Positions 1 through 41,247 of a stretch of 41,247 nucleotides of DNA are shown here, piece by piece. The DNA lies in the IMG/VR virus record IMGVR_UViG_3300020421_001472, positions 1-41,247 of that record; one strand, given 5' to 3'. The DNA is from a virus. The translations under genes were made by a program, and so were the position numbers. Within the stretch, counting starts at the first letter, position 1. The number at the start of each line of letters is the position of its first letter. The notes below the pieces were generated by a model that had not been told where the DNA came from, ran no database searches, and saw nothing but the letters and a program-made list of their open reading frames with translations.

Positions 1-1
1 G

Positions 2-151
2 GAAGACTTAGAACAGCAAACGTATGACCCATATGAAGGAATGGTGCTAGTCTGTGAAGGAAACTCAAGAGAAAACGTAGACTGTGAGTATATTGATCAG
101 GACGAATTACGCCGACATATTCCAACGTCTATTAGAGGTATAAGACTATGA
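2..151 (+). CDS. 3' end of an unidentified gene (partial)
   Basis: An open frame enters from the left edge and ends at TGA 149-151, giving 49 residues with no start in the window. The tail is hydrophilic and acidic, ending in an Arg/Ile-rich stretch (RRHIPTSIRGIRL). I do not recognise it. The next gene starts inside its stop region (ATG at 148), the tight coupling expected in a compact phage operon. Seen: the uninterrupted frame and overlapping start. Inferred: that it is a real gene. Confidence 0.5.
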   Translation, partial: EDLEQQTYDPYEGMVLVCEGNSRENVDCEYIDQDELRRHIPTSIRGIRL

Positions 152-252
152 TAGAAACGATGAAGGATTTGGCATTTTTATTGATCATCTTTATGTGGCT
201 GGGGGGATTGAATGTCGCTATGTATTATTCTGTAAAGGAGATATTCAGATGA
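148..252 (+). CDS. small single-span membrane peptide (34 aa)
   Basis: This short frame encodes 34 residues with one hydrophobic stretch from about residue 8 to 27 (LAFLLIIFMWLGGLNVAMYY), flanked by Lys/Asp on the left and Lys/Arg on the right, so it is probably a one-pass inner-membrane peptide. An AGAGG sequence precedes the ATG by about nine bases. It overlaps the previous stop and the next start by four bases on each side. No family is recognised. Its role, for example in host takeover or as a membrane modulator, cannot be read from sequence. Confidence 0.5.
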   Translation: MIETMKDLAFLLIIFMWLGGLNVAMYYSVKEIFR

Positions 253-335
253 ACGATTGGGACGCAGAGTTGATTTACCTTGGTTTAATGCTCTTTATGA
301 TATATGAGTTATATTCAAACTACGTTTCGGGGTAG
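249..335 (+). CDS. small hydrophobic peptide (28 aa)
   Basis: This 28-residue frame has a very good ribosome binding site (AAGGAG at about 235-240, eight bases before ATG). Its centre is hydrophobic (LIYLGLMLFMIYELY), so it may lie in or on the membrane. It overlaps the preceding small gene by four bases. The stop lies inside a tandem duplication of GGGGTAGTT (329-346). No homologue is recognised. The Shine-Dalgarno sequence is the main reason to believe it is translated. Confidence 0.5.
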   Translation: MNDWDAELIYLGLMLFMIYELYSNYVSG

Positions 336-490
336 TTGGGGTAGTTCTATACTTGATCTGCCGAGTGGGGAATAGTGGGAAAACGTGGATATCTAAATCC
401 GCAGGCGTGCTGCTCCGAGTCGCTCGCTGCTCTCTCAGCTTACCACACTGGCTCGCAGTTGTCAAGCCCCAAAATAGTTCAAAAAACCCC

Positions 491-519
491 TTGACAAGTG
501 CCACGGAAAGCTGTATAAT
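491..519 (+). promoter_or_regulatory. consensus sigma-70 promoter
   Basis: TTGACA (491-496), a 17-bp spacer and TATAAT (514-519) form a perfect consensus promoter for the host housekeeping RNA polymerase. It reads right toward 646. A second promoter lies 95 bp downstream, so the operon has tandem early promoters. Confidence 0.85.
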
Positions 520-585
520 AGGTATGTCGCCTTTAAGAACAGTTAAGCCATTGATATCTAAGGGAAAGAAAGTTGAAAAAAAGTG

Positions 586-614
586 TTGACATTTGCTCTG
601 GGATGTGTCATAAT
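586..614 (+). promoter_or_regulatory. sigma-70-type promoter of the TTGACATTTGCT family
   Basis: TTGACA (586-591), a 17-bp spacer and CATAAT (609-614). The sequence TTGACATTTGCT and the block TGTCATAATA recur at 3767. The -35 block also recurs at 35114, suggesting a conserved phage early promoter. It drives the genes starting at 646. Confidence 0.8.
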
Positions 615-645
615 ACACCCATACTGAGAAAATGAGAGAATGCTT

Positions 646-957
646 ATGAACCTTGAACCCCTATTTGAAGCCATCGTTGCCGACTTTAATCGTTTTGACC
701 GCAGTGAGGAACGGGTCGCTGAGTTTGCCGACAGTCTCGCAGTTGAGGAAGGTCGGAAATATCTTAAAGTTATCAAGAAGTTAGGCAGCCAGACTATGGT
801 TTGGGGTTTCGTCCAGAAGGAAGATGATAAAAAGTTCCGTGCTGGTGACATCTTGAAGGCTGCTGGGTGGGCCGCTCCTGCTAGGAACAAGGCCCGTGGA
901 AACGTAATTGATGGCGATCTGAGTTGGGTTCGCTGGACTGGGCCGGAGTATCTTTAA
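646..957 (+). CDS. conserved phage protein of unknown function (103 aa)
   Basis: I chose ATG 646 over ATG 640 because GAGAG then sits at a normal Shine-Dalgarno distance. The protein is soluble and mixed-charge: an amphipathic N-terminal half (PLFEAIVADFNRF) and a basic C-terminal part containing AAGWAAPARNKARGN. It is the first gene behind the tandem early promoters at 491 and 586, so it is probably made early in infection. It ends by overlapping the ATG of the next gene by one base (TAATG). No domain is recognised and no function is assigned. Confidence 0.75.
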   Translation: MNLEPLFEAIVADFNRFDRSEERVAEFADSLAVEEGRKYLKVIKKLGSQTMVWGFVQKEDDKKFRAGDILKAAGWAAPARNKARGNVIDGDLSWVRWTGPEYL

Positions 958-1196
958 TGAATAATAGTCAGGGTTCTTTTATTGAGAAGGATGTCAGGGG
1001 TCGCCACTGGTATGAGGCCAATGATGAGTTGGACGATATGACCAATTCGTGGCAGTTCCCCCACAAGTTAATTACTAATGATGGCTTCCGATATGCCAAC
1101 ATTAAGGCAACAGTGGCTGAGATTGCCATAGATGAGGATGAGTATGGCCAACCCGTAGTGGAGAAGTGGCAAATATACAGTCATAAATTTAGTTGA
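957..1196 (+). CDS. hypothetical acidic protein (79 aa)
   Basis: The ATG at 957 shares a base with the preceding stop, and GGAG at 944-947 is a good ribosome binding site. A longer frame from 924 would lie inside the previous gene and is not needed. The product is acidic (IDEDEYGQPVVEKW) with aromatic residues spread along it, and has no membrane segment or signal peptide. It is co-transcribed with 646-957. I do not recognise the family. Confidence 0.7.
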   Translation: MNNSQGSFIEKDVRGRHWYEANDELDDMTNSWQFPHKLITNDGFRYANIKATVAEIAIDEDEYGQPVVEKWQIYSHKFS

Positions 1197-1206
1197 GGTT
1201 TTACCC

Positions 1207-1236
1207 TTGACAGTTGGGGCCAATTGGCCCTATAAT
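1207..1236 (+). promoter_or_regulatory. sigma-70 promoter with a palindromic operator in its spacer
   Basis: TTGACA (1207-1212), an 18-bp spacer and TATAAT (1231-1236). The spacer contains a perfect 14-bp inverted repeat, GGGCCAATTGGCCC, at 1217-1230. A palindrome between -35 and -10 is a classic place for a repressor dimer. The gene it drives encodes a winged-helix protein, so autoregulation is a natural but untested idea. Confidence 0.8.
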
Positions 1237-1253
1237 AGTATCTGATGGGTAAA

Positions 1254-1279
1254 GGTAGGTATGGCCCTTCTCACCTACC
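1254..1279 (+). promoter_or_regulatory. 5' leader hairpin
   Basis: GGTAGGT (1254-1260) pairs with ACCTACC (1273-1279) around a 12-base loop. It begins about ten bases after the expected start of transcription from the 1207 promoter and ends before the ribosome binding site of the gene at 1303. It could stabilise the message or modulate translation. Confidence 0.55.
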
Positions 1280-1302
1280 ATATGTAAATAGGAATGTTAA
1301 AC

Positions 1303-1548
1303 ATGACTAGTAAACGTGAGAAAATCCTCGCCGCTCTACAGGCGGGAGAGGAACTGACCGCAAAGCAGATGACACAGCGCTTCGGCGTAGGTGATGCTGT
1401 GCGTGAAGTAAACCGACTCCGCCACGAGGGTTATGCTATCTATCTGAATAGCTATAAGACTCCTCGCCGAGTCACAAAGAAGTTTCGTCTGGGCACCCCC
1501 ACACGAGCAGTGGTAGCCGCTGGTTATCAGGCCCTGTCCGCCGCCTAA
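1303..1548 (+). CDS. small winged-helix DNA-binding protein (81 aa)
   Basis: The start at ATG 1303 is preferred to ATG 1294 because AGGA at about 1289 is correctly spaced only for 1303. The first 50 residues have winged-helix character: helix REKILAALQAG, helix TAKQMTQRFGV, recognition helix AVREVNRLRHEGY, then a short beta wing. The C-terminal 30 residues are basic and Ala-rich. It is likely a small transcription regulator. Its promoter carries a palindrome that could be its own site. No strong terminator follows, but three hairpins do. The HTH call is from pattern, not from a named family. Confidence 0.75.
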   Translation: MTSKREKILAALQAGEELTAKQMTQRFGVGDAVREVNRLRHEGYAIYLNSYKTPRRVTKKFRLGTPTRAVVAAGYQALSAA

Positions 1549-1572
1549 TCTGGCAGTCGAGTAGACAGGAAG

Positions 1573-1645
1573 ACGGCCCTTGATGGCCGTTCGCCGAGAG
1601 CCGGGCCTATGCTTTTGGGCCTGGCTCTTGGCCCTTACAAGGGCA
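1573..1645 (+). other. cluster of three hairpins downstream of the HTH gene
   Basis: ACGGCC (1573-1578) pairs with GGCCGT (1585-1590). An 11-bp stem joins 1597-1607 (AGAGCCGGGCC) to 1618-1628 with one G-U pair. GCCC pairs with GGGC in the segment that follows (about 1631-1644). There is no T-run, so this is not a standard intrinsic terminator. It may be an RNA stability element, a factor-assisted terminator or a structured RNA. Confidence 0.5.
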
Positions 1646-1722
1646 TCTGGCATCCCCATACATATATGTGTTGAAAGCGTTTTCAGAATTTTTTGCCCAG
1701 AAAATTTTTGCCGGAGGTATTT

Positions 1723-1938
1723 GTGTCACAGAGGGTTCGCATAGTTTTTCACAATTGGAAAGACGAAAAGAAACACTACACGGTAGAGGGCACCATAGTG
1801 CCATACAGTGAGAACCCCGTGTCAGAAAGACTCGTAGTTTTAACAGATGATGATCAGTATATTGACATCATAAAGAACACCATCATAAGCACTACGCAAC
1901 TCACCGAGGCGCATGCTGATGACGAGGATAAGTCCTAG
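1723..1938 (+). CDS. hypothetical protein (71 aa), GTG start
   Basis: GTG at 1723 is chosen because GGAGG (1712-1716) lies six bases upstream. The ATG-like start at 1693 is unsupported. The product begins SQRVRIVFHNWKDEKKHYTVEGTI, looks like a small beta-rich soluble domain, and ends in an acidic tail (ADDEDKS). There is no membrane segment. I do not recognise it. It lies between the hairpin cluster and the tRNA region. Confidence 0.65.
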   Translation: MSQRVRIVFHNWKDEKKHYTVEGTIVPYSENPVSERLVVLTDDDQYIDIIKNTIISTTQLTEAHADDEDKS

Positions 1939-1984
1939 TGTAGATGGGGTGGGAGTCCTACCACCTAAAATAAAAAGGAACGTA

Positions 1985-2074
1985 ATGGATTCTGTGTGGC
2001 CAGATGAAGTTATTACATATAAAGCAACGTCACCACTAAGTCCTCGCCCGTTGGGATCGCTTAGTGACACATAA
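1985..2074 (+). CDS. possible micro-gene (29 aa)
   Basis: A 29-codon frame starts at ATG 1985 behind AAGGA. The peptide is Pro/Ser-rich in its second half (SPLSPRPLGSLSD) and begins MDSVWPDEV. The ribosome binding site is good but there is no other support, so the call is tentative. It sits between the gene ending at 1938 and the tRNA at 2123. Confidence 0.4.
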   Translation: MDSVWPDEVITYKATSPLSPRPLGSLSDT

Positions 2075-2122
2075 GGAGATATGGGGAGCTGACGAGTGAA
2101 ACCTAGACGGGCAACAATTTTT

Positions 2123-2196
2123 GCGGGTATAGTATAGTGGTATTACAGAAGGTTTCCAACCTTATGATGGGAGTTCGATTCTCTCTACCCGCTCCA
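2123..2196 (+). tRNA. tRNA-Gly (anticodon UCC)
   Basis: The acceptor stem GCGGGTA (2123-2129) pairs fully with TACCCGC (2186-2192). The discriminator is T, and CCA is encoded at 2194-2196. The anticodon loop TTTCCAA gives UCC, reading GGA/GGG glycine codons. The T arm is GGGAG-TTCGATT-CTCTC with one G-U pair. The anticodon stem has one weak closing position. The encoded CCA and close likeness to bacterial tRNA-Gly(UCC) make this a functional phage tRNA, probably supplementing a rare host isoacceptor. Confidence 0.95.
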
Positions 2197-2213
2197 CCTA
2201 TCTGGAGAATGAT

Positions 2214-2522
2214 GTGACTGAGGAAGAAAAAGAACGTTTTGCCTTAGAGGAGATTCAGAATAGCAAAAGAATCTTCAAGTCTGCTACTCCCAAATATACA
2301 CTTGATTGGTATGTTAAGTGGTTGGCATCTATTATCATTCTCGTATCACTGGCAATGCGTTCAGCAGGGCCTGAGTATCGTATCTATGATCTAGCATTCG
2401 GTGTGGTTGGTATTGCACTGTGGTTGTGGGTGTCTATGTTATGGAAGGATAGGGCATTGATTCTTCTAAATGGTGTTTCACTGTTTATGTTAATGACCGC
2501 TCTTTTCAAAGATGTGTTATGA
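2214..2522 (+). CDS. integral membrane protein (102 aa)
   Basis: The start is GTG 2214 with GGAG about eight bases upstream. After a charged N-terminus (TEEEKERFALEEIQ) there are about three hydrophobic helices: WLASIIILVSLAM, LAFGVVGIALWLWVSMLW and ILLNGVSLFMLMTALF. It is probably an inner-membrane protein. It overlaps the next gene (2519) by four bases. No motif identifies a function. A holin or superinfection-exclusion role would be guesswork. Confidence 0.7.
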   Translation: MTEEEKERFALEEIQNSKRIFKSATPKYTLDWYVKWLASIIILVSLAMRSAGPEYRIYDLAFGVVGIALWLWVSMLWKDRALILLNGVSLFMLMTALFKDVL

Positions 2523-3661
2523 AGAATGTTGTAATTAAATCTGGACATGGAGCATTGTTTGCAGGGAATATGAAAGGTCACACACATTATGAACAGACTG
2601 AAAGAGACTTACTTCAAGGGGATATCGCTAGCGGTAGTCTGAAGAATAAGGATGTCACCTTTTACAATGTGGGTGAGTGTGAGTTGTCATGGAATACAGA
2701 CTACTATGAGCTCGGTAAACAGGTGAAGTCTTGGACTGAGATCAATGGTATGGTCTCTGAACATGCGCCCATCTTCGATCCCAATACACCCGTTCCAGAG
2801 AGACCCTATAATGCCGCTGAGAGATTCATCCCCAAACTGGACAATGTGAAAATCATTTCCTACCCGTGGATATGGCTTCTGGATCAAATCACTACTCATG
2901 CAGGGGTTCTTCGATACCCTTCGCCTGGCATCAAACAAAACCTTGCGGTATTTCAAGATGTAAAAGAAAATGAAAGACCCTTCGGGGATGATGGATTTGG
3001 CAGACATATTAAAAGTCCTACTCGTTTGTTTACTACCATGATCCGCAGACCAAAACCCCACCGTGAGATGATGTGGGATTTATTGAACAATGCTGGATTG
3101 ATCGGTTTAGAACCCTACGGGGCCGACAGCGTTTGCACTAACGTGAACGTAAAGGGTTACCAAATAGATATGCCATATGAGGATATCGTTTGGACAAAGG
3201 ATCAGCATACTTTCCCGAAATGGTATTTTGATTGTGCCATAGACGTTGTGACCGAATCAGTAACGGACAATCTATTCTATACCGAAAAAACTTGGAAACC
3301 TTTACTGGGCATGAGAATACCTTTGTATCTGTCAGGTAAGGCGCACTATACGAAACTGACCGAGATGGGATTCATGTTTCCCGATTGGTTGCAGTGGGAT
3401 ACGTTTGATTACATGGATACCGATTACCAGCGATGTAAACGAATCGTGGAGATACTGGTCGAACTCAAGAATCAGGATTGGAAGGTGCTCTTTAATGAGT
3501 GCTGGAGCACCAGAGTCCACAATCAGGCTCTCTGTCTGAGGTTGGTGATGGACGGATCAATACCCCCGATACCAGAAGAAGTGGCCTCAGAAGAATATGT
3601 GGCGGTCTATGAAGTGGCGAAAGAAACTGCCGAAAAGTGTTGGAATCGTCTAAAGCATTGA
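2519..3661 (+). CDS. glycosyltransferase-like protein (380 aa)
   Basis: The C-terminal part, about residues 240-330, carries the pattern VVTES...FYTEKTWKPLLGMRIPLYLSG followed by LTEMGFMFPDW. This is also found in the proteins at 27489 and 29177. The arrangement of E, EK, KP and a late Gly resembles the nucleotide-sugar-binding half of GT-B enzymes of the fucosyltransferase/exostosin type, so a sugar transfer role is inferred. The N-terminal half is not recognised. No signal peptide is present. It lies just after the tRNA, far from the main sugar island, and may modify a different target. Confidence 0.5.
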   Translation: MKNVVIKSGHGALFAGNMKGHTHYEQTERDLLQGDIASGSLKNKDVTFYNVGECELSWNTDYYELGKQVKSWTEINGMVSEHAPIFDPNTPVPERPYNAAERFIPKLDNVKIISYPWIWLLDQITTHAGVLRYPSPGIKQNLAVFQDVKENERPFGDDGFGRHIKSPTRLFTTMIRRPKPHREMMWDLLNNAGLIGLEPYGADSVCTNVNVKGYQIDMPYEDIVWTKDQHTFPKWYFDCAIDVVTESVTDNLFYTEKTWKPLLGMRIPLYLSGKAHYTKLTEMGFMFPDWLQWDTFDYMDTDYQRCKRIVEILVELKNQDWKVLFNECWSTRVHNQALCLRLVMDGSIPPIPEEVASEEYVAVYEVAKETAEKCWNRLKH

Positions 3662-3766
3662 TTTATAAGGGAATTTAAATATCGTTACAAATCAATGGCT
3701 TACAATTTTTTTCAATTTTTTTCGCTTTATCCTTATTTTTCAATGACTTACGATGGCGGATTTTTG

Positions 3767-3795
3767 TTGACATTTGCTTCAACAGCTGTCATAAT
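3767..3795 (+). promoter_or_regulatory. sigma-70-type promoter of the TTGACATTTGCT family
   Basis: TTGACA (3767-3772), a 17-bp spacer and CATAAT (3790-3795). It is nearly the twin of the promoter at 586, sharing TTGACATTTGCT and TGTCATAATA. It drives the operon beginning at 3829. The preceding 100 bp is T-rich without a clear hairpin. Confidence 0.8.
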
Positions 3796-3828
3796 AGTCT
3801 TGTAAATTAATGAGAGAGGAAAAAAAAC

Positions 3829-4215
3829 ATGGCTTACGTTTCACAATCACTGAAAAAAGAACTTGCTCCTGCTATCAAGGCGGTCTTGAAAAAATACAAG
3901 ATGAAAGGTTCTATCGCTGTCGATAATCATTCGACTTTGGTAGTCAATCTGAAGTCTGGTGCTATCGACTTCCAAAAAGACTTTCAAAACGAGTGTTCTA
4001 CCACTGGTAAGTATCACTATCAGGTCAACCCGTATTGGTTCCAAGATCATTACAAGGGTGCTGCAAAGGCTTTTCTGACTGAGTTGCTTGCTGCGATGAA
4101 ACCCGCTGACAAGTGGTTCGATAATTCTGATCCGATGACGGATTACTTTCACACTGCCTACTATGTTGATGTCAACATTGGTAAGTGGAACCAAGAATAT
4201 GAGGTGGCTGCTTAA
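3829..4215 (+). CDS. hypothetical early protein (128 aa)
   Basis: The ATG follows GAGAGAGGA at good spacing and is the first start after the 3767 promoter, so early expression is expected. The N-terminus (SQSLKKELAPAIKAVLKKY) is a basic amphipathic helix. A beta-rich segment follows (SIAVDNHSTLVVNLKSGAIDF), then aromatic-rich helices. There is no membrane segment. The layout recalls small accessory domains on mobile elements and phages, but I cannot name the family. It ends by overlapping the next start (TAATG). Confidence 0.75.
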   Translation: MAYVSQSLKKELAPAIKAVLKKYKMKGSIAVDNHSTLVVNLKSGAIDFQKDFQNECSTTGKYHYQVNPYWFQDHYKGAAKAFLTELLAAMKPADKWFDNSDPMTDYFHTAYYVDVNIGKWNQEYEVAA

Positions 4216-4412
4216 TGATTAGGTTTGTTATTGGTTTGTTTATCCTTCTCGGTGCTGTTGGCCGAGAAGATTTTTACGTTGAGTGTGTTCAGGCTGCCGA
4301 CTGTGTGGCTGATGCTCCTAACTTCGCTGTTAGTTTGATGCTCGCTGTGCTTGGTCTCGCCTTTATGGCGTGGGCCTTGCCTGATATAAACTCGCAATTT
4401 GAGGAGGAATAA
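4215..4412 (+). CDS. small two-span membrane protein (65 aa)
   Basis: There are two hydrophobic helices, FVIGLFILLGAVG (residues 3-16) and SLMLAVLGLAFMAWAL (about 41-56). They are separated by a loop with two Cys (VECVQAADCVADAP) that could form a disulfide if periplasmic. The tail is acidic. It starts on the last base of the previous stop. Function is unknown. Confidence 0.65.
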   Translation: MIRFVIGLFILLGAVGREDFYVECVQAADCVADAPNFAVSLMLAVLGLAFMAWALPDINSQFEEE

Positions 4413-4418
4413 GTATAT

Positions 4419-4706
4419 ATGAGTAGACCCGATATGATATGGTGGGATTCAGAATCCAACCTTGGCAAAGGATGGAAATCAGAGTATGCCTCTGAGGAAC
4501 AGAACCTTGGGCCAGAAAACAAAATGCCTTTACCCTGTGAGGGATGTGATCAAGCTGATTACTGTCTCACTAACTCCACTGACTGTCAGGCCTTTCGTGA
4601 GTGGACGGACAAGGGATACTACGGTGTCTTTGCCAAAGATGGTAAGTTCACGGGTATCGACAAAAAAGGTCGTAACTTAGTTGGCTTTCGGTTGAAGGCC
4701 ATATAG
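4419..4706 (+). CDS. small Cys-motif protein, possibly zinc-binding (95 aa)
   Basis: The middle of the protein has four Cys in the order PCEGCDQADYC...TDCQAFREW, a spacing that could hold a zinc ion. The rest is hydrophilic with many Trp/Tyr. AGGAGG lies upstream at about 4400, slightly far from ATG. It is the third gene of the operon from 3767. I recognise the C-x2-C...C...C-x-A-F-R-x-W pattern as one seen in phage small proteins but cannot give it a role. Confidence 0.65.
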   Translation: MSRPDMIWWDSESNLGKGWKSEYASEEQNLGPENKMPLPCEGCDQADYCLTNSTDCQAFREWTDKGYYGVFAKDGKFTGIDKKGRNLVGFRLKAI

Positions 4707-4715
4707 GAGGGCGCC

Positions 4716-5066
4716 ATGAAAGGTTTCCTTTTGAGAAGTAAATTTGGTAGATGGTTTTTCTTTTGGTTTGTCATCTTCCTGTTCATCTTCAGTAGTTTCC
4801 CAGCGGCTGCATTAGGCAAACGTGAGGAAGGTGTTTTGCTCGGTATCGGTGGTCTGTTGTTACTAGACGCTGTTACTGAGAATAACAGAACTGGAGTGTA
4901 TCGGGGCGAGACAGTTCCCACTAACAGATTCCCAAGATTCCGATGCAGTGGTGATGCGATTACCTGTTCCTATGCGAAAGGTGTCTATGACCGTGAGAAG
5001 GAAGAATGGTATAATGAACAGTATCGGGCTTACCGATGCGGGCGATACGGAGAATGTGATGAGTAA
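4716..5066 (+). CDS. secreted or membrane-anchored small protein (116 aa)
   Basis: A GGAGG ribosome binding site is five bases before ATG. Basic residues are followed by a long hydrophobic helix (WFFFWFVIFLFIFSSFPAAA), a signal peptide or anchor with a possible cleavage after AAA. A second Gly/Leu-rich stretch follows (GVLLGIGGLLLLDAV). The C-terminal part has four Cys in RFRCSGDAITCS and RCGRYGECDE, consistent with disulfides outside the cytoplasm. It overlaps the next gene by eight bases. It is not recognised. Confidence 0.7.
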   Translation: MKGFLLRSKFGRWFFFWFVIFLFIFSSFPAAALGKREEGVLLGIGGLLLLDAVTENNRTGVYRGETVPTNRFPRFRCSGDAITCSYAKGVYDREKEEWYNEQYRAYRCGRYGECDE

Positions 5067-5259
5067 GATGGGACAGTTTGTTATGGAGTGCCAGCAGATT
5101 GCAATGCAGTCTGAGTCCGTGGCAGAAGTGAAGGCGGAGTGCAAAAAGAGTTTCGCCGATAGGGGTCTTGTCGAGTATGCCACCGATACAGCAGTAAAGT
5201 ATTACGGGCAACTTGACGGTGACCCATCTGGATCAATCTACGAGGACATACCATTTTGA
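5059..5259 (+). CDS. hypothetical protein (66 aa)
   Basis: The start is ATG 5059 because GGAG (5049-5052) is well placed for it. A longer frame from 4948 would lie inside the previous gene. The product is a small, mostly helical soluble protein (QQIAMQSESVAEVKAECKKSF) with an acidic end. The stop overlaps the TTG start of the next gene. No family is recognised. Confidence 0.6.
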   Translation: MSKMGQFVMECQQIAMQSESVAEVKAECKKSFADRGLVEYATDTAVKYYGQLDGDPSGSIYEDIPF

Positions 5260-5747
5260 GTATTTCTATCGCCACCAAAGGTGGCAACAAATTTCAAAAG
5301 CATATAGTGACCCAGACTGCCAATTGGTGTCTGGGCCAACTTATGCCACGAATCAAAAAAATCTATATTGATATTCACCTACGCAACATCAAAGAAGCTG
5401 ATGGGTATTGTTCATGCGATTCGGTTGATGATGAAGATTTTGTGGGGCGTTCCCCAAGATCATTCACGTTGGAGATTGATAAATCTCTGTCTCTCACTGA
5501 GATGGTATCCACTACCATACACGAAATGGTTCATGTGAAACAATATGCGTTCTGTGAACTTAGAGATGTCAGTGCCAAGGCGAACGGTTGGAAGTCTCAA
5601 CTTGTTCCTTGCGAGGTGAAGTATGAAGACCAGCCGTGGGAGAAAGAGGCATATCGACTACAGGAAAAACTGTTGATGAAGTGTCTTGCTGAGGCAGTCT
5701 TTCAAACTGATGTTGACAAAAACGGATTCGCCCACACTCGTGTATAA
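5256..5747 (+). CDS. zinc metalloprotease-like protein with HExxH (163 aa)
   Basis: TTG 5256 is the likely start, with GAGGA nine bases upstream. A central helix TTIHEMVHVKQY holds the HExxH zinc and catalytic motif, and a second acidic helix follows (PWEKEAYRLQEKL), a candidate third ligand region. Four Cys (YCSCD, FCEL, PCEV) may add a structural site. The layout is like SprT/minimal gluzincin-type peptidases common in phages. The substrate is unknown. It is the last gene before a new promoter. Confidence 0.65.
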   Translation: MSISIATKGGNKFQKHIVTQTANWCLGQLMPRIKKIYIDIHLRNIKEADGYCSCDSVDDEDFVGRSPRSFTLEIDKSLSLTEMVSTTIHEMVHVKQYAFCELRDVSAKANGWKSQLVPCEVKYEDQPWEKEAYRLQEKLLMKCLAEAVFQTDVDKNGFAHTRV

Positions 5748-5753
5748 AACCCC

Positions 5754-5782
5754 TTGACAACTCCCTAGTTTTTTAGTATTAT
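5754..5782 (+). promoter_or_regulatory. sigma-70 promoter
   Basis: TTGACA (5754-5759), a 17-bp spacer and TATTAT (5777-5782). The expected start of transcription is near 5789, exactly at the foot of the leader hairpin that follows. Confidence 0.8.
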
Positions 5783-5789
5783 AAGTAGT

Positions 5790-5857
5790 ATTGTGATGAA
5801 GCAACTTAACGTTGCCTCTCTCACAATTAAACTTAATTAAACTTACCTTAACGGTAA
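5790..5857 (+). promoter_or_regulatory. structured 5' leader with two hairpins
   Basis: An outer stem ATTGTGA (5790-5796) / TCACAAT (5821-5827) encloses an inner stem GCAAC (5801-5805) / GTTGC (5811-5815). A second hairpin, TTACC (5843-5847) / GGTAA (5853-5857), abuts the AAGGAG ribosome binding site. Both terminal loops are TTAAC. The RNA would begin with a stem-loop and control access to the start at 5869. Confidence 0.55.
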
Positions 5858-5868
5858 AGGAGACTATT

Positions 5869-7047
5869 ATGAATGCTGTCCAGCTAGCTTTGGTCAATGA
5901 CCACACTCAAACTGATCCCCAAGATTACCTTTTATCAATTCAAGAAACCGTGCCAGTTCACATTTCTACGTTTCTTGATGAATGGTTGCATAACCGCAGA
6001 CAGATCAATAAAACACCAGATGACATGCGTGTTGCTCATGGTTGGTCAACCACAGGAATTGAACCAGAAATAAATTATACATGGGATGATATTCTATCAA
6101 GGATAGAACAAGACCCAGACAAACAATTTAGTTTGCATGGATGTAGTATACCTTTAAGTTCTGTTTGGGTTTTTCCTAAATTTAATAGGCTGCCTGAACC
6201 TACTCAGTGTCAAAACAATTTGAATGACAATCCACTTGGAAAGGGTTTGTCTTATCAGGCTTTGGGTTCTCCGCAGTTTTTCCTTGTTAAAATTGATGGC
6301 GAAACTGTGTGCATGTCAGTGTCCGGCGGCCACCGTTCAATCATGTCTATATTACAATTTGGATATGATGGATTCGTCCCAGGCGCTAATGTTATATATG
6401 TTGGTTCTCTTGAGTTGGAAGCTCCTATGCCTCTTGCTTCTGCTACTCACCACCAAGATTGTAGCAAAAGAAACAATCAAAATGCCAATCAAAGAATGAT
6501 ATCTGGAGTTGAATCAAACGACAAAAAATTGGTTGAACAATTTCAGTGGTTGATGGCACGAAATCTGTTTTTTGATAAGACAAAAATGCCATCTAACATT
6601 ATCTCTAATATGAGAGAAATATCTTCTTATAGTTCATTGATGCAAGCAAGAAGAAACGTTAAAAAAGATAGTTCTTGGGACACGGTGCTAGGGTGGTTCT
6701 TCGATGAAGTGCCTGTAGGCGAAAAGATTGAAGTCTCTAGTTTGGAACCAGTGACTATTGTGTGGGATACTTTTGGGGATGTCATAGAACGTAAGTCAGT
6801 TCCGGCCGGCCGGATCTTCCCTGTTCCAGACCTTTTTGAAAAATATGTAAGGGGACTACTTCAATTCAGTGGACAAAAACATTTCCGAGTTCATACTAAG
6901 AGCAAAAAGTATACCGCTCATCAGAATGCTTGGAAAATTATTGGGGACTTTAATGTGTGGTGTAAGAATTCGCAGGGATTCAATCGAAACATCATCACCA
7001 AACTTGAAATTGAGCCTACTGATTTCATGGAGTTTATTAGTGATTAA
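5869..7047 (+). CDS. hypothetical protein with a ParB-like GGHRS motif (392 aa)
   Basis: ATG 5869 sits behind AAGGAG. The longer frame from 5812 would run through the leader hairpin. Near residues 145-155 the sequence VSGGHRSIMSIL resembles the GxHR core of ParB/sulfiredoxin-like nuclease domains, preceded by a beta strand (FFLVKIDGETVCM). The rest is not recognised. The gene has its own promoter and leader, and its stop is embedded in the A-run of a minus-strand terminator. A ParB-like nuclease or DNA-binding role is only a suggestion. Confidence 0.55.
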   Translation: MNAVQLALVNDHTQTDPQDYLLSIQETVPVHISTFLDEWLHNRRQINKTPDDMRVAHGWSTTGIEPEINYTWDDILSRIEQDPDKQFSLHGCSIPLSSVWVFPKFNRLPEPTQCQNNLNDNPLGKGLSYQALGSPQFFLVKIDGETVCMSVSGGHRSIMSILQFGYDGFVPGANVIYVGSLELEAPMPLASATHHQDCSKRNNQNANQRMISGVESNDKKLVEQFQWLMARNLFFDKTKMPSNIISNMREISSYSSLMQARRNVKKDSSWDTVLGWFFDEVPVGEKIEVSSLEPVTIVWDTFGDVIERKSVPAGRIFPVPDLFEKYVRGLLQFSGQKHFRVHTKSKKYTAHQNAWKIIGDFNVWCKNSQGFNRNIITKLEIEPTDFMEFISD

Positions 7048-7068
7048 AAAAAGGGGCGAAAGCCCCTT
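7046..7068 (-). terminator. intrinsic terminator of the minus-strand late operon
   Basis: A 7-bp stem AAGGGGC/GCCCCTT closes a GAAA loop (TTTC on the minus strand). Read on the minus strand it is followed by seven T (7052 to 7046). On the plus strand only TT follows, so the arrangement favours termination of leftward transcription coming from 7300. Confidence 0.75.
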
Positions 7069-7097
7069 GACATAAATTGAGTTTTTTGTTAAACTTG

Positions 7098-7105
7098 TAT
7101 AAATA
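7098..7105 (+). promoter_or_regulatory. T4-type late promoter (TATAAATA)
   Basis: An exact TATAAATA lies in a non-coding gap and points right. Transcription would start near 7111-7113 and run directly through the pseudoknot array. No protein gene lies downstream on this strand before 12845, so the product would be a non-coding or antisense RNA. Confidence 0.6.
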
Positions 7106-7122
7106 ACGGCGAAAGAATTCAC

Positions 7123-7292
7123 GGTTGCAGTCCTGAGCAATGACTCCACCCAAACCTCCTCTAAACTGCTCCGTCTGTCATATCCAGACGTTAAACATTG
7201 GGCCCTGAGCAAGGCGGAACAGACCTAGAAACTGCTCGCTCCCGTCTGCAAAGGGAGTAAAGGAACCTGAGCATGTTCCCCTAAACTGCTCA
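7123..7292 (+). ncRNA. three tandem H-type pseudoknots (candidate structured RNA)
   Basis: Three units each hold CTGAGCA in a hairpin loop and a downstream AAACTGCTC, so GAGCA can pair with TGCTC: 7135-7139 with 7167-7171, 7207-7211 with 7233-7237, and 7269-7273 with 7287-7291. The enclosing stems differ in sequence: AGTC/GACT (7129, 7142), GCC/GGC (7202, 7213, weak) and GGAAC/GTTCC (7262, 7275). Further hairpins (CGTCTG/CAGACG at 7172-7190, CTCCC/GGGAG at 7239-7257) lie between them. A late promoter stands just upstream. The strand is inferred from that promoter. Confidence 0.6.
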
Positions 7293-7299
7293 CCACTAA

Positions 7300-8364
7300 T
7301 TACTGATCACTATATTTTACGAATACACTACTCTTATCAGAAGCGGATGATGCGTAAGAGAAAATCTTACTTGCAACTGAGTTTTGTTTTCTGGAATTGA
7401 GAACATTAAAGGCGTAGTAGACTCCCAGATACTTTGACATCCACCACGTTGGATCGGCAAGAGCAAGTCCCTTTGTTTTTGTAAACACTTCCTTTTGAGT
7501 TTCCCTAGATTGTGGATTGATAGTCTTATACATCCTTGCGAACTCTCGCAATTTTTGATCGGATGGTTTTGTAGAGGCGGGGAATTGATTTGGTTTTAAC
7601 ATTCTAACACCAGCTTTTTCAGCCTGTTCTATCAGAACACCCCCACCGATCTTACCACCGGCCGCAGACTTTCCTTTGACCTCTCCCTGCCATGTTGAGG
7701 TGTCTGGTCTTGAAGAAAAGTTTCTTAACTGGATATCGAAATCTTGTCCGCCAGACCTTACGGTGAAGTAAACATCTTTTGATGCGATAACATCTGTCAT
7801 TGGTTTGACTTGTTTGAATGTTGCCTTTACCTTGGTGGCACCATCATTGAACACTTTTGTTTTGACTGCTCCACGAGGAACCTTCTTCAAGGATATACCT
7901 ATCAAATTCTTGTTATTGTATTGTTCCAACAAGAACTCATTGTATTCATCTAAGTCGGCGCAATTCTTTTTTTGAACGTAGTTGGTTTTCATTGCCCAGA
8001 TATCAGCAGGATTCCACTTGTCATCCTGTTTCATTCCACTGCCACGTTTATATTTACGCCACTCTGAATAGATTGCCTCTACTTTAGCACCACCCCTGAG
8101 AAATTGGTATCCTGATCTGATGTTGTAGTCACGAAAGAATTGGTTGGTAGTCTCTACAATACTATATTGATATTCTTCATCACTCTTGAATTGTTCCATA
8201 CACTGTTTGAGTGTTCGATCACAGTCTGCCGCTCTGGTGTTGGTAGACTTCAATTCAAAAATACTTTCCAAGTCTTTGCCCTTATGTTGACGGGCTGCAC
8301 AAGCATAAGCCTGTAGACTTTCGTAGAGTGCGGTAACTTCTGATCCTGCTCCTGATACTGGCAT
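7300..8364 (-). CDS. PD-(D/E)XK nuclease-like late protein (354 aa)
   Basis: This is the last gene of the minus-strand operon. Around residues 118-175 it shows DKWNPADIWAM and, about 40 residues later, LIGISLKKV, an order that fits the D...(E/S)xK core of restriction-endonuclease-like folds. The N-terminus (SEVTALYESLQAYACAARQ) is helical and the C-terminal half is basic and beta-rich. There is no signal peptide. Co-transcription with secreted or structural-type genes suggests a late or virion-associated role. I am not sure of the nuclease assignment because the acidic residue of motif II is replaced by Ser. Confidence 0.5.
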   Translation of the reverse strand: MPVSGAGSEVTALYESLQAYACAARQHKGKDLESIFELKSTNTRAADCDRTLKQCMEQFKSDEEYQYSIVETTNQFFRDYNIRSGYQFLRGGAKVEAIYSEWRKYKRGSGMKQDDKWNPADIWAMKTNYVQKKNCADLDEYNEFLLEQYNNKNLIGISLKKVPRGAVKTKVFNDGATKVKATFKQVKPMTDVIASKDVYFTVRSGGQDFDIQLRNFSSRPDTSTWQGEVKGKSAAGGKIGGGVLIEQAEKAGVRMLKPNQFPASTKPSDQKLREFARMYKTINPQSRETQKEVFTKTKGLALADPTWWMSKYLGVYYAFNVLNSRKQNSVASKIFSYASSASDKSSVFVKYSDQ

Positions 8365-8373
8365 GTTTGTATC

Positions 8374-8841
8374 CTAAAAAACCTTTATTGCAAAAACTAA
8401 TCCTGCCATGACACCACCACAAACTAGAATGGTGATACCTATTATTTGTATGGTTTGAATTAGGTCTGCTTTATTTTTTTGTCTTATTCTTGCGAGTCTT
8501 TCTGCTTCTTCTTTTTCTTCTCTGATACGTTGAGCACGGAGTTGTAAGATTTCTTGCCACGTTCCAAACCCGAAACGATAGTCGATCAGGTTTTTCATTT
8601 CTTCTATTTGCTCTTGGGCAAGTTTAGCATCTATGACAGCGTGTGCGGCCTGTTTGTGTTGACCGAGAGCACTCTTGTTTCCCCACCGTTGTTTGTTTAT
8701 GTGTTGTTGACCGTCCAGTGCTTTGTCAACTACGTCAATGATTTGTCCTATGTCTTGGACGGTCTCAATGTTTTTCTTGATAAACTCAACACTCTGTTGC
8801 ACCAGTGCAATGCCTGCTAGTGCAGTGCTTATTGGTTCCAC
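8374..8841 (-). CDS. coiled-coil protein with C-terminal membrane anchor (155 aa)
   Basis: Two GTG starts are possible. GTG 8841 is chosen because GGGGGAG stands eight bases upstream, while GTG 8850 would touch it. The N-terminal half is helical. Residues of about 90-125 form a charged coiled coil (RIREEKEEAERLARIRQ), and a hydrophobic helix follows at the C-terminus (IQIIGITILVCGGVMAGLVF). It is a tail-anchored membrane protein in a late operon. A lysis or injection role is possible but not shown. Confidence 0.65.
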   Translation of the reverse strand: MEPISTALAGIALVQQSVEFIKKNIETVQDIGQIIDVVDKALDGQQHINKQRWGNKSALGQHKQAAHAVIDAKLAQEQIEEMKNLIDYRFGFGTWQEILQLRAQRIREEKEEAERLARIRQKNKADLIQTIQIIGITILVCGGVMAGLVFAIKVF

Positions 8842-8874
8842 GATTATCACTCCCCCGAATGTCTAACCTCAATT

Positions 8875-9027
8875 TCATCTACCTTGGCCCCGATACTTCT
8901 TGTAACTCGCACGTTTCCTTTTGTTCATAGAACTGGTTTTTATCTTACCATTACCGATAGATGTGCCCTTTACCGTATTTTCATTTAGAACCTTCTTCAG
9001 GCTCGCCATTCTGCTTCTTGCTGCCAT
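8875..9027 (-). CDS. small basic protein (50 aa)
   Basis: This frame fills the gap between two minus-strand genes. It starts at ATG 9027 and ends at TGA 8875, giving 50 residues beginning MAARSRMASLKKVLNEN and ending in RKRASYKKYRGQGR. It is very rich in Lys/Arg and has no acidic cluster, so it probably binds nucleic acid or an acidic partner. Its size, composition and position in a late operon suit a minor virion protein, but no family is recognised. Confidence 0.6.
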   Translation of the reverse strand: MAARSRMASLKKVLNENTVKGTSIGNGKIKTSSMNKRKRASYKKYRGQGR

Positions 9028-9030
9028 ATT

Positions 9031-9507
9031 TTATTGTCCTGCCAATGGATTTGCTAGAGCTTCCTCAATTTGTTCTCGGATACTTCTTCGTATCTCCAGT
9101 AATTCTTTTGATGTAGAAGTCTCTAATTCATATAAACGTTTGTCGGTTCCCCTAACATCTGTAAACAGACCTTGTAAGTCACCGTCTATCCTATTTATAC
9201 TTTCACGTTGGTTATCAGTGATCATCTCAAAAGAATCTATCTGAGACTCCAATGCTTCGATGGTTTGTTTTTGAGCTTCTATCGTTGTGTTCTGCGAGTT
9301 TACAGTTTCCGTTAGAACCGATATGTTCTCATTGATACCAGATAAGTCTGGTGCTTCATATTCTTGGATTTGTTCTTTCATGTCTTGATAGTCTTTGTAG
9401 ACTTCAAATCCTCCGTAGAGAACACCGATGGCCGATCCTAGTGCCATCGCCACAGCGAACATCTTTCCGCCTTTGAAGGTAATCCCTCCTACTTCTATTT
9501 CTGCCAT
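9031..9507 (-). CDS. membrane-anchored coiled-coil protein (158 aa)
   Basis: The start shares a base with the stop of the upstream gene (TAATG on the minus strand). A short beta segment is followed by one membrane helix (FAVAMALGSAIGVLYGGF, about residues 17-34). A long heptad-rich coiled coil then runs to the end (TIEAQKQTIEALESQI, IRRSIREQIEEAL). This architecture, one span and a long coiled coil, is common among T4-like marine phage late proteins and also recalls spanin-like or tail-tube-chaperone proteins. No lysis signature is seen. Confidence 0.65.
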   Translation of the reverse strand: MAEIEVGGITFKGGKMFAVAMALGSAIGVLYGGFEVYKDYQDMKEQIQEYEAPDLSGINENISVLTETVNSQNTTIEAQKQTIEALESQIDSFEMITDNQRESINRIDGDLQGLFTDVRGTDKRLYELETSTSKELLEIRRSIREQIEEALANPLAGQ

Positions 9508-11747
9508 TAGTATTGACTCCTAATTAATTGTCTCATGGTTCCGTGACTGTCGGAAATGAATTTATATTGGTTTGCATTATCTTTCATCATCACGCTTCCA
9601 TAAACTTGTGACTGAGTGTAGACATCTTGATTGTATGTTGTAACTGTATCATAATATGAAGTCATGTCAACCCCAGAAGCGATCTTTTGTAATTGTGCAG
9701 TCTGACCAACTGCTGCTGAGTTTGAATTTTCTCTATTACGTTGTCTAACTTGTTCCGCAAGTCTGTCTGCCAACGTCAAGGACTCCACTGGAACTACGTC
9801 CATCATCACTCCACCTGTGCCTTGCACTGGAATGATGGCAAATCCTAGTGGTGCGTTGTCACCCAATGCAAGATTTTGTTCCACATTCTGAACATCTTCT
9901 TGAGTTTGTTCATTTTGTGATACACTTTCTGTATCATCTGATACATTTCCTGTCATTGCGGTGAATAAATTGTTGTCAGAACCGAAAAGAACTTCTTCTG
10001 GCGACACCCACCCACCAGTTTCGGCGACTCCACTATCAAAATTGTTGTTATTTTGCAAAATTGTCGCCTCATTTCCCGTTGATCCGCCACTTTTTGCGGT
10101 TTTTTCGGTGTTTTGGGTCTGATTTGCAACAAAATTTGCAGAATTTGCCGATGTTGCACCAGAATTTAGGTCACTTTTTTCAGATTGCGACTGAATTTCT
10201 GATACTAGTTTCGCCGTTTGTTCTAAAACCAAAGATTTTGCGTCAACTTTTGGTCTTGCAGTGACTTTTTCTGTTACTGTCACCAATTCCACGGTGTCTA
10301 ACTCAACTTCTTCTTCCAAAACTTCTTCTTCAAGCACTTCAACGATGTCGAGGTCTTCCAGAATGATCAATTCTTCCTCAAAAATTTCTTCTTCTATGTC
10401 TGTCATTGAGTCTTCTAGTATTTGAGCCTCGTTTACGTCACCATCATCTGATACTAGTTCGTCTGAAAACATATCTTCTACTATATCGTCTTCAAAAATT
10501 TCTTCCATCACTATCTGTTCGATGTCTTCATCCAAATCTTCTAGTGAAGTATAGTCAACTTCCTCTGTAAAAAACGTTTCTTCTGCTTCTGGTTCAAAGT
10601 AAAAGATTTCTTCTTCCTCAATGCCGAATTCATTGTAGTCTGATCCGTCATCACTGCCATCATCTGAACCCATGTCATCGTCATCGTAACCAAAATCTGT
10701 CTCTACTTCTGGTTCAAATATAGTTGGATCAACATATCCAGCACATTGTGGGTCGTATTGTGGGTCGAACATACATTGTTGATCAAAGTATGCGTCATCG
10801 TAGCCGGGACACTCCTCATTGTAAAGAGCATCTAAACTACATTGTTGGTTGAAGTATGCTTCTGCGTAGCCTGGACATTGTTGATCGTAAAGTGGATTCT
10901 GTGAACACTGTTGGTTGAAGTATGCCTCTGCATATCCATCGCATGATGGGTCGTTGAGTGGGTTACTACAATCTGGGCCCGATGAATATCCACCATCTTG
11001 ACCCCACCAAGCATATCCACCGTTGATAGACTCACTTGCAAATGAGGCAACGTCATCCATATCCATGTCTTGTTGTGCAGTCCGATAGAATACCTCATTC
11101 ACCTCTGAGTAGACATTCCCATTTTGTGCTGTTGCGTCACCAGTAAATCCTATCCATGTATTATGATTTCTAACATCTACATCAAAGTATTTAAAGTCCA
11201 GAGACCCCTCTGGCCATAAGTCTAATTGAAATGTATTCTCGTTGTTAGTGCCGTATTCAAAGACGTTCCACCACAAGAAAGAAGTTCCGCCCGTGCCTGT
11301 TTGATAGAAGTATCCCCGATCAGAACCAGTGGTGCGATCATGTAAGTCTGTCCACAATGGTGCTACCATATAAGACAGATTACTCTTGCCAGATGGATTG
11401 CCACCACCGTATCCCCATCCACAAGTCCTACACCAACTTTGACTAGTGTTTGCGTTACCTACACCAGCAGTCGCATCGTATAGTATGATGAACCCGTTAC
11501 TAGACATCCACGCATTAGTGAACACCCCATCGTAATAGGGAAAAGAATGTCCTAGTGGAATGTGAAAGGTGCCGTCATCGACACCATCACCTACTTGAGT
11601 CCAATTATTACCTGGCCCCTGAGCTCCTGCTTCGTTTGCGTGAGCCCAAGTGATCAGTAGTAATAGACTAATTACAAATAGGTTCTTTAGGGTATCTAGC
11701 ACAGAATTCTTCCTTTGAATAGACATTGTAATCGGTTTCGGGATCAT
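9507..11747 (-). CDS. large secreted repeat protein with NIDO-like domain (746 aa)
   Basis: A signal peptide or anchor (NLFVISLLLLITWAHA) is followed by a beta-rich domain. In it, GTFHIPLGHSFPYYDG and AWMSSNGFIILYD resemble the nidogen-like (NIDO) fold, and WWNVFEYG and DLWPEGSLDFKYF follow. Next come about 3.6 copies of a 22-residue unit (GYAEAYFNQQC), a very acidic segment (about residues 345-510) and a Ser/Asn/Gln-rich tail. The start is uncertain: ATG 11747 or ATG 11726. It overlaps the upstream gene. It probably acts outside the cytoplasm or on the virion surface, for example in adhesion. Confidence 0.7.
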   Translation of the reverse strand: MIPKPITMSIQRKNSVLDTLKNLFVISLLLLITWAHANEAGAQGPGNNWTQVGDGVDDGTFHIPLGHSFPYYDGVFTNAWMSSNGFIILYDATAGVGNANTSQSWCRTCGWGYGGGNPSGKSNLSYMVAPLWTDLHDRTTGSDRGYFYQTGTGGTSFLWWNVFEYGTNNENTFQLDLWPEGSLDFKYFDVDVRNHNTWIGFTGDATAQNGNVYSEVNEVFYRTAQQDMDMDDVASFASESINGGYAWWGQDGGYSSGPDCSNPLNDPSCDGYAEAYFNQQCSQNPLYDQQCPGYAEAYFNQQCSLDALYNEECPGYDDAYFDQQCMFDPQYDPQCAGYVDPTIFEPEVETDFGYDDDDMGSDDGSDDGSDYNEFGIEEEEIFYFEPEAEETFFTEEVDYTSLEDLDEDIEQIVMEEIFEDDIVEDMFSDELVSDDGDVNEAQILEDSMTDIEEEIFEEELIILEDLDIVEVLEEEVLEEEVELDTVELVTVTEKVTARPKVDAKSLVLEQTAKLVSEIQSQSEKSDLNSGATSANSANFVANQTQNTEKTAKSGGSTGNEATILQNNNNFDSGVAETGGWVSPEEVLFGSDNNLFTAMTGNVSDDTESVSQNEQTQEDVQNVEQNLALGDNAPLGFAIIPVQGTGGVMMDVVPVESLTLADRLAEQVRQRNRENSNSAAVGQTAQLQKIASGVDMTSYYDTVTTYNQDVYTQSQVYGSVMMKDNANQYKFISDSHGTMRQLIRSQY
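10732..10970 (-). repeat. 22-codon tandem repeat inside the 746-aa protein
   Basis: About 3.6 copies of a unit reading C-x5-8-DxxC-x-GYAEAYFNQQ, with two Cys per unit. Copies diverge mainly in the first half of the unit. The last copy ends GYVDP. The two-Cys spacing could give one disulfide per repeat in a rod-like segment. Confidence 0.8.
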
Positions 11748-12723
11748 CTTTCAATGTTCCGTCTTTCTTCTTGATGTCATAAGCTCCAGATGGCATTCTG
11801 TCCGTGTTTACTTCCCAAGATGCGAGTGCTTCATCACCCAACGCACCTTCATATGGGCAAGGCGTTCCTGCCATCCTCATTGCGTTCCAGACTCTTTTAT
11901 CTTGACACATAAGAGATACTGCTGCAACTTTCATACCCATATCATACAAGGTTTTAGATAATTTTATTCTTTCGCAATTTAAGTCTCTTACTGACTTACC
12001 GGCTGCGAATCCAAAAATTTGAGTCTGCACTGCACCACTGATTCCAGTTGTGCAAAGGTCTTGAGAATAAGAGGAACCAATACTAGGCGCAATGGCACTA
12101 GGAGGCGGAGACTTGATTGTAGTCTCTGACTTGGTTATGTTTTCGTTCCTGTTGATGTTCTCGTTCTTTGTGTTTACGTTAGAGTCTGATTTACTCTCAC
12201 TGTAATTGTTGTTCGTGTTGTTATTGGTATTGTTGTTAGTATTATTACTAGTGCTGTTACTATTGCTATTACTGTTTACATTTTGATTGATATCAGATGT
12301 GCTGTTTGTGGTGCTGGTGTTGATATTGGTATTTGTGTTGTTGTTGGTGTTGTTACTAGTAGAAGTATTGATATTAGTGTTGGTATTGTTATTAGTGTTA
12401 TTACTGGTGCTATTGATAGTAGTGTTATTAGTATTAGTGTTGTTATTAGTATTGGTGCTGGTCGTAGTGTTCACATTATTATTGTTGTTAGTGTTTACGC
12501 TGGTGTTGGTGTTGACATTGTTATTTGTATTTGTAGAGGTGCTAGTATTCGTGTTCACATTTGTATTTGTGTTCGTGTTCGTATTGGTGTTTGTATTTGT
12601 GCTAGTGCTAGTATTGTTGGTGGTCGTATTGTTGTTTATGTTTGTGTCCTCAGCCAACGATACTGGACTCGACAACAATGCAATAGCGAATAATACATAA
12701 CAAAAGTGCTTAGTGAACCTCAT
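11668..12723 (-). CDS. secreted Asn/Thr-repeat protein with conserved Cys domain (351 aa)
   Basis: A signal peptide (FCYVLFAIALLSSPVSLA) is followed by about 160 residues made almost only of Asn, Thr and Ser. A compact C-terminal domain (about 220-351) has six Cys (DLCTTG, LNCERI, LMCQDK, TPCPYE, EFCARY, PICN). GAGAGGAAG precedes ATG 12723 on the minus strand. It is the first gene behind the late promoter at 12780. The low-complexity region could be a glycosylation-prone stalk or spacer. The C-terminal domain looks conserved in type among phage late proteins, but its function is unknown. Confidence 0.7.
   Translation of the reverse strand: MRFTKHFCYVLFAIALLSSPVSLAEDTNINNNTTTNNTSTSTNTNTNTNTNTNTNVNTNTSTSTNTNNNVNTNTSVNTNNNNNVNTTTSTNTNNNTNTNNTTINSTSNNTNNNTNTNINTSTSNNTNNNTNTNINTSTTNSTSDINQNVNSNSNSNSTSNNTNNNTNNNTNNNYSESKSDSNVNTKNENINRNENITKSETTIKSPPPSAIAPSIGSSYSQDLCTTGISGAVQTQIFGFAAGKSVRDLNCERIKLSKTLYDMGMKVAAVSLMCQDKRVWNAMRMAGTPCPYEGALGDEALASWEVNTDRMPSGAYDIKKKDGTLKDDPETDYNVYSKEEFCARYPKEPICN
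12165..12639 (-). repeat. low-complexity Asn/Thr/Ser-coding DNA
   Basis: On the plus strand this tract is almost only G/T with scattered A (GTTGTTGGTGTTG-type), and on the minus strand A/C-rich AAC/ACT/AAT codons. It is in frame with the secreted protein and has no stops in several frames, which explains long spurious plus-strand open frames. Slippage-driven length variation is likely. Confidence 0.85.
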
Positions 12724-12753
12724 AGCTTCCTCTCTCCTTTCGGCTATTTGGGC

Positions 12754-12783
12754 TTGACATTTGGGCCTGGTATGTGATATATT
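12754..12783 (+). promoter_or_regulatory. sigma-70-type promoter for the long plus-strand operon
   Basis: TTGACA (12754-12759), an 18-bp spacer and TATATT (12778-12783). It points right toward the gene at 12845. Its -10 overlaps the late promoter of the opposite strand (12780-12787). Confidence 0.6.
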
Positions 12784-12787
12784 TATA
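12780..12787 (-). promoter_or_regulatory. T4-type late promoter (TATAAATA) for the minus-strand operon
   Basis: Exact TATAAATA on the minus strand, 57 bp before the ATG at 12723. It should make the 12723-7300 operon late. A related GATAAATA lies on the same strand at 12825-12832. Confidence 0.7.
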
Positions 12788-12805
12788 AGGTAATCACAGT
12801 GGAAG

Positions 12806-12823
12806 GTGTCAGTTTATTGACAC
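12806..12823 (+). promoter_or_regulatory. leader hairpin before the desaturase operon
   Basis: GTGTCA (12806-12811) and TGACAC (12818-12823) form a 6-bp stem around GTTTAT, with a possible G-T extension. It is about 10 bases before the GGAG of the TTG start at 12845. Confidence 0.5.
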
Positions 12824-12844
12824 TATTTATCATGGAGAAGTATT

Positions 12845-13165
12845 TTGGGTATCATTTACACAAATAATCGGTCTAGGAAGAAAACTCCCCGTGGAAAGGG
12901 ATGGAAAAACAAGGTTTACTACAAAAAATACAAGAAACCAGAGTTCAAAACTTATACACCAGAACCTAGTCTTGCGATGGAAAGAGCGCTTGAACATCGT
13001 GATAAATATCCTAGTATGGATAGCATGTCTGGTTCTACAGCAAAGAAAGAACCAAACGTATATACTGGCACTTTGATCAAGGGTATCGCTACCATGCACA
13101 AATCAAATGCTGTTCCTGTAATGAATCAGAAACAGGCGGAAGAAATTTCTAAAATGGGAAGATAA
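12845..13165 (+). CDS. small basic protein (106 aa), TTG start
   Basis: TTG 12845 is supported by GGAG (12834-12837) seven bases upstream. ATG 12832 is in another frame that soon stops. The N-terminal third is strongly basic and aromatic (RSRKKTPRGKGWKNKVYYKKYKK). The rest is hydrophilic. It resembles in style the 50-residue basic protein on the other strand. It is the first gene of the long metabolic operon and overlaps the desaturase start (TAATG). No function is assigned. Confidence 0.65.
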   Translation: MGIIYTNNRSRKKTPRGKGWKNKVYYKKYKKPEFKTYTPEPSLAMERALEHRDKYPSMDSMSGSTAKKEPNVYTGTLIKGIATMHKSNAVPVMNQKQAEEISKMGR

Positions 13166-13860
13166 TGAAACCTACACCAAAGTCGTTACTTGCTGGACAA
13201 GTGATTGCACAACTATCAGTTTTGGGGATGCTATTTGCATCCCCTTTGCAATGGACAGTTGCGTTTGCAGTTTACTGTTGTATCATGTTAGGAATCACAG
13301 TGGGATATCATAGATACTGGTCTCACTATTGTTTTCAAGCACCAAAGTGGTTTGTGTATCCGATGACATTCTTTGGACACATTATGATGGTGGGCCCAGT
13401 TATTGCGTGGGCGGCACAACACCGTGAACACCATAAGTTTGCTGATACTGAGAAAGACCCACACTCACCAGCATACCAAGGATTCATTCGTTGTTACTTT
13501 TCTCAAGTTATGTCCTTACCTCGTATGAAGTATGCTACTGACTTGTTAAGAAATGATTTCTTGAAAGCTCAACATAGATACTACTGGTATGTTATAATGT
13601 TATGGGCATTTACTTTATTGTTGATTGATCCGTATGCAGTGGTATACGCTTGGTTGGCCCCAGCTGGGTTTGCCAAGTTGATCGGGTCAATCGTTTTTGT
13701 TTATTCACACCGTGGTGGTATACCCAGAAGTGATCATTGGTTGGGAATCGTTACACTCGGAGAAGGTTATCATGCAAGACACCATGATGAACCTTGGAGT
13801 TGGGATTTCCACAAATATGATGTTGGAGGCAAACTAATTGGGCTCGTTAATAAATTATGA
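13165..13860 (+). CDS. membrane fatty acid desaturase (231 aa)
   Basis: The three histidine boxes of the acyl-CoA/acyl-lipid desaturase family are present in order: GYHRYWSH (H49...H54), QHREHHKF (H86, H89, H90) and GYHARHHDEPW near residue 205. DTEKDPHSP follows box two as in delta-9 enzymes. Hydrophobic helices lie at about 10-45, 62-82 and 130-165. At 231 residues it is shorter than typical cellular enzymes but keeps all iron ligands. It would insert a double bond into acyl chains in the inner membrane with O2 and an electron donor. In a phage it could alter host membrane fluidity or supply an acyl group to the downstream pathway. Confidence 0.85.
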   Translation: MKPTPKSLLAGQVIAQLSVLGMLFASPLQWTVAFAVYCCIMLGITVGYHRYWSHYCFQAPKWFVYPMTFFGHIMMVGPVIAWAAQHREHHKFADTEKDPHSPAYQGFIRCYFSQVMSLPRMKYATDLLRNDFLKAQHRYYWYVIMLWAFTLLLIDPYAVVYAWLAPAGFAKLIGSIVFVYSHRGGIPRSDHWLGIVTLGEGYHARHHDEPWSWDFHKYDVGGKLIGLVNKL

Positions 13861-14569
13861 ATACTTAGACTTCCCGTTTGAGGAGTTTGACTTTTCTGTA
13901 TGTGATGACATACCGTATAAAAACCAACTAGAATTACATCCACACATGCCAGAACATGTGTTGAATCACATTCGTGGGTTATTCAGTGAAGAAGAATTGT
14001 TCACACTGGAGTCTGATAGTTATTACATTCTACATGACACATACGGACAATCCTCAGTGCAGTCTCAGTCCAGTGAAAGAATTCTAATTGAAGACTTCCC
14101 CTTTGATAGTATACATACAAGGGCAAAACCAATTGTAGAAAAATATTTAAAATCTGCACAAGGATGTTTCACTTTTTTGTTTGGCAATAATAAATACAGA
14201 CCACCTACTAATAAATTGTTTAGACATGCCCATGCAGTAAACACTATAGAGGGCGTAGAGAATAGGAGAACGTTTACTGTCATATATCCTCTGACTGAAA
14301 CAACCAATGTAACAGAGAAGTTTCATATATTCCACACTGATGATACACCGTGGATAGAACACAAGGATTTGTATCACGTTTTGAAACTGCCTCTTGATAC
14401 ACCTATACCAGACAATGTGACAAGTATTGATTTTCCTAAAACTGGAGAAATGCTAGTGTTAGAATTTAACTCAGTGAACGGTGTTCATTGGGTTGACGGG
14501 TTGTGTGACACAAATTACATGTGTCATGCTTTTGATGCAATCGTTTTGAGAGAACCTTTTGATGCTTAG
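13838..14569 (+). CDS. putative cupin/2OG-oxygenase-like protein (243 aa)
   Basis: The start is TTG 13838, with a strong GGAGG at 13825-13829, and overlaps the desaturase by 23 bp. The core has alternating beta strands with candidate metal ligands (FRHAHAV, FHIFHTDDTPW, NGVHWVDG) and a GEMLVLEF strand, a pattern fitting a double-stranded beta-helix. The next gene is a clearer 2OG-Fe(II) hydroxylase, so the two may act together. The exact ligand set is not certain and the family is not named. The N-terminal 75 residues are helical and unassigned. Confidence 0.5.
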   Translation: MGSLINYEYLDFPFEEFDFSVCDDIPYKNQLELHPHMPEHVLNHIRGLFSEEELFTLESDSYYILHDTYGQSSVQSQSSERILIEDFPFDSIHTRAKPIVEKYLKSAQGCFTFLFGNNKYRPPTNKLFRHAHAVNTIEGVENRRTFTVIYPLTETTNVTEKFHIFHTDDTPWIEHKDLYHVLKLPLDTPIPDNVTSIDFPKTGEMLVLEFNSVNGVHWVDGLCDTNYMCHAFDAIVLREPFDA

Positions 14570-15260
14570 AAAAAGAAACCTTCCCGCTTGTGCGCCCATA
14601 CCAAATATCAAGTTTGATATTGAGGCGATGAAACAGGAATTGGCCGCAATTGGAAACAAGTGGCAAAACATTTATGATGCAAACCCAGGCATCACAAAAT
14701 TACATGATCAGGGATTTCTTTCTCAGATTTATAGCACTCTACATGAAATCCCCTTGATGTCAATGTCACCAGAAAATATGAAAAAGGCAGAAGACTTCAA
14801 GATAGAAGATATCGGTAAGAGTAAAATAGAACGAGTTAGAAACAAATCAGCAAAGGGTGATAACTTACCACCAACAGCAAATGAAATGTTGTGGGATTAT
14901 CCTTTGGATGATTATAAGGGGAGTTACTTTGAAGAAGCAATCAATGCAAACTTCAAAGCAAAAGCTTGTCGTGCAAGAATACATTTGTTAGAGCCGGGCA
15001 AAGACATATCACCTCATATTGATTATGATCCTTCTTATGGTGTTCGTGTTATTTGTCCAATATCTGGCACAGAGGGTGTTACTAATTTCTTTTGGTATAA
15101 CGGAGAGAAACAAGAATACAATCTGCCTTCAGACGGATCAGTATACTTTTTAAATACGGGTTTCAAACATGCAGTAGAAAACCGTGGAAAGGAAAATAGG
15201 ATTGCATTAGTATGGACACTGAAATCCCAAGAAGACATAGAATGTCTAGCTTTGACATAG
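14562..15260 (+). CDS. aspartyl/asparaginyl beta-hydroxylase-like 2OG-Fe(II) oxygenase (232 aa)
   Basis: The C-terminal half carries the HxD motif SPHIDYDPSYG, a distal His in GFKHAVENRGKENRIAL, and the Arg that would bind the 2-oxoglutarate carboxylate, all in family order. The strand ACRARIHLLEPGKDI before HxD is also typical. These soluble enzymes hydroxylate Asp/Asn side chains in proteins or small amino acids. ATG 14562 is used, with GAGAG upstream. It overlaps both neighbours. The substrate is unknown and could be a protein or a building block of the island product. Confidence 0.75.
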   Translation: MLRKRNLPACAPIPNIKFDIEAMKQELAAIGNKWQNIYDANPGITKLHDQGFLSQIYSTLHEIPLMSMSPENMKKAEDFKIEDIGKSKIERVRNKSAKGDNLPPTANEMLWDYPLDDYKGSYFEEAINANFKAKACRARIHLLEPGKDISPHIDYDPSYGVRVICPISGTEGVTNFFWYNGEKQEYNLPSDGSVYFLNTGFKHAVENRGKENRIALVWTLKSQEDIECLALT

Positions 15261-15829
15261 AAGTATATACTCCATCACAAAGATCAATAGTCGAATCATT
15301 TAGGAAACTGTCATTTGAAGAAGGTAATGACAGTCTTGCTTATGACAAGTATGATCCAGACAATATTGATGGTGAAACGTGGTTGGTGTATATTGATGAT
15401 GAGTTGGCATGTCTCAGTGTTGCGGAGTCGAGTCACTATACCAGTGATCCCACCGTAGCTGCTAGATTATGCAGACTACACATTGCAAAGAAATTTAGAC
15501 CAGCGTGGTTGGGTATTCCGATACTACCCTATCAAATCAATTGGGCTAGACAACGTGGATTTAAAGTGTTATACTTTACCCACGACATTAATAATAGAGC
15601 CATAAATGCCATGTATCAACACAAGAGGTTTGGTGCGGCAATCACCCCCTTACAAAAAGAAATTGAGGGTATGTGGCACAGTGGTTGGTATCGTGCATTA
15701 AAAACTGATGATAGGTATCTCTTTCAAGTTGATGAGAGGAGTGACCTGTTGCAATATATTTACTATTGGACACTGGAGAATGGATTCGTTTGGAATCCTG
15801 TTTCCAACGTGGTTCGGAGAACGTTATGA
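15242..15829 (+). CDS. GNAT-like acyltransferase (195 aa)
   Basis: ATG 15242 fits better than 15212 because GAAG is correctly placed and overlap with the hydroxylase is only 19 bp. The central order is a beta strand (TWLVYIDDELACLSVAES), a strand with CRLHIAKKFRP, then helix ILPYQINWARQRGFKVLYFT and NNRAINAMYQHKRFG. This matches the GNAT fold, including the end motif where Asn and Tyr contact CoA. The acetyl-CoA loop is not a textbook Q/RxxGxG, so the acyl donor is uncertain. It overlaps the next gene (ATGA). Confidence 0.6.
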   Translation: MSSFDIEVYTPSQRSIVESFRKLSFEEGNDSLAYDKYDPDNIDGETWLVYIDDELACLSVAESSHYTSDPTVAARLCRLHIAKKFRPAWLGIPILPYQINWARQRGFKVLYFTHDINNRAINAMYQHKRFGAAITPLQKEIEGMWHSGWYRALKTDDRYLFQVDERSDLLQYIYYWTLENGFVWNPVSNVVRRTL

Positions 15830-16425
15830 TAAATTTTTCTGTTGACACACTGGCTGGTTGGTTTAATTACATGAGAGAGAACCCAGATGACAAAAGGTTC
15901 CTTGAGTGTTTTTGGGACACGCAACTCACCAGCAAAGAAAGATTGATGGATTTATATCCCGATCATTTTAACAGGACTTGTTATGTGTTTGGCGGTTGGT
16001 ATGGAGTCCTGCCAAAGATGTTGGTTGACAATAAATTTATTGTCAAGGTTTATTCTATTGATATTGATCCAGAGTGTGAACGAGTAGGCAATATTTATTT
16101 TTGTGATAATGACCTAGAATTTATTACATCCGATATGGCAGATTTTCTGTATAAAGAAGACCCCGATGTTGTTATCAATACTAGCACGGAACATGTTGAT
16201 CAGGATACGTTTGATTCTTGGTGGGCGAATATTCCTACTGGCACTTTTGTTATGTTGCAGGGCAATGATCTTGATATACCAGAACATATTAGACCATTCA
16301 AAGATTTGTTTGACTTTGTAGAAAGAAACAACATGTCTCAGGTATTGCACTCCGAAGAAATGGAATTGCCAGGCCCAAACAATACGACATATAAACGATT
16401 TACTATGACGGGGTATAAAGAATGA
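15826..16425 (+). CDS. class I SAM-dependent methyltransferase-like protein (199 aa)
   Basis: ATG 15826 overlaps the preceding stop as ATGA and has GGAG upstream. A strand-loop YVFGGWYGVLPKML, the acidic strand end YSIDIDPEC (ribose-binding position), an ITSDMADF turn and VVINTSTEHVDQ reproduce the methyltransferase Rossmann order, with a less usual GGWYG instead of GxGxG. It is probably a soluble methyltransferase for a small molecule of the island. The acceptor is unknown. Confidence 0.65.
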   Translation: MINFSVDTLAGWFNYMRENPDDKRFLECFWDTQLTSKERLMDLYPDHFNRTCYVFGGWYGVLPKMLVDNKFIVKVYSIDIDPECERVGNIYFCDNDLEFITSDMADFLYKEDPDVVINTSTEHVDQDTFDSWWANIPTGTFVMLQGNDLDIPEHIRPFKDLFDFVERNNMSQVLHSEEMELPGPNNTTYKRFTMTGYKE

Positions 16426-17171
16426 AAAAGATTGCAATTGTTGGATATGGGTATGTTGGTAAAGCAACAGAACTGATGTTTGACAATCTTGAAGTCCTCA
16501 TACATGATCCTGATCTTGGTTATACCATTGATAATTGGGATGGTGTGGACTATGCGTTTATTTGTGTCCCGACACCTATGGATCAATCTGGTAGATTAGA
16601 CTTTTCTTATGTTGATAGTGCTTTACAGTCTATTGGTAATGGTAAGATTGTTATTAGAAGCACAATTGGCCCAGACCAAATGATTAATGATGAGTGGATT
16701 TATATGCCAGAGTTTTTGCGAGAGGCAACTTGGAAAGAAGATGTTGAAAATCCAAAGAGTCCTGTTGTAATAGGAATCAACGAGGAACTTCATCCTGTTA
16801 TCTGTCGTGATGATCTTGTTAGTGGATTGAAAGACCCACTGAAGACTGTTTATACAATGAAACCAAAAGAGGCTGCGATATATAAGTTGTCTCGCAATGC
16901 AATGTTAGCAACAAAAGTTGTTTTTGCAAACTATCTTTATGATGCTTGTGAATACGCCGAGTGCGATTTTGAAACTGTTATTGATACATTCAAATCGGAA
17001 AATGAATTTGGATCATCACATTGGGATGTGCCTGGCCCTGATGGTAAACGTGGATTTGGTGGTAAGTGTTTACCGAAAGATACTAGTCACTTTGCCCATG
17101 TAATGTCAAAACATTTTTCACCACCCAACTTTTTAAACTTTGTATTGAAGGACAATGAGCTCACCCGTTAA
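16422..17171 (+). CDS. short UDP-glucose/GDP-mannose 6-dehydrogenase (249 aa)
   Basis: The N-terminal Rossmann fold starts IAIVGYGYVGKA. A CVPTPMD strand and the central-domain catalytic cysteine motif GFGGKCLPKDTSHF follow, so the NAD-binding and catalytic parts of the UDP-sugar dehydrogenase family are present. Family members usually exceed 380 residues. This one ends soon after the catalytic Cys and lacks the C-terminal nucleotide-sugar domain. It could work with a partner, or with the full-length paralogue at 30205. It overlaps neighbours on both sides. Confidence 0.8.
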   Translation: MKKIAIVGYGYVGKATELMFDNLEVLIHDPDLGYTIDNWDGVDYAFICVPTPMDQSGRLDFSYVDSALQSIGNGKIVIRSTIGPDQMINDEWIYMPEFLREATWKEDVENPKSPVVIGINEELHPVICRDDLVSGLKDPLKTVYTMKPKEAAIYKLSRNAMLATKVVFANYLYDACEYAECDFETVIDTFKSENEFGSSHWDVPGPDGKRGFGGKCLPKDTSHFAHVMSKHFSPPNFLNFVLKDNELTR

Positions 17172-18447
17172 ATACTATAAGGAACTACAAAAGAGATATG
17201 ATAAGGTAGGGCCTGGATTCTGTGTCTTGAAGTGGCATCACTTGGAGATGCACCTCGGCTCAGCGCAGAGTCATTCTTGTTTTCATTGTCCTCAAAGACA
17301 TCTAAGTTTGGATGAAGATTTACACAACACCAAACAAAAGATGGAACAGAGAAAAGACATGTTGGAAGGTGGGAGACCAGCAGAGTGTTTTTACTGTTGG
17401 AATGTTGAGGACAGTGGTTCTATTAGTCCACGCATTGCATTGACTCCGATATACACGGAGATGGAACCCGACATTATTGAAACCACTGCTAGATTAAAGT
17501 GGGATGAACCCGTGTATCCAAAATATCTGGAGATGAGTTTCAGTAATAAGTGCCAGATGAAATGTAGTTATTGTTCCACGCAGAACAGTTCTTCTTTACA
17601 CGAGGAGATAAAAAAGTTTGGTGTATATCCTTTACTCAATATTGAAAACGAAGGTCAATACAAATCTCACGGCCGAGAAAATATGTATGATGAAGGTAGT
17701 CCCATGTATGATAAGTTTTGGGATTGGTTTGAAGAGGCGAAGAATCATCTGAAAGTTCTGAGGGTAACTGGTGGTGAACCATTGTTACACGAGAGCACAT
17801 TCAAACTTGCAGAGATGATCAAGGACACTGATATTGCCTTTCATGTTAATAGTAATCTTTCTATATCACAACGCAGAGTTGATAGGATGATAAAAACGAT
17901 GAGACAAATGAAAAACCCCAAAGTATATGCAAGTATTGACACGGTAAAAGAACAAGCGGAGTGGATTAGACATGGTTTGAATTCTAACACGTTTGATATA
18001 AACATGTTCAAAATTATTGGTGAACAAATTCCCATTGGTTTGATGGTCACTTTTAATTTTTTGAGTATTCCTAAGTCCAAAGAGTTCTTGAGTTATATAT
18101 TACAGTTGAAAAACATTGGTGATGTAAAACTTGATACTCCTTACATGACAAACCCAAAACATTTATCTGCTCTTATAACTGATGATAAGATGTTGAACTT
18201 ACTCCGTGACTCCGAGAGATTCATGGAAGACAACACCGAAGATGGTAACCCGAAAAAATTTAATTCTGGTGAATTACAAAAATTCAAAACTGTTGTTAGG
18301 TGGGTAGAACAAAATAGGTTCACTGGTGAAGACCTAAATAGTCATAGAACCGATTTTAAATTATTTATTGATGAACACGACAGACGCAGAGGCTCCGACT
18401 GGCATGCTGCGTTCCCAGAATTGGAATATTTTTATAATGCCATATGA
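17155..18447 (+). CDS. radical SAM protein 1 with N-terminal twitch/SPASM-like domain (430 aa)
   Basis: The core cluster motif is C133-x3-C137-x2-C140 (NKCQMKCSYC), followed by VTGGEPL, the SAM-binding GGEP. An N-terminal cysteine domain (C23, C42, C45, C78, C81, with CFYCWNVED) could hold an auxiliary Fe-S cluster, like SPASM/twitch domains but placed before the barrel. It belongs to subgroup A with the next two proteins. Family knowledge: such enzymes cleave SAM to start radical chemistry on peptides, sugars or nucleosides. The substrate here is unknown. It overlaps the dehydrogenase by 17 bp. Confidence 0.85.
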   Translation: MSSPVKYYKELQKRYDKVGPGFCVLKWHHLEMHLGSAQSHSCFHCPQRHLSLDEDLHNTKQKMEQRKDMLEGGRPAECFYCWNVEDSGSISPRIALTPIYTEMEPDIIETTARLKWDEPVYPKYLEMSFSNKCQMKCSYCSTQNSSSLHEEIKKFGVYPLLNIENEGQYKSHGRENMYDEGSPMYDKFWDWFEEAKNHLKVLRVTGGEPLLHESTFKLAEMIKDTDIAFHVNSNLSISQRRVDRMIKTMRQMKNPKVYASIDTVKEQAEWIRHGLNSNTFDINMFKIIGEQIPIGLMVTFNFLSIPKSKEFLSYILQLKNIGDVKLDTPYMTNPKHLSALITDDKMLNLLRDSERFMEDNTEDGNPKKFNSGELQKFKTVVRWVEQNRFTGEDLNSHRTDFKLFIDEHDRRRGSDWHAAFPELEYFYNAI

Positions 18448-19816
18448 TAATGAACACTGGATTGAAGTTCTAAAAGAAAAACGTATAAAGATAAACGATA
18501 TTAGTCCTTCTTTCTGTTCGGCGAAGTGGTTACAGACAACCTTGATGTTACAGAATGGATACAACCATTCCTGTCACCACCCGTCACCCCATAAGATTCC
18601 TATTGCAGAGGTAAAAGAAAATCCTGCTGCGTTGCACAATAGCAACTATAAGAAACAACAACGTATCAAGATGATCAATGGAGAAAGACCCCGTGAATGT
18701 GATTACTGTTGGAGAATAGAAGACCAAGGTAAAGATCACTTCTCTGATCGACACTACAAAACTTCTGATTGGTGGGCATGGGATAAAGTTGATCTTATTG
18801 CAACCAGTAATCCGACTGATGATGTGTATCCAACTTACCTTGAGGTATCCTTCAGTAACGCATGTAACTTTGCCTGTGCGTATTGTTCGCCTGAGATAAG
18901 TTCAACGTGGATGAAGGACATTGAAAAGAATGGCGAGTATCCTGTGCAGTTTGGTTCGCACAATTTAGATTACCTCAAAGAGACAGAGAAGTTTCCTTAC
19001 AAACACTCTGACCCGAATCCATATGTTGATGCTTTCTGGGAGTGGTTTCCAGAAGCACTTCCTCACCTGAGAGTGTTTCGTATCACTGGCGGCGAACCTA
19101 CTATGAGTAAGGATGTATGGAAGGTATTAGATTACATATATGAAAACGCACAACCAGAACTGTCTATTGCAATCAATAGTAATCTTGGGACTGATCCTCG
19201 ACTGATTGAAAGACTTATTGAAGCTGTTCGCAAACTAGAGGGAAAAGTAAAACAAATAGAAGTATATACTAGTTGTGAGTCTATTGGTCAACAAGCAGAG
19301 TATGTCCGTGATGGTATTGATTATGGATATTGGTATTCAAACGTTCAACGTGTCTTGAATGAAACAAACTCAAACGTTGCCATTATGACCACTATCAACA
19401 TGTTGAGTCTGCCACGTTTTTGTAAATTTATTGAAGACATCATGGAACTGAGAATTGAATTTAACAAAGACCTCGCACACAATCGTGTTCCATTGAGTAT
19501 CAATTATCTTAGATTCCCCCCACACTTACAATGCACGTTGTTATCGCCTGTGACCAGAATTTCTTATGCTTCTGATATTGAAAACCTTGCAGAGTCTTGG
19601 TTGAAGTATTCTTCACCAGACAAGTTTGCTAGAATATATCTGGAGGAGTTTGATCAGATACAGAGGTTCTGTGAGTATTTGCGTATGACCCCAACTGCCA
19701 CAAAATACAGGGCAGACTTTGTAAAATTTATCAAAGAGTATGACGGACGCCGGGATAAAAACTTTAGCGAAACTTTTGTAGAATTTGCACATTTATTAGA
19801 GGATTGGGATGAGTAA
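18437..19816 (+). CDS. radical SAM protein 2, subgroup A (459 aa)
   Basis: ATG 18437 is preferred to 18368, which would overlap the previous gene by 80 bp. The core is C143-x3-C147-x2-C150 (NACNFACAYC), then RITGGEPTM. The N-terminal auxiliary ligands are C27, C46 in the His-rich block HSCHHPSPHKIP, and C88/C91 in ECDYCWRIED. SCHH replaces the CC of subgroup B, so a His may serve as ligand. The N-terminal block is nearly superimposable on the following paralogue, so the two arose by duplication and probably act on related steps. A weak ribosome binding site suggests coupling to upstream translation. Confidence 0.85.
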   Translation: MPYDNEHWIEVLKEKRIKINDISPSFCSAKWLQTTLMLQNGYNHSCHHPSPHKIPIAEVKENPAALHNSNYKKQQRIKMINGERPRECDYCWRIEDQGKDHFSDRHYKTSDWWAWDKVDLIATSNPTDDVYPTYLEVSFSNACNFACAYCSPEISSTWMKDIEKNGEYPVQFGSHNLDYLKETEKFPYKHSDPNPYVDAFWEWFPEALPHLRVFRITGGEPTMSKDVWKVLDYIYENAQPELSIAINSNLGTDPRLIERLIEAVRKLEGKVKQIEVYTSCESIGQQAEYVRDGIDYGYWYSNVQRVLNETNSNVAIMTTINMLSLPRFCKFIEDIMELRIEFNKDLAHNRVPLSINYLRFPPHLQCTLLSPVTRISYASDIENLAESWLKYSSPDKFARIYLEEFDQIQRFCEYLRMTPTATKYRADFVKFIKEYDGRRDKNFSETFVEFAHLLEDWDE

Positions 19817-21308
19817 AGAATTTGATTTGATAAAGTATCGACAAGACATCCTTGATACAAAGTCAAAAAGTTTCTGTGGTGCGAAGTGGTATAACGCCAC
19901 TACTTGGTTGGGAAGTGGAACTACTGCTTCTTGTCACCACCCACCAGCACACAAGATTCCACTGGAAGAAATCAAAGTAGACCCGTCTGCGATTCACAAC
20001 ACCCGTCATAAGAAAGCAATGCGTAAGATGATGCAACGTGGTGAACGTCCACGGGAGTGCGAGTATTGTTGGAAGGTCGAGGACATGGAGACTGATGCGG
20101 TCTCTGATAGAGTGTTCAAGTCTATCATCTATACAAATGAAGATTTGAAGAAAGCGCACGAGATGGATCACAACGAAAGTGTTGATCTAAAAACATTTGA
20201 GATTGCGTTTGATAGGACATGTCAGTTGGCTTGTTCTTATTGTAACGCATCGTTCTCTACAACGTGGGCGAAGGATATTACAAAGAACGGTGCCTATCAG
20301 AACATGGTGTCTGATGGTGCTGCTGCGTTTCAACAAGATGGTGCGTGGGCAGAACCATATGCAAAGGATGAAGAAAATCCATACATCAAAGCATTTTGGG
20401 ATTGGTGGGAAGAAGGACTCTCTGAGAGTTTAGAAGAGCTGCGTATTACTGGTGGAGAACCATTGATGTCCAATCAGGTGTGGAAATTGTTTGATTGGTT
20501 CAACAACAATGACAGTGATATGAGATTTGCAATCAATTCAAATCTGATGGCAAAAGACAGTCTTATTGATAAACTGATTGAGAAAAGTGAGGGCATTGAT
20601 AATCTTCACATATACACATCTTGCGAGGCAACTGGATTACAGGCAGATTATATTCGTGACGGACTTCATTATGATACATGGAAAAAGAACATGTATAAAG
20701 TCATGGACTATGGTAATCTAAAAGGTTTGAACATAATGATGACAATCAATAGTCTCTGTCTTTTCAGTATTACAGAATTTCTTGATGACGTATATAAGAT
20801 GAAGATTCATACTGGAACAAAGGCTCCTGTTGTTAGTGTAAATCTGTTGCGGTTCCCAAGTTTCCAATCACCTCTTGCACTACCAGATCATATCAAAGAT
20901 TACTTGCGAGAGAAATTAGAAACGTGGTATAATGAAGTAAAGGATCAACCACTATGGCATGATTTTGAAAAGGCAAGTATTGAAAGATTGATTGACTATC
21001 TTATAACAGTTGATGCACCTCATAGACGAACCAGTGACAAGACAACTTTGTGGAGAGACTTCAAAACATTTTATGCACAGTATGATGAAAGACGAAACTT
21101 GTCTCTGGGTGTGTTTCCAAAAATCTTAACTGATTGGGTTGATACTATACCAGACACAGAAACTATTCCCGTGAGTCTTGTTGATGGTGATAGCACCAAA
21201 CAGTATGCAGATGATCCAGACTTGAAAAAGATTGCAGATGAAGAAGGATGGGTATTGAAACCAGATAATAAAAACATAGATATACCTCTTGGAGATTATG
21301 ACAAATGA
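19809..21308 (+). CDS. radical SAM protein 3, subgroup A (499 aa)
   Basis: The core is C138-x3-C142-x2-C145 (RTCQLACSYC), then RITGGEPLM. The N-terminal auxiliary set is C23, C42 (SCHHPPAHKIP) and C84/C87 (ECEYCWKVED), matching paralogue 2. This copy is the longest of the seven, with an extra C-terminal acidic tail of roughly 40-50 residues (VSLVDGDSTKQYADDPD). The tail may bind a partner or be a remnant of another domain. It overlaps the P-loop kinase start by four bases. The substrate is unknown. Confidence 0.85.
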   Translation: MSKEFDLIKYRQDILDTKSKSFCGAKWYNATTWLGSGTTASCHHPPAHKIPLEEIKVDPSAIHNTRHKKAMRKMMQRGERPRECEYCWKVEDMETDAVSDRVFKSIIYTNEDLKKAHEMDHNESVDLKTFEIAFDRTCQLACSYCNASFSTTWAKDITKNGAYQNMVSDGAAAFQQDGAWAEPYAKDEENPYIKAFWDWWEEGLSESLEELRITGGEPLMSNQVWKLFDWFNNNDSDMRFAINSNLMAKDSLIDKLIEKSEGIDNLHIYTSCEATGLQADYIRDGLHYDTWKKNMYKVMDYGNLKGLNIMMTINSLCLFSITEFLDDVYKMKIHTGTKAPVVSVNLLRFPSFQSPLALPDHIKDYLREKLETWYNEVKDQPLWHDFEKASIERLIDYLITVDAPHRRTSDKTTLWRDFKTFYAQYDERRNLSLGVFPKILTDWVDTIPDTETIPVSLVDGDSTKQYADDPDLKKIADEEGWVLKPDNKNIDIPLGDYDK

Positions 21309-21739
21309 AAATCTTAATCTTTGGACTGCCTGGCTCAGGTAAGACTACTCTAGCAAGAGAGTTATCGTATCACTTTTTGTTACCTCACCATAATGCTGAT
21401 GTATACAGAGAGAGATTTATTGATTGGGATTTCTCACATAGAGGCCGAGAACGTCAAGCGCTTCGTATGTCACAACAGTGGGGAATCTTAGATTTTGTTT
21501 GTCCTACAAACGAGTTCCGAGAAATAGTAAATCCAGACTACACTATCTTTATGAACACGATACATGAAGGTAGATTTGAGGATACAAACAAAGTATTTGA
21601 ACAACCTATATCGTGTGATTGTGAGATAAAAAAATGGATAGAACCAAACCAACTACGCAACTCCTTGGCAGATTTCAACCGTGGCATAGAGGGCATACAG
21701 AACTTTTTGAAAGAGCGATTGAACATACTGGCCAAGTAG
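21305..21739 (+). CDS. adenylylsulfate-kinase-like P-loop kinase (144 aa)
   Basis: The Walker A motif GLPGSGKT is at residues 7-14. The APS-kinase-type features DWDFSHRGRERQA, LDFVCPTNEFRE and GRFEDTNKVFEQP follow. Such kinases make PAPS from adenylylsulfate and ATP. Related small P-loop kinases in phages may instead phosphorylate a nucleoside or sugar. Its last 106 bp are also the first 106 bp of the next gene in another frame, an unusually large overlap. A link to nucleotide activation with that neighbour is likely. Confidence 0.75.
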   Translation: MKILIFGLPGSGKTTLARELSYHFLLPHHNADVYRERFIDWDFSHRGRERQALRMSQQWGILDFVCPTNEFREIVNPDYTIFMNTIHEGRFEDTNKVFEQPISCDCEIKKWIEPNQLRNSLADFNRGIEGIQNFLKERLNILAK

Positions 21740-22029
21740 TTATCATGTTACGGGAAACGGAAGAAAGTGAAACCGACCCATTGACTTTTGATGAACGAAA
21801 ATCTATTATTATAAGACACCTAGCAGAACGAGGATATGAACACAAGATACTATATGAGATTATCAGTGTTCCAAATATCACCCATATTACATATGGCAGA
21901 AATGTTGGTTACAAAATAGAAAAAGAAGAACTTGGAGAAGAATTGGAAAAGATATCTGGCACAGAAGAAAGAACTACTTTTTCTACGTTGCGTGATTACT
22001 GGACAAAGGGTGGACGCCACCACCCATGA
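21634..22029 (+). CDS. NMN-adenylyltransferase (NadM)-like nucleotidyltransferase (131 aa)
   Basis: The signature GRFQPWHRGH (residues 12-21) is the (H/T)xGH nucleotide-binding motif in the form typical of NadM/NadR. ISGTEER (about residues 108-114) matches the ISxTxxR motif that binds ATP phosphates. At 131 residues it is a little shorter than cellular NadM. The likely reaction is transfer of AMP (or CMP) to a phosphorylated substrate, possibly NMN to NAD. It overlaps the kinase by 106 bp, with its active-site motif inside the overlap. The pair could mimic the NadR kinase/adenylyltransferase combination or activate an unusual sugar. Confidence 0.75.
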   Translation: MDRTKPTTQLLGRFQPWHRGHTELFERAIEHTGQVVIMLRETEESETDPLTFDERKSIIIRHLAERGYEHKILYEIISVPNITHITYGRNVGYKIEKEELGEELEKISGTEERTTFSTLRDYWTKGGRHHP

Positions 22030-23318
22030 AGTATTTTTGTGCAGCACCGTGGACTCATACATACGTTTCCCCACAAGGTGAACGTAGACTTTGTTGTGCT
22101 AGCAGAGAAGAAGCATCTTTCCAAAAACAGTATATTGATAGTGGAACCGCAGAGGGAAAGTTTGAACCAGTATCATTAGAGAAACATTGGAATAGTGACT
22201 ATATGAAAGACATTCGCAAGAGGATGTTGAACGGAGAAAAACTATCGCAGTGTGATGTGTGCAACGATCAGATATTGAACTTACACACATATAGAAAATA
22301 TTTTACTGAGACACTATTCCCACATAAGATTGATGATCTTGTTGCAAATACTAGAGAAGATGGACACTATGATCCGATGCCCATCTCTTATGATTATCGC
22401 ATATCTAACCTATGTAACTTCAAGTGCCGCATGTGTGGTGAACAATTGTCTTCTAGTTGGGAAACAGAAAAAAAGAAACATGATCTCATTGATGTAAAAC
22501 AAGAACCGTGGTTAGAACCGAATACAAGAAAGTCTATTTCTAAATTTCAAGTAGAAGTGTTAGAAGAAGAACTTCAACGTGCTGTTGATAACAAAACGAT
22601 TGAGGAAATTTATTGGGTTGGTGGTGAACCACTGATGTTTGAACGTCACTGGACTATCATGCAACAACTGGTTGACAATGGACATGCAAAGAATGTAACG
22701 GTTCGATATAATACAAATCTGAGTCGAGTCAAATATAAAGACTACAATCTGTGGGACATGTTACCACACTTCAAGAATGTAAACATATGTGCCAGTATTG
22801 ATGGCGCCTATGAGGTAGGTGAGTTCATCCGTGATGGGTTGAAGTGGGACGAGTGGATACAGAACTTTGAGTCTGGTATGTTTCTTATAGACCAGTTTGG
22901 TGATGATGCGATGGTGTTCGATGTAACTCTTACAACGCCAGGCCTACTTCACTTGAAAGACCTTTTTGATGTGGCATGGGAACTTGATGTAAAATCATAC
23001 TTCAAGTTCACTTTTGCATTTGATCCGTCTGTTGTAATGAGTCCGATGTGTTTACCAAAGAGTGTATCTAAACCACTGTGTGAAGATATGATATCATACT
23101 TTGAAAAGAAGAAGACATGGAAGAATAGAGTATACATAGAATCTTTGAAGAACTTGATAAATAGGAAATCCTTTGATGAAGAATGGCCTGATACATATAG
23201 TGATGCGTTAAAACGTGGAAAAGAATTCCAACAATTTTTAGATAAAATAAGAAATACAAAATTAACTTTTGAGGACACTCTCTATGGTAATGCCTTGGAG
23301 TGGTGGAATAATATATGA
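22026..23318 (+). CDS. radical SAM protein 4, subgroup B (430 aa)
   Basis: The core is C130-x3-C134-x2-C137 (NLCNFKCRMC), then WVGGEPLMF. The N-terminal domain has the SPASM-like order C5 (FCAAPWTH), C23-C24 (RLCCAS) and C76-x2-C79 (QCDVCN), with a G-x-x-R-x-x-C-C turn as in classical SPASM domains. It is the first of four subgroup-B members. It follows the nucleotidyltransferase with a four-base overlap. SPASM-type proteins usually modify peptides or ribosomal products, but sugar-acting members exist. No precursor peptide gene is evident nearby. Confidence 0.85.
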   Translation: MKYFCAAPWTHTYVSPQGERRLCCASREEASFQKQYIDSGTAEGKFEPVSLEKHWNSDYMKDIRKRMLNGEKLSQCDVCNDQILNLHTYRKYFTETLFPHKIDDLVANTREDGHYDPMPISYDYRISNLCNFKCRMCGEQLSSSWETEKKKHDLIDVKQEPWLEPNTRKSISKFQVEVLEEELQRAVDNKTIEEIYWVGGEPLMFERHWTIMQQLVDNGHAKNVTVRYNTNLSRVKYKDYNLWDMLPHFKNVNICASIDGAYEVGEFIRDGLKWDEWIQNFESGMFLIDQFGDDAMVFDVTLTTPGLLHLKDLFDVAWELDVKSYFKFTFAFDPSVVMSPMCLPKSVSKPLCEDMISYFEKKKTWKNRVYIESLKNLINRKSFDEEWPDTYSDALKRGKEFQQFLDKIRNTKLTFEDTLYGNALEWWNNI

Positions 23319-24580
23319 GTGATACTTTTTGCCCATTGCCGTGGAACCACTTAGCAACACACCCACATGGTGTTTGCACTCTCTGTTGTGAGTCTGAACA
23401 GACTGATGGGATGTCTCAAGCATTTAATGATACTGTGCCAAGAACTTTGATATCACTTCAGAATGTAGATGACTTTGAAGAAATTACAAACTCGGATAGT
23501 TTCAGTCGTGTAAGAAAACAAATGTTGAACGGCGAAAAACCTGATGAGTGCCGAAAGTGTTGGGACTTGGAGAGTGTTGGTGTTCATAGTAAAAGATATT
23601 ATGAAAGTCGGCGTGTTCCGATGGATATTGAACATGCAAGAAAAATTACAAATGAAGATGGCACACTAAATGAAGTTGAGTATGAATTTGTTGAACTGAG
23701 ACTAGGCAATCATTGTAACGTTCAATGTCGAACATGTAATCCATACTCAAGTTCTCGGTGGAACAAAGAGTGGGATGTTATCTATCCAGAGAGACCAGCA
23801 CTACCAAACATGATGGTGCAGAGTAATTTCAACTGGCCTTTAGATCAGGGTTTCTGGGACAAACTTATCAAACGATGTGACAAACTGAAAGTGTTATATA
23901 TCAACGGTGGAGAACCATTCATTGTTGACAAACACATGGACTTCCTTTCTACACTTGTTGAACGTGGGTTGTCAAAGAACGTTGAGATTGTTTATTCTAC
24001 TAACTGCACTGTTATAAACAAAAATTACGAAGACGTATGGAAAAACTTTAAACACATTCAGTTTATGTTGTCGATTGATGATGTTGGTGAAAGAAACGCT
24101 TACATAAGAACATATACAAAGTGGGAAAAGGTATTGGAGTTTGTTGATTGGATGATGAGTATGTCCGCTCGATTCAAAAACATTGATTATAATATCTTAC
24201 AGACAGTTTCTACATATAACGTTTATTACATACCAGAATTTTATGACTTCTTCAAGGACAAGGTGCCTTTGATAGGACATCCACTAGAAGATGACTCTTT
24301 GCACATTGGACATAACTTTGTAAATGATCCAGAACACTTTGATTGTAGAATACTTCCTAGAGAAGTTAAAGATATAATTATAAAAAGATTGGAGGGGTAT
24401 CAGGGATACAATGATATCAAAAATTATTTCAGTGTTGATGGTGAAAGTAGGTGGGGTGGTGCCGTTCATGGCAGTATGAAAACTTTCTTTGAGAAGACTC
24501 GTGCGATGGACAGTCTTAGAAACCAATCTTTTGAGGAGACCTTTCCTGAGTTGTATGAACTGGTGAAGGAATATGAGTAA
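23315..24580 (+). CDS. radical SAM protein 5, subgroup B (421 aa)
   Basis: The core is C134-x3-C138-x2-C141 (NHCNVQCRTC), then YINGGEPFIV. The N-terminal cluster is C6 (FCPLPWNH), C21, C24-C25 (CTLCCES) and C79-x2-C82 (ECRKCW). It is similar in length and order to paralogues 4 and 6, and overlaps each by a few bases (ATGA-type coupling on the left). The extra Cys at position 21 is specific to this copy. Enzymatic target unknown. Confidence 0.85.
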   Translation: MSDTFCPLPWNHLATHPHGVCTLCCESEQTDGMSQAFNDTVPRTLISLQNVDDFEEITNSDSFSRVRKQMLNGEKPDECRKCWDLESVGVHSKRYYESRRVPMDIEHARKITNEDGTLNEVEYEFVELRLGNHCNVQCRTCNPYSSSRWNKEWDVIYPERPALPNMMVQSNFNWPLDQGFWDKLIKRCDKLKVLYINGGEPFIVDKHMDFLSTLVERGLSKNVEIVYSTNCTVINKNYEDVWKNFKHIQFMLSIDDVGERNAYIRTYTKWEKVLEFVDWMMSMSARFKNIDYNILQTVSTYNVYYIPEFYDFFKDKVPLIGHPLEDDSLHIGHNFVNDPEHFDCRILPREVKDIIIKRLEGYQGYNDIKNYFSVDGESRWGGAVHGSMKTFFEKTRAMDSLRNQSFEETFPELYELVKEYE

Positions 24581-25826
24581 AAAGGTTAGTGACCCCATCA
24601 AACTAAAAATCAAGAACGACAACCTTTGTATCATACCTTGGGTTCATTTGCACACATGGCCAAATGGATCAACATACCCCTGTTGTATGACCCCAATGGA
24701 ACATATCGCTGGTGACTTGAACAAACAGTCAGTAGAGGAGATATACAACAGCGATTTGATCAAGAAGCTTCGTTTGGAGATGTTGGACAACAAGAGACCA
24801 GAGAGTTGTTCTCGTTGTTACGTTCAAGAAGATTGCGGCGCACATTCGTTTCGTATGAGTGCAAACAGAGACTTCAATGGACATGAAGACTTAGTAGACT
24901 CCACCAATCCAGATGGTTCAGTTGATGAGACTCGGTTGGTGTATTGGGATTTTCGTTTTTCTAACATTTGCAATTTCAAATGCCGAAGTTGTGGCCCACA
25001 GTTGAGCACTGGTTGGTATGGTGATACAAAGAAGATTGCAGAGATGGAAACTGGTGAGAAGTTTTTACCCAAAGATATCCCCGCTCAAGTTCATTTTGAT
25101 TTGTGGGAACAGATACAACCATACTTTGATGATGTAGAAATTATCTACTTTGCCGGTGGAGAACCTTTGATCATGGAGGAACACTATCGTATCTTGAAAA
25201 AACTTGATGAGATGGGAAGACATGATGTTGAGATAAGATATAATACTAACTTCAGTGAGATGCGATACAAAGACTTGCACGTTCTGGAATACTGGCCCAA
25301 GTTTAAGAATGTTAGTGTTGGTGCTAGTATTGATGGCATGTTTGAACAGGGCGAACTTATTAGAAGTGGATTCAAGTGGGATCAGTTTGTTAGTAATAGA
25401 AGACAGATGCAAGAACTGTGTCCTCATGTTGACTTTTATGTAAACTGCACTGTTAGTGTTCAGAATGCTTATCATGTTATCGACTTCCATCACAAACTTG
25501 ATGAACTTGGTTTGATTGATGGTTTGGATAAGTTTCATGTGAATCCTGTCATGGAACCGCCGCACCTAAGTCTTCCTGTTTTGTTAGACAGTATGAAACG
25601 GGAGTTGTCTGATACATATGATGAACATGTTATATTGTTAGAGTCCCGTGGATTTCATGCTGTTGCAAATGATTTCAAATCTCTGCGTGATTTTATGAAC
25701 TCCGAAAACAAACAAGACTTGATACCAGTATTCTTGTCAAAAATGCAGACCCTTGATATAATCAGAAACGAGAACTTTTTTAGAACCTTTCCCGAACTGG
25801 AGGCTCTTGTGCATGAAAAAATATGA
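24573..25826 (+). CDS. radical SAM protein 6, subgroup B (417 aa)
   Basis: The core is C133-x3-C137-x2-C140 (NICNFKCRSC), then FAGGEPLIM. The N-terminal SPASM-like domain is the most canonical of the set: C19 (LCIIPWVH), C37-C38 (YPCCMTP), a GDLNKQSVEEIYNS turn and C79-x2-C82. The GDL...I-N-S segment is the hallmark linking this N-terminal module to C-terminal SPASM domains of other families, so the module appears permuted in position. It overlaps the methyltransferase gene by 14 bp. Confidence 0.85.
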   Translation: MSKKVSDPIKLKIKNDNLCIIPWVHLHTWPNGSTYPCCMTPMEHIAGDLNKQSVEEIYNSDLIKKLRLEMLDNKRPESCSRCYVQEDCGAHSFRMSANRDFNGHEDLVDSTNPDGSVDETRLVYWDFRFSNICNFKCRSCGPQLSTGWYGDTKKIAEMETGEKFLPKDIPAQVHFDLWEQIQPYFDDVEIIYFAGGEPLIMEEHYRILKKLDEMGRHDVEIRYNTNFSEMRYKDLHVLEYWPKFKNVSVGASIDGMFEQGELIRSGFKWDQFVSNRRQMQELCPHVDFYVNCTVSVQNAYHVIDFHHKLDELGLIDGLDKFHVNPVMEPPHLSLPVLLDSMKRELSDTYDEHVILLESRGFHAVANDFKSLRDFMNSENKQDLIPVFLSKMQTLDIIRNENFFRTFPELEALVHEKI

Positions 25827-26388
25827 GGATATTAGGAGCATGTCTAAGGAGTGGGATTTCCACGAACTAACTGAGATGCTCCCTCAAAGTGGATTTCTAT
25901 TAGAAGTAGGTTCCTTTTTAGGAAAGTCTGCGGTATGTTGGGCTAAGACTTTTGAGGATCAAAATAAAGTTTGGGACATACACACTGTAGATGTGTTTTT
26001 GGGTATAACTGATCCAAGAAAAATGTCTGACATGCAATTTAATTCGGAAGACGAGAGAAAATCTTTCATAAATTACATGGATCAGTTTGTCATGTCAGGG
26101 GAAGAACAATTGAAAGAGTTTCAAGAGAATATTTCTGGTTGGGGAAATATAACTTGGCAAAAAAAATATGTTGACGGCAACTATGTTCCCCCCAAAAAAC
26201 CAGATGCCATGTTTTATGATGGTGGACATACTTATGATAACATGAAATCAATTTTTAATGTTCTTGGGGATATTCCTTTCATCTTTGTAGACGATTGCAC
26301 CGATAGATTCCCAGAAACACTTCAAGTCATAGAAGAATTAGACAGACCCTTTGAAATTAAAAACGGTATGGGAGTTATTTGTGGATAA
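25813..26388 (+). CDS. class I methyltransferase, Methyltransf_24-like (191 aa)
   Basis: ATG 25813 is preferred to the TTG six bases earlier. The SAM-binding strand-loop FLLEVGSFLGKSAVCWA, the acidic strand end HTVDVF and the later DAMFYDGGHTYDNM are typical of the TylF/CmcI-like methyltransferase group that O-methylates sugars and antibiotics. VDDCTDRF fits the metal-binding strand. It sits between two radical-SAM genes, so methylation of the same product is likely. Its A-rich codon use (long AAA runs) differs a little from its neighbours, a possible sign of separate acquisition. Confidence 0.75.
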   Translation: MKKYEDIRSMSKEWDFHELTEMLPQSGFLLEVGSFLGKSAVCWAKTFEDQNKVWDIHTVDVFLGITDPRKMSDMQFNSEDERKSFINYMDQFVMSGEEQLKEFQENISGWGNITWQKKYVDGNYVPPKKPDAMFYDGGHTYDNMKSIFNVLGDIPFIFVDDCTDRFPETLQVIEELDRPFEIKNGMGVICG

Positions 26389-27550
26389 GATTTGTATTCT
26401 GCCTTGGATTCATACTGAATTTACAACAGAGGGAACCGCAAAACCCTGTTGTTTATATCGTGGCGATCCTATGGGTAACTTGAAAGAGGAGAGTCTTCTT
26501 GATATATGGCACGGAGAGAAGTATAATGATCTCCGCCAACAATTTCTTGATGGAAAACAACCAAAGGGTTGTGCCATGTGCTGGCAGAACGAAGATGCTG
26601 GATACAAGTCAAAGAGATTACAGGACAACGAGAAATTTATTTCTCACTGGCAAAAAACACAAGAGAACGTTCCCTCGCCCCCAGTTTACCTTGACTTGAA
26701 GTTCGGCACCCTTTGTAATCTCAAGTGTCGATCATGCGGTAGTGTCAATTCATCTAGTTGGAAAACGGATGAAAAATTAATTTATGGTAGAGTCCTTGAT
26801 AACAAAGATGCTCTGTGGGTCAAAAAGAATCCAGACATCTGGGACGAACTTGATAAGATCATGCACACCGTAGAACATATGGATTTCACTGGTGGTGAAC
26901 CATTTATGATAGAACAACACTTTGACTTGTTAAGACATGCGGTAGAGTCTGGATATGCGAAGAACATTTCTATTCATTATAACACAAACGGAACGATACG
27001 ACCACCGAAAGAAATTTTTGATCTGTGGAAAGAGTTCAAGCATTGTGAAGTGATGTTCAGTATTGATGGGACATTCAAGAAATTTGAATACATTCGCAGT
27101 GGTGCAGTGTGGGATGAAGTGTGGGCCAACTTCAATCACTTCAAGTCCCATGAATTTTTGAGTATACAGATATGTCACACTGTTAGTATTTTCAATGCTT
27201 ACTACCTTGAAGAATTTGTAAACCAGTTTGAGGGAACAAACATTTATTTCAATCTATTACACTTTCCTAGACAGTATTGTATTAGGAACATGCCAGATTA
27301 CTGCAAAGAAAAGGTTCGTGAAAAAATTATAAATATTCCAAACGCTGATGCCATTGTGAATTTTATGATGCAAGAGGCAGAGTTTGATCATTTAGACCTT
27401 GGGTTTTTTCCAGTGACGGAAAAACTTGATAAGGTGAGAGAAGAAGACTACAGCAAAACGTTTGCTGAATTTTATGAGATATTGATAGATGGCGGAATCA
27501 GAAACAGACCTTGGGAGAATCCAGACCTTATTAGAGCGGGTTCTATTTGA
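26381..27550 (+). CDS. radical SAM protein 7, subgroup B, GTG start (389 aa)
   Basis: GTG 26381 is chosen because GGAG (26370-26373) is seven bases upstream and the protein then starts MDKICILPWIHTE, aligned with its paralogues. The longer ATG start (26351) would read into the methyltransferase. The core is C112-x3-C116-x2-C119 (TLCNLKCRSC), then FTGGEPFMI. The N-terminal ligands are C5, C23-C24 (KPCCLY), a GNLKEESLLDIWHG turn and C64-x2-C67 (GCAMCW). It has the shortest linker between the two cysteine modules. It overlaps the next gene by 62 bp. Confidence 0.85.
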   Translation: MDKICILPWIHTEFTTEGTAKPCCLYRGDPMGNLKEESLLDIWHGEKYNDLRQQFLDGKQPKGCAMCWQNEDAGYKSKRLQDNEKFISHWQKTQENVPSPPVYLDLKFGTLCNLKCRSCGSVNSSSWKTDEKLIYGRVLDNKDALWVKKNPDIWDELDKIMHTVEHMDFTGGEPFMIEQHFDLLRHAVESGYAKNISIHYNTNGTIRPPKEIFDLWKEFKHCEVMFSIDGTFKKFEYIRSGAVWDEVWANFNHFKSHEFLSIQICHTVSIFNAYYLEEFVNQFEGTNIYFNLLHFPRQYCIRNMPDYCKEKVREKIINIPNADAIVNFMMQEAEFDHLDLGFFPVTEKLDKVREEDYSKTFAEFYEILIDGGIRNRPWENPDLIRAGSI

Positions 27551-29186
27551 GGTCGAATCTCTCAGAGATGAGATAAAAATAAAAAATATAAATCCCCAGA
27601 CGTTCCGATCTGGGCCTCCTATTATCTGGTATGATAAACTTCCACCGATAGACTCTCAGCGAGCATCCGCCGGCGAGTGGAATCCAGCCAACATGCCGAA
27701 GAATACCCTTCATAGAAAAAACAACGTTGTTCATGGAACAACTGACATCCCATACTACTATGAAAAACTTGGACTGCCATTTGAGTGCAAAGACTTTCGT
27801 GAGTGGGATGAAACCTATGCGAATGAAAACAATCTTTACTTCATTGAGATGACTCAGGTTCACTTGGGTATGAACGGTATGTTTGAATACATTGACCCAG
27901 CAGTTCTTGAATTGGTTAGACGGTATAAAATGGGAATGGTGTGGTTCTTCCCCCACGAAGGATTTAGTTTTGATGCCTTGAGGTGCGCTAATGAAAAGGG
28001 ATGGTTGGATAGACTTGTAGACCTTTTTATTGAATACGATATATGGCACGGACAACACTTTCTAGTATACAACGATCTACATGCAGCAGAAAACTTTGCT
28101 AGATGGAAACAAGCTAGACCAGACATTCCTTTCAAATTTAAAAAAGTGCTAGGATTTAATTTTTTCCATGAACACTACTGGAGAGAGTTTGTTGAAAGGA
28201 CTTGTTGGAGATATAATCCAGTAAATGAAGACAAGGGATATCGTGAGTATCCTTCATTTGGTGATTGGCAATGTTCTATCTACCGTAATGCTTATATTCA
28301 AGTGGAAGATATGCCAAAAGAAGTTGTTGATAATGCACAACCACACGAATACGGTGGCCACCAATTGTCTTGGTTGGGCGAATATCAAGATATAAGACTT
28401 AATGAGATTCTTGATGTCATACCACCACCAGAGGCTAAGGATCGTGATTTACTTTGTCATAATGCAAGAGTAAGAAGTCACAGACCTGTTATTGTTTCTG
28501 AGTTGCACAGGTTGGGATATAATAATGATAATTCTTTTATTAGTTTTTTGGCTAGAGATCAGAATTTACTACATGTAAATAATTGGAAGGAACATTGTTT
28601 TGAATCAGCTGATATAAACCAATGGACTAATATAGTAAAAAATTCTTTTACCAATCTATTTAACTATGATGTCCAGAAAGAATATTTTTACAAATTTTGG
28701 CACAAACATGAAGTTATTCATACTGATAGAAACACACAGGAAGTAGATATGGATGATAGACTAATTCCTGTTGATCAATATGAAAGAAGTTTTTTTGCTT
28801 TGGTATCAGAAACTTTATTTGGTGACCCAGGCGATACTGATTGTTTACAGTTGACCGAAAAGATATACAAGGCAATAGCATACAAAATTCCTTTTATGGT
28901 TGTTGGGTCTGCTGGCACACTTCAAGAGTTGAGAGATCAGGGGTATGAAACTTTCCCTGAGATGTTTGATGAGTCATATGATAGTATGGTGAATCCTCGT
29001 AAAAGGATGCAGGCAATCATTGATAATCTTGAGAAGTGGAGGATGCAGACACAACAAGAAAAAAGGAGAGTCTACCAATCTGTCATACCTAAGATTTTTA
29101 GAAACTACCAGCATTTTCTTCAAGAGAATAATGTTAGAATAAAAGAGGGTAAGAAAGTATTTGAGGAACTAACTCTATGGACGTAA
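27489..29186 (+). CDS. glycosyltransferase-like protein with N-terminal coiled coil (565 aa)
   Basis: A short heptad-like segment (RIQTLLERVLFEVESLRDEI) is followed by an unassigned N-terminal domain. The C-terminal domain (about 430-520) reads SETLFG...LTEKIYKAIAYKIPFMVVGSAG then LRDQGYETFPEMFDESYD. This pattern, shared with proteins at 2519 and 29177, resembles the donor-binding half of GT-B/fucosyltransferase-like enzymes. The second half of the gene is visibly more AT-rich than the first, perhaps a recombination joint. A cytoplasmic sugar-transfer role is inferred; donor and acceptor are unknown. Confidence 0.55.
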   Translation: MAESETDLGRIQTLLERVLFEVESLRDEIKIKNINPQTFRSGPPIIWYDKLPPIDSQRASAGEWNPANMPKNTLHRKNNVVHGTTDIPYYYEKLGLPFECKDFREWDETYANENNLYFIEMTQVHLGMNGMFEYIDPAVLELVRRYKMGMVWFFPHEGFSFDALRCANEKGWLDRLVDLFIEYDIWHGQHFLVYNDLHAAENFARWKQARPDIPFKFKKVLGFNFFHEHYWREFVERTCWRYNPVNEDKGYREYPSFGDWQCSIYRNAYIQVEDMPKEVVDNAQPHEYGGHQLSWLGEYQDIRLNEILDVIPPPEAKDRDLLCHNARVRSHRPVIVSELHRLGYNNDNSFISFLARDQNLLHVNNWKEHCFESADINQWTNIVKNSFTNLFNYDVQKEYFYKFWHKHEVIHTDRNTQEVDMDDRLIPVDQYERSFFALVSETLFGDPGDTDCLQLTEKIYKAIAYKIPFMVVGSAGTLQELRDQGYETFPEMFDESYDSMVNPRKRMQAIIDNLEKWRMQTQQEKRRVYQSVIPKIFRNYQHFLQENNVRIKEGKKVFEELTLWT

Positions 29187-30208
29187 GGCATTTTAGTAAT
29201 GGTGCAGACGTTAAATCTGGCAGTATGTTACTAACGGATTTTGAAAGAAGTTTTACATGCAAACTTCTCAGTGTTTTACCAGAAGATACTTGTCTCGTAA
29301 ACACCACATGGTTGGGTGATGAGATCACATTGGATAAACTATCAAAGTGGGAAACGAATAAGAGAAGGGCTTTGTTATACTCTGGTATGGATTGGGAGAA
29401 CACTACATGCACTCCGCAGAGTAAAACTGGTCACGATCATTTACACGATAGATTTGATTGCACAAATATCGGCAACGTTTCTGATGGTCACTACTTTAGT
29501 TTTTGGTTAGAATTCATATGTCAACATGCTTCTTATTTTTTTGATGGGGCATATTGTTTGAGACCGACAATAGAATACCATTACATGTGTTTGAATAACA
29601 AATGTAACGATCACAGGGCATTGTTGTTGAATTCTATATGGGAAGATGCGGAGATGTGGAACAAGGGAAACATTTCTGTATTGACCCCCGATGAACGATA
29701 TACATTTGTAGGCCCGATTGTTTTGGATGAAGATAGACCCCCTCGTTTGTCGAACATGTTTCACGAGTGGGAAAAACTTTCTGATACACACATATCAAAT
29801 GATATAATATCTTTGGGTGACCCTAATCACTGGAGAACTCACTTTGCTACTGTTGTTACGGAAAGTTGTCATCACTCAGATGTATTTCTTAGTGAAAAAA
29901 TATTCAAACCATTGATAGGACTTAGACCATTTTTGGCAGTGGGAGATAGAAACTTATATCCCAAGTTGCGTGAGATGGGATTTGATACGTTTGATGATCT
30001 GTTCCCAAACGTAGGTAAAGATACGGGTGATTACACGAAACGGTGTGAGAACCTTGTTACTGATTTAAGAACTCTTTGTGACATGTCAATTTTTGACCTT
30101 GACAGTCTCTACAAATCAGTTTATAATAGGTTAGAGAAGAACAGAAATACAGTTTTGACATTGATGATGGCAAACAAGAAATGGATAGAGGATTTAAAGA
30201 AGTTATGA
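29177..30208 (+). CDS. glycosyltransferase-like protein (343 aa)
   Basis: The C-terminal region (about 225-300) has VVTESCHHSDVFLSEKIFKP, GLRPFLAVGD and LREMGFDTFDDLF, the same series seen in the 565-aa neighbour and the 380-aa protein at 2519. The N-terminal half has no recognised motif but contains a Cys/His-rich middle (HYMCLNNKCNDH). It overlaps the upstream gene by ten bases and the next by ATGA. Most likely a GT-B-like transferase working on the island's nucleotide sugars. Confidence 0.55.
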   Translation: MDVRHFSNGADVKSGSMLLTDFERSFTCKLLSVLPEDTCLVNTTWLGDEITLDKLSKWETNKRRALLYSGMDWENTTCTPQSKTGHDHLHDRFDCTNIGNVSDGHYFSFWLEFICQHASYFFDGAYCLRPTIEYHYMCLNNKCNDHRALLLNSIWEDAEMWNKGNISVLTPDERYTFVGPIVLDEDRPPRLSNMFHEWEKLSDTHISNDIISLGDPNHWRTHFATVVTESCHHSDVFLSEKIFKPLIGLRPFLAVGDRNLYPKLREMGFDTFDDLFPNVGKDTGDYTKRCENLVTDLRTLCDMSIFDLDSLYKSVYNRLEKNRNTVLTLMMANKKWIEDLKKL

Positions 30209-31344
30209 AAATAGGATTTATTGGATTTGGTAAATTAGGACAACCATGTGGTGAGGTTATTGCATCTAAGGGACACGATGTTGTTGCGTATGATGTAAGG
30301 GAAGTTGATACAAAAATTGAAATGCGGTCAACTATACAGGAGACTGTAGAGGACAGGGAGATTGTGTTTGTTGCAGTTCCTACTCCGCACGATCCAGCTT
30401 ATGATGGCAGAGAACCGACATCACATCTACCCCCGAAAGATTTTGATTACGAAATTGTAAAACAAGTTTTGTCTGAAGCTGACAAACACATGAATAAAAA
30501 TCAATTGTTGGTTCTTATAAGCACCGTGTTGCCTGGCACTGTTCGCAGAGAATTCATTCATCTAATAAACAATCCTAAGTTTGTATATAATCCATACTTG
30601 ATTGCTATGGGAACTGTTGGATGGGATATGATAAATCCTGAGATGGTTATGATAGGAACAGAGAACGGTGAGACATCACCCGAAGCAGGATTCTTGAAAT
30701 CCTTTTACGAATCCATTATGGAAAACAATCCACGTTATGTAATTGGAACGTGGGATGAGTGCGAGTGTATCAAAGTATTTTACAATACCTTTATCAGTGC
30801 CAAGATTGGTCTTGTAAACATGATACAGGATGTCGCAGAGAAACAAGGTAATATCAATGTTGACGTTGTTGCGAGAGCATTGAGAGATAGCACACAAAGA
30901 ATCATGGGCCCTAGTTACATGAAGCCTGGTATGGGTGATGGCGGTGCATGTCATCCTAGAGATAATATCGCTCTACGATACATGGCACACAAGTTACACT
31001 TGGGGTATGACTTATTTGCAACTATCATGGATGCAAGAGACAAACAGGCTCTGAATATGGCGTATGCAATTCTAAATGAGGGACAAGATGTTTTCTTCAC
31101 CTCTGATTCATACAAACCCCATGTTGATTATGTTGAGGGCAGTTATAGTTTACTAGTGCAGTATTTTGTTAGAGACCGTGGCGGAAACGTTGTAGATAAG
31201 ATAGAAGACGCATCCGTTGTTGTTAAAGTCCACGAATCTGATTATATTGATCCTCAGTATGAAGGTGTTGTGTTTGATCCTTGGAGAACGCATCAAGGGA
31301 TAAATACGATACACTACGGAAACACTAGGGATGTAGAGGCATGA
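30205..31344 (+). CDS. UDP-glucose/GDP-mannose 6-dehydrogenase family protein (379 aa)
   Basis: ATG 30205 overlaps the previous stop (ATGA). The Rossmann start is IGFIGFGKLGQP, then VFVAVPTPHD, a STVLPGT loop and the catalytic motif GDGGACHPRDNIAL, with Cys in the conserved place. The C-terminal nucleotide-sugar domain (VFFTSDSYKPHVDYVEGS) is present, so this is a full-length enzyme, unlike the 249-aa paralogue at 16422. It should oxidise the C6 hydroxyl of a UDP- or GDP-sugar to a carboxylate with two NAD. It supplies an acidic sugar for the adjacent glycosyltransferases. Confidence 0.85.
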   Translation: MKIGFIGFGKLGQPCGEVIASKGHDVVAYDVREVDTKIEMRSTIQETVEDREIVFVAVPTPHDPAYDGREPTSHLPPKDFDYEIVKQVLSEADKHMNKNQLLVLISTVLPGTVRREFIHLINNPKFVYNPYLIAMGTVGWDMINPEMVMIGTENGETSPEAGFLKSFYESIMENNPRYVIGTWDECECIKVFYNTFISAKIGLVNMIQDVAEKQGNINVDVVARALRDSTQRIMGPSYMKPGMGDGGACHPRDNIALRYMAHKLHLGYDLFATIMDARDKQALNMAYAILNEGQDVFFTSDSYKPHVDYVEGSYSLLVQYFVRDRGGNVVDKIEDASVVVKVHESDYIDPQYEGVVFDPWRTHQGINTIHYGNTRDVEA

Positions 31345-31457
31345 TCAAGAAAGTAATCAACTGGTTTAAGAAAAAGTATTGGGAATGGAAAACCAAAAAA
31401 GAAATAAAGAAAAAACTAGAGGAAATCAAAAAGCGTGACCCATTCATCTACGATTAA
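31341..31457 (+). CDS. small basic helical peptide (38 aa)
   Basis: ATG 31341 overlaps the dehydrogenase stop (ATGA). The 38-residue product is Lys-rich and predicted helical (KKVINWFKKKYWEWKTKK, then KKKLEEIKKRDPFIYD), ending just inside the next gene. The composition suggests an amphipathic helix at the membrane or on nucleic acid. Similar very short Lys/Trp peptides ending in DPFIY occur in T4-like marine phages, to my knowledge, without known function. Confidence 0.6.
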   Translation: MIKKVINWFKKKYWEWKTKKEIKKKLEEIKKRDPFIYD

Positions 31458-32880
31458 TTGGGGTGTAAATGCTGGATACCATGATGCTGCTATATCGGTT
31501 GTTAAAAATGATACAATAGTTTTTGCTGGACATGCAGAAAGATATTCTCGTATAAAAAATGACAAACTTCTAAACAGCGGTCTAATACAGGATGCACTCA
31601 AGTGGGGAGAACCAGATAATATATACTGGTTTGAAAACCCCGTGTGGAAAGCTACCAGACGAATATTTGCTGGCCAGAACAAATGGTGGACAAACCCAAA
31701 AGATTATTTTACAATGGTGGGATATGAACCGCCTTGTAAGATAAAGTGGGGCAGTCATCACAAGAGTCATATGGCTGCTGGATACTACACTAGTCCGTTT
31801 AAAGAGTGCGCTACCCTTGTTATTGATGCTATTGGTGAGTGGACTACCATATCAATATGGAAGAATGAAAAACTGGTTTGGGATTGTTCTTACCCTCAGT
31901 CTTTGGGGTTATTCTATTCTGCTATGACAGATAGAGTAGGACTCAAACCAAACGAAGACGAATACATTCTCATGGGTATGTCTGCTTACGGAGACCCCAA
32001 TAGATTCTACAAAGATATGCGAGAGACTTTACTTTGGCATAGAGAAAATTTTCACAGGGGATGTCGATGGTGGAGACCAGAACTCACTGAAGAAGATTAC
32101 TTTGATGTTGCTGCTGCCACTCAAAGAATATATGAAAACGTATTTGAGGCTTTGTTACAAAAAACTCAAGAACTCACAAAGTCTGGTAATTTAGTTTTGA
32201 TGGGTGGATGTGCTCTAAACTGTGTTGCGAATAGACTGATACCAAAGTATTTCAATGATTACTGGATCATGCCAAACCCAGGCGATGCAGGATCATCACT
32301 TGGGGCAGTGCTTGCAGGCACAAAACAAAAAGTAAAATTTAGATCACCGTTCTTGGGATATAACATACAGGGCAAATATCCCACTGATGATATCTTACAA
32401 GAGTTGTTGTTGAATAGTATCGTTGGTGTTGCATCTGGTTGTGCTGAGTTTGGGCCTCGTGCTTTGGGTAATCGTTCTTTATTAGCAGACCCCAGAGGCG
32501 AGTATATGAAATCCAGAGTCAATGCGATAAAACAAAGACAGGAATTTAGACCATTTGCACCTGTTATTAGACAAGAAGATGCTGCAAATTATTTTGAAGT
32601 ATCAGAGGAATTCACATCACCTTACATGCAAGAAGTTGTTGTTTGCAGACAACCAGAAGAATACCCAGCCATAGTCCACAAGGATGGAACAAGTAGAGTC
32701 CAAACTGTAAAACGTAATGAACACCAAGGACTGTATGACTTGTTGACCAAGTGGAAGAAGGAAACGGGGTGTCCCATGTTGTTGAATACTAGTCTGAATA
32801 TCAAAGGCGATCCCATAGTAAATGGACATCACGATGCAAAAGAATTTGAATCGAAGTATGGTGTCAAAGTATGTTGTTAA
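31435..32880 (+). CDS. carbamoyltransferase, NodU/CmcH/TobZ-like (481 aa)
   Basis: GTG 31435 overlaps the preceding peptide gene by 23 bp. The N-terminal Kae1/ASKHA-like domain reads NWGVNAGYHDAAISVVKND and GHAERYSRIKND, with metal-binding KWGSHHKSHMAAGYY, VIDAIGEWTT and the phosphate-type loop MGGCALNCVANR. The C-terminal carbamoyl-transfer domain holds FGPRALGNRSLLADPR and QRQEFRPFAPV, then LLNTSLNIKGDPI. These enzymes use carbamoyl phosphate and ATP to carbamoylate a sugar or natural-product hydroxyl. It fits a final tailoring step in the island. Confidence 0.9.
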   Translation: MTHSSTINWGVNAGYHDAAISVVKNDTIVFAGHAERYSRIKNDKLLNSGLIQDALKWGEPDNIYWFENPVWKATRRIFAGQNKWWTNPKDYFTMVGYEPPCKIKWGSHHKSHMAAGYYTSPFKECATLVIDAIGEWTTISIWKNEKLVWDCSYPQSLGLFYSAMTDRVGLKPNEDEYILMGMSAYGDPNRFYKDMRETLLWHRENFHRGCRWWRPELTEEDYFDVAAATQRIYENVFEALLQKTQELTKSGNLVLMGGCALNCVANRLIPKYFNDYWIMPNPGDAGSSLGAVLAGTKQKVKFRSPFLGYNIQGKYPTDDILQELLLNSIVGVASGCAEFGPRALGNRSLLADPRGEYMKSRVNAIKQRQEFRPFAPVIRQEDAANYFEVSEEFTSPYMQEVVVCRQPEEYPAIVHKDGTSRVQTVKRNEHQGLYDLLTKWKKETGCPMLLNTSLNIKGDPIVNGHHDAKEFESKYGVKVCC

Positions 32881-33794
32881 AGTGGAAAGATGGAACTGTT
32901 GTAGACGTAGACCTTCTTCATTTCTACGGGTGTTCTTTCACTGCTGGTCAAGAATTACTAGACCATACTGGTGATCAATTCACCCCTCAAGAAAAAGAAC
33001 TGAAAGAGAAACATCTGTCTTGGGCCGCAAAATTATCTAATCTATTAGAACTTCCATTTGATAATCATGCCAGTGCTGGTAATTCTATGGACAACATGCG
33101 TTCACAGTTTTATCACGATGCAATTACTGGCGTTATCAAACCAGGCCATGCTGTTGTAATCGGAACCACTGGTTATTTCAGAGAGACTAGATTTCATCCC
33201 GTTGATGATAATTGGTCTTGGGGTGGATTTTTCAAAGATAACAAGGTTTTTCATCCAGATGATTATGGCCGTGCTTTTGGTAGGGTTACTAGCAGTTGGT
33301 CTTCATATCATGGTGATGATGATTTCGCTCAAAAATATCTCAAAGAAAAACCACCATATATTTTTCTCTATGAATACATGAATATTTGTAGGGATATGTT
33401 GTATATTGCACAGAGATTTGATATACCAATATTCTTTGTGCAGATTCTTGAACCCGTATCAGTATCTTACTTTTTAGATGAATATGTGATGGTTCATTTT
33501 GGTTTGTTCCCCCCAGATCACGCAAAAACTAAACCTAAAGCGAAAAAAAACTACGAATATATGGATTCTTTGCGCCATATGGAAGAAGAAATACATAAGT
33601 ATATTATAGGCGGGGACTCCGATTTAGAGGCCGAACTTTACAAGTCTCGTGGTTCTAGGTATGGTAAACTGTATCCAGTTATGAACGATTTTTGTAGTAA
33701 AGGAACTGAAGACAGATTGCCTGGCGGACACCCAAAACAACACATTCACGATAACTGGGCTAAATTTATTGCCGAAAAGATAGAAGTAATATGA
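32871..33794 (+). CDS. SGNH/GDSL-like hydrolase or acyltransferase (307 aa)
   Basis: A strand and loop HFYGCSFTAGQELLD place a Ser in the block-I position of SGNH proteins (GxSxT). NHASAGNSMDNM gives the block-II Gly/Asn, and VVIGTTGYFRET is near the block-III position where GxND is usual, here divergent. A late PGGHPKQHIHDNWAKF segment could supply the catalytic His. It is 307 residues with no signal peptide. It could remove or transfer acyl groups on the island's product. It overlaps the carbamoyltransferase by ten bases. Confidence 0.6.
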   Translation: MLLKWKDGTVVDVDLLHFYGCSFTAGQELLDHTGDQFTPQEKELKEKHLSWAAKLSNLLELPFDNHASAGNSMDNMRSQFYHDAITGVIKPGHAVVIGTTGYFRETRFHPVDDNWSWGGFFKDNKVFHPDDYGRAFGRVTSSWSSYHGDDDFAQKYLKEKPPYIFLYEYMNICRDMLYIAQRFDIPIFFVQILEPVSVSYFLDEYVMVHFGLFPPDHAKTKPKAKKNYEYMDSLRHMEEEIHKYIIGGDSDLEAELYKSRGSRYGKLYPVMNDFCSKGTEDRLPGGHPKQHIHDNWAKFIAEKIEVI

Positions 33795-34096
33795 GTAACG
33801 TAATAAAATTTCCAAAAAAACGAGTATCTGAACCAACGGGATATAGAATTAATCTCTATACAGAGGATGACATAGCAATTGTTCTCACTTGTCTCAATTT
33901 ATCTGATGACATGGATGACCAAAAGAAATGGGTTCGTAAAGACCTTAGAACAATGGAACCAGAACATGCAATCAATAAGATGAAGGATTGTCTTGAAAGT
34001 CCTCTGTTATCAGACATCTGTAAGAAGAACATTTGTAGGATAATTAATTCAGTAGAAGTGCTTCCATTGTCCAAACTCTACGCCGAATTTTCATAA
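33791..34096 (+). CDS. conserved phage protein of unknown function (101 aa)
   Basis: The start overlaps the preceding stop (ATGA). The product begins SNVIKFPKKRVSEP, has a central acidic/Lys helix region (DDMDDQKKWVRKDLRTM) and ends in a helix with three Cys (CKKNICRI and ESP...C). There is no membrane segment. The N-terminal VIKFPKK motif is common among small phage proteins, which suggests T4-like ancestry but does not give a function. It is the next-to-last gene of the long operon. Confidence 0.6.
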   Translation: MSNVIKFPKKRVSEPTGYRINLYTEDDIAIVLTCLNLSDDMDDQKKWVRKDLRTMEPEHAINKMKDCLESPLLSDICKKNICRIINSVEVLPLSKLYAEFS

Positions 34097-34099
34097 ATA
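34092..34099 (+). promoter_or_regulatory. possible late promoter (CATAAATA)
   Basis: CATAAATA matches the relaxed NATAAATA late consensus used by T4-like marine phages. It lies at the stop codon of the gene ending at 34096, only seven bases before ATG 34106, so a transcript from it would be nearly leaderless for that gene and could serve phoH instead. Confidence 0.3.
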
Positions 34100-34105
34100 C
34101 TTGTA

Positions 34106-34258
34106 ATGATAAAGCACTTAGAAGAAAATAACACAAGTTATTTTTCCCATCTAATTAGGGCCTGGACTTGTTCAGTTGCCCTTCTCATTCACGGTGTTCT
34201 ACCGTGGGTTCTCACTGACTACGCTTCAAAAAAACTAAAGGAGGATAATTCCACTTAA
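34106..34258 (+). CDS. DUF6356-like small membrane protein (50 aa)
   Basis: This 50-residue frame fills the gap before phoH. It reads MIKHLEENNTSYFSHLIRAW, then a hydrophobic helix with ALLIHGVLPWVL. The pattern SYF-x-H-L at the start and HG-x-x-P-W/F in the helix is that of the small DUF6356 membrane family found in bacteria and phages, whose role is unknown. There is no obvious ribosome binding site, so expression may depend on coupling. Confidence 0.6.
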   Translation: MIKHLEENNTSYFSHLIRAWTCSVALLIHGVLPWVLTDYASKKLKEDNST

Positions 34259-34297
34259 CACACGCCAGCATAAAATTAACCAACAGAAGGAACGATC

Positions 34298-35047
34298 ATG
34301 CCAAAGCGTAAATCTAATCTTCAACTCATACCAGACCAAACTCAAAGGGGTAATGGAGGTAGCGGAACGTTGAAGATGCGTATTGATGATTTGATTACGA
34401 TAGATGCTATGACAGAGACACAGGGCCAGTTTTTCTCAGAATATTCTGGTTCTAAAGCGATGATACTCCACGGTGCAGCAGGAACAGGAAAGACATTTAT
34501 TGCACTATACAAAGCACTGGAAGAAGTGCTGATGAAGGGCGGGTTTTACAAGAAAGTGATTATTGTAAGATCGGCAGTCCCTTCCAGAGAAATAGGACAT
34601 TTGCCCGGCGATCAAGCTGATAAGTCCGAGGTATATAAAACGCCATATATAGAGATGTGCGAAGAACTATTTCCCACAAAACAAGTGCCGTATCAACGGC
34701 TAGTAGAACAAAAACACCTAGACTTTATGATCACCTCGTTTGTTCGTGGCTTGACACTAGACAATACTATTGTTATAGTGGATGAGTGCCAGAACATGAA
34801 CGACATGGAACTCAACTCTATTATGACCAGAGTTGGAGTAAACAGTAAGATCATATTTGCAGGAGATTTTCGTCAAACAGACCTATATAAAAGAGGAGAT
34901 GTCTCTGGTCTGAAGAAGTTTATGACAATTGCTGATAATATGCCTTCATTTAAAACATTTGAGTTTGATACAGATGATATCGTAAGAAGTGATTTGGTTA
35001 GAGAATATCTAGTCGCTAGGATGAAATACGAGGACGAAGTAGCCTAA
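34298..35047 (+). CDS. phoH: PhoH-like ATPase (249 aa)
   Basis: Walker A GAAGTGKT is at residues 59-66, VRSAVPSREIGHLPG is the family-specific segment, and IVIVDECQNM is Walker B, followed by FAGDFRQTD (sensor region). This is the complete PhoH core, close to the usual phage length. PhoH is a cytoplasmic ATPase of the P-loop helicase-like class. It is widespread in marine phages and often linked with RNA metabolism or phosphate stress, though its role in phages is not settled. AAGGA precedes ATG 34298. Confidence 0.95.
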   Translation: MPKRKSNLQLIPDQTQRGNGGSGTLKMRIDDLITIDAMTETQGQFFSEYSGSKAMILHGAAGTGKTFIALYKALEEVLMKGGFYKKVIIVRSAVPSREIGHLPGDQADKSEVYKTPYIEMCEELFPTKQVPYQRLVEQKHLDFMITSFVRGLTLDNTIVIVDECQNMNDMELNSIMTRVGVNSKIIFAGDFRQTDLYKRGDVSGLKKFMTIADNMPSFKTFEFDTDDIVRSDLVREYLVARMKYEDEVA

Positions 35048-35058
35048 GGAGATAAGAC

Positions 35059-35106
35059 ATGAATAACTGCCAATGTTGTAAGTGTTGTTCTTGCGATTGT
35101 TGTTAA
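35059..35106 (+). CDS. ultra-cysteine-rich micropeptide (15 aa, 8 Cys)
   Basis: A 15-codon frame starts at ATG 35059 behind a strong AAGGAG (35046-35051). The peptide reads MNNCQCCKCCSCDCC, so over half the residues are Cys in C-x-C-C and C-C-x-C patterns like metallothionein metal clusters. It lies between phoH and the next promoter. No homologue is recognised. Because it is so short, it could also be a leader peptide sensing cysteinyl-tRNA or a chance frame, but the ribosome binding site argues for translation. Confidence 0.5.
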   Translation: MNNCQCCKCCSCDCC

Positions 35107-35113
35107 ATATCGC

Positions 35114-35142
35114 TTGACATTTGCTTATAAGTATAGTATTAT
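35114..35142 (+). promoter_or_regulatory. sigma-70-type promoter of the TTGACATTTGCT family
   Basis: TTGACA (35114-35119), a 17-bp spacer and TATTAT (35137-35142). It starts with the same TTGACATTTGCT as the promoters at 586 and 3767. It drives the nuclease gene at 35168. Confidence 0.8.
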
Positions 35143-35167
35143 AGCTCATTAATTGTAGGTTTTTAGT

Positions 35168-35839
35168 ATGTTTAATCATGTAACGGGGATTGAGTTCCCC
35201 ACCTTAGTCCGTGAAAACTTTGAAGGGAAGCGGATGTATAAAACCGAGGGTGGTGATAGATTTCCGTCTGTCACCACCGTTCTCGGCCACAAATCTAAAC
35301 CCGCTATCAAAGCATGGCGAAAGAAGGTCGGTGCTGAAACTGCGAACAAAATCAGTAAACAGGCATCTGTGCGTGGAACAAAAATTCATTCATTGTGTGA
35401 AGATTATGTCAACAATGAAGAACTAGATTTTGACAAATTATCCTTTGTTGAAGTTGATATGTTCAATCAAATGAAACCGTTGATTGATCGAATTGATAAC
35501 ATTCATTGTGTAGAACAGTTTCTATACAGTGAACATCTCCGTCTTGCCGGTCAGGCAGACTGCATTGCTGAGTTTGATGGTAGACTTTCTATCATTGATT
35601 TTAAGACATCAGCAAAACTCAAAAAGAAATCATATATCAAGAATTACTTTGCTCAGTGTGCTGCGTATGCAATCATGTTTGAGGAAAGAACTGGTATTCC
35701 GATTGATACCTCAGTGATTATTATTGGTGTTCAGGCAGAAGAATCTCAACTTTTTGTCGAAAAACGTGATAATTACACAGAATATCTGCTAGAATGTCGT
35801 GATTTATACGAAGAACAGGTATTGACATCTGCTGCCTAG
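35168..35839 (+). CDS. Cas4/RecB-like PD-(D/E)XK exonuclease (223 aa)
   Basis: The nuclease core is visible: RGTKIHSLCE (the H of the RecB-family first motif), GQADCIAEFD (D131) and SIIDFKTS with the D144-x-K146 pair, then a tyrosine helix YFAQCAAYAIMFE with the Q-x3-Y motif. These are the motifs of PD-(D/E)XK exonucleases related to Cas4, RecB and AddB. Four Cys are present (LCEDYV, HCVEQF, DCIAEF, QCAAYA), but not in the C-terminal cluster arrangement of an Fe-S domain. It acts on DNA in the cytoplasm, probably in replication or recombination. Confidence 0.85.
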   Translation: MFNHVTGIEFPTLVRENFEGKRMYKTEGGDRFPSVTTVLGHKSKPAIKAWRKKVGAETANKISKQASVRGTKIHSLCEDYVNNEELDFDKLSFVEVDMFNQMKPLIDRIDNIHCVEQFLYSEHLRLAGQADCIAEFDGRLSIIDFKTSAKLKKKSYIKNYFAQCAAYAIMFEERTGIPIDTSVIIIGVQAEESQLFVEKRDNYTEYLLECRDLYEEQVLTSAA

Positions 35840-35855
35840 TGTGGTATTATAAATA
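35822..35855 (+). promoter_or_regulatory. overlapping sigma-70 and T4-late promoters of the tmRNA
   Basis: TTGACA (35822-35827), a 17-bp spacer and TATTAT (35845-35850) form a host-type promoter inside the end of the nuclease gene. TATAAATA (35848-35855), an exact late promoter, overlaps its -10. Both would start transcription at about 35857-35862, right at the 5' end of the tmRNA acceptor piece. Confidence 0.8.
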
Positions 35856-35860
35856 CATAA

Positions 35861-36122
35861 TCGGTCGTTGAAGTGGACTGAAAGGTTGTAGGACGGGAGT
35901 GCGATTCTCCCCACCTCCACCATAAGGCCATCCATGATAACTGAACAAGCCATGGGTGGTTTTATGATGGGGGTGAACAGGTTCGACTGCGATTGTATAG
36001 GATAAACCGAGACTGATTGACTGGCAAAGCGCCACCTAAAGTAAACGCAAACGATGACGTTTATGCTCTAGCCGCTTAAGGCTAGTGGGGTATGGGCTCC
36101 ACCTTATTATCCAACGGGCCCC
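35861..36122 (+). ncRNA. ssrA: permuted (two-piece) tmRNA with tag ANDDVYALAA
   Basis: The 3' half comes first: GGAC, T arm GGGAG-TGCGATT-CTCCC (35895-35911), acceptor strand CACCTCC (35912-35918), discriminator A and CCA (35920-35922). A 46-base spacer folds as a 9-bp stem (35928-35936 with 35951-35959). The 5' half begins GGGGGTG (35969-35975), which pairs over all 7 positions with CACCTCC, including the G3-U70 alanine identity pair, and continues AACAGGTTCGAC. The tag frame GCA (36047) to TAA (36077-36079) encodes ANDDVYALAA. The stop sits in the loop of hairpin CTAGCC/GGCTAG (36068-36085). TCGGT (35861) can pair with ACCGA (36006). The downstream end is approximate. The RNA would rescue stalled ribosomes with host SmpB; no smpB is seen here. 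Confidence 0.93.
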
Positions 36123-36145
36123 TTACAATAGAAAGGAGAAATCGA

Positions 36146-36676
36146 ATGGATGTCCAAGAGATTTTAACTTATGTAATTGGAAGTTTGTTATTACTAGTCC
36201 CAGCGACTAGTGACCCTAGACCACCTCTACAAGAAGTTGTGGTAGAGGCTGAGAAAAGAGTGATTTTGAATAAACAGGATGTTGCTTGTTTATCCAAGAA
36301 TATTTATTTTGAAGCCCGTGGTGAGGATACTGAGGGACAGATTGCGGTAGCGCATGTCACTTTGAATAGAGTTGAACATAAAAACTTCCCGAATACTATT
36401 TGTGAAGTTGTTCATCAAGCAAAAGTATGGGATGGTCATCCTGTCAGATATAAATGCCAGTTTTCTTGGTATTGTGATGGTAAGTCTGATGAGATACACG
36501 ATTGGCGTTCTTATCATGCAATAACCGAAGTCGCCATGGGGGTGTTGTTGGGTGATATTAAAGATAACACAGGCGGTTCGACATTCTATCATGCAAATTA
36601 TGTCAAACCAGATTGGTCTAACCACATGGCAGTTGCGGTAATACATGATAAACACATATTCTACAGGATGCGTTAG
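36146..36676 (+). CDS. SleB-like cell-wall hydrolase (176 aa)
   Basis: ATG 36146 follows AAAGGAG. The frame upstream (to 36092) is tmRNA and should not be counted. A signal anchor (ILTYVIGSLLLLVPA) is followed by the Hydrolase_2 (SleB) domain: LSKNIYFEARGEDTEGQ with the catalytic Glu56 region, VAHVTLNRV, CQFSWYCDG and GGSTFYHANYVKPDW. These enzymes cut peptidoglycan glycan strands. In a phage this is a likely lysis or entry enzyme acting in the periplasm. It follows the tmRNA by about 24 bp and may share its transcript. Confidence 0.9.
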   Translation: MDVQEILTYVIGSLLLLVPATSDPRPPLQEVVVEAEKRVILNKQDVACLSKNIYFEARGEDTEGQIAVAHVTLNRVEHKNFPNTICEVVHQAKVWDGHPVRYKCQFSWYCDGKSDEIHDWRSYHAITEVAMGVLLGDIKDNTGGSTFYHANYVKPDWSNHMAVAVIHDKHIFYRMR

Positions 36677-37566
36677 TGTCAACACATAATTTTATCGTTA
36701 CTGGTGGATGTGGTTTTATAGGTTCACACCTCACAGAAGCATTGATACTACACGAACAAAATGTTCTTGTTATTGATGATATGAGTAAAGGTAAATACAA
36801 GATACCTCACAAAAATGTGTCGTATCTTCATCAAGATGTGGCGGATGTATTTCCTACTGGTCAGTTTGATGCTATATTTCATCTGGCTGCAACTCCACGA
36901 GTAAGGATGTCTCAGGAACAACCCCACCAGACAATCAAGAATAATATGAATACCACTCTTACGGTATGTGAGTGGGCTAGACAGTTGCGGATACCTATAT
37001 TCTTTGCCGCATCGTCTAGCACACAGTTCTCATCTAAGAAGTCAAATCCATATACTTTTAGTAAGAGTATGTCAGAAGACATATTAGAATTGTATTCTAG
37101 GCTTTACAAAGTCCACTATCATATGTTATACTTCTATAATGTATACGGGCCACGAGAAGCAGACTACGGAGAATATAGCACCGTGGTAAGAGCTTTCAAA
37201 AAATGCGTTGAGAATGATGTTCCCCTCAGAGTATTTGGAAGTGGTAAAAAAGAAAGGGACTTCACTCACATATATGATGTAATTGACGGCATATTGAAAC
37301 TGTTAAGTGAAAAAAAGAAACCCCAACACATTCATTTGGGTAGGGGTAATCCAACTAGTGTATTAGATGTTGCAAAGGCATTTGGTCACCCTATGGTTCA
37401 CGAGTTTGATAAGCCGGGCGAAGCTGAAATGACTTATTGTGAGAAACCGTTTTATGATTGTGAATATGATGTTGTTCGATATATCAAAGAATGGAAAGAA
37501 GAATTTTTAAGATCAACTGTGGAACAACAATTGAAAGAAGTGGATGAAAAACATGCCAAAATCTGA
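36676..37566 (+). CDS. NAD-dependent nucleotide-sugar epimerase/dehydratase (296 aa)
   Basis: GTG 36676 overlaps the SleB stop by one base. The extended-SDR features are VTGGCGFIGSHL at the N-terminus (NAD binding), DVADVF, FHLAATPRVRMSQEQP, the active-site pair YTFSK (Y-x3-K) with SSST before it, YNVYGPRE, and RVFGSGKKERDFTHIYDV. This is the GalE/UDP-glucuronate-decarboxylase-type family, so it probably interconverts a UDP- or GDP-sugar. It sits away from the sugar island but may serve the same pathway. Substrate not determined. Confidence 0.9.
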   Translation: MSTHNFIVTGGCGFIGSHLTEALILHEQNVLVIDDMSKGKYKIPHKNVSYLHQDVADVFPTGQFDAIFHLAATPRVRMSQEQPHQTIKNNMNTTLTVCEWARQLRIPIFFAASSSTQFSSKKSNPYTFSKSMSEDILELYSRLYKVHYHMLYFYNVYGPREADYGEYSTVVRAFKKCVENDVPLRVFGSGKKERDFTHIYDVIDGILKLLSEKKKPQHIHLGRGNPTSVLDVAKAFGHPMVHEFDKPGEAEMTYCEKPFYDCEYDVVRYIKEWKEEFLRSTVEQQLKEVDEKHAKI

Positions 37567-37828
37567 AAAAGAAAAAGTATCGTCTGATGAGTTCTTGATA
37601 ACTAATCAACAATTTTCCAGTGCTACAGAGTTCTCTCAGCACATAGAACGCAAAGCAAGTATAGGACAGAATTATATTGATGTCTTGACCGACTACTGTG
37701 TTCGTAATGAAGTAGAGATTGAAAGTGTCAAGAAACTATTGACCCCATCGCTCAAGGAGAAGATTGCTGCTGAGGCACAGAACCTAAATCTGTTGAAAGT
37801 CAAGGCTGCACCTAAACTGCCGATATGA
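37544..37828 (+). CDS. 33: gp33-like late transcription coactivator (94 aa)
   Basis: ATG 37544 (or 37553) overlaps the epimerase end. The C-terminal half has the gp33-type segment YIDVLTDYCVRNEVEIESVKKLL, SLKEKIAAEAQNLNLLK and a final LPI, which in T4 binds the RNA polymerase flap and links late-promoter sigma gp55 to the sliding clamp. This fits the NATAAATA promoters in the window. Its place next to gp59 is the T4-like order. The assignment is from recognition of the pattern. Confidence 0.8.
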   Translation: MKNMPKSEKEKVSSDEFLITNQQFSSATEFSQHIERKASIGQNYIDVLTDYCVRNEVEIESVKKLLTPSLKEKIAAEAQNLNLLKVKAAPKLPI

Positions 37829-38427
37829 TAGAACCCTTTGAGGTCTACCGTCTTTATCTTGCAATCAAATTACACTTCACAACTAAGAACTATGATATCG
37901 TAAAATACCGATTCAAGGTTCGGGTGAAGGAAGAAACTTTTCGCAAACGTAAAGACATGGTATCAATCAAGAAACTTGCTCGGGACTACTCTCGTGACGA
38001 GATCATAAACTTCCTTGTTGCCAACTTTGTGTCTGGAGAGAAGTGGGGTGGACTTTTCGATGTCGATGCCGCCAGAAGATATGAAGAATGGCAGAACAGG
38101 AAAGTCAAACGAGAATACCAGTTTCAACAGGATGTTGATAGAATAATCCTTGAGATGGAAAAAGAAAACATTATCAATCCATTTGTCGAAAAAAATTCAA
38201 AACACCCCTTGACATTTAGGTTGTTCTTTGGTAATATTATTAATATAGAGACAATGACAATATTGGATAAGATATTTGATTTTGTCGATACGAATACAAA
38301 TGACATACTACTGGAAGACGCTTGTATGTGTATACAGAAGTATCGTCCGTTTGTAAAGGTGACAGACAAAATGATGTCTGTTTCAGACCCACTCAAAAGT
38401 GTTATAAATAGGAAGATACATCAATGA
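37825..38427 (+). CDS. 59: gp59-like loader of the replicative helicase (200 aa)
   Basis: It starts on the last bases of gp33 (ATGA). The N-terminal part, PFEVYRLYLAIKLHFTTKNYDIVKY, is the family signature, followed by basic KVRVKEETFRKRKDM and WGGLFDVDAARRYEEWQ. Gp59 loads helicase gp41 on forked DNA coated with gp32. The length is close to T4 gp59. It contains an internal sigma-70-like promoter (38209) and ends in a late promoter (38403), so it does not limit gp32 expression. Confidence 0.9.
   Translation: MIEPFEVYRLYLAIKLHFTTKNYDIVKYRFKVRVKEETFRKRKDMVSIKKLARDYSRDEIINFLVANFVSGEKWGGLFDVDAARRYEEWQNRKVKREYQFQQDVDRIILEMEKENIINPFVEKNSKHPLTFRLFFGNIINIETMTILDKIFDFVDTNTNDILLEDACMCIQKYRPFVKVTDKMMSVSDPLKSVINRKIHQ
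38209..38237 (+). promoter_or_regulatory. internal sigma-70-like promoter upstream of gene 32
   Basis: TTGACA (38209-38214), a 17-bp spacer and TAATAT (38232-38237) lie inside the gp59 gene. The -35 is preceded by CCCC as in other promoters here (491, 5754). The -10 is only a partial match. Confidence 0.45.
38403..38410 (+). promoter_or_regulatory. T4-type late promoter (TATAAATA) before the gene-32 pair
   Basis: An exact TATAAATA at the end of the gp59 gene points to the 61-aa gene at 38424 and gp32. Transcription would start near 38416-38418, about seven bases before ATG 38424, so the late transcript may mainly serve gp32. Confidence 0.6.
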
Positions 38428-38609
38428 GTAAGTCTAATAACTCCAGACGGTCTAACCAGAAGGAGCGTATGCGTAGAGTCGGTGAAGACAAAACACGGCT
38501 TGACAAATACAAACACTTGTTGTATGATGAAGATGTATATGATAGTGATGAGTTTCACGAGTCACTAACTGCAAAATCAAAAATACAAAGTAAAATTAAA
38601 CCCGAATAA
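38424..38609 (+). CDS. small charged protein (61 aa)
   Basis: ATG 38424 overlaps the gp59 stop (ATGA). The N-terminal half is very basic (KSNNSRRSNQKERMRRVGEDKTRL). The centre is acidic (YDEDVYDSDEFHESL) and the tail is basic again. There is no hydrophobic core, so it is likely disordered or a helical adaptor. Its location between gp59 and gp32 makes a replication role plausible but unproven. Confidence 0.65.
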   Translation: MSKSNNSRRSNQKERMRRVGEDKTRLDKYKHLLYDEDVYDSDEFHESLTAKSKIQSKIKPE

Positions 38610-38631
38610 ATTGCAAATAAAGGAGCATAAT

Positions 38632-39531
38632 ATGTCTGCAAATTCTCTCTCTGAACTCCGTAAGAGTCGTGGCAACTTTGATACTTTGCTTAAGCAAGTA
38701 GAGAAGATGTCAACCACCACTACAGAATCCAATGATACCGGCAAAGAGTGGAAACTCTCTGTTGATAAGGCTGGAAATGGTTCTGCCGTAATTCGTTTCC
38801 TTCCCCCTTCCAAGGGTGAGGAGTCTTATTGGGTGCGTCTTTGGACACACGGTTTCCAAGGCCCCACTGGTAAGTGGTATATCGAAAACTCTCTTACTAC
38901 TCTGAACCAACCTGATCCCGTTTCGGAACTGAACACTCAGCTCTGGAATACAGGTGCGGATGCTGATAAGGAGACTGCTCGTAAACAGAAGCGCCGTCTT
39001 TCTTATTACTCTAACATTCTTGTTGTGAGTGATCCTGCCAACCCAGAAAACGAAGGTAAAGTTTTCTTGTATCGGTATGGTCAGAAAATCTTTGAAATGA
39101 TTCAAGATGTAATCAAACCAGAACTGCCAACAGAAGACCCGATCAATCCGTTTGATCCGTGGGAAGGTGTTGACTTTGCACTGGTTGCTAGGAATGTCGC
39201 TGGTTATCGTAACTACGACAAGTCTAAGTTTGGTTCCAAGGTTCGTCCTATCGCCGACTCAGATGAAGCGATTGATGAACTCTGGGGGCAACAACAGTCC
39301 CTTAATGAGATCGTTGATCCTAGTCAGTTCAAATCTTATGATGAACTCAAAGCAAAACTTGAAATGGTTTTGAAGGGCAGTGTTGCGGCGTCAATGCCTG
39401 CTGCTGCTCAAACTGGTGATGTCGAGGATGATATCTTTATCAACGAGTCTACTGCAACTCCCGAAGTTTCAGCGGATTCTGGAGATGACGAAGATGCAAT
39501 GTCTTACTTCTCCCGACTTGCTGATGACTAA
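38632..39531 (+). CDS. 32: gp32-like single-stranded DNA-binding protein (299 aa)
   Basis: ATG 38632 is used because AAGGAG stands before it. The N-terminal LAST-like basic segment (SLSELRKSRGNFDTLLKQ) would mediate self-association. The OB core includes AVIRFLPPSK, YSNILVVSDPANPENEGKVFLYRYG and NPFDPWEGVDFALVARNVAGYRNYDKS. The tail is acidic (DVEDDIF...SGDDEDAMSYFSRLADD) and recruits partners such as gp59. There is no Cys, so the zinc site of T4 gp32 is missing. It would coat single-stranded DNA in replication and recombination. Confidence 0.95.
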   Translation: MSANSLSELRKSRGNFDTLLKQVEKMSTTTTESNDTGKEWKLSVDKAGNGSAVIRFLPPSKGEESYWVRLWTHGFQGPTGKWYIENSLTTLNQPDPVSELNTQLWNTGADADKETARKQKRRLSYYSNILVVSDPANPENEGKVFLYRYGQKIFEMIQDVIKPELPTEDPINPFDPWEGVDFALVARNVAGYRNYDKSKFGSKVRPIADSDEAIDELWGQQQSLNEIVDPSQFKSYDELKAKLEMVLKGSVAASMPAAAQTGDVEDDIFINESTATPEVSADSGDDEDAMSYFSRLADD

Positions 39532-39551
39532 AATATTTTAGTCTTTAGAGA

Positions 39552-39581
39552 GGGCGCCATAAATAGTGGCGCCCTTTTTTT
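39552..39581 (+). terminator. strong intrinsic terminator after gene 32
   Basis: GGGCGCC (39552-39558) and GGCGCCC (39568-39574) form a 7-bp GC stem around a 9-base loop, followed by seven T (39575-39581). It is 20 bp after the gp32 stop and ends the phoH-gp32 transcription unit. Confidence 0.9.
39558..39565 (+). promoter_or_regulatory. possible late promoter inside the terminator loop (CATAAATA)
   Basis: CATAAATA fits NATAAATA and occupies most of the loop of the gp32 terminator. A start near 39571-39573 would leave about 25 bases before ATG 39598. One element could thus stop early transcripts and begin late ones. Confidence 0.4.
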
Positions 39582-39597
39582 ATCTATAATATGATTC

Positions 39598-41127
39598 ATG
39601 CAAGGTTTAATTTTTGGCGGACAGCTTGAGGACTTGGGATTAGAATTTGATCCCTCGTTAGTCAGTATTCGTAGGTCATCTGGTGGACACAAAATCGCCA
39701 CGTTCCTCAGAAGACACGGTTACGATATTGATGTCGTTGACTATGTTCACAGGTGGAGCATAGAACAACTTAAAGCATTCATTGAATATAAGGTCACCGA
39801 TGACTGTCTATTCTTTGGATTTGGTTCCACGTTTTTTCTAAACACACCCACCGTTCTTGAATTAGTAAAATGGTTGAAGGAACGGTATCCACATATACCC
39901 CTTGTTGCAGGCAGTCAGAACCACTCCATGATGGAATTACAAATGGATTGGTATATCTACGGGTATGGAGAAAATGCCATACTTGCCTTGTTAGATCATT
40001 TCAAGGGTGGGCCAGAACCTATCCACAGTGGCAGAATGATAAACTGCTACGTCAACTACAAATCTTTTCCACAAGACGATCTTACAGTATCCTACCGTGA
40101 TGATGACTTCATACAACCAAGAGAAATACTGTTACTAGAGTTTGCTCGTGGGTGTAAGTTCAAATGTAAGTTCTGTAGTTTCCCTGTCCTTGGAGTCAAA
40201 GGTGATTACTCACGCACCGCACAGAGCGTCTATGATGAGATGTTGCGTAATTACGACAAGTGGGGAACAGAACATTATATTGTCCTAGATGAAACGTTCA
40301 ATGATAGTAGCGAGAAGATTGAGAAGTTTGCCAGTGTCATAGAGAAACTGCCATTCACACCAAAGATGACGGCGTATATTCGTGCAGACTTGATTACTAC
40401 CAGAAAAAGAGATTGGGACAATCTGATCAAAATGGGTATCACCTCACACTTTTATGGTGTCGAGTCGTTGAACCACAAGTCTGCCAAGTCTATCGGCAAG
40501 GGTATGGACAGCGGTAGGATCAAAGAAGGATTGTTGGAAGTTGATGAATACTTTCGTAGTGCAGGACACTATAAAGGACATATCTCATTGATCGCCGGAC
40601 TGCCACACGAGACTGTGGACAGTCTGAGGGACACTGGCAAGTGGTTATCGTCTTACTGGAACCAGAACAGTTATCATATGAATGTGTTGATGATAAAAGA
40701 CTTGGAGAAGAATACAGAAACACTGAACCACAATTCAGAGTTTGATAAGAACTGGTTTGACTATGGATATCGTAGAGACATCATTCCGCTGGATGACATT
40801 GATTGGTCAAAGAGTAGAAACCCATATTACAAAACATTATATGATTATGTTCGATCTACTGGATACTATTTGTTCTGGAGAAATGAACACACGAATCTAC
40901 AGGAAGTGATGAGATTTTGTGCAGAGGAATTCAGTGACTATCAGGCAAAGAATCTGATTGATCCTTTCATGTATGATAAGTTTTTTATTGATCCAGAAGT
41001 TCAGTGGTCAGACTTTGCAACCAAGGTTCACATGGAAAGAAGAACGGATCACATTCTTAATCACATTGATACTTACATAGAAAAGAAATTAGACCAAGTG
41101 TTTAACGTTGTTGCCGATAAACAATAG
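39598..41127 (+). CDS. B12-binding-type radical SAM protein (509 aa)
   Basis: The N-terminal 160 residues (GLIFGGQ, FLRRHGYDIDVVDYV, PLVAGSQN, YGYGENAILALLDHF) are arranged as in the B12-binding Rossmann domain of P-methyltransferase/MiaB-type radical-SAM enzymes, though a cobalamin His (DxHxxG) is not clear. The core cluster is C186-x3-C190-x2-C193 (GCKFKCKFC), then VLDETFND and GVESLNHKSAKSIGKGMD. Its architecture differs from the seven twitch-type proteins. It follows the gp32 terminator, so it is in a separate unit. Substrate unknown. Confidence 0.8.
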   Translation: MQGLIFGGQLEDLGLEFDPSLVSIRRSSGGHKIATFLRRHGYDIDVVDYVHRWSIEQLKAFIEYKVTDDCLFFGFGSTFFLNTPTVLELVKWLKERYPHIPLVAGSQNHSMMELQMDWYIYGYGENAILALLDHFKGGPEPIHSGRMINCYVNYKSFPQDDLTVSYRDDDFIQPREILLLEFARGCKFKCKFCSFPVLGVKGDYSRTAQSVYDEMLRNYDKWGTEHYIVLDETFNDSSEKIEKFASVIEKLPFTPKMTAYIRADLITTRKRDWDNLIKMGITSHFYGVESLNHKSAKSIGKGMDSGRIKEGLLEVDEYFRSAGHYKGHISLIAGLPHETVDSLRDTGKWLSSYWNQNSYHMNVLMIKDLEKNTETLNHNSEFDKNWFDYGYRRDIIPLDDIDWSKSRNPYYKTLYDYVRSTGYYLFWRNEHTNLQEVMRFCAEEFSDYQAKNLIDPFMYDKFFIDPEVQWSDFATKVHMERRTDHILNHIDTYIEKKLDQVFNVVADKQ

Positions 41128-41247
41128 TTCTGCGTTGTTGTTTGGTAGTGAAGTTTTTGGTGAAGTAACGTTTACACTTACCTCTGGTTGATATGGTAGA
41201 GTATTGTTTGATGCTCCAACCGCACCGGCCATTGCTTGTTGAATTTC
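41089..41247 (-). CDS. 3' end of a minus-strand gene (partial)
   Basis: On the minus strand an open frame enters from the right edge and stops at 41089-41091, giving 52 residues rich in small and beta-forming residues (AGAVGASNNTLPYQPEVSV, TSPKTSLPNNNAELLFIGN). Codon first positions are G-rich as in real genes; the other minus frames are less gene-like. It overlaps the end of the radical-SAM gene by 39 bp. The composition suits a virion protein, but the fragment is too short to name. Confidence 0.45.
   Translation of the reverse strand, partial: EIQQAMAGAVGASNNTLPYQPEVSVNVTSPKTSLPNNNAELLFIGNNVKHLV

Follow-up and report, generated by a model that had tools for sequence, protein, structure and literature searches.

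A circularly permuted tmRNA gene and a candidate early and late promoter in a marine T4-like phage

Two-piece tmRNAs encoded by circularly permuted ssrA genes are already known from marine T4-like phages. That of phage Melnitz was published in 2022, its authors placed the gene behind an early promoter, and of the 53 two-piece phage tmRNAs in the accompanying census, 50 came from marine or aquatic samples (PMC9004378). Tags encoded by ssrA commonly end in LAA, and binding sites for ClpX, ClpA and SspB are present in the E. coli tag AANDENYALAA (PMC9382460). The late promoter consensus of T4 occupies positions -13 to -6 (PMC1524935). Here we describe a permuted ssrA gene in a viral record from IMG/VR, a linear fragment 41,247 bp long whose whole length is called the window below. 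The original prediction of this gene had stressed the oddity of its tag and T-loop, a striking reading that is mostly unsupported. The newer detail is a putative overlap, in front of ssrA in many related phages, of an early promoter of host type with a late promoter of phage type.

By direct reading of the sequence, a complete circularly permuted ssrA occupies 35861-36122 on the plus strand, and all the features that had been named in predicting a complete gene are present (Table 1). ARAGORN also reports a permuted tmRNA with the tag ANDDVYALAA, and the covariance search that had been proposed as a check gave a match to Rfam RF04321 of 99 bits (E 3.1e-18; cut-off 47) with the model start at 35863. 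The betaproteobacterial model RF01850 matches as well, reaching 36127, at a score of 84.9 bits that is barely over its cut-off of 84. As proposed, the two acceptor strands pair at all seven positions and include G3-U70, and the stop codon of the tag frame, whose resume codon is GCA, lies within a 6-bp hairpin formed by CTAGCC and GGCTAG. The 46-nt length of the spacer and the presence of its own stem had also been read correctly, but the stem is 14 bp long including G-U pairs, not 9 bp (-17.4 kcal/mol, z -3.9).

Table 1. Positions in the window of the permuted ssrA gene, its putative promoter elements and its neighbours
Feature	Position	Strand	Basis
PD-(D/E)XK-type exonuclease, upstream neighbour	35168..35839	+	phrog_298, E 1e-76
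TTGACA, putative sigma70-type -35 box, inside the last exonuclease codons	35822..35827	+	promoter scan, 11/12 match, spacing 17
TATTAT, putative sigma70-type -10 box, 3-nt overlap with the late octamer	35845..35850	+	promoter scan
TATAAATA, putative T4-type late promoter element	35848..35855	+	motif, fixed distance from acceptor
5' acceptor piece (start region, T-arm, 3' acceptor strand, encoded ACCA)	35861..35922	+	RF04321; near-invariant in 6 same-clade sequences
T-arm GGGAG-TGCGATT-CTCCC	35895..35911	+	T-stem covariation
Acceptor strand CACCTCC (35912-35918) and ACCA (35919-35922)	35912..35922	+	U70 pairs with G3
Intervening spacer with hairpin, predicted to be excised	35923..35968	+	folding; relatives
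Second (mRNA-like) piece	35969..36125, 3' end approximate	+	RF01850 match; alignment
5' acceptor strand GGGGGTG	35969-35975	+	start of second piece
D-like region GGTTCGAC, then tag frame and pseudoknot	within second piece, 35969..36125	+	
Tag frame GCA AAC GAT GAC GTT TAT GCT CTA GCC GCT TAA (ANDDVYALAA and stop)	36047..36079	+	ARAGORN
Hairpin CTAGCC-GCTTAA-GGCTAG around the stop codon	36068..36085	+	stem unchanged in all same-tag relatives
Predicted H-type pseudoknot	36085..36121	+	GTGG 36085-36088/CCAC 36099-36102; GGGC 36094-36097/GCCC 36118-36121
Cell wall hydrolase (SleB-like), downstream neighbour	36146..36676	+	PF07486, E 2e-24
gp33, late-transcription coactivator	37544..37828	+	phrog_254, E 3.5e-19

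The genes flanking ssrA are T4-like (PhoH, exonuclease, gp33, gp59 and gp32), and the gp32 of the window is closest to those of Melnitz and HTVC008M (54%). The window ssrA lies between the exonuclease and gp33-gp59-gp32, the position held by the Melnitz and Mosig genes, and synteny across the viral loci identifies gp33 as a conserved neighbour of phage ssrA. Judged from this gene content and order, the phage is a marine T4-like phage of the Kyanoviridae type and its ssrA is a positional orthologue of the Melnitz and Mosig genes. The longest frame of the downstream hydrolase begins at 36092, and a good ribosome-binding site precedes the start near 36146. Elsewhere in the window, a run of seven radical SAM-like genes (17155-27550), unusual for a phage, is interspersed with methyltransferase- and nucleotidyltransferase-like genes; the radical SAM-like calls are based on CxxxCxxC-type motifs recognised by eye, two of them checked against Pfam.

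A scan of viral contigs for an acceptor strand, a gap and a partner strand returned at least 120 stretches, and at least some 80 of these are permuted tmRNAs according to ARAGORN. The identical tag was found by two scans in six viral contigs besides the window, among the matches listed. As far as these contigs reach, they have the gene order PhoH, exonuclease, ssrA, hydrolase, epimerase, gp33, gp59, gp32, with 73-96% protein identity to the window at the locus genes and 46-86% for the hydrolase. The mature RNA is almost invariant across this same-tag clade and the spacer is hypervariable (12-84 nt). Stop codons vary among TAA, TAG and TGA while the tag is identical throughout, a pattern that suggests translation of the tag. 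In 73 distinct viral loci the T-stem covaries, single positions showing as many as four standard pair types, and acceptor position 3 is G-U in all 73, most of which were found through this acceptor. A C-G pair in the 3' pseudoknot of the window becomes U-A in L342 and L412, one compensatory change, and U-G in L015 and L430. Both the covariance match and the acceptor pairing kept in related phages bear out the predicted gene, and the window with its relatives forms a further, well-supported clade of phage permuted tmRNAs.

The spacer hairpin was considered as a conserved functional element and rejected, as its length and sequence vary and it is absent from one relative (L402). It is dispensable, because one relative has an unstructured spacer of 12 nt. 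Direct BLAST searches against named phages gave short acceptor-side matches only. An unannotated permuted tmRNA (RF04321, 95.8 bits) was also seen at 1494-1878 of the locus L122 from Achromobacter phage JWDelta (KF787094.1), with a spacer of about 200 nt and a tag, ANDDYIRLAA, that was read by eye, as ARAGORN misplaces it; a similar stretch occurs in Axy11 phages.

The T-loop TGCGATT, thought unusual in the original prediction, is instead the commonest in the viral set (18 of 84 among the matches listed). The sampled bacterial permuted genes mostly carry GGCGGTA or GGCAGTA, and the window has TGCGATT in place of the GGCRGTA that is typical of the sampled loci of alphaproteobacterial type (alpha_tmRNA, RF01849). 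A G at T-loop position 55 is ordinary in this group because TGCGATT is the commonest loop and the alphaproteobacterial GGCRGTA has the same G. TGCGATT also occurs in one bacterial locus, L290, whose tag is of alpha type. Like the betaproteobacterial permuted tmRNA (RF01850), the window gene is permuted, with a GGGGGTG/CACCTCC acceptor and a short tag ending in ALAA, but it scores just over the cut-off and lacks the final stem of that model, its CCA is fully encoded, and its T-loop is not TTCGATT. A placement in the alpha or beta lineage was attempted from Rfam scores and trees. By score the window and L015 come out as beta, and the relative L342, Melnitz and Mosig as alpha. Trees of ssrA, based on about 150 nt with one beta reference and no cyanobacterial reference, place the window with weak support in a phage-only group, apart from the sampled alphaproteobacterial-type genes.

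The tag had been described as gamma-type and out of place in a permuted gene. It does occur in gammaproteobacteria, as ANDDVYALAA is present in 106 bacterial genome contigs, mostly from Lysobacterales and other gammaproteobacteria among the record titles listed. It is much less of an oddity than had been claimed, since short tags are found with permuted genes and are common among those of phages, including ANDERFALAA in a betaproteobacterial-type locus (L243) and ANDNVYALAA, ANDEVFALAA, ANDSQFALAA and ANESYALAA in viral permuted tmRNAs. The ssrA genes of Lysobacterales and other gammaproteobacteria share the tag of the window but have the standard gene form, with 86 confirmed as one-piece tmRNAs and none of the 106 contigs permuted. 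Gene transfer from gammaproteobacteria was rejected on the grounds that the confirmed bacterial carriers are all one-piece and that the tags found at this locus in relatives are quite different. Convergence is the likelier explanation of the match, because short ALAA tags occur in permuted genes and orthologues vary the tag freely. The window tag starts with alanine and has a ClpXP-type LAA end. SspB mainly contacts the opening four residues and the tyrosine of the tag, and ANDDVYALAA keeps these. Long tags, for example ANAFKPEVTVPMSVFADQELVAA and ANKRALGFADLTVGMSKLRLAA, were seen in phage permuted tmRNAs such as those of the viral loci L037, L033 and L038; these mostly have TTTAAATA or CTTAAATA upstream and are probably of cyanophage type.

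Upstream of the window ssrA, a sigma70-type promoter appears to overlap a T4-type late element. With TATAAATA at -13 to -6, the late +1 would be 35861, the 5' end of the RNA. Of 83 unselected loci (among the matches listed), 16 have this octamer 62-67 nt before the acceptor strand, whereas its density across these loci predicts 0.046, and some of the unselected loci have TTTAAATA or CTTAAATA at that position instead. When gaps of 43-73 nt were allowed, 65 of 72 confirmed loci, and 40 of 46 distinct tags, fell at 62-67 nt. Among 55 distinct ssrA upstreams, 51 have a -35 box (at least 5/6, spacing 14-22), in 39 cases at a spacing of exactly 17. This set was chosen for TATAAATA and its related sequences are non-independent; the control value was 9.8% of 307 other TATAAATA sites. 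TTGAC followed by A, T or C occupies the equivalent position at most of the related ssrA loci, and such a promoter is absent from 35 of 75 unselected ssrA upstreams. A plain sigma70-type TTGACA-17-TATTAT without a late octamer precedes the exonuclease gene (35114-35142), in contrast to the ssrA promoter. On the minus strand, TATAAATA at 12787 lies 64 nt before the gene 11668-12723, which encodes an asparagine/threonine-repeat protein, possibly a late structural one.

The chances seem to us about even that this is a purpose-built composite promoter, with shared or overlapping sigma70 and gp55-type -10 elements, that would supply tmRNA from early to late in infection. The region may instead be a plain sigma70 early promoter in which TATAAATA is a variant -10 box and ssrA is expressed early only, an explanation that we regard as rather unlikely. 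It would account for the sigma70 spacing of the -35 box, for the early promoter called by the Melnitz authors (PMC9004378) and for the few ssrA loci with plain TATAAT, and, since TATAAA by itself makes a fair sigma70 -10 box, the presence of the late element could in part be incidental. However, among the -10 octamers of 462 other sigma70-like promoters at these loci, TATAAATA accounts for only 1.7%, and cyano-like loci hold TTTAAATA or CTTAAATA, both poor sigma70 boxes, in the same place. The window and its six same-tag relatives have a separate TATTAT at a spacing of 17-18, yet keep TATAAATA 3 nt further on, which suggests two elements kept apart and both retained; Melnitz has a fused form of the sigma70 -10 box and TATAAATA. 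If the composite promoter is real, ribosome rescue would be a continuous phage function and not the early one proposed for Melnitz. This timing prediction departs from the published early-only idea, and cultured Melnitz suits a test of it.

The window ssrA is very probably a functional circularly permuted tmRNA that works in rescue. It would be transcribed early by host RNA polymerase and late by the gp55/gp33/gp45-modified polymerase from a start at about 35861, host tRNA-processing enzymes would cut out the spacer to give a two-piece tmRNA, and charging with alanine would depend on G3-U70. A search of 14 phage records, including three complete genomes, found no SmpB gene, so the tmRNA would use host SmpB in rescuing ribosomes that stall on broken messages, and such stalling should be common while host mRNA is being destroyed. 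Products to which AANDDVYALAA is added would be degraded, probably by host ClpXP, and the phage would gain a steady supply of free ribosomes after host ssrA is shut off or degraded. The role suggested in the original prediction, in ribosome recycling and the turnover of tagged proteins, is thus far a plausible one, and a phage tmRNA beside that of the host could also be retained for another reason.

The RNA might, for instance, act as a decoy or modulator that competes with host tmRNA or SmpB, or that redirects tagged proteins by a different tag, rather than adding rescue capacity. A tag-less tmRNA of phage DS6A is reported to inhibit the endogenous tmRNA of E. coli (PMC11915505), so a phage tmRNA can have a negative effect, and the window tag is unlike the sampled alphaproteobacterial tags. 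We nevertheless consider such a role improbable, as the tag frame is unbroken and, with its changing stop codons, under selection, no structural part has been lost, and the tag ends in the common LAA motif (PMC9382460). It is barely credible that the gene is a functionless host fragment left at an attachment site by imprecise prophage excision, even though tmRNA genes are common integration sites, prophages carry ssrA fragments, and temperate-prophage exchange was suggested as a possible origin by the Melnitz authors (PMC9004378). The gene is complete with its own putative promoter, many divergent phages carry it at this one position between exonuclease and gp33, with changes that preserve its structure, and the ssrA tree places it in a phage-only group. 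The conserved locus and the covariation thus disfavour an attachment-site relic, and in many marine phages ssrA appears to be a stable component of the gp33 region, maintained by selection, and no stray remnant of a host gene.

The Melnitz (MZ577097) and Mosig (MT647606) ssrA genes resemble that of the window in being permuted and two-piece and in lying between a PD-(D/E)XK nuclease and gp33. Their tags, ANDNYVPVDYALAA and GEDNFALAA, differ from that of the window, and their best model is alpha_tmRNA rather than beta_tmRNA. Melnitz has a glutamine riboswitch just downstream of ssrA, whereas none was found in the window by an Rfam scan; a manA RNA motif (RF01745, 64 bits) lies downstream of ssrA in Mosig (5309-5516 of locus L125). 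Melnitz, like the window, has TTGACA-17-TATAAATA upstream of ssrA, whereas no such promoter precedes the Mosig gene. We found no report of overlapping early and late promoters on ssrA in the literature searched. Overlapping early and late promoters, with a proposed middle mode, have been described in the T4-like phages RB49, S-PM2 and Syn9, where they stand on homologues of T4 middle genes (PMC2984593), whereas the candidate promoter described here stands on the non-coding ssrA.
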